Positions 1-64,000 of a DNA stretch of 64,000 nt are shown here, in pieces. Source of the stretch: a virus; the IMG/VR virus record IMGVR_UViG_3300027749_000051, positions 1-64,000 of that record; one strand, written 5' to 3'. How positions within the stretch are numbered: the stretch's first letter is position 1; each line of letters begins with the position of its first letter. The position numbers and the translations under genes are program-made. The notes under the pieces are model-generated. The model was not told the DNA's origin. It made no database searches and saw nothing but the letters and a program-made list of their open reading frames with translations.

Positions 1-743
1 GTTCTGGTTCATCAGGAAGTTCTGGTTCAAGTGGTTCTTCAGGAACTAGTGGAACATCTGGATCTTCTGGAACATCAGGAACAAGTGGTTCGTCAGGCAC
101 AAGTGGAACTTCTGGTTCTTCAGGAACTAGTGGAACATCTGGATCTTCAGGTTCAAGTGGTTCTTCAGGTACAAGCGGAAGTTCAGGATCGTCAGGAAGT
201 TCTGGTTCAAGTGGTTCTTCAGGTACAAGTGGAAGTTCTGGATCATCAGGTACAAGTGGAACGGCAACTATTAATAATAACGTAGATAATTATGTAATTA
301 CTGCAACAGGAACTGCCGGAACCATTCAAGGTGAAACAAATATGAGATTTGATGGATCTACCTTGAGTATTACAGGTGATACCACAATGACGGGAGCATT
401 AACCGCGGCATCAAAATCATTTGATATTCCACATCCAACGAAAGATGGATATAGATTAAGATATGGTGTATTGGAAGGTCCTGAACATGGAGTGTATATT
501 AGAGGTTTTGCGATTTCAAATGTTATCGAATTACCTGACTATTGGACGGAATTAGTTCATGAAGATAGTATTACAGTTCAATTAACATCGGTAGGAAAAT
601 CAGATATTGATTACGTTGTTAAAGTTTATGAAAATAAAATATATTTAGATTCATCAACAGGAGAAATCAGTAGTTACTTCTTTGTTCAAGCAGAACGTAA
701 AGACATTGAAAAGGTTCTATTGGAATATAAACCGATAAGGTAA
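1..743 (+). CDS. Collagen-like tail fibre protein, C-terminal part (5' end outside window)
   Basis: The open frame runs in from the left edge (codons in phase with position 3). The first ~85 residues are Gly-X-X triplets made almost only of Gly, Ser and Thr (GSSGSSGTSG pattern), like a collagen-type shaft. After a short linker (TATINNNVDNYVITATG) comes a ~130-residue globular end with 'SFDIPHPTKDGYRLRYG' and 'LEGPEHGVYIRG', a signature I know from C-terminal domains of phage fibre and structural proteins. Role: virion appendage, probably receptor contact. A terminator follows directly. The shaft is Ser/Thr-rich and the next gene is a glycosyltransferase, so it is a candidate glycosylation substrate (inference). 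Confidence 0.85.
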   Translation, partial: SGSSGSSGSSGSSGTSGTSGSSGTSGTSGSSGTSGTSGSSGTSGTSGSSGSSGSSGTSGSSGSSGSSGSSGSSGTSGSSGSSGTSGTATINNNVDNYVITATGTAGTIQGETNMRFDGSTLSITGDTTMTGALTAASKSFDIPHPTKDGYRLRYGVLEGPEHGVYIRGFAISNVIELPDYWTELVHEDSITVQLTSVGKSDIDYVVKVYENKIYLDSSTGEISSYFFVQAERKDIEKVLLEYKPIR

Positions 744-745
744 AT

Positions 746-775
746 AAAAAAGGGAGTCTTTAAACTCCCTTTTTT
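746..775 (+). terminator. Rho-independent terminator between convergent genes
   Basis: A 7-bp stem (AGGGAGT / ACTCCCT) with a 6-nt loop is flanked by A-rich and T-rich tracts. It can work in both directions, for the fibre gene and for the minus-strand glycosyltransferase that ends at 793. Confidence 0.85.
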
Positions 776-792
776 ATTATAATTTAAACATA

Positions 793-3072
793 TTATAGGG
801 GTAATGAGTTGAAAACTTGTGATGGGGTTATTGATTTTTGGCAAATATGTTGTCTTTCTGTTCCTTTATATACAGGACACCAATCCCAATCTCCAGGATC
901 AAAAGTTAATACAGGGTCATTCCAACATTTAATACAAACATCGTTTGATACCCTTGTAACATTATGTGTACATTCATGGTTATTCTCGCTAAATCCTGCA
1001 ATCATTACTGTCTTTTTACCTAAAGCCCAATTAACCCAAGATAACCCTGAACTTAATCCAATAAAGAAGTCCGCATGAAATAAACAATTCATAACTTCAT
1101 TCCAATCTTTTGTGGTGTTGTTACGAACTCCTTCTATATTATATTCCTTTAATGATAATATCATTACTTCATATCCAATATCTTTTAACATTTTTGATAA
1201 TGACGCCCAGTTTTCAAAAGTCCATTCTTTACATCCCGCTGTTGATTGTGGACCAAATACAACATATTTGTTCTTTATTGGCCTTTTTGTTGGTTTGAAA
1301 TTTAGTTTATAATTAATCTCATTATACTCTAATCCTAATATGTCTGTTGCTAATTTTTGAAGTGGGATAAGATTAACTTGATTTGGATATGAGTCAAATT
1401 TTCTCCATTTTTGATTATCGTCTTTAAACCATCCTAATCTATAAATAACATCGCAAGGTATGGATTGTCCTGGTAATATAAATGCTATATCTTTATAATC
1501 TTCAGACCCTTTAAACCATTCATTATGAAATGTACTTAAGATGACCTTACAATTTTTTTGTTTCATTAGTTCGATTGCGTAAGGAGCCCAAGCAATAGTG
1601 TCACCGACAGCTTTGGTTTCAAAAGATATAAGGACAGTTTTTCCTTCTAATGTAAAGGTGTCAATTATTTGACCATTAACTTTAATTATCCAGGGAATAA
1701 AATACTTTTTAGAACATGATGTCCACATATTATTTGATATGGTATCTGAGAATATAACATCATTCGTTTTACGATTAATGAACTCAACAAAATATTTTTG
1801 ATTATTGTCTCCCTTAATCTCAACTCTTGGACCATCCATATAGGTTATTATGAATTCATTCTCTTTTGTTGGTTTATCTTCTAACCACGACTTCTTATCT
1901 AAAAATTCGTTAATTGTATTGATACCAATTTCGGCAATATGTTCCCAACTAAATTCAGTTCTAATTTCTTCGGATTCTACTAATGCTTTTTGTTTGTATG
2001 ATTGATAGTTTGTTACCACCTCTCTCATTTTTTTTCCTAAATCTTCAAAATCAGGTTCATAATAATTTCCAACAGAGTCGTTAAAGTGACTATACGTACT
2101 TGCATCGACAGGTTTTTCTCCAATGATTTTAACAGGAATACCTCTACCTTCGGCAAACTCTAATTGACCTGAACAATTTGAATAAATTGATGGGGTACCA
2201 CAAGCCATTGCTTCGATAAGGGGTAAGTTCCATCCTTCTGACCTTGCGCATGAAACAAATACATCACAAGATTTTAATAGTTTAATGTAATCTTCTCTTG
2301 GAGGAAAATGTAAAACCTTAATTCTATCATCTTCTAATCCATAATACTTTAATCGTTCTTCAGTTGTTTTCATATTATCTCCTGAAAAAGGATTATCAAC
2401 TGAGACAATTAAATCGACAGGTTCATCTTTATCAAATGTATTTAGGAATGATTCAATAACTTCTTTAATTGATTTTCTATAATCCCATCTGCCAGCCAAG
2501 AAGAACTTCATTCTTCCATCTGATGTTAAAGGATGTGATACTTCTTCAGGGAAAAATGTATTAACATCTACTCCTTCAGGGACAACTTTAATTTTATCGG
2601 GGTTATAACCTTGTGCGATAGAACAATCTCTTTGCCATTTAGATGGAACCCACAGTTCGTCAAATTCTTTTAGTTTATTAAAATATTGTTCTGGTTGTAA
2701 TGTTGATTCCCATACATTGTATGCAATTTTTGGACCAAAATAATTATCATAAAATAAATGATGGTTTGTTTCACATAGTATAATATTAACATCTGGTGCA
2801 AATTCTTTTGATTTGTCCTGATACATTTTATGATTGTTTCTAGATTTGTCTGAATTCCATAAAACTTGTTCATAGAGTAATTTCTTATCTATCTCGTTAA
2901 AATATGACTCTTTGTTGTGTGGTTCGGGATTCATTCCTTCCCACCCATTTCCTACTGTGAAATTTCTAACTTTAATTTGTGCGTGTTTGGATAGATGTCT
3001 AAAAAAATCCCTTGTGTGTTGGTTATATCCTGTATTTCCAACATAAGAACCGTGTGCAAATATTTTTGGCAT
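793..3072 (-). CDS. Bifunctional glycosyltransferase: GT4 domain fused to TibC-like heptosyltransferase domain
   Basis: 759 aa, two halves. Residues ~1-395 form a GT-B glycosyltransferase of the GT4 type: 'EGVDVNTFFPEE' near 166 and the nucleotide-sugar E-x7-E site in 'SEGWNLPLIEAMACGTP' near 278-294. Residues ~405-759 resemble the autotransporter O-heptosyltransferases (TibC/AAH/BAHT family): an N-terminal beta accessory segment ('MDGPRVEIKG', 'SNNMW'), a GT9-like core and four cysteines (C713, C716, C732, C744) matching the iron finger described for TibC. Known members attach heptose to Ser in beta-solenoid adhesins. Here the target is unknown; adjacent Ser/Thr-rich virion proteins are plausible (inference). 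Transcribed divergently from the 3136 operon. The fusion is the odd part. Confidence 0.85.
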   Translation of the reverse strand: MPKIFAHGSYVGNTGYNQHTRDFFRHLSKHAQIKVRNFTVGNGWEGMNPEPHNKESYFNEIDKKLLYEQVLWNSDKSRNNHKMYQDKSKEFAPDVNIILCETNHHLFYDNYFGPKIAYNVWESTLQPEQYFNKLKEFDELWVPSKWQRDCSIAQGYNPDKIKVVPEGVDVNTFFPEEVSHPLTSDGRMKFFLAGRWDYRKSIKEVIESFLNTFDKDEPVDLIVSVDNPFSGDNMKTTEERLKYYGLEDDRIKVLHFPPREDYIKLLKSCDVFVSCARSEGWNLPLIEAMACGTPSIYSNCSGQLEFAEGRGIPVKIIGEKPVDASTYSHFNDSVGNYYEPDFEDLGKKMREVVTNYQSYKQKALVESEEIRTEFSWEHIAEIGINTINEFLDKKSWLEDKPTKENEFIITYMDGPRVEIKGDNNQKYFVEFINRKTNDVIFSDTISNNMWTSCSKKYFIPWIIKVNGQIIDTFTLEGKTVLISFETKAVGDTIAWAPYAIELMKQKNCKVILSTFHNEWFKGSEDYKDIAFILPGQSIPCDVIYRLGWFKDDNQKWRKFDSYPNQVNLIPLQKLATDILGLEYNEINYKLNFKPTKRPIKNKYVVFGPQSTAGCKEWTFENWASLSKMLKDIGYEVMILSLKEYNIEGVRNNTTKDWNEVMNCLFHADFFIGLSSGLSWVNWALGKKTVMIAGFSENNHECTHNVTRVSNDVCIKCWNDPVLTFDPGDWDWCPVYKGTERQHICQKSITPSQVFNSLPL

Positions 3073-3135
3073 TGTTGTCTGTTTTAGTTGAAATATAAGA
3101 TATAATGTGTATATTTTAAAGATAAAAAAGGATTA
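3073..3135. promoter_or_regulatory. Divergent intergenic promoter region
   Basis: 63 bp separate the divergent starts of the heptosyltransferase fusion and the sugar operon. It is very AT-rich and contains TATATTTT (about 3110) pointing towards the plus-strand operon. There is a purine stretch (aaaaaaggatta) just before the ATG at 3136, one of the few Shine-Dalgarno-like sequences in the window. Exact promoters are not resolved. Confidence 0.4.
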
Positions 3136-4086
3136 ATGAAAGACCTAATATTAATTACAAATTATTCTCCAGATAGTAACCGGGAGCAATTATTAAGAGA
3201 TCTAGTTAATGATGTTAAAAATGAAAATTATGACATCATGATATCAACACATTCATTTGTTCCTAAAGATATATTTGATAATGTTAATTATGTTATATAT
3301 GATAAAGAAAATTTACTTTTAACTGATATTAATAGTAAAGTTGGATTTTTTTATAAAAATGATAAATTTACAATTAAAAGTACTGAAATATATGGTTTTA
3401 ATCATGCTGTTGCTGTTTTTAAATTACTTTCTTTAGGGTTAGTGAATGCTAAAAATTTGGGATATAAGAAGGTTCATCATTTTGAATATGATAGTAGAAT
3501 TTTAAAGACATTAGAAATTGAGAATAATTCTAAATTAATTGATATACATAGCGTTGTTTTTTATCTACCTACAAATTTACAATTTCCTAACTCACCAATA
3601 TCATTTAATTTAGATATGATATCGGAAGGATGGTTTGATGTTTCAAATAAGAAAATTATGTCATTTATGGAGGGAAATAATACTAAAATGTGTGAACAAT
3701 ATCAACAAACCCTTATAGATGAAATTGGAAATTATTATCAAAAAAAAGTATCTGATCTTGAATCAAATAATATATTAGTTGGAATTAATGTGGCTCCTAT
3801 TAAACATCCGTGGGTGGTATGTGTGTATAATAAAATTACAAATAAATTAATTTTATTTTGTTGGACTACAAATGAAATTAACGATATTGAAGTTAAATTA
3901 ATTGTTAATAATTCTAAATTATCTTATTATATTGTAAAACCTAATTGTTGGATAATAAGAGATATTGATGATATTGATAATATTGAAAATATTTTAATTA
4001 TAGTAAATAATGAAATAAGAAATTACTTAGATATGTCAAAGATAGACAAAGAATATTATAAACTTAAAAATCAAATTATAGAATAA
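3136..4086 (+). CDS. Putative GT-A-like glycosyltransferase
   Basis: 316 aa, first gene of the sugar operon. The start 'MKDLILITNYSPDSNREQLL', a mid-region 'GYKKVHHFEYDSRI' (acidic cluster where a GT-A enzyme carries its DxD metal site) and the overall alpha/beta pattern suggest a small GT-A fold enzyme. It resembles the gene at 8557 in layout: N-terminal strand with a list of times/events motif, 'FNHAVAVFKLLSLGL', then an acidic tyrosine-rich motif. No family can be named with certainty. The last ~110 residues look like a separate beta domain. Stop is 1 nt before the next start. Strongly AT-rich codon use. Confidence 0.55.
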   Translation: MKDLILITNYSPDSNREQLLRDLVNDVKNENYDIMISTHSFVPKDIFDNVNYVIYDKENLLLTDINSKVGFFYKNDKFTIKSTEIYGFNHAVAVFKLLSLGLVNAKNLGYKKVHHFEYDSRILKTLEIENNSKLIDIHSVVFYLPTNLQFPNSPISFNLDMISEGWFDVSNKKIMSFMEGNNTKMCEQYQQTLIDEIGNYYQKKVSDLESNNILVGINVAPIKHPWVVCVYNKITNKLILFCWTTNEINDIEVKLIVNNSKLSYYIVKPNCWIIRDIDDIDNIENILIIVNNEIRNYLDMSKIDKEYYKLKNQIIE

Positions 4087-4087
4087 A

Positions 4088-4732
4088 ATGGCACAAGGAG
4101 TACATAGAATCACTCAAGAGTTTGAGGAAGAACTGTCAAAATATACGGGAGCACCACATGCAATCGCATTGGATAATATGAGTAATGCCTTATTTTTGGC
4201 GTTATATTATGAAAAAAACATTAAAAAATCATTGGAGGATAATGTAATTGATTGTCCGTCTAAAACATATCCATCTGTTCCTTGTGAAATTATTCATGCG
4301 GGATTGAAGGTTAACTTTACACCTGTTGAAGGCAAAACAATTAAAGGGGCGTATACCCTATCACCATCCAATGTTGTTGATTCCGCATTAAGATTTACTG
4401 CCGATATGTATGTTCCTAAAACACATATGTGTTTATCATTTACGGGACCATATAAGACTCTAAAACTAAGTAAAGGTGGCGCAATCTTAACTGATGATTA
4501 CCAAGCGATGTTATGGTTTAAACGAGCAAGATTTAGTGGTAGGAGAGAATGTTCATATCATGATGATAATTTTGATATGTTAGGTTGGAATTTCTATATG
4601 ATGCCAGAATTATCTGCAAGAGGGATATTAATGATGAATCAATTTTATAATTTAGACGGGACAAAAAAACATAATGAAGATTTGGAATTGCCTTATCCTG
4701 ATTTATCAAAATATGAAATTTATAAAAAATGA
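4088..4732 (+). CDS. Short DegT/DnrJ/EryC1-type sugar aminotransferase
   Basis: 214 aa; the family is usually ~370 aa. 'FEEELSKYTGAPHAIALDN' matches the N-terminal substrate/PLP phosphate region, and 'SFTGPYKTLKLSKGGAILTD' (117-136) matches the PLP-lysine motif, with K123 as the likely Schiff-base lysine. 'RARFSGRR' and 'GWNFYMMPELSARG' correspond to the conserved region after it. The C-terminal small domain is almost missing. Known members aminate a keto group on a nucleotide sugar. With the PglD-like acetyltransferase at 5511 it could make an N-acetylated amino sugar. Whether the short form is active is unclear. Overlaps the next gene by 4 nt. Confidence 0.8.
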   Translation: MAQGVHRITQEFEEELSKYTGAPHAIALDNMSNALFLALYYEKNIKKSLEDNVIDCPSKTYPSVPCEIIHAGLKVNFTPVEGKTIKGAYTLSPSNVVDSALRFTADMYVPKTHMCLSFTGPYKTLKLSKGGAILTDDYQAMLWFKRARFSGRRECSYHDDNFDMLGWNFYMMPELSARGILMMNQFYNLDGTKKHNEDLELPYPDLSKYEIYKK

Positions 4733-5505
4733 AAATAACTCAAACATTAGTCGCACCAGCTGTTAGTTTTTTTAAAAAAAATTTTATTTCAAGATATTCT
4801 TTTAAAGAATATTGTGATATTAACAAACCGTGTGTGTTTTTAGGCGGGAGAGAATTATCTACTCAAATACAAAATCATAAATCGTATAAATTTGTATTTC
4901 TCACAACACCAAATGATTTACCAAATTTTGATATAATAACTAATACCGAAAATTTGTTTATTATTAATATATCTGATGATGTTAGATTAAATTTAAAAAT
5001 ACCTGATAATGTTAAGTGTAAAAATTTGACAATAGAACTTAAAGATTATTCATTATTTCAATCTAATATTTTAGGGGATAAAATATATGCATATACTGGA
5101 TTTAAAAATGGGTGGGGTAATGAATGGAATGTTGAAAAATTAAAACAACTCCAAAAAAAGATTGATTATGAAATAATAACAACAAATCATTTAAATCTTA
5201 ATGATTATTATGACATAAATTATTTAAAAGAAAATTATTACGACAAATCTTTTCTTAATTTAAATTTATCAAATGGTAATGGAATGTCGACAGTTATAGA
5301 GCTTGGATTAATGGGTAGAAAAACAATATTGAATGAAAATTTTTATAAATATCCATGTATTTTAAATTATAAAAATGATGAAGATTTGATTAATTTAATT
5401 AATTATGAGAGTAGTAAAATAGGGATGTTACAGCCATCAATAAATTGTCATACAATAAATGATGAATGGTTAGATATTGATTTTTGGGTTAAAATAGATA
5501 AATAA
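4729..5505 (+). CDS. Unknown protein, possibly reduced GT-B glycosyltransferase
   Basis: 258 aa; ATGA overlap with the aminotransferase shows translational coupling. I do not recognise the family firmly. The segment 'NLSNGNGMSTVIELGLMGRKTI' (about 180-200) looks like the nucleotide-sugar pocket of GT-B enzymes (Ser-Gly ... E-x-G-x-M-G-x-P/K), and the N-terminal half alternates strands and helices ('KPCVFLGGRELS', 'YKFVFLTTPNDLP'). Very AT-rich. Its position inside the operon supports a sugar-related role. Confidence 0.5.
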   Translation: MKITQTLVAPAVSFFKKNFISRYSFKEYCDINKPCVFLGGRELSTQIQNHKSYKFVFLTTPNDLPNFDIITNTENLFIINISDDVRLNLKIPDNVKCKNLTIELKDYSLFQSNILGDKIYAYTGFKNGWGNEWNVEKLKQLQKKIDYEIITTNHLNLNDYYDINYLKENYYDKSFLNLNLSNGNGMSTVIELGLMGRKTILNENFYKYPCILNYKNDEDLINLINYESSKIGMLQPSINCHTINDEWLDIDFWVKIDK

Positions 5506-5510
5506 TTAAA

Positions 5511-6092
5511 ATGAAAATATCATTATTCGGATATGGTGGACATGCAAGAGAAGTTGCACAACAGATTAATAAATCAATTACATTTTTTGTTGATGATGAA
5601 TATGTTAATGAATTTACTAGACCAATAAGTGAATTTGATCCTGAAGAATATGCTATTATGATAGCAGTTGCGGACTGTGAAGAAAGAAGAAATATTGTTT
5701 TAACGTTACCTAAAGAAACTAATTATTTTACTTTTATACATCCGACCGCTCTGATAATGGATACAAATATAAAAATAGGTGAAGGGAGTTTTATTGGGGC
5801 ATACTCAATTTTAACAACTAATATATTATTAGGAAATCACGCAATCCTGAATCGAGGAAATCATATTGGGCATGATTCAAAGATTGGAGATTATTTTAGT
5901 GCAATGCCGGGATCAATTGTTTCTGGAAATGTTACAATTGGAGATAATGTTTATATGGGAACCAATTCATCAGTTAAAGAAAAAATACAAATTTGCTCAG
6001 ATGTTAAAATCGGTTCAAACGCCACAGTAATTAAAGATATAACAATAAATGGAACTTATGTTGGAGTTCCTAGTCGACTTAAAACTAAATGA
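5511..6092 (+). CDS. NeuD/PglD-family acyltransferase (left-handed beta-helix)
   Basis: 193 aa, normal length for the family. N-terminal Rossmann-like part with 'GYGGHAREVAQQI' (7-19) binds the sugar nucleotide. From ~85 on there are hexapeptide repeats ('IKIGEGSFIGAYSIL', 'VTIGDNVYMGTNS') forming the beta-helix that binds acetyl-CoA. 'NHIGHDSKIGDYF' holds the catalytic-base His position of PglD. Ends in the usual 'GTYVGVPSRL'. In Pgl-type pathways this enzyme N-acetylates the amine made by a DegT aminotransferase, which here lies two genes upstream. A 4,6-dehydratase to complete the route is not in the window. Confidence 0.88.
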   Translation: MKISLFGYGGHAREVAQQINKSITFFVDDEYVNEFTRPISEFDPEEYAIMIAVADCEERRNIVLTLPKETNYFTFIHPTALIMDTNIKIGEGSFIGAYSILTTNILLGNHAILNRGNHIGHDSKIGDYFSAMPGSIVSGNVTIGDNVYMGTNSSVKEKIQICSDVKIGSNATVIKDITINGTYVGVPSRLKTK

Positions 6093-7966
6093 TAAAACAA
6101 ATTGCTTTAGTGGAAGTATGGTTAGGTAAGATACCTGACTATTTTCAATACCATATAGAAACAATAGGGTCATTGTCGTGTGTTGATTTTTACTTTTTTA
6201 CCGACGATAAGAATTATGATTTTTCAAAGATTACTCATAAAAATTTTCATTTAAATTACATTAGCGAAGGTGAGTTTTTGGATAGGTTTAATAGGGTCTC
6301 TAAAGTTAAGATCGATAGAATAACTCATCCAAAAAAAATAATAGATTTCAAGTTATCATATTTTGAAATGTTTTCTGATTATGTTAACTCTTATCGTTAT
6401 GTGGGAATATATGATATTGATACAATGTTTGGAGATATGAATCAAACATTGTTGGATTGTATTAATGACTATGATTTTATATCTATTGGGGATGAGGTTT
6501 TTCATAATAGATTAAGTGGTCCTTTATTGATAGTTCGGAATACTTCAGAGTTTCATGATTTAATGAAAACAGACCGATATTACGAGACATTATTAATGGA
6601 TGACATATATGGTTACGGAGAACAAGAACTATCTGTAATCGCCCATAATAATTATAAGGTTAAGATATTACATTCAATGAATACTGATACAAAGAATGGA
6701 GGTAAAACGACCTATGATGTCTGTTGGAAAGGTGGAAAATTATATTCAGGCGATGAAGAAAAATTAATTTATCATTTCTATCGTAAAGGACATACAACCT
6801 TTCAAAAAGTTGGTAACCAGATTTATGCCAGATATGATAAAAAATTTCTAAATGACTTCTTTTGGGTTTTTGGGTTTACGGAGAATTATTCGGAGGCAGT
6901 ACCACATCTGATGGATTCGATTAATAAATATTCAAATAGAAAGTGTATTATATACACAATAAATTTTGACTATAATATTCCTCAAAAGTTTTTAACTAGT
7001 GAACAGTTTATCTTTAGAAGAATTGAAATTGAGGAAGGTCATAAAGATTATAGAGGTAGAGATGAAAATATTATTAGTTGTAAGCCAAAGTTGATGATTG
7101 ACGTGGTTACTCAATATCCTGATGATAGATTCATATTCATAGATAGTGACATTTATTTAACAACATCTGCTGATGATTTATGTAAACACTTTAATGAGCT
7201 AACTACTTATCCATTAATTAACTCTCATATTCATGATGTCGTTTATCATTCAGGAATAATTGAAGGAGAAAAATGGACAAGTACCGCTCATATTTTAGCA
7301 AAGAAAATTGATGTTGATATTTGCGTATTCCCAAGAAGAAAAACAAATGTAATGCTTTTTGATAACCGGTCAAAATGGTTTTTTGAGGAACAGATTGATG
7401 TGTATGAAAAGTATAAAAATACAGAAAAGGGAATATTTGCATTACACGATGAAGATTCTGCAAATGTTATCTTATCAAAGTATAATCTATATGGATGTAT
7501 ACCTTTATCTGATATTGAGGATTGTAGTGATATTAAATTAGAAACAATTACAGATTTAAATAATCCATTTCATATGACACAGATTTCTCCATCTGTTAGA
7601 TTACCACAAACAGTTAATGATATTGCGGTCTTTCATGGAATGAAAGATATTATCAAATTCCAAGAAATCGAAGAGAATTATGGAAAAAATGTTTTAGATT
7701 GTGAGGAAATTTTAACATATTATAAGGATAATACAATTTTTTTTGAGAAAAATTCATTCTTATCGACAAAGACTTTAAGTGGTAAATTTGATTTTATTGT
7801 AAAAAATAAAGATGGTGTTATTTTACAACAATTATTAAATCAATCTTTAATGAAGTATTGGATTTTTTATATTTCTAATGTTCATTTGGATAAAGGAGAT
7901 TATATTATTGAAATAATAAAAACAAGTGATAAACAAAAAGTTTATAATAATTTAATTAGTGTATGA
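6089..7966 (+). CDS. Protein with two GT-A glycosyltransferase domains
   Basis: 625 aa. Domain 1 (~1-250) has 'YVGIYDIDTMFGD' with the DxD pair D109/D111 and fits the DUF6625-type GT-A enzymes. Domain 2 (~280-520) has 'DRFIFIDSDIYL' with D352/D354, a second metal/nucleotide site, and an H-D pair in 'FALHDEDSAN' and 'AVFHGMKD' near the end of the fold. The last ~70 residues form a beta tail. Two transferase centres in one chain suggest two consecutive sugar additions. Overlaps the previous gene by 4 nt (ATGA) and the next by 4 nt. Confidence 0.75.
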   Translation: MIKQIALVEVWLGKIPDYFQYHIETIGSLSCVDFYFFTDDKNYDFSKITHKNFHLNYISEGEFLDRFNRVSKVKIDRITHPKKIIDFKLSYFEMFSDYVNSYRYVGIYDIDTMFGDMNQTLLDCINDYDFISIGDEVFHNRLSGPLLIVRNTSEFHDLMKTDRYYETLLMDDIYGYGEQELSVIAHNNYKVKILHSMNTDTKNGGKTTYDVCWKGGKLYSGDEEKLIYHFYRKGHTTFQKVGNQIYARYDKKFLNDFFWVFGFTENYSEAVPHLMDSINKYSNRKCIIYTINFDYNIPQKFLTSEQFIFRRIEIEEGHKDYRGRDENIISCKPKLMIDVVTQYPDDRFIFIDSDIYLTTSADDLCKHFNELTTYPLINSHIHDVVYHSGIIEGEKWTSTAHILAKKIDVDICVFPRRKTNVMLFDNRSKWFFEEQIDVYEKYKNTEKGIFALHDEDSANVILSKYNLYGCIPLSDIEDCSDIKLETITDLNNPFHMTQISPSVRLPQTVNDIAVFHGMKDIIKFQEIEENYGKNVLDCEEILTYYKDNTIFFEKNSFLSTKTLSGKFDFIVKNKDGVILQQLLNQSLMKYWIFYISNVHLDKGDYIIEIIKTSDKQKVYNNLISV

Positions 7967-8556
7967 GTAGAGAAATAATCATGAGAAAATTTCAGGAATT
8001 GTCAAATATTCCTTCTGATATAAATGAACATCTGGAAACATTTAGAAGATATACTGAAGAATGTGATATTGTTATTGAGATGGGTGTGAGAAAAATAGTT
8101 AGCACTTGGGCATTTTTGGCGGGAAATCCGAAAAAATTAATTAGTTTGGATTTATATAATCCAACACATTTTGGGGGTAATTTACAAGAAGTGTATGATG
8201 CGGTATCAACAACGGATATTGATTTTTCTTTTGTTGAACAAGATTCTCTAACATATAATATTGATACCTGTGATTTATTATTTTTAGATACATGGCATGA
8301 TTTTTTACAATTAAAAAAAGAACTAACAAGACATCATAATCAAGTTAAAAAATATATTATTTTCCATGATACCGTGAGTTATGGTTATTCTGATGAAGAT
8401 TTAAATATTTCAGGTCTTGAAAATGAAATTGAAACGAATTTACCAAAAGGATTGTGTGCTGCCATTGAAGAATTTTTATTCCATAATAAAAACTGGATAA
8501 TGTGGGAGAAAAAACCAAATAATAATGGGATAACAGTTTTGAAAAAAATTTATTAA
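7963..8556 (+). CDS. Class I SAM-dependent methyltransferase-like protein
   Basis: 197 aa. 'CDIVIEMGVRKIVSTWAFLAG' corresponds to motif I (E-x-G-x-x), 'LISLDLYNP' to the acidic end of beta-2, and 'DTCDLLFLDTWHDFLQLKKEL' with 'YIIFHDTVSYG' to the later core; this is typical of the Methyltransf_24/cephalosporin-hydroxylase-like group. Motif I lacks the usual second and third glycines, so SAM binding may be altered. Probable role is O-methylation of a sugar. ATG overlaps the previous stop (ATGAG). Confidence 0.7.
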   Translation: MSREIIMRKFQELSNIPSDINEHLETFRRYTEECDIVIEMGVRKIVSTWAFLAGNPKKLISLDLYNPTHFGGNLQEVYDAVSTTDIDFSFVEQDSLTYNIDTCDLLFLDTWHDFLQLKKELTRHHNQVKKYIIFHDTVSYGYSDEDLNISGLENEIETNLPKGLCAAIEEFLFHNKNWIMWEKKPNNNGITVLKKIY

Positions 8557-9483
8557 ATGAAAAAAATCTCATTAATAAGTAGTTTTTGTGACACACAGGA
8601 AAAATTAGATATTCTTGAAAAGAATATTAAAATTATTAAATCACATAATATTGATGTTATAGTTATTAGCCCATTTTATTTGTCAAAAAATATCGTTGAA
8701 TTGTGTGATTATTTTTTTATGACTAAAGATAATCCTGTATTTGAATGGCCTGAACGGGCGATGTTTTATTGGCAGATGTTTTCAACAGACACTAAGAACT
8801 ATAGAGTCACAACAACATATCCTGATTATGGATATGCTGGATTATCGCAGGTTAAACAATTAAGTGAGATTGCACTTAATTTAGATTATGAACAATTTTA
8901 TCATATGATTTATGATTTAAAAATTGATGATAATGTTATTGATGGATTTAATTCAGATAAAATTTGCTCCGTTTATCCGTCCAAGAGAGAAGAAATAATA
9001 TGGACAGTTGGTTTACACTATATGATTTTTAATAAAGAAAATTTAAAAAATTTCACATCGTATATAACCAAAGAGAATTATTTAGATACTAAGGATTTAG
9101 ACGCTTTTGCTTGGTTACATAGTCATCAAAAAAATATTAATTATGCAATTGAACCAATACCTGTTGAAGATGAAATATACTATTATCAAAATCATGACTT
9201 TCTTAATTACTCGCCAATTGAAAATTTAAAATTTTTTATTGATAAAAATTATGAGATAGATACAAATGTTAAATTATTTTTCTATGGTAATGAGGAATTA
9301 AAAAATATTAAATTAACTGTGGGTGATGTTGAATCTATTCATACTGTTAATGATTGTTATATAATTGACTTAGGGTTTGATAAATTTAATATCCAAGAAG
9401 TGAAATTAGAATATGATTCAATAACTTACGATTTAACTAAAATAATTCATAAAATTAAACATAACGGACTATACGAGATATGA
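8557..9483 (+). CDS. Putative GT-A-like glycosyltransferase, relative of the 3136 gene
   Basis: 308 aa. Starts directly after the previous stop (0 nt gap). N-terminus 'MKKISLISSFCDTQEKLDIL' and 'NIDVIVISPF' resemble the first strands of a small GT-A fold; 'YEQFYHMIYDLKID' sits where the 3136 protein has 'YKKVHHFEYDSRI', probably the metal site. A C-terminal beta segment follows ~residue 220. The two proteins look like diverged paralogues with an acceptor-specific tail. Family not certain. Confidence 0.5.
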   Translation: MKKISLISSFCDTQEKLDILEKNIKIIKSHNIDVIVISPFYLSKNIVELCDYFFMTKDNPVFEWPERAMFYWQMFSTDTKNYRVTTTYPDYGYAGLSQVKQLSEIALNLDYEQFYHMIYDLKIDDNVIDGFNSDKICSVYPSKREEIIWTVGLHYMIFNKENLKNFTSYITKENYLDTKDLDAFAWLHSHQKNINYAIEPIPVEDEIYYYQNHDFLNYSPIENLKFFIDKNYEIDTNVKLFFYGNEELKNIKLTVGDVESIHTVNDCYIIDLGFDKFNIQEVKLEYDSITYDLTKIIHKIKHNGLYEI

Positions 9484-10025
9484 TAGAAAATATTCATTTA
9501 TGGCACGCAGACAGGGGAACTTATTTTGACCGAAATGTTAACATAATTTCTTGGAGTGACCAATACAAAATACATGTCGGGAAATATTGTTCGATTGGAA
9601 GAGATTGTAATTTTTTCTTACATGCAAATCATAGGCCAGATTGGATAACAACATCCTCACAATTATGGGGACCAGTTACACCTGAAACTGCTGATTTACA
9701 TATGGGTATGGGACATCCTTCTTGTAAGGGTGATATTATTGTTGGTAATGATGTGTGGATTGGTGCAAAATCTACAATAATGTCTGGCGTTAAAATTGGA
9801 GACGGAGCAATTATTGCTGCAGGAGCATTAGTAACTAAAGATGTATTACCTTATTCTATTGTTGGAGGAAACCCTGCGAAACATTTAAAGTTTAGATTTA
9901 TGGAAACACAAATTGAGTCATTATTGAAAATCGCTTGGTGGAATTGGACAGAAGATAGGATTAAAACAGAAGCCATGAATATGTGGTCAGATAAAATAGA
10001 TGAATTTATTGATAAACATTTATGA
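9480..10025 (+). CDS. CatB/xenobiotic-type hexapeptide O-acetyltransferase
   Basis: 181 aa. Hexapeptide repeats from ~30 ('IHVGKYCSIGRDCNFFLHANHRP'), the family's conserved loop with the catalytic His ('HANHRPDW'), and 'DIIVGNDVWIGAKSTIMSGV' plus 'VGGNPAKHLKFRF' are all diagnostic for LbH acetyltransferases of the CatB/VatD group. Likely acetylates a sugar hydroxyl using acetyl-CoA. Overlaps its neighbours by 4 nt on both sides, so it is translated as part of the operon. Confidence 0.9.
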   Translation: MIENIHLWHADRGTYFDRNVNIISWSDQYKIHVGKYCSIGRDCNFFLHANHRPDWITTSSQLWGPVTPETADLHMGMGHPSCKGDIIVGNDVWIGAKSTIMSGVKIGDGAIIAAGALVTKDVLPYSIVGGNPAKHLKFRFMETQIESLLKIAWWNWTEDRIKTEAMNMWSDKIDEFIDKHL

Positions 10026-10864
10026 TTAAAATAGATTATTCCGAAGGAAATATAAAAATGAATACCAGTGATTTAAGAGGGATATTCAAATCAGAACAAT
10101 TACCTTTAAAGTTCAAAATAAAAAAAGTTGTATCTAAAGAGGTGATATGGGAAACAAATTTAAATAGTAATATGTGGGCAATATTTCCATCAAATGAGAT
10201 CAATGATGTTGTTGTTGAGGATGCACAAGGAAATTTTATTTATCAATATTATTGGGATGTATTACAACATGGGTCGGTATTTTATAAATCATTGTGGATG
10301 TATTGTAAGGGACTAATTAATGATGGAAAAAAACCAAAAGGATTAGTTGTTGGAACACATGATGGAGAGTTCGGTGAATGGGTCCCATTGGTTAAAAATT
10401 TTATGTCGGATATGTTATTGGTTGAGGGGAGTGAAAAACAATTCAATAAATTATCCCAAAACTTTAAGGGAAAACAAGGTTTGTCATTTTTAAATGAGTT
10501 AATAACAACAGATGGGTCTGAAGTTGAATTTTTTGAAGGTGGCGCAGGATATACAAACTCAATTGTTAAACGGGTTATTGATCATTGGGAAACAGAAGAG
10601 ATACATTCATCGAAAAGAAAATCGACCAGCATAAATAATTTAATTAAAAATAATCTTGGTGGTAAAGTTGATTGGATACACTTAGATGTTGAAGGACTTG
10701 ATGCTAAATTATTAATGTCTTTAAACGAAGAATATATTCCTAATTTTATAATATTCGAAGACTTCAATCTATTAGTGGATGAAAATAAAGAAATAACTGA
10801 GTGGTTTAGTTTACGAGGATTTAACCTACATTCTGAGGGTGGGATTTGTATGGCAAAAAAATGA
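10022..10864 (+). CDS. FkbM-family methyltransferase with accessory beta domain
   Basis: 280 aa, last gene of the sugar operon. Motif I 'GLVVGTHDGEFGEW' (107-120) and 'DWIHLDVEGLDAKLL' (217-231) identify an FkbM O-methyltransferase. The first ~80 residues are an extra beta domain with 'WETNLNSNMWAIFP', which resembles the accessory segment in the middle of the 793-3072 heptosyltransferase ('FSDTISNNMWTSCS'). The shared module suggests both act on the same acceptor or complex (inference). Confidence 0.82.
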   Translation: MIKIDYSEGNIKMNTSDLRGIFKSEQLPLKFKIKKVVSKEVIWETNLNSNMWAIFPSNEINDVVVEDAQGNFIYQYYWDVLQHGSVFYKSLWMYCKGLINDGKKPKGLVVGTHDGEFGEWVPLVKNFMSDMLLVEGSEKQFNKLSQNFKGKQGLSFLNELITTDGSEVEFFEGGAGYTNSIVKRVIDHWETEEIHSSKRKSTSINNLIKNNLGGKVDWIHLDVEGLDAKLLMSLNEEYIPNFIIFEDFNLLVDENKEITEWFSLRGFNLHSEGGICMAKK

Positions 10865-10868
10865 TAAT

Positions 10869-11051
10869 TTATGGTACCATTTTAGATTTCTGATTTTCTG
10901 TTGATTTGTACAGACTCAGTAATTTTAAAGAATCACGATAATGTTTTTCTAGCCTATCCAGTTCTTCTACCGTGACACAACCGTCACATGCGGAGTTATA
11001 TTGTTCTTCCGATTCCTGAATAATTTTCTCTATTGTTTTTAAAAGTTTCAT
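10869..11051 (-). CDS. Small hypothetical protein
   Basis: 60 aa, charged and helical ('LLKTIEKIIQESEEQYNSACDGCVTVEELDRLEKHYRDSLKLL'-like pattern), with a C-x2-C pair. No known family. I chose the second ATG (11051) because a TATTTAT box on this strand (11058-11064) directly abuts the first ATG at 11057, while the second gives the 5-6 nt spacing seen at other genes. It converges with the sugar operon. Confidence 0.5.
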   Translation of the reverse strand: MKLLKTIEKIIQESEEQYNSACDGCVTVEELDRLEKHYRDSLKLLSLYKSTENQKSKMVP

Positions 11052-11057
11052 ATACAT

Positions 11058-11064
11058 ATAAATA
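11058..11064 (-). promoter_or_regulatory. TATTTAT box
   Basis: TATTTAT on the minus strand, 6 nt before the chosen ATG of the small gene ending at 10869. Same motif and orientation relative to the gene as at many virion genes. Confidence 0.5.
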
Positions 11065-11134
11065 TACTTCTGTCCTAACTTTATTTAGTTTTCGATAAAA
11101 CTATATTTGATTTGAATAAAAACTCAAATCTTGT

Positions 11135-11141
11135 TATTTAT
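11135..11141 (+). promoter_or_regulatory. TATTTAT box
   Basis: TATTTAT 58 nt upstream of the 11200 gene and immediately before an ATG that opens a 21-codon frame (11142-11207). Confidence 0.45.
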
Positions 11142-11199
11142 ATGTATAGAAAAGATAAATGGAATTTTGTTCTAAAAAAATTGAAAAGTAATATAGATA

Positions 11200-14004
11200 A
11201 TGTATAGTATAAGTTGGTATTTTGATAGTGGTGGTGTTGGTGATTCTCTTGTAGTAGAACAAAATGGGATTGTTGTTCTTAATTGGACAGCAACAGGTTC
11301 AGGAGTACTAACAGGATGGAACCCTGGAGATACTATTGACATAACGGTTAATCCTGGTAATAGAAATTATTCTCATCTTATATATAACGACTATACGGAG
11401 ACTCAATTCGAGCCAACAGCCTGTTATTTTGGAGGAACGGTGAGTGGAGATGGAAATATTTCTGCGGCTACTGATAATAACGACTATCTTCCAACTCCAA
11501 CTCCAACTCCAACAAATGCTGCATCACCAACACAAACTCCGACCAATACTGCGACACCGACTATTACTCCAACAAATACTACAACACCGACTATTACTCC
11601 AAGTGCCGGCAACCTTCTTCAATTCCAAGATTGTGCGAATAATCTAAACATATTTAGATTTGCTGATGTAAATTTATCTTTAACTTTAGGTGAAACCTAT
11701 TTGATTACAAATAGCAATGAATTTTCTGGATGTGCTACGGTTGTTAGTGATACAGGAGTAGGGTTAATTTATAATGGAGCGGGTGTATATTTTACTTTAA
11801 CGTCAGGGTGTGCAGACAATATGTGTCCACAAAATAGTAGTATTGCTGCTGAATTATATAAATGTTCTGATGGGTCAATATTTTATGGACTTGTCCAACA
11901 AGACACTGCATTTGTTGGTGCTGCCTATGTCTATAATGATGAGTGTTATAGTTTTGTTGAGTTTTCGGGACCAGGTGGGCCTGATTTAGGAAACCCTGAT
12001 TATAATGATTGTCTCCGTTGTAATGCTGTTCCAACGCCAACACCTAATCCTACGCCAACAGTTACACCAACGGTATCGAGTTCTCCTATACCTTGTGCAT
12101 ATAGTTCTTTTTGTTTTTATACTTCATTACCATCATTATCAGGATATAACGGTAACTATTCTATTGCAGGAACTTATGGGTCGATGTTTTATTATACTGG
12201 TGACAGTATTGATGATTCTGTTATTTATTATACAGGGGATTATTGGTGTTTAAGTGACACATATACACCGGGAGGAAGTTGTATTTTAAGGGGAGCATCT
12301 CCTTGTTATTCAGCATGTCCTGATATTTCAGTTAATGATTTTACGGGAGGTATTTGTCCGACACCAACACCTACTCCGGTAGATTGTAATACTTTTGATT
12401 TTAACGCCTATTTTGATTGTGATTGGGAACCTCTTCCAACACCAAGTGTAAGTATAGATTGCGCAGATGCTGCATTTGATTATTATGTTAATACATTAAC
12501 ACCAACTCCTACTCCGACTAATGGTTCTTGTGGTAGTGTTTCAGTCTCATTTGGTATGACTGCATATACACCAAGTATTACTGCTACTCCTACACCAACA
12601 AGTACAAGTTCAATTATACCTGTACCTGTGGCAGGACAAGTTACTTTTGAAATGTTAAATGAGACCTTTAATTGCGTTTCAGTAAAAGTCTTAACAAATT
12701 GTGAGACAGGTGTTGAATACTATGTATGTGGAGGATTGGTGTATAACAATACACCAATTGTTGTTGGTATTACAATGTTAATGTTAATTAATGGTCAAAC
12801 AGTTTGTGTGACTTATACAAGAAATGATAAAAACTTATCATCAAATTCTCTTATTGGGGAAATAACACAAATCTACGCAGCTTGTGGTTCATGTTCGACA
12901 GTTCCTACACCAACACCAACGCCAACAAATACTACTACTCCAACAATGACTCCGACTACAACACCAACAAATACTATGACACCAACTCCATCTGCAACTG
13001 TTGGTACAATAGCATTAACACCAACGCCAACAAATACTACCACACCAACTATGACTCCAACACCATCAGTAACTCCGAACTATGTTTATGTTTATCAGAG
13101 TTGTGCACCGATTTCTCCTAATGTTAATCCAACTCAAGTTGTTCAAACACAACCAGTTTCATTTAACGCATATCCTGAAAATGTCTTTAAAGATAGTTCA
13201 GGAAATTGTTGGAGATATGTTGGTAGATATTCAAGTAACTATATTGCACCATCAGGAATTGTTGTTATAACTTATAGTGGTAATTACTTTGCAAGTGCGC
13301 CTAATTACATATACTCATCGTGTATTATTTGTCAGGGTGGAGCTCGTCCAGTGGTAGATGTTCCAGAAGTAGTTACAGGAGTATTCACAGATGTGACTGT
13401 GTTTAGTGCGACATTATATGGTGCGGTAGTTAGTGATCATAACTCACCTGTAACAGAGTGGGGAATTCTTATTGGTATATCACCAGAATTAACATATGGG
13501 GCTGCGGGTGTTACCTATATAAGTGCTCCGAGTCCTGGAATTGGAACATATTCTGTTGACGCAACAGGACTTGTTGAAGGTGTTACCTATTATTATAGGG
13601 CGACAGCCGTTAACAGTGTTGGTAGGGGATATGGGTTTACTGTTGGTTCATTTACGACACTTAATTTAAATAGTTGGGCAACTATTAATGTTAATAATAA
13701 CAGTTCGTCTTATAGTGACAATATGTTTAACATTCTCGTTGGTGGACAAACAGTGATGGGAATTCCGGCAACAATACATGGCGGAGAAACGGCTATTGGG
13801 TCAACAATTTATGTTGGATCGACAACTCTTACTCTTGGATATATTACATTGTACACCTTTGACGGACAAATTACAATCACTGATAATTCAACTAATCTTG
13901 TGATTTATAGTAGGACAATATCAAGAAATGGGACTATCAATACTAATCTAACCATTCCATATCCTCAGGGTATAACAATAACAATGTCGGATATTCCACA
14001 ATAA
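11200..14004 (+). CDS. Large Pro/Thr-repeat surface protein with FN3-like domain
   Basis: 934 aa. Residues 1-95 are a beta module ('YSISWYFDSGGVGDSL') that recurs at the C-terminus of the 21190 protein. Then Cys-containing globular segments alternate with PT linkers ([11 protein letters not shown] type) near residues 100-130, 278-292, 395, 440-470 and 568-625. A fibronectin-III-like domain lies at ~715-810 ('VTVFSATLYGAVVSDHNSPVTEWGI', 'GVTYYYRATAVNS'), followed by a ~110-residue beta domain. No signal peptide, so it is a virion protein, not a secreted one. Likely adhesin or fibre decoration. PT linkers are typical O-glycosylation sites elsewhere; here that is inference. Confidence 0.75.
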   Translation: MYSISWYFDSGGVGDSLVVEQNGIVVLNWTATGSGVLTGWNPGDTIDITVNPGNRNYSHLIYNDYTETQFEPTACYFGGTVSGDGNISAATDNNDYLPTPTPTPTNAASPTQTPTNTATPTITPTNTTTPTITPSAGNLLQFQDCANNLNIFRFADVNLSLTLGETYLITNSNEFSGCATVVSDTGVGLIYNGAGVYFTLTSGCADNMCPQNSSIAAELYKCSDGSIFYGLVQQDTAFVGAAYVYNDECYSFVEFSGPGGPDLGNPDYNDCLRCNAVPTPTPNPTPTVTPTVSSSPIPCAYSSFCFYTSLPSLSGYNGNYSIAGTYGSMFYYTGDSIDDSVIYYTGDYWCLSDTYTPGGSCILRGASPCYSACPDISVNDFTGGICPTPTPTPVDCNTFDFNAYFDCDWEPLPTPSVSIDCADAAFDYYVNTLTPTPTPTNGSCGSVSVSFGMTAYTPSITATPTPTSTSSIIPVPVAGQVTFEMLNETFNCVSVKVLTNCETGVEYYVCGGLVYNNTPIVVGITMLMLINGQTVCVTYTRNDKNLSSNSLIGEITQIYAACGSCSTVPTPTPTPTNTTTPTMTPTTTPTNTMTPTPSATVGTIALTPTPTNTTTPTMTPTPSVTPNYVYVYQSCAPISPNVNPTQVVQTQPVSFNAYPENVFKDSSGNCWRYVGRYSSNYIAPSGIVVITYSGNYFASAPNYIYSSCIICQGGARPVVDVPEVVTGVFTDVTVFSATLYGAVVSDHNSPVTEWGILIGISPELTYGAAGVTYISAPSPGIGTYSVDATGLVEGVTYYYRATAVNSVGRGYGFTVGSFTTLNLNSWATINVNNNSSSYSDNMFNILVGGQTVMGIPATIHGGETAIGSTIYVGSTTLTLGYITLYTFDGQITITDNSTNLVIYSRTISRNGTINTNLTIPYPQGITITMSDIPQ

Positions 14005-14007
14005 TAG

Positions 14008-14014
14008 TATTTAT
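14008..14014 (+). promoter_or_regulatory. TATTTAT box
   Basis: TATTTAT, 5 nt before the ATG at 14020, immediately after the stop of the 934-aa gene. Confidence 0.6.
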
Positions 14015-14019
14015 CTAAA

Positions 14020-14226
14020 ATGACAACTCAAGTAACGATAACATCAGTAACTGCAAATACTCCAGTGGATATATTCTATTGTGATTCTATGGGGGCGAGC
14101 TGTGTTAATGTCGCAACTGTCTCAACATTTCCGTATGTTTTTTTAGTCCCATCTCCATATTCTGAAGAAAATTTTATTATTAAGATAGCGGATACTCAAG
14201 GGTGTGTTGTTGAAGAACAGGTATAG
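14020..14226 (+). CDS. Small surface-protein module, paralogue of the 20948 gene
   Basis: 68 aa, beta-rich, with 'TPVDIFYCDSMGASCVNVATVSTFPYVFLVP' and a C-terminal 'IIKIADTQGCVVEEQ'. The 73-aa protein at 20948 has the same layout ('SPYNIYVCQPNGSGCYFIATTSVIPYQFDVPPP ... LKVIDANNC'), with Cys at matching positions. Probably a small virion or fibre-associated domain. Function unknown. Confidence 0.65.
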   Translation: MTTQVTITSVTANTPVDIFYCDSMGASCVNVATVSTFPYVFLVPSPYSEENFIIKIADTQGCVVEEQV

Positions 14227-14316
14227 TCCCTATGTTACCTTGTTGAGAACTTGTCACTAAGTAATTTCCTTCTTTCAAATAAATTTTCGTAATCTGAAAA
14301 TAAGTGTTATTTCATA

Positions 14317-14323
14317 TATTTAT
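14317..14323 (+). promoter_or_regulatory. TATTTAT box
   Basis: TATTTAT 16 nt before the ATG at 14340. The 113-nt gap before this gene holds nothing else I can recognise. Confidence 0.6.
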
Positions 14324-14339
14324 GATTAAATAGAACTTT

Positions 14340-15335
14340 ATGGCAACGACTAGAGCATTTGCATATAATATAAGCTCACCAATTTTGGGAACTCAACAAG
14401 TTGGGGATTTGGCAATTGGAGTACCAACAAGTGGATTTGCATCAACTGGATTACCTTGGTGGGAAGGCCCTGATGAGGAGTTAGGGTATGTCATTGCAGA
14501 GCCTGTTTCAGGGAATACACAACCAACACCAATATCAGGAGTTACAGCCTCTTTGGGATTCTATAGGTCAGATTTTCTAACCGATAATTCTTTTGTTGAA
14601 CTTGCAAATGTTGTTTCAGGACAAAATTTTACTGGAGCAACCGAAGCAAGTATATGGTTAACAAATCACGGATATTGGAATTCATATCCTGCTCCTGTTT
14701 TGTATTTGGATGCTGGTGATATTAATAGTTATCCTGGCACAGGAACTGTTTGGACTGATTTAATTGGAGGAAAAGTATTTGACTTAATAAATGGACCAGG
14801 TTATGATCCAGGAAATGGAGGTAAGATTTACTTTTACGCCGCAGGTGGACAATATGCTAATTGTTCAACAAGTTTACCGTCATTACCGACATTTACAACA
14901 TCTGTTTGGCATTATTGGGATGGTACTAATACAGGATCATTACCTTGTCTATTATCTGAAGTGTATATTGGAGGTGGAATTAACTTCCTTCTTGGTGCTC
15001 CTGGAGGTGTTGTTGCTCAAGGAGGGTATTTCAATGGCAATTTTCAACTCTCACCTCAATTTAGTTTAACACCAAATACTTGGTATAATATTGTTGTTAG
15101 TTGTGATTCGAGTCAAGTTGTTAACATTTATTTAAACAATACATTAATTAGTTCAACATCTACAACAGGTCCTCAACCATATTCAAGTGGGGCAGGAATA
15201 AACCTAATGAAGAGATGGGATGGTTCTGAGAATTGGGGTGGTTACTTATCAACCGTTGGAATATATGATAAAGCATTAACATCAGGACAAATTTCTGGAA
15301 TTTATAACACAACTAAATCAAGATACGGATTGTAA
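14340..15335 (+). CDS. Surface protein: shared N-terminal module plus LamG/ConA-like lectin domain
   Basis: 331 aa. Residues 1-118 form a module ('MATTRAFAYN', 'QVGDLAIGV', 'WWEGPDEELGYVIA', '[15 protein letters not shown]', 'WLTNHGYWNS') found in three neighbouring genes. Residues ~120-331 look like a concanavalin A-like/LamG fold: 'PVLYLDAGDINSYPGTGTVWTDLIGG', 'TWYNIVVSCDSSQVVNIYLNN' and the closing 'STVGIYDKALTSGQISGIYN'. LamG domains bind glycans, so a receptor- or surface-binding role is likely. No signal peptide. 5 nt before the next paralogue. Confidence 0.78.
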   Translation: MATTRAFAYNISSPILGTQQVGDLAIGVPTSGFASTGLPWWEGPDEELGYVIAEPVSGNTQPTPISGVTASLGFYRSDFLTDNSFVELANVVSGQNFTGATEASIWLTNHGYWNSYPAPVLYLDAGDINSYPGTGTVWTDLIGGKVFDLINGPGYDPGNGGKIYFYAAGGQYANCSTSLPSLPTFTTSVWHYWDGTNTGSLPCLLSEVYIGGGINFLLGAPGGVVAQGGYFNGNFQLSPQFSLTPNTWYNIVVSCDSSQVVNIYLNNTLISSTSTTGPQPYSSGAGINLMKRWDGSENWGGYLSTVGIYDKALTSGQISGIYNTTKSRYGL

Positions 15336-15340
15336 TATAA

Positions 15341-16981
15341 ATGGCAACAACAAGACCTTTTGCATATAACCCAATACCACCAAATTCTCCAATTTCGGGA
15401 ACAACGCAACTTGGTGACATAGCAATTGGTGTTTTAACGGAGCCATATACTAGTAATTATGGAGGTGTTGTATGGTGGGATGGTCCTGATGAAGATTTAG
15501 GTTATGTTATTGCGATTCCTATTAGTGGGAACACACAACCAACACCAATATCTGGTGTTACGGCATCTGTTGCTTTTTATGGTACTGAAATTTTACCAAA
15601 TCCGTTTAGTGAATCGTCATTTCTTTATATAACAAATAGGGCGTTCAAACAGAATTTCACTAATGGTAATGACGCGTCAACTTGGTTGACAAATAATGGG
15701 TATTGGAACACATGGAATTCAATAACGCCAACTCCGACACCAACTCCAACATCTACGCCTATTCCAATATATGTACCAACTTGTTCACTCATATTTAATT
15801 CAATTGACGCTGGAATATACGGTTATGACTCGTCAACTAACACAAGTACTTTCTTATATAATTCAGGATTTGTAAGTAGTGACATTGCAAATACTCAAAC
15901 TAAATTATGGATATATAATTCAAGTATACATGAATATGATATTACATTAAGTCCTTGGTCTATAACCTTTAATAGGACTATTGATTTATCGGTTGGGTTA
16001 GGCGCTGGTTTGGGGGCAATCAATAATACAACTTTAATTAGTACTGATGGCGGGTCAGATATTATCACATTAGATATAACAACATCTGCTGCATCGGCAA
16101 CAGTTATTGGAAGTTTACCTCCAGGTAGAATTGTTTCAGGAGATATTTTACAAACAACAACAACACCTCTAAAAATAATTGTAACAAATCAAGGTGGTGA
16201 TGGTTATTTCTTATCTCAATATGTCGTGGTGGGAGGACTTGCGGTATTTGAAACTGAGATTAATATAGGGGCATATTCAACATCTGCGTACGGTTTATAC
16301 GAGGATAATAGTTTATTGTATTTTGTTGATGGATATACTGGTCAAATATTTAATGTTGATTTAAATCCTCCATACGACATTACTGGTACAACTGGATACA
16401 CAGCTTATGTGGTATATGGTGCGTCCCAAGTACCAAGTTGTTTAAATGTAAGTTTAATTTTACCAACACCAACTCCGACACCGACTCAAACTGTGACGCC
16501 GACTAATACTGAAACTTCTACACCCACTGTTACTCCTACCAATACTCAAACGCCAACAAATACTACAACCCCTACCAATACTGCAACTCCGACTAATACT
16601 GCAACCCCAACTAATACTATTACACCTACCAATACTGAGACTCCGACTAATACTCCGACCAATACTCAAACGCCAACTAACACTGTTACTCCTACCAATA
16701 CTGCGACTCCGACTAATACCGCAACTCCAACGGTAACACCAACTAATACTATTACGCCAACTAATACTTCAACATCAACTCAAACACCCACTCCAAGTAT
16801 TACGGCAAGTCAAACTGTAACCCCAACACCTACTCAAACTCCGACTAATACTCTTACACCTACTAACACCACAACACCTACTCAAACACCAACTCAAACA
16901 CCCCAATTCTTCTTATTATTTGAGGATAGTTCAATTGCTACGGCAGAAAATAACAATAATATTGAAATAGATATAATATAA
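15341..16981 (+). CDS. Surface protein: shared N-terminal module, beta-propeller-like middle, long PT tail
   Basis: 546 aa. Residues 1-127 are the same module as in the 14340 and 17663 proteins. A short PT linker (~128-140) leads to a ~230-residue domain with repeating strand pairs ('[27 protein letters not shown]', '[22 protein letters not shown]') that resembles WD/Kelch-type propeller blades (inference). Residues ~375-520 are a long PTNTxTPT repeat, ending in a ~25-residue acidic/asparagine tail. No transmembrane segment. Confidence 0.75.
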
Positions 16982-16995
16982 AAAAATAGATTAAA

Positions 16996-17493
16996 ATGGC
17001 AAATACAAAAATTAGTGCATTACCACTATACACAGGAGATACCACGGGTGCTTATCTTGTTATGGATAATAGTGGACTTACTCAAACTTATAAAGTTACT
17101 AAAGAGACCTTATTGGGTGGAAGTCCAATTGTACCAGTAACAGGAAGTTGGACTTTATCAACAGGTGCAAATACTGTTAGTTTTACAGTTACTGCAGGTC
17201 AATCATATGTAATGTGGGTAAATGGAAATATTCCAAACGGTATTGTTAATTGGAATGCAACATTAACACTATCAAACTCAAACGTACCTGTAATAGGTGT
17301 ACAATATGGTTGGTATTATGTTGCAGGAAACGCTTTGGTGTTAACATCAATACCAAGTCAGATAGTTGGGACTGCGGGAACTATTAGTACCTCATCACCA
17401 GCGGTTTCAAATTCAAACACCTTTACATTTGGTATAACAAACAACAGTGGTACATCTCAAGTAGTTTACTACGGATATACTAAAGTAAGTTAA
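16996..17493 (+). CDS. Small virion/fibre protein
   Basis: 165 aa. 'MANTKISALPLYTGDTTGAYLVMDNSGLTQTYKVTKETLL' is an N-terminal attachment-type sequence that I know from many phage tail-fibre and appendage proteins. The rest is a beta sandwich-like, glycine-poor domain rich in Ser/Thr/Asn. Probably a fibre tip or decoration. A +1 frame directly after its stop encodes a lectin-like C-terminal fragment (17489-17590). Confidence 0.7.
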   Translation: MANTKISALPLYTGDTTGAYLVMDNSGLTQTYKVTKETLLGGSPIVPVTGSWTLSTGANTVSFTVTAGQSYVMWVNGNIPNGIVNWNATLTLSNSNVPVIGVQYGWYYVAGNALVLTSIPSQIVGTAGTISTSSPAVSNSNTFTFGITNNSGTSQVVYYGYTKVS

Positions 17494-17590
17494 TTTGAGA
17501 GTAGTATCTTACTATATGGGATTCGGTGCGGGAACAGGAGGTTCTACTGATAATCAAGAATTACTTTCTTGGAGTTTAACCTTCACCTAA
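17489..17590 (+). pseudogene. Remnant of an L-type lectin domain C-terminus
   Basis: A 33-codon open stretch, in a different frame from the preceding gene, reads '...VSYYMGFGAGTGGSTDNQ' then 'ELLSWSLTFT' and stops. Legume-/bacterial L-type lectin domains end with exactly this kind of sequence (VGFSA.TGG....H.vLSW.F). There is no room for the rest of the domain (~200 aa), so this is a scrap left by recombination. An in-frame ATG at 17516 would give only 24 aa. A terminator follows at 17606. Confidence 0.55.
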
Positions 17591-17605
17591 TTAGATTACT
17601 AATAA

Positions 17606-17632
17606 AAAGAAGACCTAAAGTCTTCTTTTTTT
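17606..17632 (+). terminator. Rho-independent terminator
   Basis: A 9-bp stem (AAAGAAGAC / GTCTTCTTT), 5-nt loop, then a T run. It closes the transcript of the 16996 gene and the lectin remnant. Confidence 0.85.
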
Positions 17633-17642
17633 GATACCAATG

Positions 17643-17649
17643 TATTTAT
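17643..17649 (+). promoter_or_regulatory. TATTTAT box
   Basis: TATTTAT 13 nt before the ATG at 17663 and just after a terminator, so it is the natural promoter for the next gene. Confidence 0.65.
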
Positions 17650-17662
17650 AATTAAATAGAAA

Positions 17663-18964
17663 ATGTCCACATCAAGACCCTTTGCATATAATCCTGTTCC
17701 ACCAAATTCTGCCATCTCTGGCACAACGCAATTTGGTGACTTGGCAATCGGAGTTTTAGATGAACCATACGCCGATAATTATGGTGGAGTTACATGGTGG
17801 AACGGACCTGATGAAGATCTTGGATATGTAATTGCATTACCTGTCAGCGGAAACACACAACCAACATCGGTTCCAAGTAGTTGGAATCTATTTTTAAACC
17901 CATCTTATAAGGGTACAGATATTGTTATTAGTAATGGTGATAAAACAGCCAGACAAATTTTTGGATATCAACAATCAGTATTAGGAACACAAGTAATCAC
18001 AAGTAGTGATGTTATAATGTATAGCGTCGTAATTACATCAGCATCAACAAATAACACAGGTGTTGTTGTCGGTTTTGGAACCACCACAATGAATTATGGA
18101 TCTACTTACGGAGCATACCCCGGAAATGATAATCAAAGTTTTGGATTTGCTGGTGATGGTAACTCCTATTTTAATGGAGCCGTTGTTCAATCAGGATTAC
18201 CAACCTTCGGAGCAGTTAATGATGTAATAAGCGTTATTTGTCGGGGAACCTCATTCTATGTTAGAGTAAATGGGGGTTATTGGAATGGTAGTCCATCAGC
18301 AAATCCATCGACAAATACTGGTGGAGTATCGGTAGCAGGATGGGGGGCAATAACATCTTGGTACCCAGCAATATGTCCTTGGGGTTTTGCGGTACAGGGA
18401 GCGATGACAATATTGGATAGAGCGGTAAGTTCATTTCCATGTGGATCGTGTTATAGTGTCCCGGCAGGTGTTACATTTTTAGGTAATCTAACAGCATCCG
18501 TTAAGTTTTATCGGTCAGCAGGATTTACTGACCAATCTTTTGTTGATGTGGTTAATTGTATACCAGGACATTCACCATTTACCACATCAGGAGATTCATT
18601 ATCTTGGTTATGCGCTAATGGATATTGGACAAACTATGGAGTGTGTCCACCAAATTGTGCATTTGGGGCTTCCTTTACGGAAAAGAGTGGACCAATACCT
18701 ACACCAACACCAACTCCGACAGTATTCTATGAGTATGTTTTAGCGTTTAGTAATACTAGTAAACTTGACGCATGTTCTAATTATCCTGGAAGTACATTAC
18801 ATGTGTGGTCTACTACGAGTTCATTTGTTTCAGGTATGGCATTATATTACTATGCGAATTTTAATAATCCAGTTTCAGGATATGCATGGGTTGTAAACGG
18901 ATCTGACGCGTTCTTTATAAGTGGAAACATTGTTGGGTCATCAGATGGACCTTGTCCTCCTTAA
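17663..18964 (+). CDS. Surface protein: shared module split by a SPRY-like domain
   Basis: 433 aa. Residues 1-70 match the first half of the module in the 14340/15341 proteins (up to 'SGNTQPT'). Residues ~275-330 match its second half ('GVTFLGNLTASVKFYRSAGFTDQSFVDV ... WLCANGYWTNYG'). Between them ~200 residues resemble a SPRY/B30.2 fold: 'YSVVITSASTNNTGVVVGFGTT', 'QSFGFAGDGNSYFNG', 'VISVICRGTSFYVRVNGGYWNGSP'. After the module come a short PT linker (~350) and a ~75-residue beta domain. SPRY domains bind proteins; here it is probably a receptor-binding insert. Confidence 0.72.
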   Translation: MSTSRPFAYNPVPPNSAISGTTQFGDLAIGVLDEPYADNYGGVTWWNGPDEDLGYVIALPVSGNTQPTSVPSSWNLFLNPSYKGTDIVISNGDKTARQIFGYQQSVLGTQVITSSDVIMYSVVITSASTNNTGVVVGFGTTTMNYGSTYGAYPGNDNQSFGFAGDGNSYFNGAVVQSGLPTFGAVNDVISVICRGTSFYVRVNGGYWNGSPSANPSTNTGGVSVAGWGAITSWYPAICPWGFAVQGAMTILDRAVSSFPCGSCYSVPAGVTFLGNLTASVKFYRSAGFTDQSFVDVVNCIPGHSPFTTSGDSLSWLCANGYWTNYGVCPPNCAFGASFTEKSGPIPTPTPTPTVFYEYVLAFSNTSKLDACSNYPGSTLHVWSTTSSFVSGMALYYYANFNNPVSGYAWVVNGSDAFFISGNIVGSSDGPCPP

Positions 18965-19024
18965 TGAATATGAGTTAGTGACGTTTAATTTAAATTAATA
19001 AAAAATAAAAATTATAAAAAATAA

Positions 19025-20521
19025 ATGGCAAGGTATTTTGACATAAAGATAACAGGAGGAACCGCAGCAGGACCATATAGTATTTACTATGATTCTGTAA
19101 ATCCGGTTACAGTTGCGTTAATAACGTCGAGTAGTTTACCTGCGACAGGTCTCACATATAGTGATATGACAACGGGTGATGGCGTTAATGTGACAATACC
19201 AAATGATGCAAATAGTTTATTATGTTATAATAATAGATGTTTTACAGCAGATACCTATAATGTTATTCCACTATCTCCTACACCAACTCCTACTAACACA
19301 CAAACGCCAACCAATACTGTTACTCCTACTAACACACAAACACCTACTAATACCACTACTCCAACTAACACACAAACACCTACTAATACCGCTACTCCTA
19401 CTAACACACAGACACCTACTAATACCACTACTCCAACTAACACACAAACTCCAACTACAACAACTACGTTGACTGCTACTCCTACTAATACACAAACACC
19501 AACCAATACTGCTACGCCTACTAATACTATGACACCAACTAACACTACTACTCCTACTAACACACAAACACCTACTAATACCGCTACTCCTACTAACACA
19601 CAGACACCTACTAATACCACTACTCCAACTAACACACAAACTCCAACTACAACAACTACGTTGACTGCTACTCCTACTAATACACAAACACCAACCAATA
19701 CTGCTACGCCTACTAATACTATGACTCCGACCAATACTATGACTCCGACTCATACTATGACACCAACTAACACTACTACTCCTACTAATACGCAAACACC
19801 GACTAATACAATAACCGCAACACCAACAGTGACACCAACACCTACAAGATCGTACTACTTATATGTTGTTGATGCATATGACTGTAATTCTGGACCAACT
19901 TGTACACCATCAGCAACAAGTCAAATATTATTTGACCAGAATAATAGTGGAATCCTTAGTAACGGAAGTTATTATACTGATAATGGAGATACTGGTGGAC
20001 AAGTATTTAACATATTAAGTCAATATTTAGGATCGTCAGGTCCAAACTATGTTACTTATGTGGTACATACGCCTTATGGTAGTTGTGATGCTGCATGTTC
20101 TGCATTATTCCCGCCTACACCAACACCAACCCCTACTCAAACACCAACACCAACAAATGTTCCTACATCATATAGTGTTGATGTTTACGCTGGAATGTCA
20201 TCATCAATACCTTTTGGGTCCAATTTCTATGTATATTATCAAATTGACAATAATACTGTGGTACTACTTGCAATTAAAACAACGAATACTTGTGAATATT
20301 TGGGAACAATTAATGTTGACCCTGGATCGACGCTTTATTTGACTATTTTAGTAGGTGGGGCGGATGTTGAGTATCAGGTGAATAATTTAACTGATTGTAA
20401 TGGTGGAGGAACAATTTATTGTGGACAGGTAGTTCCATATTCTATGATTGCATATGGGGGATCATATACTAGATCATTAAATCCAATAATATCTGGCGGT
20501 AATTATGTACAATGTCCTTAA
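19025..20521 (+). CDS. Surface protein dominated by a PTNTxTPT repeat
   Basis: 498 aa. Residues 1-80 are a beta module ('[20 protein letters not shown]') reminiscent of the small 14020/20948 proteins. Residues ~82-275 are one continuous Pro/Thr/Asn repeat in 6- to 8-residue units, including a 64-residue tandem duplication. Then '[20 protein letters not shown]' opens a ~90-residue Cys-containing domain, a second PT linker, and a ~125-residue beta domain to the end. The repeat should be an extended, mucin-like stalk. 60 nt AT-rich gap upstream. Confidence 0.75.
19351..19726 (+). repeat. 192-bp tandem duplication in PT-repeat coding sequence
   Basis: Two near-identical copies (about 19351-19534 and 19543-19726, offset exactly 192 bp = 64 codons) inside the 498-aa gene. 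They share the unusual [14 protein letters not shown] block, so this is recent duplication, not just low complexity. Confidence 0.85.
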
Positions 20522-20543
20522 TTAATTATAATATAAAAATAAG

Positions 20544-20816
20544 ATGGATATAAGTAATATAAGTTTTAATGTGGCACCTAACGGTAATAAAGTTGGAGAT
20601 CTATTTTTTCCAAATAGTTATGGGTTGACAATATTAGAGACTAACGGATCTCTTACATATGATGTGTCGTTTTTACAGAAAGTGAGTGATGGAGCTTGGT
20701 TAACCGAGATGGATGGTAATATGAGAACCATAACAGAAATAAACCATTTAAAAGATGTAACTGAAGAACAAGTTAATACCTATATCTTACAAGTGGAAAA
20801 TTTACCAAATAAATAA
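20544..20816 (+). CDS. Small hypothetical virion-region protein
   Basis: 90 aa. Starts 'MDISNISFNVAPNGNKVGDLFFPNSYGLTIL' and has a 'MDGNMRTITEINHLKDVTEEQVNTYI' segment. No family recognised. Co-transcribed with the 498-aa gene (22 nt gap) and followed by a terminator. Confidence 0.6.
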   Translation: MDISNISFNVAPNGNKVGDLFFPNSYGLTILETNGSLTYDVSFLQKVSDGAWLTEMDGNMRTITEINHLKDVTEEQVNTYILQVENLPNK

Positions 20817-20834
20817 ACTAATATTTGGTATAAT

Positions 20835-20868
20835 AACCCCCTTCTTTCAAATAGATGGGGGTTTTTTA
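20835..20868 (+). terminator. Rho-independent terminator
   Basis: Stem AACCCCC / GGGGGTT with a 15-nt loop and a T6 tract, 18 nt after the 90-aa gene. Confidence 0.8.
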
Positions 20869-20899
20869 TTGTCCCTTGAAAAAGAAATGTTTGTTCTAA

Positions 20900-20906
20900 T
20901 ATTTAT
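20900..20906 (+). promoter_or_regulatory. TATTTAT box
   Basis: TATTTAT 41 nt before the ATG at 20948, downstream of a terminator. A short inverted repeat (GAGATTTAATAATCTC, about 20910-20925) lies between box and start. Confidence 0.5.
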
Positions 20907-20947
20907 TTAGAGATTTAATAATCTCAAATCTTTAATATATTAGATGT

Positions 20948-21169
20948 ATGGCAATAAAAACAATAATAAACGGTATCACGGGTCAGTCGCCATATAATAT
21001 TTATGTCTGTCAACCAAACGGGTCTGGATGTTATTTTATTGCGACAACAAGTGTAATACCTTATCAATTTGATGTACCACCACCGGGTAATACTTCATCT
21101 GCATATATGTTAAAAGTTATTGATGCGAATAATTGTACCATAACAGGAGTTACCAGTGTGGTATCATAA
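20948..21169 (+). CDS. Small surface-protein module, paralogue of the 14020 gene
   Basis: 73 aa, beta-rich with three Cys. Same order of motifs as the 68-aa protein at 14020: 'SPYNIYVCQPNGSGC', 'IATTSVIPYQFDVP', 'LKVIDANNC'. Likely a small virion domain. Its closing part resembles the end of SprB-type repeats (VTVtDanGCt). Confidence 0.65.
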   Translation: MAIKTIINGITGQSPYNIYVCQPNGSGCYFIATTSVIPYQFDVPPPGNTSSAYMLKVIDANNCTITGVTSVVS

Positions 21170-21189
21170 TAATTAAATAATCATAAATA

Positions 21190-23310
21190 ATGCCAGTTAC
21201 ATCTCCGACACCAACGCCAACGATTACTAATACTCCAAGTACCACACCAATTATTTGTGGTAGTGGTGCAACGACTGGTAATTATTATTATTCAGATTGT
21301 TGTGGTAATTTCATTCAAGGAATATCAGGAGCATCGATTAATGTTATTTATGATTATACAAAACCATCTAATGGTATTGCCCGATTAAATATACCTGTTG
21401 CAACAAATTGCCCAACTCCAACATCTACTCCAACACCAACAATAACTCCAACAAATACTATTACGCCAACAATAACTCCAACAAGTACATTAACACCTAC
21501 TCCGACATCGACGCCTACTTCAACACCAACTGCGAGCGGAGTTTATGGATTAAAAAATGAATGTGAAGTTTTCACATTATTTGACATGGGAATTTCGTGT
21601 AATCCGTTACTTCTACCCTCAACCGCCACATCAACAGATGGTATATTATCAATAAATGTAACGGGAGGAACCTCACCATATTCTTATTATTGGGCAGGAG
21701 GACAAAGATCACAAACATTAATCGGAGTTCCTGCAGGTTATTATGAGGTTACGGTTGTCGATTATTATGGAGACTATACCGCAAATACTGTCTGTAGTTT
21801 AGTTATACCAACGCCTACTCCAACAACAACGACAACACCAACTATGACTCCAACACCATCTGCAGTTTATCCTCAACTTTGTCTAATTGCCGTTAGTTCA
21901 CAATCAACAGTTGGTCCGACACAATTTACATATGTTGGAGTTTCTAATGGAAAACCAGCTTGGCAATATAATTCAACTCTATATATTGTATGGTCTCTAT
22001 CTAAGAGTCGATGGGAAATTCTAACATCAGATATGGTTACACCATATATTATTCCTGGTGGTGGTATTTTGGCTAGTACTACAACAAACTCTATTCCTGA
22101 TGCGGGATGGGCAGCAATTGGTGGAACACAAACTTATGCCGTAACTATGACTCAAGGAACATGCCCAGCCCAAATACCTTTACAGGTAATACTTAGTTCA
22201 GAAAATACCACTTGTAATTCACAAACTAATTGTAATGGAAGTATTACCGTTACATCACTTTATGGAGTTGCCCCTTATAGGTATTCTATTAATGGTGGTG
22301 TTACATATCAAACTTCAAATATTTTTGAGGGATTATGTCCAAATACTTATAGCGTGATAACACAAGATAGTAGTCTAACAACTCAAACAAATTCAATTTC
22401 AGTTGGATTTAATAGTGCTCCTGTAACATATCAATTACAATTACAAGCCATACCAGCAGAAACTGTTACAGTTAATAATCCAAATTATTCTTCTAATAAA
22501 ACGGTCTTACAAGTTATTTCAACACCAGCATTACCTGCGGGAGTGACAATAAACTTTGATTTATCAACTTCAATTATTAAAACATATAATGGACCGGGAA
22601 CAGGATCGGTAAATTATGTTCTGAATGTTAACCAAGCGGGAGTACCTCAATCACCAACAACAACTACAACACCTATTACACAAACAAGTACACGACCTTA
22701 TTGTAGTCCTGAAGAAACAACAACAGTTAATGAGACTGATACATATAGTTTACAACTAAGTAGTGTTTCACCAGTAATATTGACTGGTACAACAGTTCTT
22801 ATTATAACAGACGGACAAATTTCAACAAATAGTTGTGTGACTAACTTAACCGAAACTATATATGGACAATTTACAAATGTGTTTATAAATGGATGTAATT
22901 GTTGTAGTGTAGTTCCTGATACTTCAAACAATCAACTTAACTATAATACATTAAATTATAACTCAAGTGCACCAATAATACCAGTACCTGTTCCAGGTGT
23001 GTATTCAGTTAACTGGTCGTTTACAAGTGGTGGATCTAAAGATTCGTTTGAACTATTAAAAAATAATGTTTCAGTAGTTGGTCCTAGAAGCTTAAGTGGG
23101 TCAGGTTCATTTGCAGGATGGACATCAAGTGATTCTATTAAAGTGATACAATATATCGATCCTGAGGGATCACTTACAAATTCAGATTTATCATTGACAA
23201 TGGGAAGTACTCCTTATATTAGTAATGTTCAATTACCTGATAGTGATACATCTTTAATTGGCCCTATTTTTATGGAAGGTGATGTTACAATCTACGGGAC
23301 AACTTATTAA
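21190..23310 (+). CDS. Surface protein with PT linkers and SprB-type repeats
   Basis: 706 aa. PT linkers at ~3-20, 78-118 and 207-225. Residues ~140-205 match the SprB repeat of Bacteroidota gliding adhesins: 'INVTGGTSPYSYYWAGGQRSQTLIGVPAGYYEVTVVD'. A second related repeat is near 340-400 ('GSITVTSLYGVAPYRYSINGGVTYQTSNIFEGLCPNTYSV'). The last ~110 residues ('YSVNWSFTSGGSKDSFELLKNN') are the same module that opens the 11200 protein. No signal peptide. Likely virion adhesin; the SprB resemblance points to the host group. Confidence 0.78.
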   Translation: MPVTSPTPTPTITNTPSTTPIICGSGATTGNYYYSDCCGNFIQGISGASINVIYDYTKPSNGIARLNIPVATNCPTPTSTPTPTITPTNTITPTITPTSTLTPTPTSTPTSTPTASGVYGLKNECEVFTLFDMGISCNPLLLPSTATSTDGILSINVTGGTSPYSYYWAGGQRSQTLIGVPAGYYEVTVVDYYGDYTANTVCSLVIPTPTPTTTTTPTMTPTPSAVYPQLCLIAVSSQSTVGPTQFTYVGVSNGKPAWQYNSTLYIVWSLSKSRWEILTSDMVTPYIIPGGGILASTTTNSIPDAGWAAIGGTQTYAVTMTQGTCPAQIPLQVILSSENTTCNSQTNCNGSITVTSLYGVAPYRYSINGGVTYQTSNIFEGLCPNTYSVITQDSSLTTQTNSISVGFNSAPVTYQLQLQAIPAETVTVNNPNYSSNKTVLQVISTPALPAGVTINFDLSTSIIKTYNGPGTGSVNYVLNVNQAGVPQSPTTTTTPITQTSTRPYCSPEETTTVNETDTYSLQLSSVSPVILTGTTVLIITDGQISTNSCVTNLTETIYGQFTNVFINGCNCCSVVPDTSNNQLNYNTLNYNSSAPIIPVPVPGVYSVNWSFTSGGSKDSFELLKNNVSVVGPRSLSGSGSFAGWTSSDSIKVIQYIDPEGSLTNSDLSLTMGSTPYISNVQLPDSDTSLIGPIFMEGDVTIYGTTY

Positions 23311-23337
23311 AATTAAAAAATAAAAGAAAAGGGAGAA

Positions 23338-23344
23338 TATTTAT
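23338..23344 (+). promoter_or_regulatory. TATTTAT box
   Basis: TATTTAT 6 nt before the ATG at 23351. Confidence 0.6.
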
Positions 23345-23350
23345 CAAGAT

Positions 23351-25594
23351 ATGGCTTATATAATAAAAAATACTGCTGGGTTAATTAACACAAGACTTAC
23401 AGATGTTGGAAGAAGATATCTGTCTGAGGGTAACTTTAATATATCCTATTTCCAAGTTGGAGATAGTGAAGTAAGTTATACTGCGGTACCAAACTATAAT
23501 CAAACGAATAACAATATTTTAATGCCTGCGTTTAATGCTCAGAATGACTCAGGATCGCCACAATCGAATAAAGAAAATATTAAATATCCATATTATGTTG
23601 CGGGAAATGCTGGTAACACTTATGGTATACCTTTTATGAATAGTGATATTCAACCCGTCTATAATGCTGCAGGACCTAAAGGATTTTTTGTTACAGGTGG
23701 TACACAGGGAAATTGGGTTGCTCAAACAAGCTCGGCATATACAATAACATCAAACTACCAAGTGGATATGACAGACCTATCAGGTCAGACTAATATTGAT
23801 ATTACTTTAGATTTTTGTTCAACAACAACAGGGACTCCATCAATTGGAGATTTTGTTACAATAATTTATGATGGAAATGGTGGATGTGGTGATATTTCCA
23901 CATTTCCTGTGTTAACATATAAATTACAAGGACTTAGTCCGTCAACAGGAACAACAGCAACAACCTTTACAATAACTTTAGATAGACCTGTTCCTGATTA
24001 TACAGGATTGGTTACCGCAGGAGAGATGGGTCGTGTTCTGATTTATCCATCAGGTATGACTGTCTTATATGACTTTATAACACCGGCACCTTATTGGCAA
24101 ACAGACACCTTAAACTTTGAGTCACCATGTGATGTGACAAATCGTGAGAATACTTTAATTTGGAATATGAACATACCTTGGACTGAGAATCCTGCGGGTG
24201 TTTATAGTAGTACATATGAAGATTACACACAATATGGGTCAGTAAGTTACATAGGGACAAAAGAATATTTGGGTTATAATGAACCATCAGGTCAAACATT
24301 TTATGTTAGCGCTACGAAACCTGCTGAGGTGACGGACACATATTATTATAATTCTTTTGACGAAACGGTAAAAGTTTATCCTAAAGAACAAAAAGCCATT
24401 GCGATTATCCATTATACGAATCAAGATATTGATAATGTATATGGAGAAAAATTCTCAACACAACCTTATGATCCACAAAATCCAACAGACGATATTGGAT
24501 TGGCGAGACATTTCAAATTGACAATACCAACATTAATGTGGCATAAGTCAACGGGTACAAGTATAGGTGAGACCTTTTGGATTGATCCTCCTGGATATGA
24601 TTTATGTTATCCCGCCTACATTAAGTCGACCAAGAATATTGATATGAATGATCCTGGTATCAGGTATTTCCATTTATGGGATACTAATACTGATGATAAT
24701 GGAAACTTAAATAGAATCGGAAAAGTTTTTCCTGATCAACAAACTGTTATTATCGATGATGAAGAGGTTATTGCGGCACTTTCATATAAGGCAAATAGAA
24801 ACTGGACATTACCAGCGCCTAAGTTATCATTATTAACACCAAATGCTTGTTTTAGTAATAACTCAACGGCAACAGGTGTATTTACAGATCCAAGTCAGAA
24901 AATGTATATGACTTATAGGTTTGATTCAACAGGGTTCACAAATTCTTTACATTGTAATTACTATTCAACTATTTCTGCCACCTCAACAGTGACGGGAGAT
25001 AGTCAGAATGTTGCGGTAAGATTTGGTCCTGAATTTGGATTTTTAAATCAACCATCAGGATCTTTAACGGTCTCTGATTTAAGTGGATATACCGCAAACT
25101 CAATAAAACTTTTATGTCAAATTGTTACAGGAGACACAAGACCAAGTTCAACAGCTTGGAAAGAAATTGATGTAACATCCGAAATAAGCGGAAGCTCCAT
25201 AAATGGTTATTTAACTATGAGTGGTTTAACGGGAACAACTTTCCAAATTGATCAAGACTCATATAATAACGCAACCAGTTATAATTTAGGCCCTATCTTA
25301 GATTTACCATTAAATGGTCAGTCAACTCAATTAAATTTCGGGGAAGAATTTTATTTTTATGGAATGTTGGATACTGACATTAGTGCCACCATCTATGAGA
25401 TGAAGTATCTTATTAATCTTGGTAGAAATCAATTTTCTAATACATCCAACCCTACTTGGACTTCGGGAACGACCTCATATGTAACAGAAATAGGGTTGTA
25501 CAATACCCAAAAGGATTTATTACTTATCTCAAAGTTACAATCTCCAGAGTTACGGCAGGGGATTCAACAGTATGTGATAAAGTATGACTGGTAA
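23351..25594 (+). CDS. Large virion structural protein, probably baseplate or fibre-attachment
   Basis: 747 aa, no signal peptide. N-terminus 'MAYIIKNTAGLINTRLTDVGRRYLSEGNFNISYFQVGDSEV' and C-terminal 'TSYVTEIGLYNTQKDLLLISKLQSPELR' are features I associate with phage tail appendage and collar-type proteins (EIGLYd....L.ia.ls.p). The middle is beta-rich and varied. The C-terminal motif is usual in proteins that dock a fibre on the baseplate. Function beyond 'structural' is inference. Its own TATTTAT box precedes it. Confidence 0.7.
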   Translation: MAYIIKNTAGLINTRLTDVGRRYLSEGNFNISYFQVGDSEVSYTAVPNYNQTNNNILMPAFNAQNDSGSPQSNKENIKYPYYVAGNAGNTYGIPFMNSDIQPVYNAAGPKGFFVTGGTQGNWVAQTSSAYTITSNYQVDMTDLSGQTNIDITLDFCSTTTGTPSIGDFVTIIYDGNGGCGDISTFPVLTYKLQGLSPSTGTTATTFTITLDRPVPDYTGLVTAGEMGRVLIYPSGMTVLYDFITPAPYWQTDTLNFESPCDVTNRENTLIWNMNIPWTENPAGVYSSTYEDYTQYGSVSYIGTKEYLGYNEPSGQTFYVSATKPAEVTDTYYYNSFDETVKVYPKEQKAIAIIHYTNQDIDNVYGEKFSTQPYDPQNPTDDIGLARHFKLTIPTLMWHKSTGTSIGETFWIDPPGYDLCYPAYIKSTKNIDMNDPGIRYFHLWDTNTDDNGNLNRIGKVFPDQQTVIIDDEEVIAALSYKANRNWTLPAPKLSLLTPNACFSNNSTATGVFTDPSQKMYMTYRFDSTGFTNSLHCNYYSTISATSTVTGDSQNVAVRFGPEFGFLNQPSGSLTVSDLSGYTANSIKLLCQIVTGDTRPSSTAWKEIDVTSEISGSSINGYLTMSGLTGTTFQIDQDSYNNATSYNLGPILDLPLNGQSTQLNFGEEFYFYGMLDTDISATIYEMKYLINLGRNQFSNTSNPTWTSGTTSYVTEIGLYNTQKDLLLISKLQSPELRQGIQQYVIKYDW

Positions 25595-25595
25595 A

Positions 25596-26459
25596 ATGGA
25601 AACCAAAAAATGTAGTAAATGTGGGCAAGTAAAAGATGTATACTTTTTTTCCAAAAATAATAAAACTAAAGATAAGTTACATTGTTCCTGTAAGGAATGC
25701 GACAAAGAAAAATACTTTAAAAATAGAGAACATAATATTGATCGTATGAGGGAATATAAGAAAAATAATCCCGAAAAATTAAAAGAATATTATTTAGATC
25801 ATCAAGAGAACTACAAACAATATAGAGAAAGTAAGAAAGATGTTATGAAAGTTTATTTGAAGAATTATTATCAAAATAACCTTGAAAAAAGAAAAGAATA
25901 TTTAGACACAACCAAAGAAGAAAGAAAATTAAGGAGAAAGGGATATAATGAGAAAAATTCGGAAATAATAAAGGAAAAAAGAAAAGAATACTACGATAAA
26001 AACAAAGAAAAACTGTCAATTTATAATAAAGAATATAGAAAGAATAATATTGAAAAAGAAATAGATAGATATAAGAAATTTTATGAAAAAAATAGAGAAG
26101 ATCTAATTCGTAAATCTGTTGAAAGTTCATTAAAAAAAAGAAGAGAAATACCAATTGAAAGATTAAAACATAATGTTAGAAATAGGACTAGGGAAATCTT
26201 TAAATATTTTAACACAGAAAAAAAAGATAAAACATTTGAAATAGTTGGATGCTCACCTCAATACTTAAGATTATTTTTAGGACAAAAATTCACTGAAGGG
26301 ATGTCTTGGGATAATCAAGGGAAATGGCATATAGACCATATAATACCATTAGCAAGTGCAAAATCGGAAGAAGAACTTTACAAATTATGCCATTTTACTA
26401 ATTTACAACCAATGTGGGCTGTAGATAATATAAAAAAAGGCTCTAAAATACTACAATGA
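25596..26459 (+). CDS. HNH endonuclease with N-terminal zinc finger
   Basis: 287 aa from the ATG at 25596; an upstream ATG at 25584 overlaps the previous gene and adds 4 residues. N-terminal C-x2-C ... C-x2-C finger ('CSKCGQVKDVYFF', 'CSCKECDKEKYF'), a ~130-residue very charged helical spacer (NREHNIDRMREYKKNN-like units), then an HNH core: 'WHIDHIIPLASAKSEEEL', 'HFTNLQPMWAVDNIKKG'. Such proteins act as homing endonucleases in phages. It sits at the border between virion and replication genes. Confidence 0.85.
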   Translation: METKKCSKCGQVKDVYFFSKNNKTKDKLHCSCKECDKEKYFKNREHNIDRMREYKKNNPEKLKEYYLDHQENYKQYRESKKDVMKVYLKNYYQNNLEKRKEYLDTTKEERKLRRKGYNEKNSEIIKEKRKEYYDKNKEKLSIYNKEYRKNNIEKEIDRYKKFYEKNREDLIRKSVESSLKKRREIPIERLKHNVRNRTREIFKYFNTEKKDKTFEIVGCSPQYLRLFLGQKFTEGMSWDNQGKWHIDHIIPLASAKSEEELYKLCHFTNLQPMWAVDNIKKGSKILQ

Positions 26460-27058
26460 GTAAAAATATAAGAAAAGATTCGCCTAAGATATTAGGACTA
26501 GATGTATCGACCAAAGTTATTGGAGTTGCATTATTTGACATTCAAACAAAAAATCTATTAGAATTAACTCACGTCTCCCCGGTCTCTAAAGTAAAGGTGG
26601 AGAGTAAAATTGAAGAACTTATTCTTAAGAGTCAGATCTTTAGAAAGAAACTTGAAGAGTATGTTAATTTTGGGATTACTTATGTGGTTATTGAAGAACC
26701 CCTCCTCAACTCTAATAATGTTTATACTGTTGGTACTTTATTAAGATTTAACACTCTTATTTGTAAAGAAGTTTATGATGTGTTGGGTGTTATTCCAGAA
26801 TTCATTTCAACTTATAACTCAAGAAAGTTTGCATTTCCACAATTAGTTCAAAAGAACGATAAGGATAAGTTTGTATTATTTGGTGGATTACCAAAGGATA
26901 TAGATAAGAAAGTTATGATATGGGAGCAGGTTGCCAAACTGGAGCCCCAAGTTATGTGGCAATATACGAAGAACAATACCCTTAAAAAAGAAAATTTCGA
27001 TCAGACTGATGCTTATACTTGTGCATTAGGGTTCTTGAAGATGAAAGAAATTTGGTAA
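26456..27058 (+). CDS. RuvC-like Holliday-junction resolvase
   Basis: 200 aa, RNase H fold. 'KILGLDVSTKVIGVALFD' carries the first catalytic Asp (D16), 'YVVIEEPLL' the Glu (E80/E81) and 'FDQTDAYTCALGFL' the last Asp pair (about D185/D188). Expected to cut branched DNA during replication or packaging, a job done by gp49 in T4. Start overlaps the HNH stop by 4 nt. Confidence 0.8.
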   Translation: MSKNIRKDSPKILGLDVSTKVIGVALFDIQTKNLLELTHVSPVSKVKVESKIEELILKSQIFRKKLEEYVNFGITYVVIEEPLLNSNNVYTVGTLLRFNTLICKEVYDVLGVIPEFISTYNSRKFAFPQLVQKNDKDKFVLFGGLPKDIDKKVMIWEQVAKLEPQVMWQYTKNNTLKKENFDQTDAYTCALGFLKMKEIW

Positions 27059-27062
27059 TTCA

Positions 27063-27082
27063 AATTTTTATTCGTATCTTTG
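27063..27082 (+). promoter_or_regulatory. Host-type promoter (-7 TATCTTTG)
   Basis: TATCTTTG (27075-27082) matches the Bacteroidota -7 box TAnnTTTG, with a TTTG 20 nt upstream (near 27051) as -33 element. The box ends 4 nt before the ATG at 27087, so the transcript should start at or next to the start codon. Confidence 0.65.
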
Positions 27083-27086
27083 CTTT

Positions 27087-27455
27087 ATGGGAAGGTATGT
27101 AATTCGAGATAATCATTGGAAATCGGTTAAAAAGTGTTTATTAACATTCAACGAAATTAGTGTAAATACTTATGACGTTGTGGGAAAGGTACGCATTTTA
27201 AATTATCGTAAATACGAAGATCGTAATGAGGTTGATATTTCCTTTATTGGTAAGATTCGGACTTCTTTAAGGAATGATGAAGAACTTTATGGTCCCAACA
27301 TTACAATGGATCCTAGATTATCAATATGTATGGCACATAGTTATATCGTCTCACAAGTATTTTCTTCTGTGAAAGGTAGGATGTCATATTTTTCTGTAGA
27401 TCTTGATCTTCCATGTCGTATTACAAAGATTAAATGGGAGTCTGATGGTGAATAA
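27087..27455 (+). CDS. Hypothetical protein, first of a tandem pair
   Basis: 122 aa. 'RYVIRDNHWKSVKKCLLTF', 'VVGKVRILNYRKYEDRNEVDISF' and 'RMSYFSVDLDLPCRITKIKWESD' are shared nearly motif for motif with the next gene. Alpha/beta, basic N-terminus. Family unknown. Leaderless transcription is suggested by the TATCTTTG box directly upstream. Confidence 0.7.
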   Translation: MGRYVIRDNHWKSVKKCLLTFNEISVNTYDVVGKVRILNYRKYEDRNEVDISFIGKIRTSLRNDEELYGPNITMDPRLSICMAHSYIVSQVFSSVKGRMSYFSVDLDLPCRITKIKWESDGE

Positions 27456-27466
27456 TCAAAATAAAC

Positions 27467-27474
27467 TATTATTG
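27467..27474 (+). promoter_or_regulatory. Degenerate TAnnTTTG-type box
   Basis: TATTATTG ending exactly 4 nt before the ATG at 27479, the same geometry as at 27087, 37074 and 51127. No clear -33 element. Confidence 0.4.
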
Positions 27475-27478
27475 TAAG

Positions 27479-27853
27479 ATGACAAGATATGTAATTCAGG
27501 ATCAACATTGGAGATCGGTTAAAAAATGTCTATCAAAGTTTGGGGAGATTGATGTGTCGACTAATTTTGTTCAAGGAAAGGTTCGGATTTTGAACTACAG
27601 AAAATATAAGGGAAGGGCTGAAGTTGATGTATTATTTACGGGTAAGGTTAAAGTGCGTTATCCTATAAACTCGGGATTTTGTGATAGTTCTATATTAAAT
27701 CATCCTGGCATTTCAAAGACAAGAGTGAATCATATTTTGAGAAATTATCTATTTCCTGAGATAAAACATAGAATGTCTTATTTCTCTGTGGATCTTAATT
27801 ATTCAGGTCATATAAAAAAAATAAAATGGGAATCCGATGCAACAAGAGACTGA
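27479..27853 (+). CDS. Hypothetical protein, second of a tandem pair
   Basis: 124 aa, paralogue of the 27087 protein ('RYVIQDQHWRSVKKCLSKFGEI', 'VRILNYRKYKGRAEVDVLF', 'MSYFSVDL ... IKKIKWESD'). The middle region differs. Overlaps the primase gene by 17 nt, so it is probably translated together with it. Function unknown. Confidence 0.7.
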   Translation: MTRYVIQDQHWRSVKKCLSKFGEIDVSTNFVQGKVRILNYRKYKGRAEVDVLFTGKVKVRYPINSGFCDSSILNHPGISKTRVNHILRNYLFPEIKHRMSYFSVDLNYSGHIKKIKWESDATRD

Positions 27854-28760
27854 AGTTGAAGTATTAGTTGATTTATTGACCGATTTTTTGGGTAAACCTC
27901 ATGCCCATTATGAGTCAAAGTTTCAAATATCGTTTGATTGCCCTTGCTGTTCTGATGAAAAGGGGTTAGATGGTGGTGATGGTAAGGGAAACCTTGAGAT
28001 CAACTATGGGAAGCATGTGTACAAATGTTGGGTATGTGGGGAATCAGAAGGGACACACGGACCTTTGGGTAAGTTATTTGATAAGTACGCCACCAAAAAA
28101 CAGAAGAAGGTATATAACCTTATTAAACCTGAGGAACTTAAACAGGAGGAAGCCAAAAAGACAATCTTGAGATTACCTGAGGGTTATACAACCTTTAAAG
28201 ATTCCAACGCCAGGTTTATCCCCCACATTGAAGCCTATAGATATTTGCAATCACGAGGTATTAATGATGATATTATTGAGAAATATAAGATCGGTTATAC
28301 TGCGAGTGGTGATTTTGCATATCGTATTATTGTTCCTTCATTCGACAAGGATGGTCGTTTGAATTATTTTGTTGCTCGGGCTTGGACTCCAAGATCAAAG
28401 ATGAAATATAAGAATCCAACTGCGGAGAAAGATCAGATCATCTTTAACGAGGGGATGATTGATTGGGATAAGGACATATACCTATGTGAAGGTGTGTTTG
28501 ATTCGTTCTTCTTGGACAACTCCATTGTTATGTTGGGTAAGAGGATGAGTGATTTAATGTTTTCAACATTATATAATAATGCGAATGGAAACATTATAAT
28601 ATGTCTGGATGAAGATGCTTGGAGTGACGCTTTAAAATTGTATCATACTCTTAATGGTGGAAAGTTGTATAATAAGATAAAGATAATTAAACCTCCAAAG
28701 GATATGGATGTGGCGGATTTACGAGGACAAATAGACGATTATTACTTTGAGATAAAATAA
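27837..28760 (+). CDS. DnaG-type DNA primase
   Basis: 307 aa. N-terminal zinc-binding domain with C35-P-C-C38 and 'KCWVCGES' (C64/C67). Toprim domain from ~215: 'IYLCEGVFDSFFL' (E in the first motif) and 'NIIICLDEDAWSDAL' (DxD), with 'IIKPPKDMDVADL' as third motif. Shorter than bacterial DnaG because the helicase-binding C-terminus is missing, as in T4 gp61-like primases. Makes RNA primers for lagging-strand synthesis. No helicase gene is next to it. Confidence 0.88.
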   Translation: MQQETEVEVLVDLLTDFLGKPHAHYESKFQISFDCPCCSDEKGLDGGDGKGNLEINYGKHVYKCWVCGESEGTHGPLGKLFDKYATKKQKKVYNLIKPEELKQEEAKKTILRLPEGYTTFKDSNARFIPHIEAYRYLQSRGINDDIIEKYKIGYTASGDFAYRIIVPSFDKDGRLNYFVARAWTPRSKMKYKNPTAEKDQIIFNEGMIDWDKDIYLCEGVFDSFFLDNSIVMLGKRMSDLMFSTLYNNANGNIIICLDEDAWSDALKLYHTLNGGKLYNKIKIIKPPKDMDVADLRGQIDDYYFEIK

Positions 28761-28771
28761 ATTACTTTTTA

Positions 28772-28803
28772 TTTGGTAGCATCAAATAATGTTCTTATAT
28801 TAG
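28772..28803 (+). promoter_or_regulatory. Host-type promoter TTTG-N20-TATATTAG
   Basis: TTTG at 28772-28775 and TATATTAG at 28796-28803 with a 20-nt spacer, in the 71-nt gap before the nuclease gene at 28832. The 5' leader would be ~20 nt. Confidence 0.55.
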
Positions 28804-28831
28804 CGCTTTATTATTAATAAAATATTATAAT

Positions 28832-29668
28832 ATGAACTTAAAAGAAACCGCACAAGAAATTAGAGAATTGATCTCAAAAAGACAAGAAGAAATTGGGCTT
28901 ACCTTTGTTGAGGAAAACCATATCTATACTATGAACGGAAAGAATGATTATCCTTCAGTATCTGGTGTGTTGAAAAAGTTTTTCAGGGCATTTCCATCTG
29001 TTGAAGCTGCTTATAACAAAGCGGGAGGCAATCCAGAGAAACAACAACAATTGTTGGAAGAGTGGGCTGCCGCTGGTACTTATGCCACCAATATGGGTAG
29101 TCGAGTACATTACTTCTTAGAGAAAGATGTTATTGAAAGAAATGGTGAGTATAAAGAAGTAAGACAACCTATCTTTGAATGTGACGCATCTCAAATACTA
29201 AAGGCTGATGGAATGATTAAGGGTGGAAAGAAATATCTTGATCTAATGGAAGCGCGGGGAGCTGTTCTTTTGGATACTGAAATTGTTATGGGAGACCCTG
29301 AATTGGGATACACTGGCGCCCCTGATAAAGTTTGGTTGATGGAAAATAAGGACAAGACCGAGTTTGGAATTGTAATTACTGACTGGAAGACAAACAAAAA
29401 GAAGAACTTCCAACAGAGTGAGTTTACTGAACGGATGTATCTTCCATTCCAAAAATATCCAAATAATGCCTTGGGTCACTATTATGTTCAACTACCTCTT
29501 TATGGCAAGTTGCTTCTTAAGATGTTAGAAGGGACAAAATACGAGAATGTTAAACTTTATGGATGTGTTGTAACACATTTAAATGGTGATGGAGAATTTG
29601 AGGAGTATAGAGTTCCTGGTGAAGTTGTTTCGACAGTTCTTGATATGAATATGAAAGATTATTTGTGA
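28832..29668 (+). CDS. PD-(D/E)XK (Cas4/RecB-like) nuclease
   Basis: 278 aa. Motifs in order: His in 'MGSRVHYFLE' (H93), Glu in 'LLDTEIVMG' (E150), Asp in 'GYTGAPDKVWL' (D165) and 'VITDWKTNKKK' (D184/K186), the full RecB-family active site. 'LGHYYVQLPLYGKLL' is the usual QxxxY motif (Q-L-P-L-Y). No Cys cluster, so no iron-sulphur centre. Likely an exonuclease in DNA repair or recombination. Lies just upstream of gp47/gp46. Confidence 0.85.
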   Translation: MNLKETAQEIRELISKRQEEIGLTFVEENHIYTMNGKNDYPSVSGVLKKFFRAFPSVEAAYNKAGGNPEKQQQLLEEWAAAGTYATNMGSRVHYFLEKDVIERNGEYKEVRQPIFECDASQILKADGMIKGGKKYLDLMEARGAVLLDTEIVMGDPELGYTGAPDKVWLMENKDKTEFGIVITDWKTNKKKNFQQSEFTERMYLPFQKYPNNALGHYYVQLPLYGKLLLKMLEGTKYENVKLYGCVVTHLNGDGEFEEYRVPGEVVSTVLDMNMKDYL

Positions 29669-30555
29669 TGTCAAAAGTTAATGAGTTAAGAGAGAAATAT
29701 AAAAGTGTTAGACCAAGTACATTTGATGTATTTGTGAAGGGAGATACTACACCCACTAAAAAATATCTTGAATTCTTATTAAAAAAATGGGTGGAGAAAC
29801 AACAGAATTCATATCCAATAACATCCAAGTCATTAATTGATACTGTTAATAAGTTTGATGATCTATTACCTTACATTGAAAACAAAGACATTTATTCAAG
29901 TGAGTATAATAAGATTGAAACTTTATTGGTGACCATCATTAATGCCACAAAACTCAAAGAAGAGAAAACATTCGTTAGAGAGGAGCACGTCAATGTAATC
30001 CTTGAGACGGATGATTATCTCTTTGTTAATCCAAAGACATTAAGAGGGTCGTTAAAATATGGTGCAAACACAAAATGGTGTACCGCATCGAAGAATGAGC
30101 CAGGGAGCTTTAAATCTTATAGTGATAAAGGTATTATTGCATATTTGATAAAAAAGAACGATGAGAAAGATAATAACTTAAGTAAAATCGCTTTTTATTT
30201 TGACATCTACTTTGATCCATTGGATCATCTTCTTCAGATTTATAATACTCAAGATATTCGTATTAATCTTATGAATATGGTTGATGGTGGATGGGATGAA
30301 GACGATATATTTGAAGTTAGTACTGTATTTCGTCTTTTTTGTCTAAAGATGAAAAGGAAAAAAGAAAATAGAAAATATGTGGACTCATTTTTACAAACTC
30401 TGAAAAGATTAGACTTCGATAGACTCCAATTAAGTATTAAAAATCTTGATGATGGGGGAGAAATTTCTTATATTTCTGAAGTAAAAGAATCAGTGAATAA
30501 TTTTCTTAATACAATTAAAATTAAAACAAATGCAATTAGAGAAACCAAAGATTAA
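29668..30555 (+). CDS. WCTA-domain protein A
   Basis: 295 aa from ATG 29668 (a GTG one codon upstream is possible). Shares with the 49440 and 61313 proteins a region with 'KKYLEFLLKKW' (~32-42), a helical spacer with 'KFDDLLPYIE', a strand 'DYLFVNP' and 'YGANTKWCTASKNE' (~131-144), followed by 'FKSYSDKGIIAYLI' and a lysine strand. The C-terminal 90 residues are charged helices. Family unknown to me. ATG overlaps the nuclease stop (TGATG), so it is co-translated with it. Confidence 0.7.
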   Translation: MSKVNELREKYKSVRPSTFDVFVKGDTTPTKKYLEFLLKKWVEKQQNSYPITSKSLIDTVNKFDDLLPYIENKDIYSSEYNKIETLLVTIINATKLKEEKTFVREEHVNVILETDDYLFVNPKTLRGSLKYGANTKWCTASKNEPGSFKSYSDKGIIAYLIKKNDEKDNNLSKIAFYFDIYFDPLDHLLQIYNTQDIRINLMNMVDGGWDEDDIFEVSTVFRLFCLKMKRKKENRKYVDSFLQTLKRLDFDRLQLSIKNLDDGGEISYISEVKESVNNFLNTIKIKTNAIRETKD

Positions 30556-30772
30556 TTTAAAGGATTGTAAAACAATCAAATGTGAAAAATGTGATGGTAT
30601 CTATTTCAGAGAAGTTATTTATCTGAAAAAAGTATCTAAACTAATGACGGGGTCTTTAGAGGACACAACAGTGCCGTTCCCAATTTATAAATGTGATGAA
30701 TGTGGTCACGTTAATAAAGAGTTTAATCCGTTTGAAGAAGACGAGAATACCAAAGAAATTATTACCGAGTAA
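30530..30772 (+). CDS. Zinc-ribbon protein
   Basis: 80 aa. Two C-x2-C knuckles ('IKCEKCDGIYF' and 'YKCDECGHVNKEF') about 35 residues apart with strands between, i.e. a zinc ribbon. Acidic tail. Overlaps the WCTA gene by 26 nt and ends on the first base of gp47's start codon. Small size and position suggest a DNA- or protein-binding partner of the recombination genes (inference). Confidence 0.75.
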   Translation: MQLEKPKINLKDCKTIKCEKCDGIYFREVIYLKKVSKLMTGSLEDTTVPFPIYKCDECGHVNKEFNPFEEDENTKEIITE

Positions 30773-31554
30773 TGATTCACAGACTAATTCACTTTTCTGA
30801 CTTACACCTCAGGCTATTCAAGGATCACGAGTTATATCGTGGCATTCTTGGATCTGCCTTGAAGGAGTGGACAACACTTAAACCAGATAGAATTGTGTTT
30901 ACGGGAGACCTCGTACATTCAAAGAACCAGTTAACACCTGAACTAATTGAATTAACAAGTTGGTTGTTAACTGAATGTTCACAAATTGCCAAGACAATTA
31001 TCATTCCTGGTAATCACGATGCCTTGATGAATAACACGGAAAGGTTAGATTCATTAACACCGATTATCAATTCATTGAATAACTCTAATATTGTTTATTA
31101 TAAAGACAGAGGGATTTATGAGGATGAGAATGTTAGTTGGTGTGTTTACTCACAATTTCAAGGAAACATTCCACCAGATATTGATACGGCAAATGGGTTT
31201 AAGATAGGGTTATTTCACGGACCGATATGCGGATTAAAAACTGATTTAGGGTTTGACTTCGGTGAGGAGGCTTACGACACCAATAAGTTTAAAGGGTTGG
31301 ATATTGTTTTATGTGGTGATATACATAAAAGATCCACATTTAATATTCCAAATGGAAAACGAGGAGTTATGATTGGTTCAACAATCCAGAATAATATGGG
31401 TGAAAGTATTTCAAGTCATGGATATGGTGTTTATGATATTGAAACTGACCAATATGATTTTGTTGACTTACCTAACATTAAACCATTTCTAAAGTTCCAG
31501 ATAAAATCTATTGATGATCTGGTTGAAGGAAAAGAAAGACTATTAAATTACTAA
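30772..31554 (+). CDS. Mre11/SbcD-like recombination nuclease subunit (T4 gp47-like)
   Basis: 260 aa metallophosphoesterase. Motifs: 'HFSDLHLRL' (D10/H12), 'IVFTGDLVHS', 'IIPGNHDAL', 'GLFHGPICG' and 'VLCGDIHKRS'. Works with the Rad50-like ATPase at 33226 as the gp46/gp47 end-resection complex, which in T4 also degrades host DNA. Shorter than T4 gp47 (339 aa) at the C-terminal capping region. Confidence 0.88.
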   Translation: MIHRLIHFSDLHLRLFKDHELYRGILGSALKEWTTLKPDRIVFTGDLVHSKNQLTPELIELTSWLLTECSQIAKTIIIPGNHDALMNNTERLDSLTPIINSLNNSNIVYYKDRGIYEDENVSWCVYSQFQGNIPPDIDTANGFKIGLFHGPICGLKTDLGFDFGEEAYDTNKFKGLDIVLCGDIHKRSTFNIPNGKRGVMIGSTIQNNMGESISSHGYGVYDIETDQYDFVDLPNIKPFLKFQIKSIDDLVEGKERLLNY

Positions 31555-31555
31555 A

Positions 31556-32530
31556 ATGGGAAAAACAATATCGTTATCTTCAAGTGAGTATAAAGACTTG
31601 CAATCATATTGTAAGTTAAATAAATTCGATGAAGATGAGATCCTTAAAAAATCTTATTTGGAGGGATTTCGGATTGAACGATATGGTCTATTATCAGGAT
31701 CTGCAGGAGTTGTTGAGAAAGAGGTCATCAAGGAAGTTATTAAGTATGTTGAAGTCCCTTTGATTGAGGAGAAAGAAGTTGTCAGAATTGAGTATGTTGA
31801 GATTCCGATAATTCAAGAGAAGGAAGTTGTTAAAATCGAGTATGTTGAAGTTGATAAGATTGTCGAGGTCATCAAGGAAGTACCCGTTGAAAAGATTGTT
31901 GAAGTCATCAAGGAAGTACCCGTTGAAAAGATTGTTGAAGTCATCAAGGAAATACCAGTTGAAAGAGTTGTTGAGAAGATAGTTGAAATAACCAAAGAAA
32001 TTCCTGTTGAGAAAGTAGTAATTAAAGAGGTTATTAAAGAAGTTCCTGTTGAAAAAGTTGTCACAAAAATAGAATATATTAGTGACAATACTCAGATAAA
32101 TGAACTACTATTAAAAATACAAGAGTTGGAAAACGCACCACCTAAGATAGTTGAGAAAATTGTTGAGGTGGTAAAAGAAGTTCCTGTTGATAAGATTATT
32201 GAAGTAACGAAGGAAGTAATTGTTGAAAAGATTGTTGAGGTAGTAAAAGAGGTTCCTGTTGAGAAGATTGTTGAGGTAATAAAGGAAGTGATTGTTGAAA
32301 AGATTATTGAGGTTACAGTTGAGAAAATTATTACCCAACAAGATGATGGATTAAAACCTAAACTTGACGCACTTCAGAAGACAGTTATGAAGTTGAAACA
32401 AGACAACATAGATAAAGACAATAAAATTAAAGAATACGAGAAGACGATTCAGGATATACAGAACTTCCAATCAGAAACGAAAGCGATGTATTTAAAGGGA
32501 TCCAATTTGGATGATAAATTATATAGATAA
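31556..32530 (+). CDS. Ribbon-helix-helix-like protein with long VEKIVEV repeat stalk
   Basis: 324 aa. Residues 1-45 ('KTISLSSSEYKDLQSYCKLNKFDEDEILKKSYLEGF') look like a ribbon-helix-helix DNA-binding fold. Residues ~52-260 are 12-residue repeats of the KEVPVEKIVEVI type; at DNA level some units are exact 36-bp copies (31880-31960). The last ~60 residues are a coiled coil ('LDALQKTVMKLKQDNIDKDNKIK'). It lies between gp47 and gp46, so it may bind DNA or the nuclease complex, but this is inference. No family name. Confidence 0.65.
   Translation: MGKTISLSSSEYKDLQSYCKLNKFDEDEILKKSYLEGFRIERYGLLSGSAGVVEKEVIKEVIKYVEVPLIEEKEVVRIEYVEIPIIQEKEVVKIEYVEVDKIVEVIKEVPVEKIVEVIKEVPVEKIVEVIKEIPVERVVEKIVEITKEIPVEKVVIKEVIKEVPVEKVVTKIEYISDNTQINELLLKIQELENAPPKIVEKIVEVVKEVPVDKIIEVTKEVIVEKIVEVVKEVPVEKIVEVIKEVIVEKIIEVTVEKIITQQDDGLKPKLDALQKTVMKLKQDNIDKDNKIKEYEKTIQDIQNFQSETKAMYLKGSNLDDKLYR
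31865..32330 (+). repeat. 36-bp tandem repeats coding for 12-residue VEKIVEV units
   Basis: Degenerate 36-bp units, exact in neighbouring copies near 31868-31948, interrupted around 32075-32145 and resuming to 32330. Each codes for one (I/V)xEVPVEKIVEV unit. Confidence 0.75.
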
Positions 32531-32534
32531 AATT

Positions 32535-32888
32535 ATGACAATTAAAGTTTTAGTGTGGTTTATTCTAAGCTATGGGCTTATGAGTATTATGGTCTTCGGA
32601 TCAATTTTTAAAGGGTTGAGGAATACAATAAAGGAGTGGGGAGAATCAAAATTGCCGCTTCATTCATTTGGTGAATTTCTATACGGGATATTGAGTTGTC
32701 CACTTTGTTTTTCAACATGGGGTGGATTCTTTCTTGGAATTTTTGTATATTCACCAGTACACCAGTTATTTGATGTTAGTTGTTTAATATCTTGGTTCTT
32801 TGATGGTATCTTATCTTCAGGGGCGGTATGGGCAATCAATGCAATAATTGAATGGTTCGAGGTTAATCGACCAGAAAATAAAGATTAA
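32535..32888 (+). CDS. Small membrane protein, DUF1360-like
   Basis: 117 aa from ATG 32535; an ATG at 32511 inside the previous gene would add 8 residues. Three hydrophobic segments: ~5-25, ~50-75 and ~85-110. 'CPLCFSTWGGFFLG' in the second is the C-x2-C...W-x-G signature of the DUF1360-type phage and bacterial membrane proteins. Function unknown. Confidence 0.68.
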   Translation: MTIKVLVWFILSYGLMSIMVFGSIFKGLRNTIKEWGESKLPLHSFGEFLYGILSCPLCFSTWGGFFLGIFVYSPVHQLFDVSCLISWFFDGILSSGAVWAINAIIEWFEVNRPENKD

Positions 32889-32905
32889 ATTAATTTAAAA
32901 ACATT

Positions 32906-33043
32906 ATGAAAGGATTAGTCGCATTATTTTTATTACTTTGGTGTACAATTACAATTGTCCCAATGGTGGTTTTATTGTTGGAGTTAGTGGTCAGTGGTAA
33001 AGATTGTTTACTAAATGATCTTGTATCAGAAATCAATCGTTAA
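32906..33043 (+). CDS. Very small membrane protein
   Basis: 45 aa: a single hydrophobic helix 'LVALFLLLWCTITIVPMVV' continuing with 'LLLELVV', then a short polar tail. 17 nt after the previous gene and 12 nt before the next, in an otherwise unexplained gap, so likely real. Confidence 0.55.
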   Translation: MKGLVALFLLLWCTITIVPMVVLLLELVVSGKDCLLNDLVSEINR

Positions 33044-33055
33044 TAATTTAGAACA

Positions 33056-33223
33056 ATGGGTATTAGAAAAAAAGAACACAGAAAAAAAGTTGAGTTAAGA
33101 AATCAAAAAATCAAAGGAGCAAAAAACGCAATGCAACGATTATTTGATGAAACAATGAAGAAGCAAATCGAAGAGCTTAAGAAAAAACAAGAATTATCAG
33201 GTCAGACTGAAAACCAAAATTAA
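33056..33223 (+). CDS. Small basic helical protein
   Basis: 55 aa, start 'MGIRKKEHRKKVELRNQK', rich in Lys/Arg/Glu/Gln, predicted as one long helix. Ends 2 nt before the gp46 start. Unknown function; possible nucleic-acid binder. Confidence 0.6.
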   Translation: MGIRKKEHRKKVELRNQKIKGAKNAMQRLFDETMKKQIEELKKKQELSGQTENQN

Positions 33224-33225
33224 TA

Positions 33226-35607
33226 ATGAAATGGGATTTATTTAATCCGCCGCCAATTTTTAATTACAAAAACATGCCCACAAAGTTAGATGTTTCAACT
33301 TTGGAGAATCCTTACATTCAAGTAGTTTGGGAGGACATTCCAGAAAATTTCACACAAGAGAGGATTAAGTCGGTTCGACAATACTTTATGAAGAAGTATG
33401 TATCAACCAATATCAATGTTATCACAAAGTTAAAATTAACCGATGATGATACACAACAAACGGTTGATGTCGCTTCCAACATTATGGATAAGAATTATCA
33501 AAAAGAATTGATAAACTCTCTGCTCCAATCCAAAAACCATGATCAATATTTCGATCAAATTATGGCTATTGATACATCAGTTGAAAATCGAATGTTGGCA
33601 AATGAAGTTGAGATAACTCCATTCAAACGATGGTATATTAAAAAAATTGAATTCAGTAACTTCTTATCCTATGGTGAGAACCAAGTTATTGATTTTGATA
33701 AATGTAATGGAATTACGGTTGTTGAGTCAAATCCTCCAAATTTCGGTGGTAAATCAGTATTAACTGTGGATCTATTGTTATATCTATTCTTTAACACAAC
33801 GACCAAAACTCAAAAGGCAGAAGAAATCTTTAATAGGTTTACAGACAAAAATGTGGTTAGTGTTAAGGGGGAGATTATAATAGATGGGGAAGAATATATT
33901 ATCGCCCGCAAAATAGAGAGAAAGAAATCCAAAACAGGAGAATGGAATGTAAAAACTGAATTGGATTTCTTTAAGAAACTTGCCGATGGACAATTACAAA
34001 ATTTCACAGGAGAACAACGAAGGGAAACTGAGAACTTTATTAAGACATCCATTGGAAGCATGGACGATTTTTTGATGACCATTGTCACCACAGGGTCAAA
34101 TTTGGAGGATCTGCTCGATGCCAAGCCAACTGCTCGCGGACAGGTATTGAGTCGATTCTTGGGGTTGGAGTTCCTTAAGAAGAAGGAAGAAACGGGGAAA
34201 GAGATTTATTCGGAGTTCTCAAAAGGGATGATGTCAAATGTTTATAACACCGAGACATTAAACCAGGGAAATGAGACAGCAAAAACTGATATTCAAAGTC
34301 TAACAGATGAGATTAAATTGTTAGATATTAAGATTGAGGATGTTGATAAACGACAACAGAGAGGACAAGAATATAAGGAGAATCTCCTTAGTTCAAAGTA
34401 CACCGACATTGACCACGAATTACTTGTTCTAAATCCTGATAATCTAAACTCAACCATCTTTGATCTGGATAATAATTGCAAAACAGTCAAGAATCAAATT
34501 GATGAAATAAAACTGGTTGAACCATCAGAGTTTTATCACGAAGACAAGCATGATGAAGTTAAGGAATTGTTAACCAACGCCAAGATAGAACATGCGGGAG
34601 CCACCACTAAGGTTGAAGATATTGATGCGATGGTTAAAAAGTTTGGTGGGGGAATACAATGTGAACATTGTGGAATTAAACTTATTGAAGCCGAGATAAC
34701 CAAGAAAAGAATTGGTGAACTTGAAGAATGGAAACAAAAAGTTTTAGATTTAGGTAAGGATGTTATTGAACTGGACAAGAAAGAAAAATCATTTGTCCAG
34801 TTGAAAAAGGAGTTTGATGAATATGAGAAAAACAAACTAATCAAGGAGAAGTTTGAAATTTCATTGGAGTCGAATGAGATAAAGTTATCCCAAGCAAAAG
34901 ATAAACTTAAACGGTACCAAGAGGTTCAGGATAAGATTAAAAAGAACAATGAGATTGAATCCCAATTGATTAAAGCTAACCTACGTATTGACGAGTTAAT
35001 ATCCGAGAAACGAGGTTATGAAAGAACTCAGGCAAGCAATCAAACACAGATCGTTAATCTACAATCCAAGATTGAAAAGAATAATGATATCATCTTGAGA
35101 ATTGCTGAAGAGTTTGAACGAGAAAAGTTGTTTAAGATCTATATTGAAGTATTTGGTAAGAACGGAATTACCAAAGTTATTATGAAGACTATGATGCCAT
35201 TAATAAACTCTGAACTTCAACGACTACTTCAGGACTCTTGTTATTTTAACTTGGAGATTCGGATTAGTGATAAGAACGAGGTGGAGTTTATTATGATTGA
35301 TAATTCAACAGGTATTGAGAAGTTAATGGTTTCAGGATCTGGATATGAACGGACAATTGCATCGTTGGCGTTAAGGGCGGTCTTATCAAAGGTGTGTTCA
35401 TTACCAAAACCAAATATCGTGGTTATGGACGAGGTCTTCGGTAAGATAAGTAATGATAATCTTGAAATGGTTGGTGAGTTTTTTATAAAGATTAAGGATT
35501 ATTTTGAAAAGATTTTTGTGATAAGTCATAATCCTTTAATAAGTAATTGGGCGAACAATGTGGTTAAAATAACAAAGACCGATAATATTTCAAAAGTCTC
35601 TCAATAA
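33226..35607 (+). CDS. Rad50/SbcC-like recombination ATPase (T4 gp46-like)
   Basis: 793 aa. Residues 1-~130 are an N-terminal extension without match to the family. The ATPase starts with 'IKKIEFSNFLSYGENQVIDF' and a Walker A variant 'NPPNFGGKSVLT' (169-180). Long coiled coils flank a zinc hook 'CEHCG' (~475). The C-terminal lobe has the signature 'MVSGSGYERTIASLALR' and Walker B 'PNIVVMDEVFGKIS', then 'IFVISHNPLI'. With the gp47-like protein it resects DNA ends. The T4 protein is ~560 aa; the extension and longer coils explain the difference. A terminator follows. Confidence 0.9.
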   Translation: MKWDLFNPPPIFNYKNMPTKLDVSTLENPYIQVVWEDIPENFTQERIKSVRQYFMKKYVSTNINVITKLKLTDDDTQQTVDVASNIMDKNYQKELINSLLQSKNHDQYFDQIMAIDTSVENRMLANEVEITPFKRWYIKKIEFSNFLSYGENQVIDFDKCNGITVVESNPPNFGGKSVLTVDLLLYLFFNTTTKTQKAEEIFNRFTDKNVVSVKGEIIIDGEEYIIARKIERKKSKTGEWNVKTELDFFKKLADGQLQNFTGEQRRETENFIKTSIGSMDDFLMTIVTTGSNLEDLLDAKPTARGQVLSRFLGLEFLKKKEETGKEIYSEFSKGMMSNVYNTETLNQGNETAKTDIQSLTDEIKLLDIKIEDVDKRQQRGQEYKENLLSSKYTDIDHELLVLNPDNLNSTIFDLDNNCKTVKNQIDEIKLVEPSEFYHEDKHDEVKELLTNAKIEHAGATTKVEDIDAMVKKFGGGIQCEHCGIKLIEAEITKKRIGELEEWKQKVLDLGKDVIELDKKEKSFVQLKKEFDEYEKNKLIKEKFEISLESNEIKLSQAKDKLKRYQEVQDKIKKNNEIESQLIKANLRIDELISEKRGYERTQASNQTQIVNLQSKIEKNNDIILRIAEEFEREKLFKIYIEVFGKNGITKVIMKTMMPLINSELQRLLQDSCYFNLEIRISDKNEVEFIMIDNSTGIEKLMVSGSGYERTIASLALRAVLSKVCSLPKPNIVVMDEVFGKISNDNLEMVGEFFIKIKDYFEKIFVISHNPLISNWANNVVKITKTDNISKVSQ

Positions 35608-35612
35608 AATGG
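35580..35612 (+). repeat. 33-bp direct repeat, copy 1
   Basis: Covers the last codons of gp46 and the left arm of its terminator. The second copy (36546-36578) differs at one position. The 966-bp interval holds exactly the adenine methylase gene. Confidence 0.9.
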
Positions 35613-35622
35613 GACTTTTTTT
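35592..35622 (+). terminator. Rho-independent terminator of gp46-like gene
   Basis: AAAAGTCTC pairs with GGGACTTTT (one G-T pair), 10-nt loop, T run to 35622. The left arm overlaps the stop codon region of the gene. Confidence 0.75.
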
Positions 35623-35660
35623 GTTGACACATCAACGAAAAAATCAAAAAAGAAAAGTTT

Positions 35661-36551
35661 ATGATTAAAACACCTATAAGGTATGCGGGAGGAAAAAGCA
35701 AGGCGATTAAGATAATAACGCCATTTGTTGAGGGTATTGATAAAATAGTTTCACCATTTATTGGTGGGGGATCTTTGGAGGTTCATTGGGCATCAATGGG
35801 AAAACAAGTTATTGGATATGATTTATTTGATGTTCTTGTTAATTTTTGGAATGTTCTATTGAATAATAAGGGAGAATTGGTTGAGAAGTTAAGACAAATT
35901 AATCCAACATCTGGTGAATATACCCGAATCAAAGAGATATTGATGAAATGGGATAATACACAGGATATGTTGAAAGATTGGAAGACGGGATATTATAAAA
36001 GAGATGATGTAATTTCTTTGGATAGTATAACCGCGGCAGCTTATTATTATTTTAATCACAACACATCTTATGGTCCTGGTTATTTGGGTTGGGGATCATC
36101 TGTTTATTTACAACCTAAGAAATGGGATGATATGATTAGTAAGATATCCAAATTTGAATTACCTACTCTATCAGTGAATCAAGGAAGTTTTGAATCTATA
36201 TTACCGAACCATACTAACGATTTCTTATATTTGGATCCTCCATATTTCTTAGAGAAGGATGCTGACAATAAAATGTTCACAGGGATTTATCCGATGAGAA
36301 ATATACCAGTCCATCACAATGGATTTAATCACGAATTATTGAGAAATATGTTAAAGGATCACAAGGGCGGATTTGTCTTGTCTTATAATAATTGTGAAAC
36401 GATTAGAGATTATTATAGTGAGTTTGAGTTCCATTATCCAACATGGAATTACTCTATGGGTAACGGAGAAAAACGAATAGGTAAGAACAGAATAGAGGCG
36501 GGAATTACAAATACTAAAGACTCACATGAAATTTTAATCGTAAAACGATAA
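35661..36551 (+). CDS. D12-class DNA N6-adenine methyltransferase
   Basis: 296 aa. 'IRYAGGKSKAIKIITPF' (motif X), 'VSPFIGGGSLEVHW' (FxGxG, motif I) and 'FLYLDPPYF' (motif IV, DPPY) give the alpha-type Dam/D12 order. Transfers methyl from SAM to adenine N6 in DNA; may protect the phage DNA from host restriction. Sits between two 33-bp direct repeats, which suggests insertion as a cassette. Its stop codon lies in the second repeat. Confidence 0.88.
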   Translation: MIKTPIRYAGGKSKAIKIITPFVEGIDKIVSPFIGGGSLEVHWASMGKQVIGYDLFDVLVNFWNVLLNNKGELVEKLRQINPTSGEYTRIKEILMKWDNTQDMLKDWKTGYYKRDDVISLDSITAAAYYYFNHNTSYGPGYLGWGSSVYLQPKKWDDMISKISKFELPTLSVNQGSFESILPNHTNDFLYLDPPYFLEKDADNKMFTGIYPMRNIPVHHNGFNHELLRNMLKDHKGGFVLSYNNCETIRDYYSEFEFHYPTWNYSMGNGEKRIGKNRIEAGITNTKDSHEILIVKR

Positions 36552-36578
36552 TATTTCAAAGGTCTCTCAATAAAATGG
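36546..36578 (+). repeat. 33-bp direct repeat, copy 2
   Basis: 32 of 33 bases equal copy 1 (35580-35612). The right terminator arm is not present here, so this copy is a non-functional half hairpin. Confidence 0.9.
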
Positions 36579-36604
36579 AGGAGGGGTTATTTTAAATGTT
36601 TTTT

Positions 36605-36612
36605 TATATTTT
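36605..36612 (+). promoter_or_regulatory. TAnnTTT-type box before HNH gene
   Basis: TATATTTT ends 4 nt before the ATG at 36617, the spacing seen with TAnnTTTG boxes at three other genes; only the last base differs. Confidence 0.45.
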
Positions 36613-36616
36613 ATAG

Positions 36617-37039
36617 ATGAAAAAGATTGTTTGTTTTGAGTGTGGTAATGATGACGAAATACACAATCATCATGTGGTTCCAAAAATATTGGGTGGAACA
36701 AAGACCATTCCATTATGTTTAAGTTGCCATGGTAAAGTTCATGGGGTTGATTTTATTAATCATAAGAAATTAACAAGAGAAGGATTGGCAAATGCAAAAA
36801 AACGAGGGGTAAAATTAGGTACCCCAAATAATTTAAATGGGGAAGCGAGAAAAAAGGGCCTAAATAAAGTTATTGAAAATAGGATATCTAATGCTAATTG
36901 GAATCGGGCTAAAGATTTTATATCTAAAGTAAAAATTAAAAAATTATCAACATTATCCTCGATGCTTAATGAAAATGGGTATAAAACAAGGCAAGGATGT
37001 TTTTTTACTGCGGCAACTGTTAAAAGATTGATTAATTAA
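36617..37039 (+). CDS. HNH nuclease fused to recombinase-like DNA-binding tail
   Basis: 140 aa. Residues 1-45 are an HNH/zinc module: 'CFECGNDDEIHNHHVVPKILGG' and 'IPLCLSCHGKVHG', with four Cys and the His pair. From ~54, 'TREGLANAKKRGVKLGTPNN' resembles the linker of serine recombinases, and 'SMLNENGYKTRQGCFFTAATVKRLI' their HTH-like end. The serine catalytic domain is missing. Probably a homing-type endonuclease with borrowed DNA recognition. Confidence 0.75.
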   Translation: MKKIVCFECGNDDEIHNHHVVPKILGGTKTIPLCLSCHGKVHGVDFINHKKLTREGLANAKKRGVKLGTPNNLNGEARKKGLNKVIENRISNANWNRAKDFISKVKIKKLSTLSSMLNENGYKTRQGCFFTAATVKRLIN

Positions 37040-37061
37040 ACAATATTAGAATTAGTTTTAT

Positions 37062-37069
37062 TATATTTG
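37062..37069 (+). promoter_or_regulatory. TATATTTG box
   Basis: Perfect TAnnTTTG, ending 4 nt before the ATG at 37074. No clear -33 element at the usual distance. Confidence 0.55.
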
Positions 37070-37073
37070 TCGA

Positions 37074-37688
37074 ATGATGAAAGGATATTTATATTTGGCG
37101 ACAGATGGGGTTGGTGATTTCAAAAAATTTGGAATAGCTTCCAATCCCAATATACGATTAATTAATTATAATACTACGGAACATTTAAGACCGATATATT
37201 TCGAGAAAGTATTTGGGTTTAAAAGTTATTCTGATGCCAGAGATGCTGAGACACAACTCAGGAGAGAATTAAAGCAATATATTATTCAGACCCATCACAT
37301 TGAGACTTTTGTATGTAATGAGATCACAGAGAATATTTTTAACGAATCAACCAAAGAATACGTAGTTATTGACTTTACAAATGATTATGCCGGAAACATA
37401 CAAAACAAAAGATTTCCATATTATAAGGAGTTATTAAAATTAATTAACTTCGCATTAGATGTCGGAATGTGTAAAATTGTTTTAGAGAGATTGATTATTA
37501 AACATAAGGTCGGTTATTATCGTGAGAATGCACCACCAAGAGTTATTATGGAGGATAGGATTAAACATTTAATTCAACTTGGTAATAAAGAGTTATGTTG
37601 GGATAATAAACCAAGAATGTTGGATAGGATGCAAAAATTCTATTGTTTGGAGGAAGAAATTAAATCACTATTAGTTAATTTACAATAG
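37074..37688 (+). CDS. T5orf172/GIY-YIG-like protein
   Basis: 204 aa. 'KGYLYLATDGVGDFKKFGIASNPNIRL', 'YFEKVFGFKSYSDARDAETQLRREL' and 'ETFVCNE' follow the T5orf172 (Mug113) variant of the GIY-YIG fold: a Y-x-Y-like strand, the K-x-G turn, and the A-x-x-x-E helix. The C-terminal ~100 residues are helical and unassigned. Could be an endonuclease; catalytic residues are not certain. The first of two ATGs was chosen because it lies 4 nt after the promoter box. Confidence 0.65.
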   Translation: MMKGYLYLATDGVGDFKKFGIASNPNIRLINYNTTEHLRPIYFEKVFGFKSYSDARDAETQLRRELKQYIIQTHHIETFVCNEITENIFNESTKEYVVIDFTNDYAGNIQNKRFPYYKELLKLINFALDVGMCKIVLERLIIKHKVGYYRENAPPRVIMEDRIKHLIQLGNKELCWDNKPRMLDRMQKFYCLEEEIKSLLVNLQ

Positions 37689-37740
37689 TTGGGTTAGGAA
37701 AGTTTATTTTTTTGTATTACCTTTATAAAAAATTATATCA

Positions 37741-38256
37741 ATGAAGAATTATATCTTAACAGTTGTCGGTTCATTTGAATCCGAAGAAATGTGTAAACAA
37801 ATTGCGTTATCAATAACTCCAATTGTTGATTCGCCGAATCTAAAATTCCAATACATGGGAGGAGTGTTGTTATTTCATTTTGCAACAGAGGTTCCTAAAG
37901 ACGAAGTCTATTTTTATGTCTTTGACGCATTATTTGATGTCAGTGAAACATTCATTTTGACAGAGATAACTGACGAAGTGTCAGTTTCTATGACACTTGA
38001 GCTTGAAAAACATTTACTTGATTTAGATAATATTGGTGATGATGTGACTATGTTATTGGATATGAACCAGATAAAGTATGGTCAGTATAACTCAGAGGAG
38101 GAAGAGGAAAGTTTTGTGGCATTACTTTTGGAGGAAGTAAGTCAATCATCTAAAAAACCAGCATTAGATGAGATTTTAGAGAAAATTTATAAGCAAGGAT
38201 TTGACTCCTTAAGTTTATTTGAAAAAAATGTATTGGACACTTACAGTAAAACTTAA
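37741..38256 (+). CDS. Hypothetical protein upstream of sigma factor
   Basis: 171 aa, acidic. N-terminal ~85 residues alternate strands and helices ('YILTVVGSFESEEMCKQIALSI', 'MGGVLLFHFATEVPKDEVYFYVFDALFDVSE'), C-terminal half is Glu-rich and ends in a helix 'LDEILEKIYKQGFDSLSLFEKNVLDTYSK'. That tail resembles the small C-terminal helix pair found in Bacteroidota proteins of the 'LDxILDKIxxxGxxSLTxxExxxL' type. Function unknown. 3 nt before the sigma gene, so co-transcribed. Confidence 0.68.
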   Translation: MKNYILTVVGSFESEEMCKQIALSITPIVDSPNLKFQYMGGVLLFHFATEVPKDEVYFYVFDALFDVSETFILTEITDEVSVSMTLELEKHLLDLDNIGDDVTMLLDMNQIKYGQYNSEEEEESFVALLLEEVSQSSKKPALDEILEKIYKQGFDSLSLFEKNVLDTYSKT

Positions 38257-38259
38257 TCT

Positions 38260-39057
38260 ATGAAAGAAAAATCGGTTATTCCTATTAATCAAGACGAGAT
38301 CCGTCATTACTTGAAAGACTTAAGAAAGTTAAAAGTAATGACTCCTGAGAGAGAACGAGAACTCTCCAGACGTATGTTATCCAACGAGATTTCTGATGAA
38401 GAAAAGGTTGAGATACATAAGGAACTTTTAGAAGGAAATCTTAGGTTTGTGATTACTGTTAGTAAGCAATATCAGAATCAGGGATTAGACCTGTCTGATT
38501 TAATTGCTGAGGGTAATCTTGGACTAATGAAGGCAATTGAGAATTTTGATTGGTCTAAAAAACTAAGATTTATCTCATATGCGGTATGGTGGGTAAGACA
38601 ATCGATCTTCCAATCATTGAATGAAAATGCAAGAACAATTCGATTACCAGTAAATGTTGTACAAGAACTTCACAAGGCGAAGAAGGAGTTAGATAAAGCA
38701 GGAGTTGAACTACCTGACAAGTTTGTAAATCTACCTTATACTATTAATTTAGATAAACCCTTGAATGAAGAAGGAGATACCTTAATTGACATTCTTAACA
38801 ATCCAAATGCTGACTTAGCTGACGCAGGATTTTCAACTGAGCAAACATTGAAGGATAAGTTGATTAGTATGTTGAATATACTGGATGACAGAGAGAAAGT
38901 TATTATTCAAGACTATTTTGGGTTGTCAGGATCAACAAGAACCTTAGAGGACATTGGTAATGATTTTGATCTAACAAAGGAAAGGGTTAGACAGATTAAA
39001 GAGAAAGCCCTTAGGAAATTACGGAACGAGACGGGTATTCTATTTGATTATCTGTAA
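38260..39057 (+). CDS. Sigma-70 family RNA polymerase sigma factor
   Basis: 265 aa. Region 1.2 'INQDEIRHYLKDLRKLKVMTPERERELSRRM'; region 2 'EGNLRFVITVSKQYQNQGLDLSDLIAEGNLGLMKAIENFD' and 'RFISYAVWWVRQSIFQSL'; region 3 from 'RTIRLPVNVVQELHKAKKEL'; region 4.2 'RTLEDIGNDFDLTKERVRQIKEKALRKLR'. This is nearly a full primary-type (RpoD/group 2) sigma of the Bacteroidota kind, unlike the minimal T4 gp55. It should redirect host RNA polymerase, possibly to the TATTTAT boxes found before virion genes (inference). Confidence 0.92.
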   Translation: MKEKSVIPINQDEIRHYLKDLRKLKVMTPERERELSRRMLSNEISDEEKVEIHKELLEGNLRFVITVSKQYQNQGLDLSDLIAEGNLGLMKAIENFDWSKKLRFISYAVWWVRQSIFQSLNENARTIRLPVNVVQELHKAKKELDKAGVELPDKFVNLPYTINLDKPLNEEGDTLIDILNNPNADLADAGFSTEQTLKDKLISMLNILDDREKVIIQDYFGLSGSTRTLEDIGNDFDLTKERVRQIKEKALRKLRNETGILFDYL

Positions 39058-39065
39058 AATGATAT

Positions 39066-39099
39066 AAAAGGTGTATTTATTAAGTACACCTTTTATATT
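39066..39099 (+). terminator. Rho-independent terminator after sigma gene
   Basis: Perfect 10-bp stem AAAAGGTGTA / TACACCTTTT with a 9-nt loop, followed by an AT-rich tract. The loop contains part of a TATTTAT motif (39074-39080), 47 nt before the next gene. Confidence 0.8.
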
Positions 39100-39127
39100 T
39101 TATATAATAAACTAAAAATGTTTTGAT

Positions 39128-39409
39128 ATGAAAAAATTTATTGAAAATAATTTTACGATTATTGTTTTGGTTGTTGCAATATTAGGACTTCTTAAAAGTT
39201 GTAATGATTCAAAAGAGATATCTAAAATAAAGAGAGAGATTGCTGCTATTAAAGACTCAACATATACTAAGATTGAACTTAAAAAAGAATTGGTAATAAG
39301 TGGGCTAGAAGCGGAGAAAAGAATGATTCAAGCAACCGATAGAAAGTTATTGGATGTTAGACGACAAACTGAAATTGAAGAACAAATAAAAAAGCTTAAA
39401 GGAGAATAA
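39128..39409 (+). CDS. Small membrane-anchored coiled-coil protein
   Basis: 93 aa. N-terminal membrane helix 'FTIIVLVVAILGLLKSC' (~8-24), then a highly charged coiled coil to the end ('EISKIKREIAAIKDS', 'EKRMIQATDRKLLDVRRQ'). Topology fits an inner-membrane spanin or holin-accessory protein. Starts the probable lysis cluster, 1 nt before the next gene. Confidence 0.6.
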   Translation: MKKFIENNFTIIVLVVAILGLLKSCNDSKEISKIKREIAAIKDSTYTKIELKKELVISGLEAEKRMIQATDRKLLDVRRQTEIEEQIKKLKGE

Positions 39410-39410
39410 T

Positions 39411-40286
39411 ATGAATTGGTTTCAAAGAAATTTTAATACAATAATTTATACATGTTTCTTAGTCCCAATTTTGACTGTTGCATTTGTATCTATTTCTCAT
39501 GTCTCAAAATGGTATGGTATCTCCAACCCAATGAGTTGGGCGATCTACTTATCAATTGGTATTGAGATTGCTGCCCTTTCAGCCTTGGCAGCAATATCTG
39601 CTCAGATGGGAAGAAAGGTATATTTTCCTTTTGGTATCGTAACCTTAATCCAATTCATTGGTAATATTTTCTTTGCATATCAATATATTGATGTGACTTC
39701 TCAGTCGTTTAAAGACTGGATGGATATGGTAGATCCTCTTGTGAGCTTTTTAGGCGTTGAGTCAGGAGATGTAGTTGGACATAAACGATTCCTGGCATTA
39801 TTCGCTGGAGGTATGTTACCAATTATCTCACTTTCATTTTTACATATGTTAGTTAAATTTGAAGAAGAGGAGAAGAAAAAGTCTAAGGATAAAAAACCGA
39901 ATGATGTTGATATTGATGAGTTAAGTATCGCAGCAGGTAAGAAGGAATTTGAGAATGATAACTTAAAGTATACTCCGACGGAAAACGAATTACAACAAAT
40001 TGAAGAACAATTAAAACGACTTAATGATTTGAAATTTGGTAAGACCATTAAGGATGAGATTGTACCTGAGGAAGTAATCGAGGCACCAATAGAAAATATA
40101 TCCCAAGAAGATGATTGGAGTAATGAAATGGAAGAAGAATATTGGGCTTCACAAATTCTTGAACCATTTATTGAAACAGAAGATGTTCCAGAAATTGTGG
40201 AAGTTATTATAGAAAGTGAACCAGCACCTGAGGAAACACCAGAACCTCAAATAAATAGGTTGAGTTATTTAAGAAGAGATGCGTGA
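39411..40286 (+). CDS. Multispanning membrane protein with acidic cytoplasmic tail
   Basis: 291 aa. Four hydrophobic segments: ~10-30, ~42-65, ~70-92 and ~125-150. Residues ~150-291 are soluble, acidic and Pro/Glu-rich. No family recognised. Position upstream of the amidase makes a holin role possible, but the long tail is unusual for a holin. Overlaps the amidase gene by 8 nt. Confidence 0.6.
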   Translation: MNWFQRNFNTIIYTCFLVPILTVAFVSISHVSKWYGISNPMSWAIYLSIGIEIAALSALAAISAQMGRKVYFPFGIVTLIQFIGNIFFAYQYIDVTSQSFKDWMDMVDPLVSFLGVESGDVVGHKRFLALFAGGMLPIISLSFLHMLVKFEEEEKKKSKDKKPNDVDIDELSIAAGKKEFENDNLKYTPTENELQQIEEQLKRLNDLKFGKTIKDEIVPEEVIEAPIENISQEDDWSNEMEEEYWASQILEPFIETEDVPEIVEVIIESEPAPEETPEPQINRLSYLRRDA

Positions 40287-40884
40287 AATTTGTAAATATG
40301 GGAATTTTAAACCTATAGGAAAACAAAAAAGAAAACGACAGATTATTTTATGTCACACCTCAAGGGAGTCCGAAGAATATTTGGCCTCCCTTAAATTTAG
40401 GTATAATGGTAAGTTTAATCGAATACCTAACTATCTGATTAAAAAAGATGGTGAGATATTACAACTATTAACTGACAACGGGTACAATGATTTTTTTGAT
40501 GATGAGAACATTAATAAAAACTCAATCGTCATTTGTTTAGAAAATTTAGGTTGGTTAGAAAAGAAACCTTTGTCTACGGATTACATTAACTGGAAAGGAA
40601 GTATTTATAGTGGACAGGTATTCGAAAAAAAATGGAGAGACTTCTTTTTTTGGGACCCATATACACTACCTCAATTAAAATCAACGGCTGAGTTATGTGT
40701 ATCACTAACCGATTCTCTCCAAATAGAAAAAAGATGTATTGGACATAATACGAAAGTAGATGGTGTATCCAATTTTGATGGAATAGTTACTAGGAGTAAT
40801 TTTAGTGGCAATTTTACAGACCTAAACCCATCTTTTGATTTTGAAACTTTTATAAAATTTTTTGAAAATGAGCAATTTGCATAA
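40279..40884 (+). CDS. N-acetylmuramoyl-L-alanine amidase-like endolysin
   Basis: 201 aa, Amidase_2-like. 'RQIILCHTSRE' gives the first zinc His, 'PNYLIKKDGEILQLL' and 'NSIVICLENLGWL' the core strands, 'KRCIGHNTKVDG' the second His, and 'FTDLNPSFDFETF' the end motif, where Asp replaces the usual K-x-D/C-P-G-P layout. Should cleave peptidoglycan between MurNAc and L-Ala. No signal peptide, so it needs a holin. Motif III is degenerate, so activity is likely but not certain. Confidence 0.75.
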   Translation: MREICKYGNFKPIGKQKRKRQIILCHTSRESEEYLASLKFRYNGKFNRIPNYLIKKDGEILQLLTDNGYNDFFDDENINKNSIVICLENLGWLEKKPLSTDYINWKGSIYSGQVFEKKWRDFFFWDPYTLPQLKSTAELCVSLTDSLQIEKRCIGHNTKVDGVSNFDGIVTRSNFSGNFTDLNPSFDFETFIKFFENEQFA

Positions 40885-41440
40885 TGACAGGTACGATGAG
40901 ATTAAATCTCTAATTAAGAGATCTAAATTGTTGTTTGAACAAGACGGCCAATTAAATGTTGCCGATGATGTTGAGAGTAGAATAAGCCAAGATATGGATT
41001 ATGAAACTGCTGAAGATGATATGGAACAGGGTAAGAAACCAAGTCCTAAAGATAAGACACAAAAATATAGAATTTCTGGTGGTATATTATCTCTTCACGG
41101 AAAGAATAGAAATGAATTAGATATAACAACTGATGAGAAGGTTGCATTCCAAGAGACTATGGATGAATTCGTTAATGAGGTTTCTGACTTGGCGGATTTC
41201 AACACATTAAATGTCTATACCAATAGTGTTGAATGGTCTGGTAAATTGATTGATGAGGATATAGACTTTATTTTTGCCATAGGTGAAGATAGTGGAATAT
41301 ATATCAATGGACAAATGATTAAGGTTGACGCTGAATTCTTGGATGTTATCGATAAACTACAGAAATACTATCAGAAATTTAAATCTAAATGGGGTAAAGT
41401 TCTTGCTAGTAGAAAGAAAACAAAAGAATCACCATTATAA
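40868..41440 (+). CDS. Hypothetical acidic protein
   Basis: 190 aa from ATG 40868, overlapping the amidase by 17 nt (a TTG two codons upstream is less likely). Disordered acidic N-terminus, then a compact domain with 'YRISGGILSLHGKNRNELDITTDEKVAFQETMDEF' and 'EDIDFIFAIGEDSGIYINGQMIKVD'. Style resembles the charged core-like proteins downstream. Function unknown. Confidence 0.62.
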   Translation: MSNLHNDRYDEIKSLIKRSKLLFEQDGQLNVADDVESRISQDMDYETAEDDMEQGKKPSPKDKTQKYRISGGILSLHGKNRNELDITTDEKVAFQETMDEFVNEVSDLADFNTLNVYTNSVEWSGKLIDEDIDFIFAIGEDSGIYINGQMIKVDAEFLDVIDKLQKYYQKFKSKWGKVLASRKKTKESPL

Positions 41441-41441
41441 T

Positions 41442-41810
41442 ATGATAGGATTAATTTTAGGAAATTTCAAAATAATAAAGAATGTGTTAATTGTTCTTGC
41501 AATTTCTGCATTGATTTGGTTAGTTTCTGAAAGAATAACTAAGATTGGAATGCCAGACTCTAGTCGTACTAAAATAGATTCATTGAATACTGAGATAAGT
41601 AAAATTTATCAGAATCAAAAAAAGATTGATAGTAGTATTGTGAATTTTAATAAACAGGTTAGTAATATTGATAATAACATATCTAATATTAAAAATCAAA
41701 AAGAAACAATTAAAGAAGTTTACTATGGTAAGATTAATCGTGTTAATGAGTATAATGATGCTCAGATTGACAGCTTTTTCACAAACCGCTACGGATATAC
41801 AACCCGTTAA
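41442..41810 (+). CDS. Membrane-anchored coiled-coil protein, i-spanin-like
   Basis: 122 aa. N-terminal membrane helix 'KNVLIVLAISALIWLVS' (~13-29), then a periplasm-type coiled coil ('IDSLNTEISKIYQNQKKIDSSIVNFNKQVSNIDNNISNIK'). The layout is that of an inner-membrane spanin. Its 3' third overlaps the next gene by 86 nt in another frame, as Rz/Rz1 pairs often do. Confidence 0.65.
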   Translation: MIGLILGNFKIIKNVLIVLAISALIWLVSERITKIGMPDSSRTKIDSLNTEISKIYQNQKKIDSSIVNFNKQVSNIDNNISNIKNQKETIKEVYYGKINRVNEYNDAQIDSFFTNRYGYTTR

Positions 41811-42138
41811 GAGTTTTCCAATTCCTGTTGTTAAACTTATTATTAAAGACTTAATAAGTGGTGACATGGCTAAAGTGGAGTTAAAGTTAACTGAACAACA
41901 ATTACGAGAAACAGAAAACAAAGTATCACTTAAGGATAGTATTATTGGATCGATGAGATTGAAGGAATTAGGGTATACTCAAATTATTGGTGATCAGAAT
42001 CAAAAATTTGGTGTTCTTGAGGATTATACTAAGAAAGTAGAATTGAATCTCAAGAAAGAAAAATTTAAGAGTAAATTTAAGTCTATATTGGGTGGAGCCG
42101 CAATTACGGCATTAACAGTTTTTTTAGTTACAAAATAA
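41725..42138 (+). CDS. Secreted or membrane protein overlapping the i-spanin-like gene
   Basis: 137 aa from ATG 41725. 'MVRLIVLMSIMMLRLTAFSQ' looks like a signal peptide with cleavage after AFSQ. The body is a coiled coil, and the end 'ILGGAAITALTVFLVTK' a second membrane helix. Starts inside the upstream gene. It lacks a lipobox Cys, so it is not a classical o-spanin; its role in lysis is inferred from position only. A longer open frame back to 41668 exists but has no good start. Confidence 0.6.
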   Translation: MVRLIVLMSIMMLRLTAFSQTATDIQPVKSFPIPVVKLIIKDLISGDMAKVELKLTEQQLRETENKVSLKDSIIGSMRLKELGYTQIIGDQNQKFGVLEDYTKKVELNLKKEKFKSKFKSILGGAAITALTVFLVTK

Positions 42139-42383
42139 TGGCACTTACAAGTACAGAAGTAAAAGAAATCGAAGTATTGATTCGTAAAGAAATAAAAAAC
42201 TTTATGGAGGTTAGTACTATTAAACAATACGAGGACAAAATAATGGATCGTATTCATAAAGAAATGGTAAAAGGTAAATTAGAAGGTGATGTTAAAGAGA
42301 TAGCCCTAAGAATGTTCCGAGAATTCTATCAGTTTATGTGGATGAATAGAAGTTATTGGGAGCCAAGATTAAAAAACGCTTAA
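42138..42383 (+). CDS. Small hypothetical protein
   Basis: 81 aa, helical, basic ('EVKEIEVLIRKEIKNFMEVSTIKQYEDKIMDRIHKEM', 'FREFYQFMWMNRSYWEPRL'). TAATG overlap with the previous gene. Unknown family; looks like a small structural or assembly factor. Confidence 0.6.
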   Translation: MALTSTEVKEIEVLIRKEIKNFMEVSTIKQYEDKIMDRIHKEMVKGKLEGDVKEIALRMFREFYQFMWMNRSYWEPRLKNA

Positions 42384-42384
42384 T

Positions 42385-43368
42385 ATGGAACAGACATCTG
42401 GCGACTTATTTAAAAAATCACTTCAAAAGGCATATACTTCTGATCCATCAATTAAATTAAATGATGCAACTCTTTTTGATGTAAACCAATATACTCAAGC
42501 AATGAAAGAAGAAAATTTGGAGGGAGGACTTGCTGATAATGAAAATTTGGAGGATATTGCTAAAAAGTATGTAACAAAGAAATCTTCTTTGGAACAAATC
42601 ATGTTTAAGTTGAAGAAACAGTTAAAAAAAGGAATTAAAAAAGAAATGGATCATACTAATAGTGTGAAAACCGCAAGAGAAATTGCTATGGATCATTTAT
42701 CGAAGATTCCAAATTATTATGATAGGTTGAAGAAAGTTGAACCAAATGAGGCGACAGGTTCAGGATCTTCTGGAGTATTTTCAGGACCAATTGCGTTTAA
42801 AGAACAAGAGAATGAATTTAGTGAGGAGTGGAGTGAAAAATATAAAAAATCTATAGACTGTTCTAATCCAAAAGGTTTTAGCCAGAGAGCTCATTGCCAA
42901 GGACGTAAGAAGAAAGAAACAAAAGAAACTACAGGTTCAGGTTCGTCTGGAGGATTCTCAGCACCTATTGGATTTAAAGATAGTGAGTTCTTAAGAAAAA
43001 GTTTTGCTGAGACACCTAATAGTCCAATTAAAGAACAAGAAGAAAAGGTTGAAGCGACAGAAGCCACAGGTTCAGGGTCAGTTGGAGGATATTCATCACC
43101 ATCAATGTGGGCGAAATCGACAAAGAAAAAAGATTGGGGACCAAGTCGTAAGACTCAATATAAAGGGGGATCTTTTGTGTCTGTTAAGAAGAAATGTTCG
43201 AAGTTTCCTTATTGTAATCAGGGGGACATTAAAGCATTAAACATAACTAAAAATGAGTCGGTACAAGAAGCGATTAAGAATGTTTCAAGAAAATTAAATT
43301 TGGGTGAGAACATTATCTCGACAATTTTAGAGAATGAGTACAAGAAATTGAATAAAAGAGGGAAATAA
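42385..43368 (+). CDS. Charged protein with three TGSGSSGGF-type repeats, possible head/core protein
   Basis: 327 aa. Lys/Glu-rich helical N-terminus, then three copies of a ~17-residue segment at ~122, ~176 and ~229: 'ATGSGSSGVFSGPIAFK', 'TTGSGSSGGFSAPIGFK', 'ATGSGSVGGYSSPSMWAK'. Between them is 'DCSNPKGFSQRAHCQGRKK', a Cys/His motif I have seen in phage structural proteins; a second Cys motif 'KKCSKFPYCNQGD' follows. Ends in a helix. Possibly an internal head or scaffold component; not proven. Confidence 0.62.
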   Translation: MEQTSGDLFKKSLQKAYTSDPSIKLNDATLFDVNQYTQAMKEENLEGGLADNENLEDIAKKYVTKKSSLEQIMFKLKKQLKKGIKKEMDHTNSVKTAREIAMDHLSKIPNYYDRLKKVEPNEATGSGSSGVFSGPIAFKEQENEFSEEWSEKYKKSIDCSNPKGFSQRAHCQGRKKKETKETTGSGSSGGFSAPIGFKDSEFLRKSFAETPNSPIKEQEEKVEATEATGSGSVGGYSSPSMWAKSTKKKDWGPSRKTQYKGGSFVSVKKKCSKFPYCNQGDIKALNITKNESVQEAIKNVSRKLNLGENIISTILENEYKKLNKRGK

Positions 43369-43371
43369 AGA

Positions 43372-43378
43372 TATTTAT
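43372..43378 (+). promoter_or_regulatory. TATTTAT box
   Basis: TATTTAT 14 nt before the ATG at 43393. Confidence 0.6.
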
Positions 43379-43392
43379 TATAAAAACTTAAA

Positions 43393-44994
43393 ATGGATAA
43401 TTTCAAAAAAAATATTGATAAATTAGTTTCAAGAATTCTTAACGAAGAAATTGAAAACAAAGTTAAACAAATTGCTGAAGAAATGGGTGAATGGACAGAG
43501 ATTAAAGTTGACGAAGACCTTACAGGTGGTCAAAGTAAATTAGATGTTGCTGAGCCAAAAGGTAAATTAACTGCCGCAGACTTTAAAAAATTAAGGGATT
43601 CGAAATCTTCTAAAAAAGAAGTTGATGAATTTTTCTTTGATGATGATGAAAATGAAGAAGAAGAGAATGCTGAGGAACTATCTTCACAAGAACCAACTTA
43701 TGTTGGAAAAGGTCTTGAAGGTAAAAAACCAAGAATGATTGGATCATTTGATGATGACCATGGATGGTTTGACCATAGGGACAAACAGATTCATCCTGAT
43801 GAACTTGAAGATTATGATGAAGAAAATTTTCCTGATGTTGAGTCATTACTTGCAAAACATGGTAATAGACAACCATGGTTTAGTGGTGATAATGCGAGAG
43901 AAATGTTTAGGTCGTATCAGAATAAGTTTGGAGGAAAGCCATTTAGAGTGAGAATTCCAAAATTAGATGTTGAAGAACAAGAATGTGACGAATGTGGTGG
44001 TAAGATGTATGAATCTAAAGACGAAAAGTGGATTCAAAAGACTGACATGAAGAAAGGTTCTTTACATAAAACATTAGGCGTTCCTGAAGGAGATAAAATT
44101 CCTGTTGCTAAATTAAAATCATTAAAGAAAGAATTGACCAAAAAATCTGAGGGTGATAAAAAATTGTCGGCGGCTGATTCAAAATTACTTAAACAAGTTA
44201 ATTTGGCGTTAACCCTTAAAGATATTAAAGAGAATAAGGATACATTAAAATTAACAGAAGACGAATTAATTGACATGATTGAAAAAATTGTGTTGGAACA
44301 AAAAGTTAAAGATAAGGCTGAAATTGATAATATTAGTAAAAAAGAACCTGAGGGTTTAAAAAAGACTAACAAAGTTTTAGAATTGAATAAAAAAGAAAAT
44401 GAGGATTACTCAAAAGAAGTTGTTAAAAAAATGAAGGATTATTTAAAAGACGCTACTAAGGCGGAATATGATGAGAATCCTGAAAGATTTCCTGAGAGTA
44501 ATTACACTTTAGATAAAGATTCTAAGATTGCGAAATACGACCCATCTGAAGCTGTTGATGAGTATATTGAAGCATTTGCATATCCAGGTCAAACTAATAT
44601 CGTTTTTGATGAGATAAAACCTGATGACAAGAAGATTACAAAATATTTAGAGGGTGATAGTACTACAGGCAATGCTGTGGTGGATAAAAAAGGAAAGGCG
44701 TTAGGAAATGTTGTTCCAAGTAAAGCTGGAGAAAGATTCAAAAAGAATTACGATGAAAACCTATATGGCGCAGAACAAATGAAAGCTTCTTATAAAAGAC
44801 AATCACAACCAGTTGATATTGCTGGAGGAGAAAAAATAAAAGGAAGTCTTAAAAACGCGAAAAAGAGCTCAATTGATAAGGCAAGTAGTATATTAAACCA
44901 ACTTGAATCTACAGAAGATAAAGCGTCAAAAATTATCTCTGAGGAAATGGTTAAAATGAAAGATCTTATTTCCTACAATAGAAAAACTCAATAA
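43393..44994 (+). CDS. Large charged protein, possible prohead core component
   Basis: 533 aa, extremely rich in Lys, Glu and Asp with no hydrophobic core segments. Opening 'MDNFKKNIDKLVSRILNEEIENK' resembles starts of internal core proteins of large phages. Notable: 'VEEQECDECGGKMYESKDEKWIQK' (single C-x2-C at ~197) and 'SLHKTLGVPEGDKIPVAKLKSLKKEL' (~224-250), a motif I recall from core proteins of T4-like phages. Own TATTTAT promoter, terminator at 45022. Assignment is tentative. Confidence 0.62.
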   Translation: MDNFKKNIDKLVSRILNEEIENKVKQIAEEMGEWTEIKVDEDLTGGQSKLDVAEPKGKLTAADFKKLRDSKSSKKEVDEFFFDDDENEEEENAEELSSQEPTYVGKGLEGKKPRMIGSFDDDHGWFDHRDKQIHPDELEDYDEENFPDVESLLAKHGNRQPWFSGDNAREMFRSYQNKFGGKPFRVRIPKLDVEEQECDECGGKMYESKDEKWIQKTDMKKGSLHKTLGVPEGDKIPVAKLKSLKKELTKKSEGDKKLSAADSKLLKQVNLALTLKDIKENKDTLKLTEDELIDMIEKIVLEQKVKDKAEIDNISKKEPEGLKKTNKVLELNKKENEDYSKEVVKKMKDYLKDATKAEYDENPERFPESNYTLDKDSKIAKYDPSEAVDEYIEAFAYPGQTNIVFDEIKPDDKKITKYLEGDSTTGNAVVDKKGKALGNVVPSKAGERFKKNYDENLYGAEQMKASYKRQSQPVDIAGGEKIKGSLKNAKKSSIDKASSILNQLESTEDKASKIISEEMVKMKDLISYNRKTQ

Positions 44995-45021
44995 AATTCA
45001 CATTTGAAATCATTTTACTAT

Positions 45022-45056
45022 ATTCTCCATAGATGAACTCTATGGAGAATTTTTTT
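45022..45056 (+). terminator. Rho-independent terminator overlapping next start codon
   Basis: Perfect 11-bp stem ATTCTCCATAG / CTATGGAGAAT, 7-nt loop and T6. The loop begins with the ATG (45033) of the next gene, so the start codon sits inside the hairpin. Confidence 0.8.
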
Positions 45057-45500
45057 AATTGGATGATTACACCAATATCAAAAGAAGAAGTTATTTTGTG
45101 GTTTAATGCTCATAATATGTTTTATGAGAGAATTGAATTATATGGCGATATATTTAAATCATTAAATATTGTCATTATAGACACCTATATGGGTGATGAA
45201 ACAAGTGAAACCAAGATATCCTTGTCCCAAGAGGATAAAAATTCACATTTTGAATGGTGTTGGAACCGTGTAATTGATGATTTCCAAAAAGAAAATGTTA
45301 TAATTAAACTTAATGGTGAACATAGAAATTATGTTAGATCATTTTTTATGGACACATTTTATAATCAATCTGAAAAAAAATTCAAAAACTCGATTTCTAA
45401 ATTTTTAAATGATATGTTTGACATGGAAAAACCATTTAGCAAATCTGATTTAGATATTTTAACTGAGATATATAAGTTAATGGAAAAAAACATAGAGTGA
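45033..45500 (+). CDS. Hypothetical protein
   Basis: 155 aa, alpha/beta, with 'ISKEEVILWFNAHNMFYERIELYGDIFKSLNIVIIDTYMGDE' and a charged helical C-terminal half. No known family. The first ATG lies in the loop of the upstream terminator; a second in-frame ATG at 45042 lies in its right arm. A TATATTCT sequence (45019-45026) could start a transcript at the ATG that lacks the left arm (inference). Confidence 0.65.
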   Translation: MNSMENFFNWMITPISKEEVILWFNAHNMFYERIELYGDIFKSLNIVIIDTYMGDETSETKISLSQEDKNSHFEWCWNRVIDDFQKENVIIKLNGEHRNYVRSFFMDTFYNQSEKKFKNSISKFLNDMFDMEKPFSKSDLDILTEIYKLMEKNIE

Positions 45501-45581
45501 AAAAAGTCCTTATTCTATTTACACCAGGATAAAAAAACTTAATATTCCACTATAAACAATAAACAAAAATAAATTTAAAAA

Positions 45582-45764
45582 ATGGAAACATTAGAAAAAA
45601 TCAAAGAATTGACTGAATCGCTTTCACTTGACGCAGCAAAATTCTACAAAGGTAATAAGAGCGCTGGAACAAGAGCACGGAAAACTGCACAAGAATTAAA
45701 AGCATTACTTCAAGTGTTCAGAGGTGAGATCCTAGGAAACAAAAAGACTGAGGATAATGCATAA
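45582..45764 (+). CDS. Histone H1-like (Hc1-type) DNA-binding protein
   Basis: 60 aa. 'LTESLSLDAAKFYKGNKSAGTRARKTAQELKALLQVFRGEI' closely follows the Hc1/H1-like protein common in Bacteroidota (KDAxKFyxKGNkaAGTRARkxxqELK). It binds DNA and may condense phage or host DNA. The usual Lys/Ala-rich tail is nearly missing. Upstream TAAATTTA ends 4 nt before the ATG. 8-nt overlap with the next gene. Confidence 0.82.
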   Translation: METLEKIKELTESLSLDAAKFYKGNKSAGTRARKTAQELKALLQVFRGEILGNKKTEDNA

Positions 45765-45945
45765 TATTGGATCAATATATCTTTTTATATTTGTATTCGC
45801 AATATTAGTGGTATTGAAGAATTCCACAAAATTTATAAGCGCCCTGTTACAAAAAGAACCAAAACCTTTGGTTTATAGTAACGGGGAGCTTATAACCCTC
45901 GGGTTATCAATTAGTTATATCATAACATATCTTTTATCAAAATGA
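45757..45945 (+). CDS. Small membrane protein
   Basis: 62 aa, two hydrophobic segments (~6-20 'SIYLFIFVFAILVVL' and ~47-60 'LGLSISYIITYLL') separated by a basic loop. Overlaps both neighbours by a few nt, which supports real translation. Function unknown. Confidence 0.6.
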   Translation: MHNIGSIYLFIFVFAILVVLKNSTKFISALLQKEPKPLVYSNGELITLGLSISYIITYLLSK

Positions 45946-46379
45946 GCCTATATAAAGAACTTTTACCATTTGTAGATTATATCCATTCGATCAGGAAGTT
46001 GAAAACATATCTAAGTTTCGATATGGTTTTTCCTAATAAGTGGTCAATGCCAAAAAACATAACAGAAGAAGGGCAAATAGTTGGATTTGAATCTGAAGAT
46101 CCAAATATGAAAGGAGTGTCTTTCGTTGCCGCAATAGATGAAAAAGAAGTTTCATTAATTGTCGGCAAGATTGGTAAGATAATTAAAATGAATAAAGAAC
46201 GGGAGTTAAAAGAAAAACTTTTTAAACAGACCGTTGATCAACTAAAACAAACATTCGAAAAGAATGGGTTGGATAAACTACAAAATCTTTACTTTGATTT
46301 TGAGGAAACAGAACCAGAAATAGAATTAATTAATCAAAATGAACAGGAATCAACATCTATTGAATTGGTTGACGAGTGA
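45942..46379 (+). CDS. Hypothetical protein
   Basis: 145 aa. N-terminal alpha/beta part ('ISKLRYVF'-like region is only on the other strand) reads 'LPFVDYIHSIRKLKTYLSFDMVFPNKWSMPKN', followed by 'GVSFVAAIDEKEVSLIVGKIGKIIKMNKERELKEKLF' and an acidic tail. Sequence pattern fits a small cytoplasmic protein. ATGA overlap with the previous gene. Confidence 0.62.
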   Translation: MSLYKELLPFVDYIHSIRKLKTYLSFDMVFPNKWSMPKNITEEGQIVGFESEDPNMKGVSFVAAIDEKEVSLIVGKIGKIIKMNKERELKEKLFKQTVDQLKQTFEKNGLDKLQNLYFDFEETEPEIELINQNEQESTSIELVDE

Positions 46380-46524
46380 AAAACTAAAAGACGATAAGGA
46401 ATTAAATCGTACTAAAATTAATTATGCAAAAGATATTGTAAAATTAAAAAAAGAACAAATGTTTCCTGAAAAAAAAGAACTCACCTTATGGCAGAAAATA
46501 AAAATATTAGTATTGGGGAATTAG
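46339..46524 (+). CDS. Small basic protein, overlapping both neighbours
   Basis: 61 aa, Lys-rich helix with 'LTLWQKIKILVLGN' at the end. It overlaps the upstream gene by 41 nt and the downstream gene by 37 nt in other frames. Without it a ~108-nt gap would remain in a dense operon, which is the main argument for it. Confidence 0.5.
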   Translation: MNRNQHLLNWLTSEKLKDDKELNRTKINYAKDIVKLKKEQMFPEKKELTLWQKIKILVLGN

Positions 46525-46718
46525 AAAAATTAGCATTAATTGCTCAATCAGTACAATCCATTTTTAGTGGTAAATCAACAATTATATTCGAACTACCTAA
46601 GGGAGAGTATGGTAGTGTTATTAATCATTTTAGAGAGGTTGATAGACATCACAAGCAATTCTCTATTGATATCTCAGGAACAGAATTTCATTTTATTTTG
46701 GTTGAGGTAGAGTCGTAA
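46488..46718 (+). CDS. Small hypothetical protein
   Basis: 76 aa: helix 'SIGELEKLALIAQSVQSIFSG' then strands 'TIIFELPKGEYGSVINHF' and 'FSIDISGTEFHFILVEVE'. Compact alpha/beta fold, unknown family. Its end overlaps the convergent minus-strand gene by 26 nt. Confidence 0.62.
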   Translation: MAENKNISIGELEKLALIAQSVQSIFSGKSTIIFELPKGEYGSVINHFREVDRHHKQFSIDISGTEFHFILVEVES

Positions 46719-47334
46719 ATTTCCGATACAATATCTTTTTATCTATTCCTGAAGACTCCAGTAAACTATAAAGGTATTTTCTTTGCGGAGAAGAGTAATC
46801 TTTAATAAAAAGACAATCTCCTCGTTTAATCTTAAAGAAGTATTTTGAGAGGCAATCAACAAATCTTGATGCCTCTTCTTCTGTTTTAAGGGTAAATAAA
46901 TTTAGTTTTTCTTCTTCCTGTATTAGTATTTTATTATTCAAAACAGAAACCATCTTTAATCCATCTCCCTTCAAATAAAGTCTGATTAGTTCCTGAACGG
47001 TGATTTTCTTACTCTTCTTAATATCAAATATTGTTTCTTCTTTTCTATATGGCGCTATATGACTAATGCTCATTCCGTCTTCTTCCAACTTTATTTTGAT
47101 ATTTCTACCAAAATCATCATTTATATAAACTGGCGATAGTTGAATTGATGATGTGATTATTGCGACTTCGTAACTACAAGACTTACCATTTTCAAATTCG
47201 GAATTAAAGATTACCTCTCCAGACTTTTTTATTAGGTCATCATAAAACGATTTTGCTCGTGATAGCGTAATAAACTCCTTTATTATTTTTTTCTTTTTTT
47301 TATTCTTGAATAATACGATAATGTAGTTTCCCAT
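46693..47334 (-). CDS. Hypothetical protein on minus strand
   Basis: 213 aa. Starts with 'MGNYIIVLFKNKKKKKIIKEFITLSRAKSFYDDLIKKSGEVIF', like a small adaptor domain with a helix between strands. The second half repeats a similar strand-helix pattern ('EEASRFVDCLSKYFFKIKRGDCLFI'). Divergent from dnaJ with only 2 nt between starts. Function unknown. Confidence 0.65.
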   Translation of the reverse strand: MGNYIIVLFKNKKKKKIIKEFITLSRAKSFYDDLIKKSGEVIFNSEFENGKSCSYEVAIITSSIQLSPVYINDDFGRNIKIKLEEDGMSISHIAPYRKEETIFDIKKSKKITVQELIRLYLKGDGLKMVSVLNNKILIQEEEKLNLFTLKTEEEASRFVDCLSKYFFKIKRGDCLFIKDYSSPQRKYLYSLLESSGIDKKILYRKFTTLPQPK

Positions 47335-47336
47335 AT

Positions 47337-48260
47337 ATGAAAGATTATTATAAAATCCTAGAAGTTGAAGAGAAAGCGAGTACAGAAGAGATAAAAAAAA
47401 GTTTTAGAACGCTTTCTAAGAAATATCACCCAGATAGAAACCCTAATGGGGATGAAAAGTTTAAAGAAATTGCCGAGGCTTATGAAGTCTTAGGTAATAA
47501 AGACAAAAGACAAAAATACGATAATTCAAAGAATAATCCTTTTCAAGGGACTAACTTTGAAGACTTCTTTAGTTCAATGTTTAATGGACAAAATAATGGG
47601 CATCCACAACAAAGAAGAAATGCAGTACCTGATAAAGTAGTTAAACTTCAGATCACACCAATTGACTCATATAAAGGAGCGACGAAATCAATCCAATATA
47701 TGAAGGAAAATCATTGCCCTGTATGTAGTGGCTCTGGTGGAGAACAACAGATCTGTGGGACTTGTAATGGGGCTGGATTTCAAATTAGAACCTTAGGTAC
47801 TGGATTTATGGTACAACATGTAAGAACTGTTTGTAATGGTTGTGGGGGACAAGGATATACATTAGTTAATAGATGTTATCATTGTGATGGTAGGGGTACT
47901 AAATCAAGTGTTAACAATGTTGATATTAAACTCCCTGTTGGTAGTGATAGTGGACAGTTCCTAAAGTTAGAGAAATATGGGGATTTTAAGAATGGGGATT
48001 ATGGTAATTTAATAATTCAAATAGAATTGTTAAATAAAGATGGGTTTGAAAAGATTAATAATGATCTGGTTTATAACCTGTTCTTGGACTTGGAAGCGTT
48101 AAAACGAGATAAGTACTCGATTCCTCATCCTGATGGGGAATTAAACATTGATTCACCAAGAATTTTTGATACTTCAAAACCCTTAAGATTAAGGGGTAAA
48201 GGATTTCCAGGTGGGGATATGTATATTAAGTTGAATGTTAAGTTTGAAAGACCTATTTAA
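47337..48260 (+). CDS. dnaJ: DnaJ/Hsp40 co-chaperone
   Basis: 307 aa. J domain 1-65 with the HPD motif ('KKYHPDRNP') that activates DnaK. Zinc domain with four C-x2-C-x-G-x-G knuckles: 'CPVCSGSG', 'CGTCNGAG', 'CNGCGGQG', 'CYHCDGRG'. C-terminal substrate domain ends '...RLRGKGFPGGDMYIKLNV'. Shorter than E. coli DnaJ (376 aa) since the G/F linker and the dimer end are reduced. Acts with host DnaK, probably for virion protein folding (inference). Confidence 0.92.
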   Translation: MKDYYKILEVEEKASTEEIKKSFRTLSKKYHPDRNPNGDEKFKEIAEAYEVLGNKDKRQKYDNSKNNPFQGTNFEDFFSSMFNGQNNGHPQQRRNAVPDKVVKLQITPIDSYKGATKSIQYMKENHCPVCSGSGGEQQICGTCNGAGFQIRTLGTGFMVQHVRTVCNGCGGQGYTLVNRCYHCDGRGTKSSVNNVDIKLPVGSDSGQFLKLEKYGDFKNGDYGNLIIQIELLNKDGFEKINNDLVYNLFLDLEALKRDKYSIPHPDGELNIDSPRIFDTSKPLRLRGKGFPGGDMYIKLNVKFERPI

Positions 48261-48399
48261 ATAGGGAGATCAACTTTCCAAATAGTACAACTGTTCCGTA
48301 GATTGAGGACGCTAGTAGATATAGTCCTAAAATGATTCCTCCTATTTGAGTTTTTGAAGGACCTTTTTGTTTACACGATTTACATTCTTTTTCTGACAT
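48253..48399 (-). CDS. Small membrane protein with CxxC
   Basis: 48 aa from the internal ATG at 48399: 'MSEKECKSCKQKGPSK' with C-x2-C, then a membrane helix 'GGIILGLYLLASSIYGTVVLF'. I recall similar 'CxxCxxxGPSKTQ..LG.Y.L..SIYG' proteins from Bacteroidota phages. A longer frame to 48453 exists but the extra residues look non-coding. Overlaps the dnaJ end by 8 nt. Confidence 0.6.
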   Translation of the reverse strand: MSEKECKSCKQKGPSKTQIGGIILGLYLLASSIYGTVVLFGKLISLFK

Positions 48400-48444
48400 T
48401 TGTGTTTGAATTTTTAAAATAATAATGAGATATTTGTTGAAAGT

Positions 48445-48478
48445 AAACTCCACATATTTCTGTGTGGAGTTTGTTTTT
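48445..48478 (+). terminator. Rho-independent terminator
   Basis: Stem AAACTCCACA / TGTGGAGTTT, 8-nt loop, followed by GTTTTT. Oriented to stop plus-strand transcripts coming through dnaJ. Confidence 0.75.
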
Positions 48479-48553
48479 ATGTGAAAAAAAATTATATTTG
48501 ATGAAGTGATTAAAATAATTAATGATAAAAAAAAATATAGAAAAAAATAAATT

Positions 48554-49396
48554 ATGGCAATGAGTTATATTGGTGGCAAGAGCCGCATTGGCCGGTGGAT
48601 AGTTCCATTCTACCCACAGGACATGGAAACATACGTTGAGACATTCGGAGGGATGTACTGGTGTTTCTTTAATATGGATTTGAGTCAATACCCGAATCTA
48701 AATAAGGTTGTTTATAATGACTTTAATCCTTTGAATTATAATCTATTCAAATGTGTTCAGAATCCATCGGAGTTACAAAGGGTATTAGATATGATACCAG
48801 TTCAACAGATGGGAGTGGAAACTACTCCAATAGAGTTTAAAGAGAAATTCAAGACTTTTCAATCAGAAGTATTTAATTCAGGGTTTACGGTAAATGTTCC
48901 TGATTATGATATTGCTGCAAAGTATGTTTATGTCCTCACACAAGTGTTTAGTGGTAGCAAGCCTGAGACATCATCGTTTATTGATTTGAAGGGGAAATAT
49001 AGGTCCAAATACCTATCATTTAGGGATAAATTGAGTAAACCTACTTGGGTAGATCACTTTCTAAAGATAACTGATGTTGAGAATATGGATTTTGCTGATG
49101 TTATTCAGAAGTATGATTCTCCATCGACTTATATCTATCTGGATCCTCCCTATTGGCGGACGGAAAACTATTATAATAACCATGATTTTGATAGACAAGA
49201 TCATGAAAGACTCGCAAATGTGTTAAATAAGATACAGGGTAAGTTCAGTTTATCTTATTATGATTTTGATTTATTACACGAGTGGTTTCCTGAAGATAGG
49301 TTTAGATGGGAGTCTAAAGAATTTGCTAAAGCGGCGGCGGCAAAAAAAGGAGTGAAACAAAATATGGGAAAAGAATTGTTAATTCTAAATTATTAG
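48554..49396 (+). CDS. Second D12-class adenine methyltransferase
   Basis: 280 aa. 'MSYIGGKSRIGRWIVPF' (motif X), 'YVETFGGMYWCFFNM' (motif I), 'VVYNDFNPLNYNLF' and 'YIYLDPPYWRTENYY' (DPPY). Only remotely similar to the methylase at 35661, so probably different target sequence. Likely methylates adenine N6 in phage DNA. Ends in 'NMGKELLILNY'. No close promoter seen; 75-nt AT-rich gap upstream after a terminator. Confidence 0.88.
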   Translation: MAMSYIGGKSRIGRWIVPFYPQDMETYVETFGGMYWCFFNMDLSQYPNLNKVVYNDFNPLNYNLFKCVQNPSELQRVLDMIPVQQMGVETTPIEFKEKFKTFQSEVFNSGFTVNVPDYDIAAKYVYVLTQVFSGSKPETSSFIDLKGKYRSKYLSFRDKLSKPTWVDHFLKITDVENMDFADVIQKYDSPSTYIYLDPPYWRTENYYNNHDFDRQDHERLANVLNKIQGKFSLSYYDFDLLHEWFPEDRFRWESKEFAKAAAAKKGVKQNMGKELLILNY

Positions 49397-49416
49397 TTAT
49401 TTTTGCATCCTTAATA

Positions 49417-49423
49417 TATTTAT
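49417..49423 (+). promoter_or_regulatory. TATTTAT box
   Basis: TATTTAT 16 nt before the ATG at 49440. Confidence 0.6.
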
Positions 49424-49439
49424 TATAAAATTCTTTAAC

Positions 49440-50765
49440 ATGAAATTTACACCAATACTAAGAACAATAATTACTGAACAGACAAGAGTTGAAGTACTTT
49501 ATAATGCTTTGACTGAGCCAAGAAAAGATAAGGAGGGAAAAAAATTAAAACCTTTTCTAACTAAAGATGAATTCGTTACTTTAGTTGGGGCTGATCCAGA
49601 CACTAAATTAAATGATGTGGACATTCAAAACGCAAACAAAGCAGAGTTGTCAAAAGTTAAGGCTGGAAAATATGTTCAATGGTTAATTAAAAATTATTTA
49701 AATCCTCAAACAGAAACCCAAGCAGGTGAACATGGACATAATAGAGAAGTTGCACAACTTAAAGAAAGATTTATTGAGGACTTATATAAAATAACTGACG
49801 ATCTTAAAAAATTTGAAAGATTTAAATCAAAGATTAAAGGTGAAAGAGATATTAATAAGTTAACACCTCGACAATTATATGATACGGTTAAAGACTTTGA
49901 CTTAACGGTTGCCACAACAACAAAGGCGGAAAGAAAACAAGCTCCTGTTCATCCTGGTGCAAAAATAGTTTATGATGGAAATAATTGGAGAGTAATTGAG
50001 ATTGAGGATAAGGGTAGTCTTGGAAAAGAGGCGGCATGTTTTTACGGAGGTAATAATCAAGAGACTAGATGGTGTACATCTGCACCAGGTGGGTCTCAAT
50101 TTGAAAGACATATTAATCAAGGTCCATTATATGTGGTTTTTAATCCTAATGATCCTAATGTATCGCCAACAACAGGTCTTCCAGTTCAAAGATGGCAATT
50201 CCATTTTCCTACAAACCAATTTATGGATTATCACGATCATCCAATTGACTTAGTTCAAATGTTGAATACGGATATGTCTGAATTAAAAGACGTATTTAAA
50301 CCTGAGTTTGCAAAGGGGTTAACAATTGGTGGTGGAACAAAATTTGTTGTTGATAGTTTCACTAATGGGGCAATAGGTAAATTTATTGCGTTATATGGGT
50401 TAGACGATTTAATTAGTAGTCTTCCAGAAACTTTAATAGAGTTTCAAATCACCAATAGAGATTCTAATAAAAACATTGACATTAGAATTCCTGATGATAT
50501 TTCAAGATTTAAGAATTTAGAGATGATTGGATTAGATAATGTTATTTCTAGTATACCAGATTCAATATGTAATATTAAGACATTAAAATTTATTGGGTTA
50601 ATGAATAATCAGAATCTAAAAACTGTTCCTGAATGTTTGGGAGATTTACCAAAACTTGTATTTTTAAATACCAACGGGTCTCCTAATTTTAAACTACCTA
50701 AGAAATTGGAAGAAAGAGGAAATGTTCTTGGTGATGGTTTATGGGATTTTAATGAGGAAAATTAA
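49440..50765 (+). CDS. WCTA-domain protein B with leucine-rich-repeat tail
   Basis: 441 aa. 'KYVQWLIKNYL' (~77-87), helical spacer with 'DDLKKFERFKSKIKG', a strand 'NNWRVIEI' and 'CFYGGNNQETRWCTSAPGG' (~200-218), then 'FERHINQGPLYVVFNPNDP': same order as the 29668 and 61313 proteins. From ~330 there are leucine-rich units ('LPETLIEFQITNRD', 'FKNLEMIGLDNVISSIPDSICNIKTLKFIGL', 'LKTVPECLGDLPKLVFL'). LRRs bind proteins. Function unknown; a TATTTAT promoter suggests late expression. Confidence 0.72.
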   Translation: MKFTPILRTIITEQTRVEVLYNALTEPRKDKEGKKLKPFLTKDEFVTLVGADPDTKLNDVDIQNANKAELSKVKAGKYVQWLIKNYLNPQTETQAGEHGHNREVAQLKERFIEDLYKITDDLKKFERFKSKIKGERDINKLTPRQLYDTVKDFDLTVATTTKAERKQAPVHPGAKIVYDGNNWRVIEIEDKGSLGKEAACFYGGNNQETRWCTSAPGGSQFERHINQGPLYVVFNPNDPNVSPTTGLPVQRWQFHFPTNQFMDYHDHPIDLVQMLNTDMSELKDVFKPEFAKGLTIGGGTKFVVDSFTNGAIGKFIALYGLDDLISSLPETLIEFQITNRDSNKNIDIRIPDDISRFKNLEMIGLDNVISSIPDSICNIKTLKFIGLMNNQNLKTVPECLGDLPKLVFLNTNGSPNFKLPKKLEERGNVLGDGLWDFNEEN

Positions 50766-50778
50766 ATCTGTTAATAAT

Positions 50779-51057
50779 ATGAGTGTTGATGTTGAAATTT
50801 ATTTAAATAACATCATTAGGTTCTTCAAACAAAATCCTCAGGATCTTTTGAATTTAGTTCCTGAAGAAAATGAACAAGAATTTTATGATAAATTACGGGA
50901 AGTTGCATTTAAGAATTACAATAAGATTGGAGAGGCAAATTTAACTCAATCTCAAATTATAAAAATTTGTGAAGAATTAATTTCAAAGAAAACAATACAA
51001 GAGGAAGTTAGAAAACTTTTTGGTAAGACGAGTTTCGGATATTATGGATTAAATTAG
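50779..51057 (+). CDS. Small hypothetical protein
   Basis: 92 aa from ATG 50779 (an upstream start at 50722 would lie inside the previous gene). Helical and acidic: 'SVDVEIYLNNIIRFFKQNPQDLLNLVPEENEQEFYDKLREVAFKNY'. This pattern is found in small proteins of other Bacteroidota phages. Unknown function. Confidence 0.6.
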   Translation: MSVDVEIYLNNIIRFFKQNPQDLLNLVPEENEQEFYDKLREVAFKNYNKIGEANLTQSQIIKICEELISKKTIQEEVRKLFGKTSFGYYGLN

Positions 51058-51091
51058 ATCATATTGTTTATGATAATTAAGTGGGGGGCAA

Positions 51092-51122
51092 TTGTCCTCC
51101 ATTTTATTTTTTACTATATTTG
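51092..51122 (+). promoter_or_regulatory. Host-type promoter TTG-N20-TATATTTG
   Basis: TTG (about 51092-51094), 20-nt spacer, perfect TAnnTTTG at 51115-51122, ending 4 nt before the ATG at 51127. Best example of the leaderless layout. Confidence 0.7.
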
Positions 51123-51126
51123 TTTT

Positions 51127-52797
51127 ATGAAAGAATTGTTGTTTAAAGAGAACTTCGAGAAATACGAAAGCACTGAGTATCATAATTTTAATTTATATGA
51201 TGATTTATCTTATGATGGACGAATTAATCTTTTGGAGTATCAATTGAATATTGCCAAAGATAAAAAGGCTAAACCTGTTTTTGTTATTTCCAAATTTCAT
51301 CAGGATAAGGAGACGTATATGGAAAATTATGGTAATCCTTTTTATTCTTTAATAAAGACCTATCTTATGATAGTTGTCGAGAAAAACGAGAACAAAGTCT
51401 CATTAAAGTTTTTCGAAGGTTTAAGACGACGAGATGTAGGAAAACAATGGTTCACCACTAAGAAGATGATAGATTTTATAACTGTTAATGTTAAAACAGG
51501 TAATATCTATCATGGACATATCTATGATTATCAGTTAAAGAAAGGCGCCAAAAAATCAATTCGTAAGAATACATTTATTAATGAGCCCTTAAATGATCTT
51601 ATGAGTAAAATTAAACATCGTCTTGGTCTATATGGGGATCATTCTTATGATACATTAATGAACGCAGTATCAAAATTTATGAATGAGGTGGATGGTAAAG
51701 ATAGTTCTAATCAGGACACATTATCATTTAGCCAAAGATTATTCCAATATTATCTTGAAAGAAAACGAATAAAATACCCAAATAATTTTTATGTCTACCA
51801 TTCTCAACTTTTTGGACCTTTAAGAAAAGTTTTGAATAAACACAATAATAAATTGATTGAATCGTTTATGGTTTACAATAAACTTTCAGGTAAAAAGATT
51901 AAGAAGGCTCTTCATAATTGTAATAAACTGAATATCTCTTTGTTATCAGAATCTAAAAGATTATTTGGTGATGATTGGATTAATCAAGATGAAGGGGTTA
52001 TAAGTAAGTTACTGGATTCTAAGTTACCATTTCAACCTTATCCTGAAGAATTTAAAAACATGGTTTCACAACAGGAACTTAAGAAAGTGTATGATCTTTT
52101 TAAGGAAGTCTATATTAATAATCAATTAGATGCTTATACATTTTTTGATCATATCCGATTATATACCGAACTTAAGATTTATGGGGAGAACGATCTTAGA
52201 TGGCATTCAACTGATAATAAAGGAACATCATTTCGAGAGGAACACTTGGACTGGTCAGATAAAATACAATATTATAAACAAGGAATATATAAAAGGATTT
52301 ATCCTGATCATTTTTATAAGACTATCCAAAAAGAAATTGATGGATATTTTCCAATCTTACTTGATAATAGTTTTTCTTATAATGGGGAAAGTTCGGTTCA
52401 ATCAAATTGTGTTAAGACTTATATCTCAAGACCAAATTCTTTAATTATTTCATTACGAAAAGGTAGTGGGGATTCTGAGGAACGAGCAACAATTGATTAT
52501 AAATTAACTTTAGATAGAAAGCATAATTTAGTTAATGCTGAGAGGATACAGAGTTTAGGTAAGTTCAATAAGTCACTTGACCCTAGTTGGAATGTGGTGC
52601 TATTTAAATTGGATTTAATTGTCTTATCTTGTGTTATGACAAAATTTGAACCATTTAAAATAGTAAAGGAAACCAAATCAGGGTTTATCTTTAATTCTGA
52701 ATCAGATTGGGATGAGAATGGTAATTTAGTTTGGAATAATGACCTGAGGGCTAATATGGTATTAAATGAACTTGGGATGTTTAATGATTATTTATGA
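51127..52797 (+). CDS. PcfJ-like protein
   Basis: 556 aa from ATG 51127 (upstream frame to 51064 rejected because a promoter box lies there). C-terminal third has 'SYNGESSVQSNCVKTYISRPNSLIISLRKGSGDSEERATIDYKL' and 'ERIQSLGKFNKSLDPSW', the order of conserved blocks in PcfJ-type proteins (HCV/SNCV-x-x-Y ... lR ... aTi-y ... Q..g..N). PcfJ proteins are encoded by plasmids, prophages and phages; their biochemical function is unknown. The N-terminal 350 residues are helical and unassigned. Confidence 0.65.
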   Translation: MKELLFKENFEKYESTEYHNFNLYDDLSYDGRINLLEYQLNIAKDKKAKPVFVISKFHQDKETYMENYGNPFYSLIKTYLMIVVEKNENKVSLKFFEGLRRRDVGKQWFTTKKMIDFITVNVKTGNIYHGHIYDYQLKKGAKKSIRKNTFINEPLNDLMSKIKHRLGLYGDHSYDTLMNAVSKFMNEVDGKDSSNQDTLSFSQRLFQYYLERKRIKYPNNFYVYHSQLFGPLRKVLNKHNNKLIESFMVYNKLSGKKIKKALHNCNKLNISLLSESKRLFGDDWINQDEGVISKLLDSKLPFQPYPEEFKNMVSQQELKKVYDLFKEVYINNQLDAYTFFDHIRLYTELKIYGENDLRWHSTDNKGTSFREEHLDWSDKIQYYKQGIYKRIYPDHFYKTIQKEIDGYFPILLDNSFSYNGESSVQSNCVKTYISRPNSLIISLRKGSGDSEERATIDYKLTLDRKHNLVNAERIQSLGKFNKSLDPSWNVVLFKLDLIVLSCVMTKFEPFKIVKETKSGFIFNSESDWDENGNLVWNNDLRANMVLNELGMFNDYL

Positions 52798-53135
52798 TGA
52801 AGACACCAAAATTAATTAACGCATTAGAGAAAGTTGGGGGTGTATTCTCCGAAACAAATTATGGTCTTTGTAATGGAAATCTTGCGGAGTATCTAAACGG
52901 AAAGAAATTAGATAGGGTTTTTGAGAAGGGAGATTTAAATCAGAGAGGTAAACTTTCTTTTCATGAAATTATTTATAAAAGTCGACAAGACTTTTATCTT
53001 TACATAAAATTAGTTCCAGGAATTGACGAAGTTTGGTCTCTGACTATTTATTATAAACCTGAACAACAGAATGAATTAGTGTTGTTCATAACACAACTTT
53101 TAAAACCATTTATAAATGCAACAAATAACAACTGA
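52794..53135 (+). CDS. Hypothetical protein
   Basis: 113 aa, alpha/beta ('PKLINALEKVGGVFSETNYGL', 'KLSFHEIIYKSRQDFYLYIKLVPGIDEVWSLTIYYKPEQQNEL'). ATGA overlap with the PcfJ-like gene and 20-nt overlap with thioredoxin. Unknown function. Confidence 0.62.
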   Translation: MMKTPKLINALEKVGGVFSETNYGLCNGNLAEYLNGKKLDRVFEKGDLNQRGKLSFHEIIYKSRQDFYLYIKLVPGIDEVWSLTIYYKPEQQNELVLFITQLLKPFINATNNN

Positions 53136-53439
53136 TGAATTAAAAGAAAAAATAGCAAATAAAGAAAGTTTTGTTCTCGATCTTTTTGCGACTTGGTGTG
53201 GTCCGTGCAAGATGATGCACACAAGTATGGTTCATGCTGAACAATTAACAGAACAAAGAGCAAAAGGAAAACCAACTCATAATTTCTATCAATTAGATAT
53301 TGAAAGTGATAGGGAGTATGTTATTGGGGAGTTAGGGATCAGGAGTGTGCCAACACTAAAAGTTTTTACTGAAGGACAAGAAACTTATTCGAAGGCTGGA
53401 GTTTTAACTACGAATGAAATTTATGATTTAGTTAAGTAA
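53116..53439 (+). CDS. Thioredoxin
   Basis: 107 aa, full thioredoxin fold with the active site 'FATWCGPCKMM' (~29-39), 'LGIRSVPTLKVFTEG' including the cis-Pro, and 'LTTNEIYDLVK' as last helix. An insertion 'LTEQRAKGKPTHNFY' lies after helix 2. Reduces disulphides, e.g. of ribonucleotide reductase, in the cytoplasm. 1 nt before the glutaredoxin gene. Confidence 0.93.
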   Translation: MQQITTDELKEKIANKESFVLDLFATWCGPCKMMHTSMVHAEQLTEQRAKGKPTHNFYQLDIESDREYVIGELGIRSVPTLKVFTEGQETYSKAGVLTTNEIYDLVK

Positions 53440-53440
53440 T

Positions 53441-53746
53441 ATGAAAGATTTAAATATTATCGTGTATACTATGAAGGGGTGTCATCATTGTACTAACTTT
53501 AAGGAAATGTTGGTAAATGAAGGGATTGAGTTTTTTGATCGAGACATTGATGAGTACCAACAAGAATATGATATGTATTGTGAAGTTGCCGAGAATGATT
53601 TAATTCCGGCATTATTAATAATTGAGGGAGACGATAGTAACGATGATCGTAAAACTTTCATATATGCGCCAGACAGGAACTATAATGAGTTGACTGAGGC
53701 ATTAGAATTAATTAACAATCATCGTAGAAACGTCGGAATAATTTAG
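53441..53746 (+). CDS. Glutaredoxin-like protein
   Basis: 101 aa. 'IIVYTMKGCHHCTNFKEMLVNEGIEFFDRDID' has the C-x2-C site (CHHC) of the NrdH/glutaredoxin type and 'LIPALLIIEGD' the cis-Pro region. Probably electron donor for nucleotide reduction together with the adjacent thioredoxin. No ribonucleotide reductase is in the window. Converges with the minus gene ending at 53743. Confidence 0.88.
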   Translation: MKDLNIIVYTMKGCHHCTNFKEMLVNEGIEFFDRDIDEYQQEYDMYCEVAENDLIPALLIIEGDDSNDDRKTFIYAPDRNYNELTEALELINNHRRNVGII

Positions 53747-54498
53747 ATTATAATAAAGTTTTTATTAATTTTCTTTAAAAAATCGTAATCTTTAAGTGGA
53801 TTTGTGAGTTCAACACTCCAATCCACTTTTTTTATTTCTTTTTCCATCGAGCTCATATCAAAATCAAAGACATCTAATATTGCAGATTTTAAGGTTTTAT
53901 CCTCAGAGTTTGTCTTATGGTTAAAGATTGAGAAATTGGATTCATCCTCATCAATCTTATTACCTGTTAATTTCATTGTAAGGGTGGTAAATGGATAGAT
54001 AGGGGATATGTTATATATGAGGTGTTTGAAGTAATAATAATGTAACCTGCCTTGTCCTAATGAATATCCGTGAGGGAATTCAGAACAATTAATCATATTT
54101 TGGTTATCAACCTTAATTGGCCTTAAATTATAGTCATAAGAACATTTATCTTTAGATAACGATTCGATTTGATCTGGATGATAAGAACAATTAGATGAAT
54201 TAAAGAATGAGAAGATGTATTCTGTTGGTTTATTAATGTCACAATTATACTCAATAAGGTCTATGGTATGGGAAACTTTAACACCTTCAACTAATATGTC
54301 GAATTTTTTAATGAATTCTCCGACAATTTTAGGTAAGTCCAATACTTCATTATGTGAGGTCTTCCCTTTTATAATGTAAAAGTTTATACAGTCTACAACT
54401 TGTATTATTGATTCTTCATCTTGTGGTATTTTATTTAATATAAAATCTGTCAATAAATTTGTTATTGATATTCTGCTTCCAATTTCTTTTAAAATCAT
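53743..54498 (-). CDS. Hypothetical protein on minus strand
   Basis: 251 aa. Segments 'CINFYIIKGKTSHNEVLDLPKIVGEFIKKFDILVEGVK', 'CSEFPHGYSLGQGRLHYYYFKHLIYNISPIYPFTTLTMKLTG' and 'MSSMEKEIKKVDWSVELTNPLKDYDFLKKI' suggest a soluble alpha/beta protein. No family recognised. It ends 4 nt inside the convergent glutaredoxin gene. Confidence 0.62.
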   Translation of the reverse strand: MILKEIGSRISITNLLTDFILNKIPQDEESIIQVVDCINFYIIKGKTSHNEVLDLPKIVGEFIKKFDILVEGVKVSHTIDLIEYNCDINKPTEYIFSFFNSSNCSYHPDQIESLSKDKCSYDYNLRPIKVDNQNMINCSEFPHGYSLGQGRLHYYYFKHLIYNISPIYPFTTLTMKLTGNKIDEDESNFSIFNHKTNSEDKTLKSAILDVFDFDMSSMEKEIKKVDWSVELTNPLKDYDFLKKINKNFIII

Positions 54499-54559
54499 TT
54501 TTAATTAGTACTTATTGTTTATTGTTTGATGAATTATAGTAAAATTAAATAAAAAAACG

Positions 54560-54597
54560 AATACAAGGTTTCAGTAATAAACCAAATTACTTGTATT
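54560..54597 (+). other. Nested inverted repeat upstream of fibre genes
   Basis: AATACAAG (54560-54567) pairs with CTTGTATT (54590-54597), and inside it GGTTT pairs with AAACC (54567-54583). There is no T run, so it is not a typical terminator. The right arm overlaps the TATTTAT box at 54594. Confidence 0.4.
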
Positions 54598-54600
54598 TAT
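54594..54600 (+). promoter_or_regulatory. TATTTAT box
   Basis: TATTTAT 20 nt before the ATG at 54621, heading the three-gene fibre operon. Confidence 0.6.
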
Positions 54601-54620
54601 AATTAAGAGTAAAAGTTTTC

Positions 54621-56411
54621 ATGGCAAAAGATATTCTAATTGTACCTAGTAATAGTATTTCACAAACTTCCGATAGAATACCCTATATTAATTTTATTAA
54701 TAATGCGGGTAGTACTCCAATCGCTTTAAAAGTCTTATCAGGCGCAAAAATAACATTCTCTTCTTCAACACAAGCAGACATATTAGTAATAGATCCATCT
54801 AACCTATTGATTTCAGTAGGCTATACTCTTAATGTCCGAAGTTATTTTGCGATTAATGGGGTTCAAATTATTAATGGAACATTAAATTGGGTTGGTCCTA
54901 CTACGAATATTGCTGGTGCACAAGGGGCTCAAGGAACTGCAGGTACGACTGGAGCACAGGGTAATGTTGGAACTGCAGGAGCCCAAGGAGCTGCTAGTAC
55001 AACTACGGGAGCACAAGGGGCTCAAGGAAATACGGGAACTACAGGAACACAAGGATCGATTGGGGCACAAGGAAATACTGGAACTGCGGGATCACAAGGC
55101 GCCACGGGTAATACTGGAGCACAAGGGTCAACAGGAAATATCGGAACCACGGGGCCACAAGGCGCCCAAGGACCTAAAGGGAATCAAGGAGCTCAGGGCG
55201 CTACAGGAACTACGGGATCACAAGGAGCTACAGGAAATACTGGAGCACAAGGATCAACAGGTAATACGGGAACTGCGGGACCACAAGGAGCGACAGGTAA
55301 TACTGGTGCACAAGGGGCAAAAGGTAATACAGGAACTACTGGACCACAAGGGGCACAAGGAAATACTGGATCACAAGGTGCCACAGGAAATACTGGTGTT
55401 GCAGGATCTCAAGGAGCTCAAGGAACTAAAGGACCTCAAGGCGCCACCGGAACTACGGGATCTCAAGGTGCTACTGGAACTACGGGATCTCCTGGACCAA
55501 CAGGCGCTACTGGAACTGCAGGATCTCCTGGACCGACAGGGTCACAAGGGGCGACAGGAACAGCGGGAACTACCGGACCACAAGGAGCACAAGGGTCTCA
55601 AGGGTCTACGGGAACAAAAGGTCCTCAAGGCGCCACAGGAAATGCTGGAGGAACTGGACCAGCCGGACCAACAGGGGCAACAGGAACTAAAGGTCCACAA
55701 GGGGCGACAGGAACTGCTGGAACTGCGGGACCAACAGGATCACAAGGAGCAAAAGGACCTCAGGGATCAACAGGTGCTCAAGGTGCGGTTGGGCCATCAT
55801 CAATTACTTGTTATTCTAATACCACTATGTGGGCGGGTACTTCTAAATGTACCTTCACTTGCCAGTACGCTAAAGGAACGATTGTTTACCCATATCAACA
55901 AACTAGTTATTTGAATTATGCTGCGAATATGTATAGAACAGCAACTAATTGTAGTAATAGTACTTGTGATTTTGCTAGTTGGTGGGCAACTGCAACTGAT
56001 TATAATGATAATACATATTGTCAAGTTCCGAATACAACATGTGGATATTCTACTAGTACCACATTATGTACAAGTTATTCTGATATTAGATTAAAAGGCG
56101 GTATTGAAACCATTGAAAATGCTTTAAATAAGATAATGCAAATCGAAGCGGTTGAATATGATTGGAATAAAAATTTAGATCCTGGATTATATGAATATTT
56201 TGAAAAACAAAAAAAATTACATACAATTGGACTTATAGCACAAAATGTTAGAATGATTTTTCCTGAGGTTGTAAGAATGAATCTTGACGGATATTACTCA
56301 ATCGACTACAAGAAGCTAAATGCTGTCTTAGTGGAAGGTATCAAACAACAGGTAGTATTTGTTGATGAAATTGATAAAGAATTAGATTATTTAGAGTTAA
56401 CTATTAATTAA
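54621..56411 (+). CDS. Collagen-like tail fibre with S74 chaperone domain (1 of 3)
   Basis: 596 aa. N-terminal ~95 residues ('[21 protein letters not shown]') are a beta attachment domain. Residues ~97-393 are Gly-X-Y triplets ([13 protein letters not shown]), a collagen-like shaft. Residues ~394-490 are a Thr/Cys/Asn-rich beta tip ('[19 protein letters not shown]'). From ~491, '[13 protein letters not shown] ... [16 protein letters not shown]' is the Peptidase_S74 intramolecular chaperone, with the Ser-Asp self-cleavage site at its start. The chaperone trimerises the shaft and is then released. Confidence 0.88.
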
Positions 56412-57940
56412 TGGCGAACATTATAATATATCCACAAGGTAACGTAGGTAATACGGATCCTAATATTGTTTTTAACGATGGAACAAATCTATTGGCTCTT
56501 AACACTAAGGATCAATATCTATCGTTATCTTCCACGACGGTATCGGCTGGAGTACAAATTGGGGCACAGAATGTTATTGTTTCAGGCGCTACGATTACAG
56601 GACCTACTTCGGGATTATATGTTGGGGCATCTCAAACAAAATGGGTTGATGCTTCAGGTGTGTGGGTTGGATCAACAACAGGTATTAAAGGACCTCAAGG
56701 TGCAATAGGAAATTCAGGAACTGCGGGATCACAAGGAGCTCAAGGTACAGGACCTGGAGCACAAGGAGCTCAAGGTATTGCTGGATCACAAGGGGCGCAA
56801 GGTGCTCAGGGGGCGACAGGTACAGGACAACAAGGTGCTCAGGGCGCACAAGGAAATATTGGTGTTGCGGGATCTCAAGGTGCTCAAGGTACAGGTGTTG
56901 GTGCACAAGGCGCTCAAGGTAATGTTGGCCCTGATGGGGCACAAGGTGCTGGTAGTAAAAGTGCTGGAGCTGTAGGTGCTCAAGGGAATATTGGAATAAC
57001 AGGGGCACAAGGTGCTCAAGGTGCTAATACGGGAGCACAAGGTGCTCAAGGTAACGTAGGACCTACAGGAGCACAAGGTGCTCAAGGCGCCAACACAGGA
57101 GCACAAGGGGCTCAAGGTAATGTGGGTCCGATATCATCCACAGGTGCTCAAGGTCCTACGGGAGCTCAAGGAGCCCAAGGTAATGTGGGAATTGCGGGGG
57201 CACAAGGGAATATAAGTGTAACACAGGGGGCTCAAGGAAATGTGGGACCTACAGGGGCACAAGGGAATATTGGAACTGCTGGATCGACAACTGGTGCGCA
57301 AGGTGCTACAGGTACTGCAGGCGGACCAGGATCTACAGGTGCACAAGGAAACCCAGGTACCAATGGAGGGGCAGGATCGCCAGGGGCAACAGGTAATGCT
57401 GGAAGCGCTGGAGCAACAACTGGAGCACAAGGAGCGACAGGAAGTTTAGGACCTCCAGGTGCAACAACAGGGGCTCAAGGTGCTGTTGGACCGACAGGTG
57501 CGCAAGGTAACCCAGGAACTGCGGGTTCACCTGGACCAACCGGGGCTCAGGGTGCCACAGGATCACAAGGAGCACAAGGTTCTCAAGGTCCTTCTTCAGA
57601 TAGAAGGTTAAAGGATAATATTAAAAAACTTGAAAATGTTTTAGATAAAACAAAACAGATTCAAGGTGTTCAATTTGAATGGAATCACGATCATCCAAAA
57701 ATTAAACAAAAAGAATCTATTGTTTTTCAATCGGCATTTTCTGGAGATGCAATTGGATTTATAGCCCAAGAATTGGAGAAAGTATTACCTGAAGTTGTCT
57801 TTACAGATGAAGATCAGTTTAAATCTGTTGAATATGGACAAATGGTTAGCTTGGGTATTGGAAGTATCCAAGAAGTACAGACTCGTATTGATTCAATAAA
57901 TGAGAGAATAAACAAATTAAAAAAAGTAATCGGTGGCTGA
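56411..57940 (+). CDS. Collagen-like tail fibre with S74 chaperone domain (2 of 3)
   Basis: 509 aa, overlapping the previous stop by 1 nt. N-terminal ~95 residues '[24 protein letters not shown]' form a different beta domain from fibre 1. A Gly-X-Y shaft runs ~96-395. No separate tip domain; the shaft passes directly into 'SSDRRLKDNIKKLENV ... IGFIAQELEKVLPEVV' (S74 chaperone), with the conserved Ser-Asp. A short coiled coil ends the protein. A naturally tandem paralogue of fibres 1 and 3. Confidence 0.88.
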   Translation: MANIIIYPQGNVGNTDPNIVFNDGTNLLALNTKDQYLSLSSTTVSAGVQIGAQNVIVSGATITGPTSGLYVGASQTKWVDASGVWVGSTTGIKGPQGAIGNSGTAGSQGAQGTGPGAQGAQGIAGSQGAQGAQGATGTGQQGAQGAQGNIGVAGSQGAQGTGVGAQGAQGNVGPDGAQGAGSKSAGAVGAQGNIGITGAQGAQGANTGAQGAQGNVGPTGAQGAQGANTGAQGAQGNVGPISSTGAQGPTGAQGAQGNVGIAGAQGNISVTQGAQGNVGPTGAQGNIGTAGSTTGAQGATGTAGGPGSTGAQGNPGTNGGAGSPGATGNAGSAGATTGAQGATGSLGPPGATTGAQGAVGPTGAQGNPGTAGSPGPTGAQGATGSQGAQGSQGPSSDRRLKDNIKKLENVLDKTKQIQGVQFEWNHDHPKIKQKESIVFQSAFSGDAIGFIAQELEKVLPEVVFTDEDQFKSVEYGQMVSLGIGSIQEVQTRIDSINERINKLKKVIGG

Positions 57941-59402
57941 AAATATTATAATTACCCCATCAGGTGCAACCATAAATTTTTATGATTCGGCATCCACATT
58001 GACGACATTGGTTATTACATCAGGTGCGCTAAATTTTAAAAGATCTGGTACGACTTATCTTGCGGTGGATAATACTTATCCGAACTTTAGGACTAATGGT
58101 GGTTCAAATCTATGGGTTAAAAATACTTTAATTAATGACGCTGGAACCTTAATCACAAATAGTGGGTGGGGTGGAACAGCACAGCCAACAGGAGCGCAAG
58201 GCGCTCAAGGTACCGTAGGATCACAAGGTGCTCAAGGTACTGCAGGTTCACAAGGTGCTCAAGGTACTGCGGGACCAACAGGTGCACAAGGAACAACAGG
58301 AGCACAAGGTTCAGTTGGCGCTCAAGGTTCTCAAGGATCACAGGGAGCTCAAGGGACAACTGGAGCACAAGGTTCTCAAGGGGGTCAAGGTGCACAAGGT
58401 TCTCAGGGATCACAAGGAACAACTGGCGCTCAAGGTTCTCAAGGAGGACAAGGTGCTCAAGGTGCCCAAGGATCACAAGGAACAACTGGATCACAAGGTG
58501 CTCAAGGAGGACAAGGCGCTCAAGGAGCTCAAGGATCGCAAGGAACAACTGGATCACAAGGTGCTCAAGGAGGACAAGGTGCTCAAGGAGCTCAGGGATC
58601 TCAAGGGGCTGCTAATGGGGTACAAGGTGCTCAAGGTGGCCAAGGAGCTCAAGGAGCTCAAGGATCGCAAGGAACAACTGGATCTCAAGGTGCTCAGGGA
58701 GGACAAGGTTCTCAAGGTGCTCAGGGAGGACAAGGTTCTCAAGGAGCACAAGGATCGACAGGAGGACAAGGAGCACAAGGATCACAAGGAAGTGGTGGAG
58801 GTAGCGGACCTCAAGGTGCTCAAGGAGCCCAAGGATCTGCAGCAGGAAGTGGACCAACTGGAGCACAAGGAGCACAAGGTGCCGCGGGTGGCCAAGGATC
58901 ACAGGGTGCGCAAGGATCAACGGGACCGGCAGGTCCTCAAGGATCACAAGGTGCTGCGGGTGGTCAAGGATCACAAGGAGCTCAAGGATCTGCTGCAGGT
59001 GCGGGACCAACAGGTGCTCAAGGTGCTACAGGATCACAAGGAGCTCAAGGAGCCACAGGATCACCAGGTCCATCAGATGCACGACTCAAACGTAATATTA
59101 GATCAATTGAGAATCCATTATCTAAAGTTAAGAAGATTAGAGGAGTTTCTTTTATATGGAATGATAAGAGTGTAAATGAATCATCCGAGAGAGATATTGG
59201 ATTTATTGCTCAGGAACTTCAATATGTGTTACCTGAATTGGTGTTTAAAAATAATAAAGAAAATTCGTTCTACCAAGTTAAATATGGAGATATTATTGCA
59301 CTTTGTTTGGAGGCAATTAAAGAACAATCTGAATTACTTATACTTAGGGAAGAAAGATTGGGAAGAATAGAAACAAGAGCAAAAGAAAAGGGACTAATTT
59401 AA
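57933..59402 (+). CDS. Collagen-like tail fibre with S74 chaperone domain (3 of 3)
   Basis: 489 aa, GTG start overlapping the previous stop by 8 nt. N-terminal ~85 residues 'MAENIIITPSGATINFYDSAS' then a very regular GSQGAQG shaft (~86-378) that contains 21-residue (63-bp) tandem units. S74 domain: 'PSDARLKRNIRSIENP ... IGFIAQELQYVLPELV', followed by a short coil. Only the fibre with such recent repeat expansion. Terminator overlaps the stop codon. Confidence 0.88.
   Translation: MAENIIITPSGATINFYDSASTLTTLVITSGALNFKRSGTTYLAVDNTYPNFRTNGGSNLWVKNTLINDAGTLITNSGWGGTAQPTGAQGAQGTVGSQGAQGTAGSQGAQGTAGPTGAQGTTGAQGSVGAQGSQGSQGAQGTTGAQGSQGGQGAQGSQGSQGTTGAQGSQGGQGAQGAQGSQGTTGSQGAQGGQGAQGAQGSQGTTGSQGAQGGQGAQGAQGSQGAANGVQGAQGGQGAQGAQGSQGTTGSQGAQGGQGSQGAQGGQGSQGAQGSTGGQGAQGSQGSGGGSGPQGAQGAQGSAAGSGPTGAQGAQGAAGGQGSQGAQGSTGPAGPQGSQGAAGGQGSQGAQGSAAGAGPTGAQGATGSQGAQGATGSPGPSDARLKRNIRSIENPLSKVKKIRGVSFIWNDKSVNESSERDIGFIAQELQYVLPELVFKNNKENSFYQVKYGDIIALCLEAIKEQSELLILREERLGRIETRAKEKGLI
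58362..58680 (+). repeat. 63-bp tandem units in collagen-like shaft
   Basis: About five 63-bp (21-codon) units with starts at 58362, 58425, 58488, 58551 and 58618. The copies at 58488 and 58551 are almost identical. The unit reads [21 protein letters not shown], and one copy is interrupted by AANGV. Confidence 0.8.
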
Positions 59403-59414
59403 GTCCCTTTTTTT
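59387..59414 (+). terminator. Bidirectional terminator after fibre operon
   Basis: AAAGGGACT / AGTCCCTTT 9-bp stem, 6-nt loop, T run. It includes the stop codon of fibre 3 and also faces the end of the convergent minus gene at 59416. Confidence 0.85.
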
Positions 59415-59415
59415 A

Positions 59416-60399
59416 TTAGATATAGTCACTAAAAAACTCGTTAACATTTTTTTCAACCTCACGATAATCGGGATAGTCAGGTGGACTTACACTTATACAG
59501 TCAATAGACTCCTTTAATATAGATAGGTATACTGGATCATAGTCTAAGCTATATGAATGCTCGCTGGATAGGAAATCATTTATAATACCTTCAAAATTTA
59601 TGATTGGTAGTCTATAGGTGTAAACTGTTGTGTTTGCGTGAAATTTATGGGGTCTTGATAATGTTTCACCACGACCTTCAAAATAGTCGTTTATTTCACT
59701 CCATATACTATTATAAATTTCGGATTCATATGCATTTTGATAGGCATTACCATGAATAGAATATAATTCACTTTTCAAATCTGCAAGTTCGTCATTTAAT
59801 AAACGCTTCATTGTTTTTTCGTCCTTCACGATTCGTTCAACATTAGATTCATTCACCTCAACATAATCATCATGTCCTTGTTCTTCGGCTATGGATTCTA
59901 GTTCATCAGTTGTAGGTTCAATCTTTATCCCATTTAAATTATCTATAATGTAGGTGAATAATGTTTTTTGATTTTTAGGGTTAAGTTCTTCAATTACATC
60001 TCGGTATACATCATCAGTTGTATCATATCCATAATCACTATCGTACTCACCACTTAGAATTGATTCAATAGTGTCTTGTGCAATGTCATTTCTTCCATCA
60101 CAGAATAGTTTAGCAATATCTCCTAAATTATCTATTTCTAAATAAGGTTTTCCATCTATAAATTCAACATCATATAAAATGTCTGATAAAGTTTTATAGT
60201 ATAATGGTTTGTCATTTTCGTATGCCCATAAAATAAATTGATTTTGCCATTCTTCTGAATCTTTTGATGCGGGATCTATTTCAGAGATTAAACCTTTTCT
60301 TTTAACAAAATTAAAAAAGTTTTGGTAACTTCCAATATATGGAAGATATTGATTAAAATCGCCATTATTTAAGGCGTCTATAAGGTATTTGATATCCAT
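59416..60399 (-). CDS. Hypothetical acidic protein
   Basis: 327 aa, strongly acidic ('GEYDSDYGYDTTDDVYRDVIEELN', 'EGRGETLSRPHKFHANTTVYTYRLPIINFEGIINDFL'). No hydrophobic helices. A TATTTAT box lies 5 nt before the ATG on this strand. The acidic, Asp/Tyr-rich style resembles the C-terminal half of the 61313 protein ('YEGFSRNFVMNYLDTDAIEGTAEDIYN'), which lies nearby. Function unknown. Confidence 0.65.
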   Translation of the reverse strand: MDIKYLIDALNNGDFNQYLPYIGSYQNFFNFVKRKGLISEIDPASKDSEEWQNQFILWAYENDKPLYYKTLSDILYDVEFIDGKPYLEIDNLGDIAKLFCDGRNDIAQDTIESILSGEYDSDYGYDTTDDVYRDVIEELNPKNQKTLFTYIIDNLNGIKIEPTTDELESIAEEQGHDDYVEVNESNVERIVKDEKTMKRLLNDELADLKSELYSIHGNAYQNAYESEIYNSIWSEINDYFEGRGETLSRPHKFHANTTVYTYRLPIINFEGIINDFLSSEHSYSLDYDPVYLSILKESIDCISVSPPDYPDYREVEKNVNEFFSDYI

Positions 60400-60404
60400 A
60401 ACTT

Positions 60405-60411
60405 ATAAATA
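60405..60411 (-). promoter_or_regulatory. TATTTAT box
   Basis: TATTTAT on the minus strand, 5 nt before the ATG at 60399. Shows that the motif keeps its orientation relative to the gene on both strands. Confidence 0.6.
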
Positions 60412-60413
60412 TA

Positions 60414-60450
60414 AAAAAAGGGACAAATATATTTGTCCCTTTTAAAAAAA
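60414..60450 (-). terminator. Rho-independent terminator (minus strand)
   Basis: Perfect palindrome AAAGGGACAAATATATTTGTCCCTTT with T run in minus-strand reading, between the small 60466 gene and the 59416 gene; the TATTTAT box of the latter follows at once. Confidence 0.8.
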
Positions 60451-60465
60451 TGAATAACTTTGTGA

Positions 60466-60639
60466 TTAGATTGTTTTTTTATTCACATTGTAATATTTTT
60501 CAACAGTTTTTTTGATTGCCGCTTTGATTCCTTCAGTTTGAGCTTGTTTACCGGCTGCTTGAGCCTGTTGTACTTGTTCTTGTGTTTGAGCTTGTGTTTG
60601 AGCATCATTATTACTACCTTTACATCCACATCCTGCCAT
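60466..60639 (-). CDS. Small Cys/Gln-rich protein
   Basis: 57 aa: 'MAGCGCKGSNNDAQTQAQTQ', then a Gln/Ala helix, then 'IKAAIKKTVEKYYNVNKKT'. Small proteins beginning M(A/S)GCGCK are frequent in Bacteroidota phages in my memory. Cys pair suggests metal binding. Own terminator downstream. Too short for most gene callers. Confidence 0.65.
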   Translation of the reverse strand: MAGCGCKGSNNDAQTQAQTQEQVQQAQAAGKQAQTEGIKAAIKKTVEKYYNVNKKTI

Positions 60640-60659
60640 GATAATTGTTTTTTTTTTGT

Positions 60660-61247
60660 TTAGTTTATTATTTTAAAAATATGTTTATAACAAGTTTTTC
60701 TTATTGATCCTGTGCTTCCATTATGGACTTTTTTACCTCTTAATGAATATGATAACTTCATTCTAACATAAGACGGTTTACCTTTAGTAAATCCATTACT
60801 AATTAAGTAATTTGCTCCATCGACTAATGTTTCAAATATAAGTTCCTGTTTAGTTTCTATGTTTATTAATGAAAATTTACTAAAATTTCCATTTTTATTT
60901 TGATTGTATTTTGATAATTTAATTTTAACTTCATCATTGTAACAATTTCTTCGAAACTCATTAACAGTTGCTAAATTATAACCAAAATCTAGTTGATTAG
61001 ATTTATATTGGTTAATATAGTAGTTTTCTCGTTCAATCAATAGTTTTGGTTCACAATATTCGAGACATTCAAATATAAAAGAGTCTTTACCAAATTTATT
61101 ATATGAATTTTGTAAATAATCATTATCGTGAATATTTTTATTTAACATCCAAAAATGTTTAGACTTTCGTTTTTTAATTTTTAAAGAACTACCTATATAA
61201 ACCTTATTATTTATGATGTTAGTTATTTTATATATTCCACATCCCAT
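60660..61247 (-). CDS. GIY-YIG homing endonuclease
   Basis: 195 aa. 'MGCGIYKITNIINNKVYIGSSLKIKKRKSKHF' gives the GIY...YIG motif with the conserved Arg/Lys-rich helix, and 'LLIERENYYINQY' the catalytic Glu. C-terminal half ('SKFSLINIETKQELIFETLVDGANYLISNGF') looks like a NUMOD/IENR-type DNA-binding repeat. Free-standing mobile endonuclease inserted between small genes. Confidence 0.85.
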   Translation of the reverse strand: MGCGIYKITNIINNKVYIGSSLKIKKRKSKHFWMLNKNIHDNDYLQNSYNKFGKDSFIFECLEYCEPKLLIERENYYINQYKSNQLDFGYNLATVNEFRRNCYNDEVKIKLSKYNQNKNGNFSKFSLINIETKQELIFETLVDGANYLISNGFTKGKPSYVRMKLSYSLRGKKVHNGSTGSIRKTCYKHIFKIIN

Positions 61248-61289
61248 AATAATAAGTATTCTCTTTATTGAAATATAGAGATAAATGAC

Positions 61290-61296
61290 TATTTAT
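61290..61296 (+). promoter_or_regulatory. TATTTAT box
   Basis: TATTTAT 16 nt before the ATG at 61313. Confidence 0.6.
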
Positions 61297-61312
61297 TAAA
61301 TAAAAAACACTC

Positions 61313-63055
61313 ATGAATTTTTTAGAATTATTAAAAGAAGGTAAAGTTGAGGACTTTAAAGAGAAGTATGGTAGGAAATTTTCGACAGATCATCTCAATA
61401 AAATTACATCCTCAGTTCCGAAGAAATACTTGGAATGGGTTGGAAAAGTTATTGATGATGTTAATTTTGATGAGAATATTCAAAAATTAGTTGATGGTAT
61501 TAATAAATTTGAAAAGCATTCAACGAATCTTCCATTAACGGATATCAACCAATATAAAAGTTTAGATCAACTTCTTAAAGGAATTTCTGATTATGAGAAT
61601 AAGCCAAGAAGAGATTTTAAACAAGTTAAGGGTGGAATTGTTGTTTATGATGATGGAAGATACTTTGTTGTAAACCCATCAGATCATGAGACATCGTGTT
61701 ATTATGGTAAAGGAACGAAGTGGTGTACAGCTGCGGATAGTGATATTCATTTTAAACAATTTAATGAAGATGGTAAGTTATTTTACATTTTAGATAGGAG
61801 TAAACCAACAAATGATCCGACATATAAAGTTGCCTTATTAAAGAAGTTTGATGGTAATGAAACTTTTTATGATGCAAAAGATGAAACATTTAATGTTAGT
61901 AACGCAAAGATATTATTTGGAACTGATGTTTATGATAAGATTATGGGTTCAGTTAACGATTATTTGAAACAAGAATTTTCAGAACAACTGAAGATATATG
62001 GTGATAAAGAATTGGCAAAAAAAGAAAAAGAAAGAATTGAAAAGCTAAGACAACGAAGAATACTTTTGGAAAAAGAGGTTGCCGCTCAGTTAAGAAGAGA
62101 TAATTTTGAATGGGAGTTAGGCCCTGATTGTCCTGAAGTGGGATTGAAGGCACATGCTTTATTAAAGTCTTTGGACGATCTTGGTGAGGTTGAAGCAAGA
62201 ACATCTGAAGATAATCAGGAAATATCTAAAATTAAAACTCAAATTGAAGGATTACAAAATGAGGGTGGAGATAACACAGAAGAAATTGAAGAATTAGAAC
62301 AAGAATTGGAGGAGTTAATAAATAAGATTGATGTTTATAATATTATTCCAATAGGATCTTATTATGATACAACAGAGTTTGAGGTTATAAATTCCTCAGT
62401 AGATGGTAATACATATGCAGTTGGTGATGAGGGTGAGATCGATTCAAGTGCTTATGAAAGTGTTGAGCAATTAGTTGACGATATTGGATATGAAGGATTC
62501 AGTAGAAATTTTGTTATGAATTATTTGGATACTGATGCAATTGAGGGCACTGCTGAGGATATCTATAACCAAGATGTTTATAATTGTCCTGAATGTTATC
62601 TTTCTGAAGATCAAAGAATGTTATCAAGAGAACAAGAGAGTGAGATTGATCGTCTTGAAAATAGAGCTGAAAAACTTAAGGCAACAATCGAGCAACTTAA
62701 AAAAGAAAAGGCTCAACATGATAATGAACTAATTGATGAGAAGATTGAAGAACTAACTGATTTAATTGATGAGATTGAAACAGAGATTGAAGAAATACGT
62801 AATGATCCTGATGGGGACTGGCCTGATGATTTATTAGAGGAAGCAATTAAAGATAGAGTTAGTGAAGCGATGGATGATCCAGAATCGTTTTTGAATGAGA
62901 TGGGATTTTCATTTAGTGATTATATTGACAAAGATGAGTTTATAAAGGCGGTTATTGATGAGGATGGATATGCACATACATTAGCTAGATATGATGGAAG
63001 CGCCGATGAGGTTTCGGTTAATGGTGTATCTTTTTATGTGATGAGAATTGATTAA
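61313..63055 (+). CDS. WCTA-domain protein C with acidic coiled-coil region
   Basis: 580 aa. 'KKYLEWVGKVIDD' (~37-49), 'INKFEKHSTNLPLTDINQY', a strand 'DDGRYFVVNP', 'YYGKGTKWCTAADSD' (~130-144) and 'FKQFNEDGKLFYIL' match the 29668 and 49440 proteins in order and spacing. Residues ~240-330 and ~440-510 are coiled coils; between them is an acidic alpha/beta region. Ends 'DEVSVNGVSFYVMRID'. Own TATTTAT promoter. Function unknown. Confidence 0.7.
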   Translation: MNFLELLKEGKVEDFKEKYGRKFSTDHLNKITSSVPKKYLEWVGKVIDDVNFDENIQKLVDGINKFEKHSTNLPLTDINQYKSLDQLLKGISDYENKPRRDFKQVKGGIVVYDDGRYFVVNPSDHETSCYYGKGTKWCTAADSDIHFKQFNEDGKLFYILDRSKPTNDPTYKVALLKKFDGNETFYDAKDETFNVSNAKILFGTDVYDKIMGSVNDYLKQEFSEQLKIYGDKELAKKEKERIEKLRQRRILLEKEVAAQLRRDNFEWELGPDCPEVGLKAHALLKSLDDLGEVEARTSEDNQEISKIKTQIEGLQNEGGDNTEEIEELEQELEELINKIDVYNIIPIGSYYDTTEFEVINSSVDGNTYAVGDEGEIDSSAYESVEQLVDDIGYEGFSRNFVMNYLDTDAIEGTAEDIYNQDVYNCPECYLSEDQRMLSREQESEIDRLENRAEKLKATIEQLKKEKAQHDNELIDEKIEELTDLIDEIETEIEEIRNDPDGDWPDDLLEEAIKDRVSEAMDDPESFLNEMGFSFSDYIDKDEFIKAVIDEDGYAHTLARYDGSADEVSVNGVSFYVMRID

Positions 63056-63082
63056 TGATTTGATTAAGTTTATTATTATGAT

Positions 63083-63859
63083 ATGGGAAGAAAAAAGAAA
63101 ATATTATTCAAATTAAGCCCCGAGTGGATGCTCAAAGCACCAGTTGATTTTGAATATAACAAATATACTTTGTTGGACTATTTGCAGAAGTGTGAGAAAA
63201 GGTTTGATAAGTTAGAGATTTATCCTGACTTTGTTGAGTTATCTTTACATCTTGCTAATCTACAATCTTTGGCGAAAGAGAATACTTTACTACTAACTAA
63301 TAAGAAGTTTGAGTCCTGTGATGATGAGATCTTATTACGAGAGTTGGTTCCAAAGAAAACCCGAGATTTAACGAAGGAAGAAGAAGATGAGTTAGAGAAA
63401 ACAATTAAGTTCTCTGGTAACAAATTGTTTGATGCGTTTAATATTGCGAAATCAATATGGAATCTGGCATATGATAATTTGGATGTCTTCATTAAGAAGA
63501 ATCGGAAGTTCTTGGATAGTGGATGTGGATTTATTTATTTCTACAAAAAAAGTGAAAGCCTTTTATATGTTTGGGAATATGAAATAAAGAAACAAAAGGG
63601 TGAAACATATGTTGAGAAGACTTATCTAAGACCATTATATACAGGACCATCCGAAGAAACATTAAACACAATCATTGATAGTTTCTCCACATGGAAAGAT
63701 AAGACTGGATGTAAAACTCTACCGATATTCGAATTAAGATCATCACAAGACTTTCCAATGGAAGAAACTTTAATCCCAATAATGAAACGGAAAATTATGT
63801 CATATGTTATTCAATCTGGAAATGTTGAAAAGGTTAATAATTTTGACACTAACAATTAA
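63083..63859 (+). CDS. Hypothetical protein
   Basis: 258 aa. Basic start 'MGRKKKILFKLSPEWMLKAPVDFEYNKYTLLDYLQKCEKRFDKLEIYPDF', helical middle, and 'DSGCGFIYFYKKSESLLYVWEYEIKKQKGETYVEKTYLRPLY' near the C-terminus. The N-terminal motif is common to uncharacterised proteins of T4-like phages as far as I remember. Function unknown. Confidence 0.65.
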   Translation: MGRKKKILFKLSPEWMLKAPVDFEYNKYTLLDYLQKCEKRFDKLEIYPDFVELSLHLANLQSLAKENTLLLTNKKFESCDDEILLRELVPKKTRDLTKEEEDELEKTIKFSGNKLFDAFNIAKSIWNLAYDNLDVFIKKNRKFLDSGCGFIYFYKKSESLLYVWEYEIKKQKGETYVEKTYLRPLYTGPSEETLNTIIDSFSTWKDKTGCKTLPIFELRSSQDFPMEETLIPIMKRKIMSYVIQSGNVEKVNNFDTNN

Positions 63860-63878
63860 TTTATTAATTATTTAAATT

Positions 63879-64000
63879 ATGAAATCAAGATTAATTATTT
63901 TGGCGTTTATTACAATTCTATTCAGTTCTTGTTATGTGATGGATATTCCATCGTATAACTCTTATCCGTCTTACCATAGTTATTATAGTTATCCGTCTTA
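63879..64000 (+). CDS. Lipoprotein precursor, 5' end only
   Basis: Cut by the window edge. The first ~18 residues 'MKSRLIILAFITILFSSCYV' hold a lipoprotein signal peptide with lipobox LFSSC. After it the sequence is Tyr/Ser/Pro-rich ('IPSYNSYPSYHSYYSYPSY'). Could be an outer-membrane spanin or a surface lipoprotein that blocks superinfection; only the start is seen. Confidence 0.65.
   Translation, partial: MKSRLIILAFITILFSSCYVMDIPSYNSYPSYHSYYSYPS

Follow-up and report, generated by a model that had tools for sequence, protein, structure and literature searches.

A phage-encoded fusion of GT4 and TibC-like glycosyltransferase modules and its candidate Gly-Ser/Thr repeat acceptors

TibC is a proven protein O-heptosyltransferase in which D110 acts as catalytic base, T226 and K230 contact the donor phosphate, W305 contacts the sugar O4 and four cysteines serve as iron ligands; R286, which is highly conserved in the bacterial autotransporter heptosyltransferases (BAHT) such as TibC (PDB 4rap, 4rb4) and AAH, contacts the adenine N1 of ADP-heptose (PMC4358343). 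TibC also contains a thumb, a β-hairpin with a hydrophobic tip (Phe265-Val266), which is needed for the active dodecamer. Enzymes of the GT4 family (PF00534, phrog_2170), characterized by a GT-B fold and an E-x7-E motif, are common among phage glycosyltransferases. In T4-like aquatic phages (pelagimyophages), glycosyltransferases encoded next to fibres have been read as host LPS modifiers (PMC7029224). Glycans on a phage's own virion are described for mycobacteriophages, where the capsid and the tail-tube C-termini are modified (Freeman et al. 2023, as cited in PMC12619734). In the literature, with subscription journals mostly uncovered, we found neither a GT4/TibC-like fusion described nor (GTS)n arrays named as targets of glycosylation.

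A two-module glycosyltransferase in a phage genome

The DNA analysed here (the window) comprises the first 64 kb of an IMG/VR virus record of 125,154 bases, which is incomplete. The gene thus belongs to a virus, and an origin from a bacterium was rejected on the basis of this record. An earlier note, made from the DNA alone, had proposed that it encodes a GT4 enzyme joined to a TibC-like heptosyltransferase with the four-Cys finger of autotransporter heptosyltransferases. The fusion itself is borne out by a single ORF of 759 amino acids without internal stops, in which both domains were matched (Table 1). Phage genes in its vicinity encode an SbcC/SbcD pair, a primase, a sigma factor and collagen-like tail fibres.

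In the N-terminal half, PF00534 (Glycos_transf_1) matches residues 185-306 (E 4e-17) with 62.6 bits against a gathering cut-off of 26.4 bits, and both glutamates of the E-x7-E motif are kept, in agreement with the proposed GT4 enzyme. Here, the module makes up the front half of a chain with two enzymes.

The C-terminal half was compared with TIGR04414 (hepto_Aah_TibC), the NCBIfam equivalog for autotransporter O-heptosyltransferase, as the earlier note had advised. Residues 411-756 score 215.1 bits, above the NCBI curated cut-off of 200, whereas the model for LPS heptosyltransferase I reaches only 24.5 bits on the same protein. Pfam Glyco_transf_9 matches residues 596-706 (E 8e-10), and the top sequence match in the PDB is TibC (4rap, E 8e-39, residues 405-754). 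An AlphaFold model built from 20 family members has a mean pLDDT of 86.7 and a pTM of 0.58, and because of the latter the relative placement of the two halves is uncertain. The superposition on TibC, likewise advised, was successful: Foldseek ranked TibC first, with a TM score of 0.82 by target length, followed by GT4 structures. The N-terminal β-barrel model PF21129 (TibC_1st) scores 20.0 bits, which is under its cut-off of 27 bits, but the alignment of the AlphaFold model with TibC spans 385 columns and thus nearly the full TibC length.

The finger cysteines align to TibC Cys339, Cys342, Cys358 and Cys370 with identical spacing, exactly the layout that had been claimed. Since 112 out of 114 different viral domains keep all four and the two-domain protein is present in 55 viral loci, this layout is not a chance occurrence. 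The 55 relatives were retrieved by scanning IMG/VR; most are full length, and most share 46-78% identity. When the TibC-like half alone served as query, at least 597 viral loci were detected, of which 80 were kept; a GT4 half is also present in 126 of the 150 retrieved ORFs with a TibC-like half, which are mostly viral and in some cases bacterial. A first genome scan with the full-length protein as query returned no relatives, and an alignment of the TibC half was needed.

Table 1. Positions of the described features; plain numbers refer to the window, those preceded by an L number to the respective related locus
Feature	Position	Strand	Evidence or remark
Putative fibre/virion protein with G-[ST]-S array (about 3-262), truncated at record start	3..743	+	Sequence; candidate acceptor
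Inverted repeat and T run between two convergent genes, likely shared terminator	745..778	.	Read from sequence
GT4/TibC-like fusion glycosyltransferase, 759 aa	793..3072	-	Intact ORF; 55 viral relatives, most full length
GT4 half, residues 1-392	1897..3072	-	PF00534 62.6 bits; phrog_2170 114 bits; GT4 structures in fold search
E-x7-E motif, E279-E287	2212..2238	-	Invariant columns in 20-sequence alignment
TibC-like half, residues 405-759	796..1860	-	TIGR04414 215 bits; 4rap E 8e-39; TM 0.82
D491, equivalent of TibC D110	1600..1602	-	Asp in 111/111 viral domains covering the site
T611 to K615, equivalents of TibC T226 and K230	1228..1242	-	T in 113/114, K in 114/114
V660, replacing TibC R286 (adenine contact lost)	1093..1095	-	Arg in 3/114 viral domains
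W679, equivalent of TibC W305	1036..1038	-	W in 114/114 viral domains
Four-Cys finger C713, C716, C732, C744	841..936	-	C-x2-C-x15-C-x11-C
Glycan-gene island: DegT-type aminotransferase, PglD-like and other hexapeptide acetyltransferases, DUF6625 protein, FkbM-like methyltransferase	3136..10864	+	Pfam
Large proteins with Thr-Pro repeats	11200-23310		PTPTNT... repeats
Proteins with T-[KR]-W-C-T-[AS] motif	29665-30555, 49440-50765, 61313-63055		Common to three phage proteins
Full fusions lacking all four finger Cys	L040:4269-6587, L063:997-3345		Catalytic Asp, Lys, Trp kept
Larger phage chains	L261:7203-12965 (-), L258:6607-10974, L262:10343-14044, L259:7512-11150, L260:7096-10194		
Short TibC-like paralogues	L006:3385-4272, L077:11053-11949, L100:9605-10501		Four Cys, different spacing

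Active site and sugar donor

Alignment of the 114 viral domains to TibC revealed that the catalytic aspartate and the Thr, Lys and Trp contacts are shared (Table 1). In contrast, the arginine that contacts adenine is replaced in the fusion and in almost all viral domains, and it is found in 2 of 11 bacterial relatives. The thumb tip is also missing from the viral domains, with gaps at F265 in 106 and at V266 in 102 of 114, although these counts depend on the alignment. Because of both losses, the earlier label "heptosyltransferase" was abandoned, and the module is named TibC-like rather than filed as a BAHT heptosyltransferase, despite its pass with the NCBI model. Both the donor and the assembly may therefore differ from those of TibC. 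A quick tree built from 32 domains, which has modest support, intermixes phage and bacterial modules and groups TibC with the two bacterial relatives that keep Arg286.

A heptose donor is still possible for the fusion, even though the adenine contact is not conserved. Neither SIS_2 (GmhA-type) nor RfaE-C genes were found in the 125-kb record, which may be a fragment, and ADP-heptose would thus probably be supplied by the host. A phage-encoded heptose pathway was considered and rejected, because the SIS_2 model matched W03 only and RfaE-C-like matches in four other records all stayed below the cut-off. These RfaE-C-like nucleotidyltransferases, which belong to the related phages L143, L144, L145 and L146, might make a sugar donor.

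The loss of R286 and of the thumb tip would also be in line with a TibC-like half that only binds or docks Gly-repeat fibres as a scaffold, leaving the relevant transfer to GT4, and so would the two full fusions in which all four finger cysteines are lost (L040 and L063). Yet the donor-site Asp, Lys and Trp are invariant even in these two proteins, which is unexpected if the enzyme is dead, and we consider a pure scaffold function unlikely. The same two fusions offer a natural test of the role of the finger.

Repeat proteins beside the gene in phages and bacteria

The neighbour of the BAHT genes encodes an autotransporter β-helix, whereas the phage fusion lies beside a gene for a Gly-Ser/Thr repeat protein, which is truncated in the window. 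The C-terminal part of this protein matches phrog_17490 and phrog_28536, both of unknown function, and 23 strict array matches are present in the record. Among the related phages, Gly-X-X arrays were detected at no more than 8 kb from the fusion in 34 of the 38 loci for which most of the ±8 kb region was available, but in none of 45 control loci surrounding the SbcC gene in this group of phages. When the loci are clustered at 80% identity, such an array is nearby in 23 of the 24 clusters. Strict G-[ST]-[ST] arrays occur in 16 of 18 phage records with the module and in none of 12 without it (Fisher p 1e-6); one record lacking the module has a Gly-X-X array that does not follow the strict Ser/Thr pattern. 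Adjustment for kinship leaves three well-supported independent contrasts, of which approx. 2.9 are concordant over random pairings and none is opposite, a number too small for significance.

In L055, the fibre adjoining the fusion matches both Pfam Collagen and Peptidase_S74 and thus combines the two domain types of collagen-like phage tail fibres with S74 chaperone. Different from such fibres, many of the present arrays consist of G-[ST]-S almost exclusively and contain no proline. Nearly pure Gly-Ser/Thr arrays are nearby in about half of the 24 phage clusters, and the remaining clusters have collagen-like arrays with little Ser/Thr. This is the most serious weak point of the proposed link, because the acceptor may be located elsewhere.

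The window also contains a series of large, mucin-like proteins with Thr-Pro repeats that adjoin the glycan genes and are possible further glycosylation targets. Three other phage proteins share a T-[KR]-W-C-T-[AS] motif and apparently constitute a multicopy family.

Bacterial relatives were retrieved by the TibC half only and hence blind to their neighbours. None of 11 bacterial or MAG loci, with the virus-like L063 set aside, carries a GT4 half, which agrees with the claim of the earlier note that the bacterial proteins lack it. They are stand-alone except for L061, which has an N-terminal methyltransferase, and L062, which has another N-terminal part and may be viral because a fibre-like gene is present on its contig. 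The methanotroph ORFs are 376-459 amino acids long, apart from one fragment of 234 amino acids. G-[ST]-S repeat proteins are encoded at a distance of 20-1100 bp from the stand-alone gene in seven loci and of 5 kb in an eighth, including loci from Methylobacter, Methylomicrobium, gammaproteobacterial, burkholderial and other genomes, and several of these proteins have secretion- or lipoprotein-like N-termini. Six of the genomes with these loci contain a strict array; judged by coordinates, all strict matches fall into the TibC-like locus in five of them and are located on another contig in the sixth.

Eight of 151 methanotroph genomes contain a close relative (>380 bits), and Ser/Thr arrays are found in six of these eight but in only two of the other 143 (p 5e-8). 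For this count, Glyco_transf_9-level matches of approx. 19-37 bits were not regarded as relatives, and pattern matches in G113 and G181 were dropped because they do not read as Ser/Thr arrays and have stop codons in frame. By a looser criterion, a repeat protein directly adjoins the gene in seven of the eight genomes. Four distant methanotroph relatives (190-294 bits) have no repeat-protein neighbour within their short flanks. The small proteins beside the stand-alone methanotroph genes (L269-L273, L275, L276) have secretion-like N-termini and G-T-S-type arrays, and no function was found for them.

These bacterial pairs bear on two other explanations. First, another protein could be the true acceptor, such as the Thr-Pro-rich proteins of the window or a surface protein of the host, and the Gly arrays would be close only because they share a fibre region with the fusion. 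The mucin-like character and closeness of the Thr-Pro repeats, which are near the fusion in a few relatives, as well as the phage clusters without Ser/Thr-rich Gly arrays, are consistent with this idea. It is nevertheless rather unlikely, because the bacterial pairs have no fibre region and still place the module beside G-[ST]-S proteins. Secondly, and as the main rival, the fusion could modify host LPS or capsule to block superinfection, with the GT9-like half adding heptose to a glycolipid and GT4 extending it. The Glyco_transf_9 fold would allow this, the adjoining glycan-gene island would suit it, and aquatic myophages commonly have LPS-related genes in their host-recognition regions (PMC7029224). 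The much lower score of the LPS heptosyltransferase I model, the TibC-type finger, the superposition over the full TibC length and the stand-alone bacterial genes next to repeat proteins whose N-termini resemble secretion or lipoprotein segments all argue against such a function, which we therefore judge unlikely.

A candidate assembly line for fibre glycans

The fusion is one member of a wider set of multidomain proteins. Chains of 1033-1921 amino acids in related phages combine GT4 and TibC-like modules with FkbM or other methyltransferases, a DXD-type glycosyltransferase or a polysaccharide pyruvyltransferase, although in L260 Pfam shows GT4 and GT9 only. The cultured Microcystis phage Mel-JY01 encodes a version of 1226 amino acids that is annotated as 'methyltransferase FkbM', and among the related phages a PIG-L deacetylase also occurs at the C-terminus of GT4 and TibC-like modules. 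The additional tailoring domains fit a glycan-building protein. For several genes of the glycan-gene island in the window, Pfam support is weak or absent.

In several phages, a second TibC-like paralogue of approx. 296-300 amino acids without the N-terminal barrel is encoded directly downstream of the fusion. A preliminary pattern count had listed these tandem paralogues as finger-less, but their sequences keep four cysteines with other spacing.

We propose, with a probability of about 0.6, that the fusion is a two-module phage protein O-glycosyltransferase that attaches sugar to Gly-Ser/Thr arrays of fibre proteins and then extends it; the acceptor, the order of steps and the display on the virion are inferred. 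The TibC-like module would take the first sugar from a nucleotide-sugar and attach it to Ser/Thr within Gly-Ser/Thr-Ser arrays of one or more fibre proteins of the phage itself, with D491 as predicted base, T611 and K615 holding the phosphate of the donor and the metal finger with its four Cys presumably serving the structure of the module. The GT4 module would add a second sugar, probably before the chain is released, and neighbouring genes may tailor the glycan. The earlier suggestion that a single chain adds a first sugar to Ser and then extends it is thus plausible, with the arrays as candidate acceptor, and the phage probably sugar-coats its own tail fibres. This proposal is supported by the TIGR04414 score relative to that of the LPS model, the TibC fold match, the near-invariant catalytic and finger residues and the proximity of arrays, and the bacterial array pairs provide an independent replicate. 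It resembles mycobacteriophage virion glycosylation, as cited in PMC12619734, in that phage glycans would be placed on the phage's own structural proteins. The likeness concerns the kind of target, although the sites given in that account are the capsid and the tail-tube C-termini instead of candidate fibre arrays.

More tentatively, and with some doubt on our side, TibC-like enzymes and Gly-Ser/Thr-Ser arrays could represent a general, so far undescribed protein O-glycosylation system of bacteria and many aquatic phages, in which the phages use single-chain assembly lines to cover their tail fibres with a glycan that they specify themselves, the donor possibly not being ADP-heptose.

The Gly-Ser/Thr-Ser arrays offer a testable acceptor and the methanotroph gene pairs a phage-free test bed, while single-chain glycan assembly enzymes are of interest for glycoprotein engineering. 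If the proposed function is correct, many environmental phages would sugar their own fibres with a type of enzyme familiar from the adhesins of bacteria, and both host recognition and fibre stability would be affected. This would also provide an alternative reading for glycosyltransferases in phage host-recognition regions, which have so far been taken as modifiers of host LPS.
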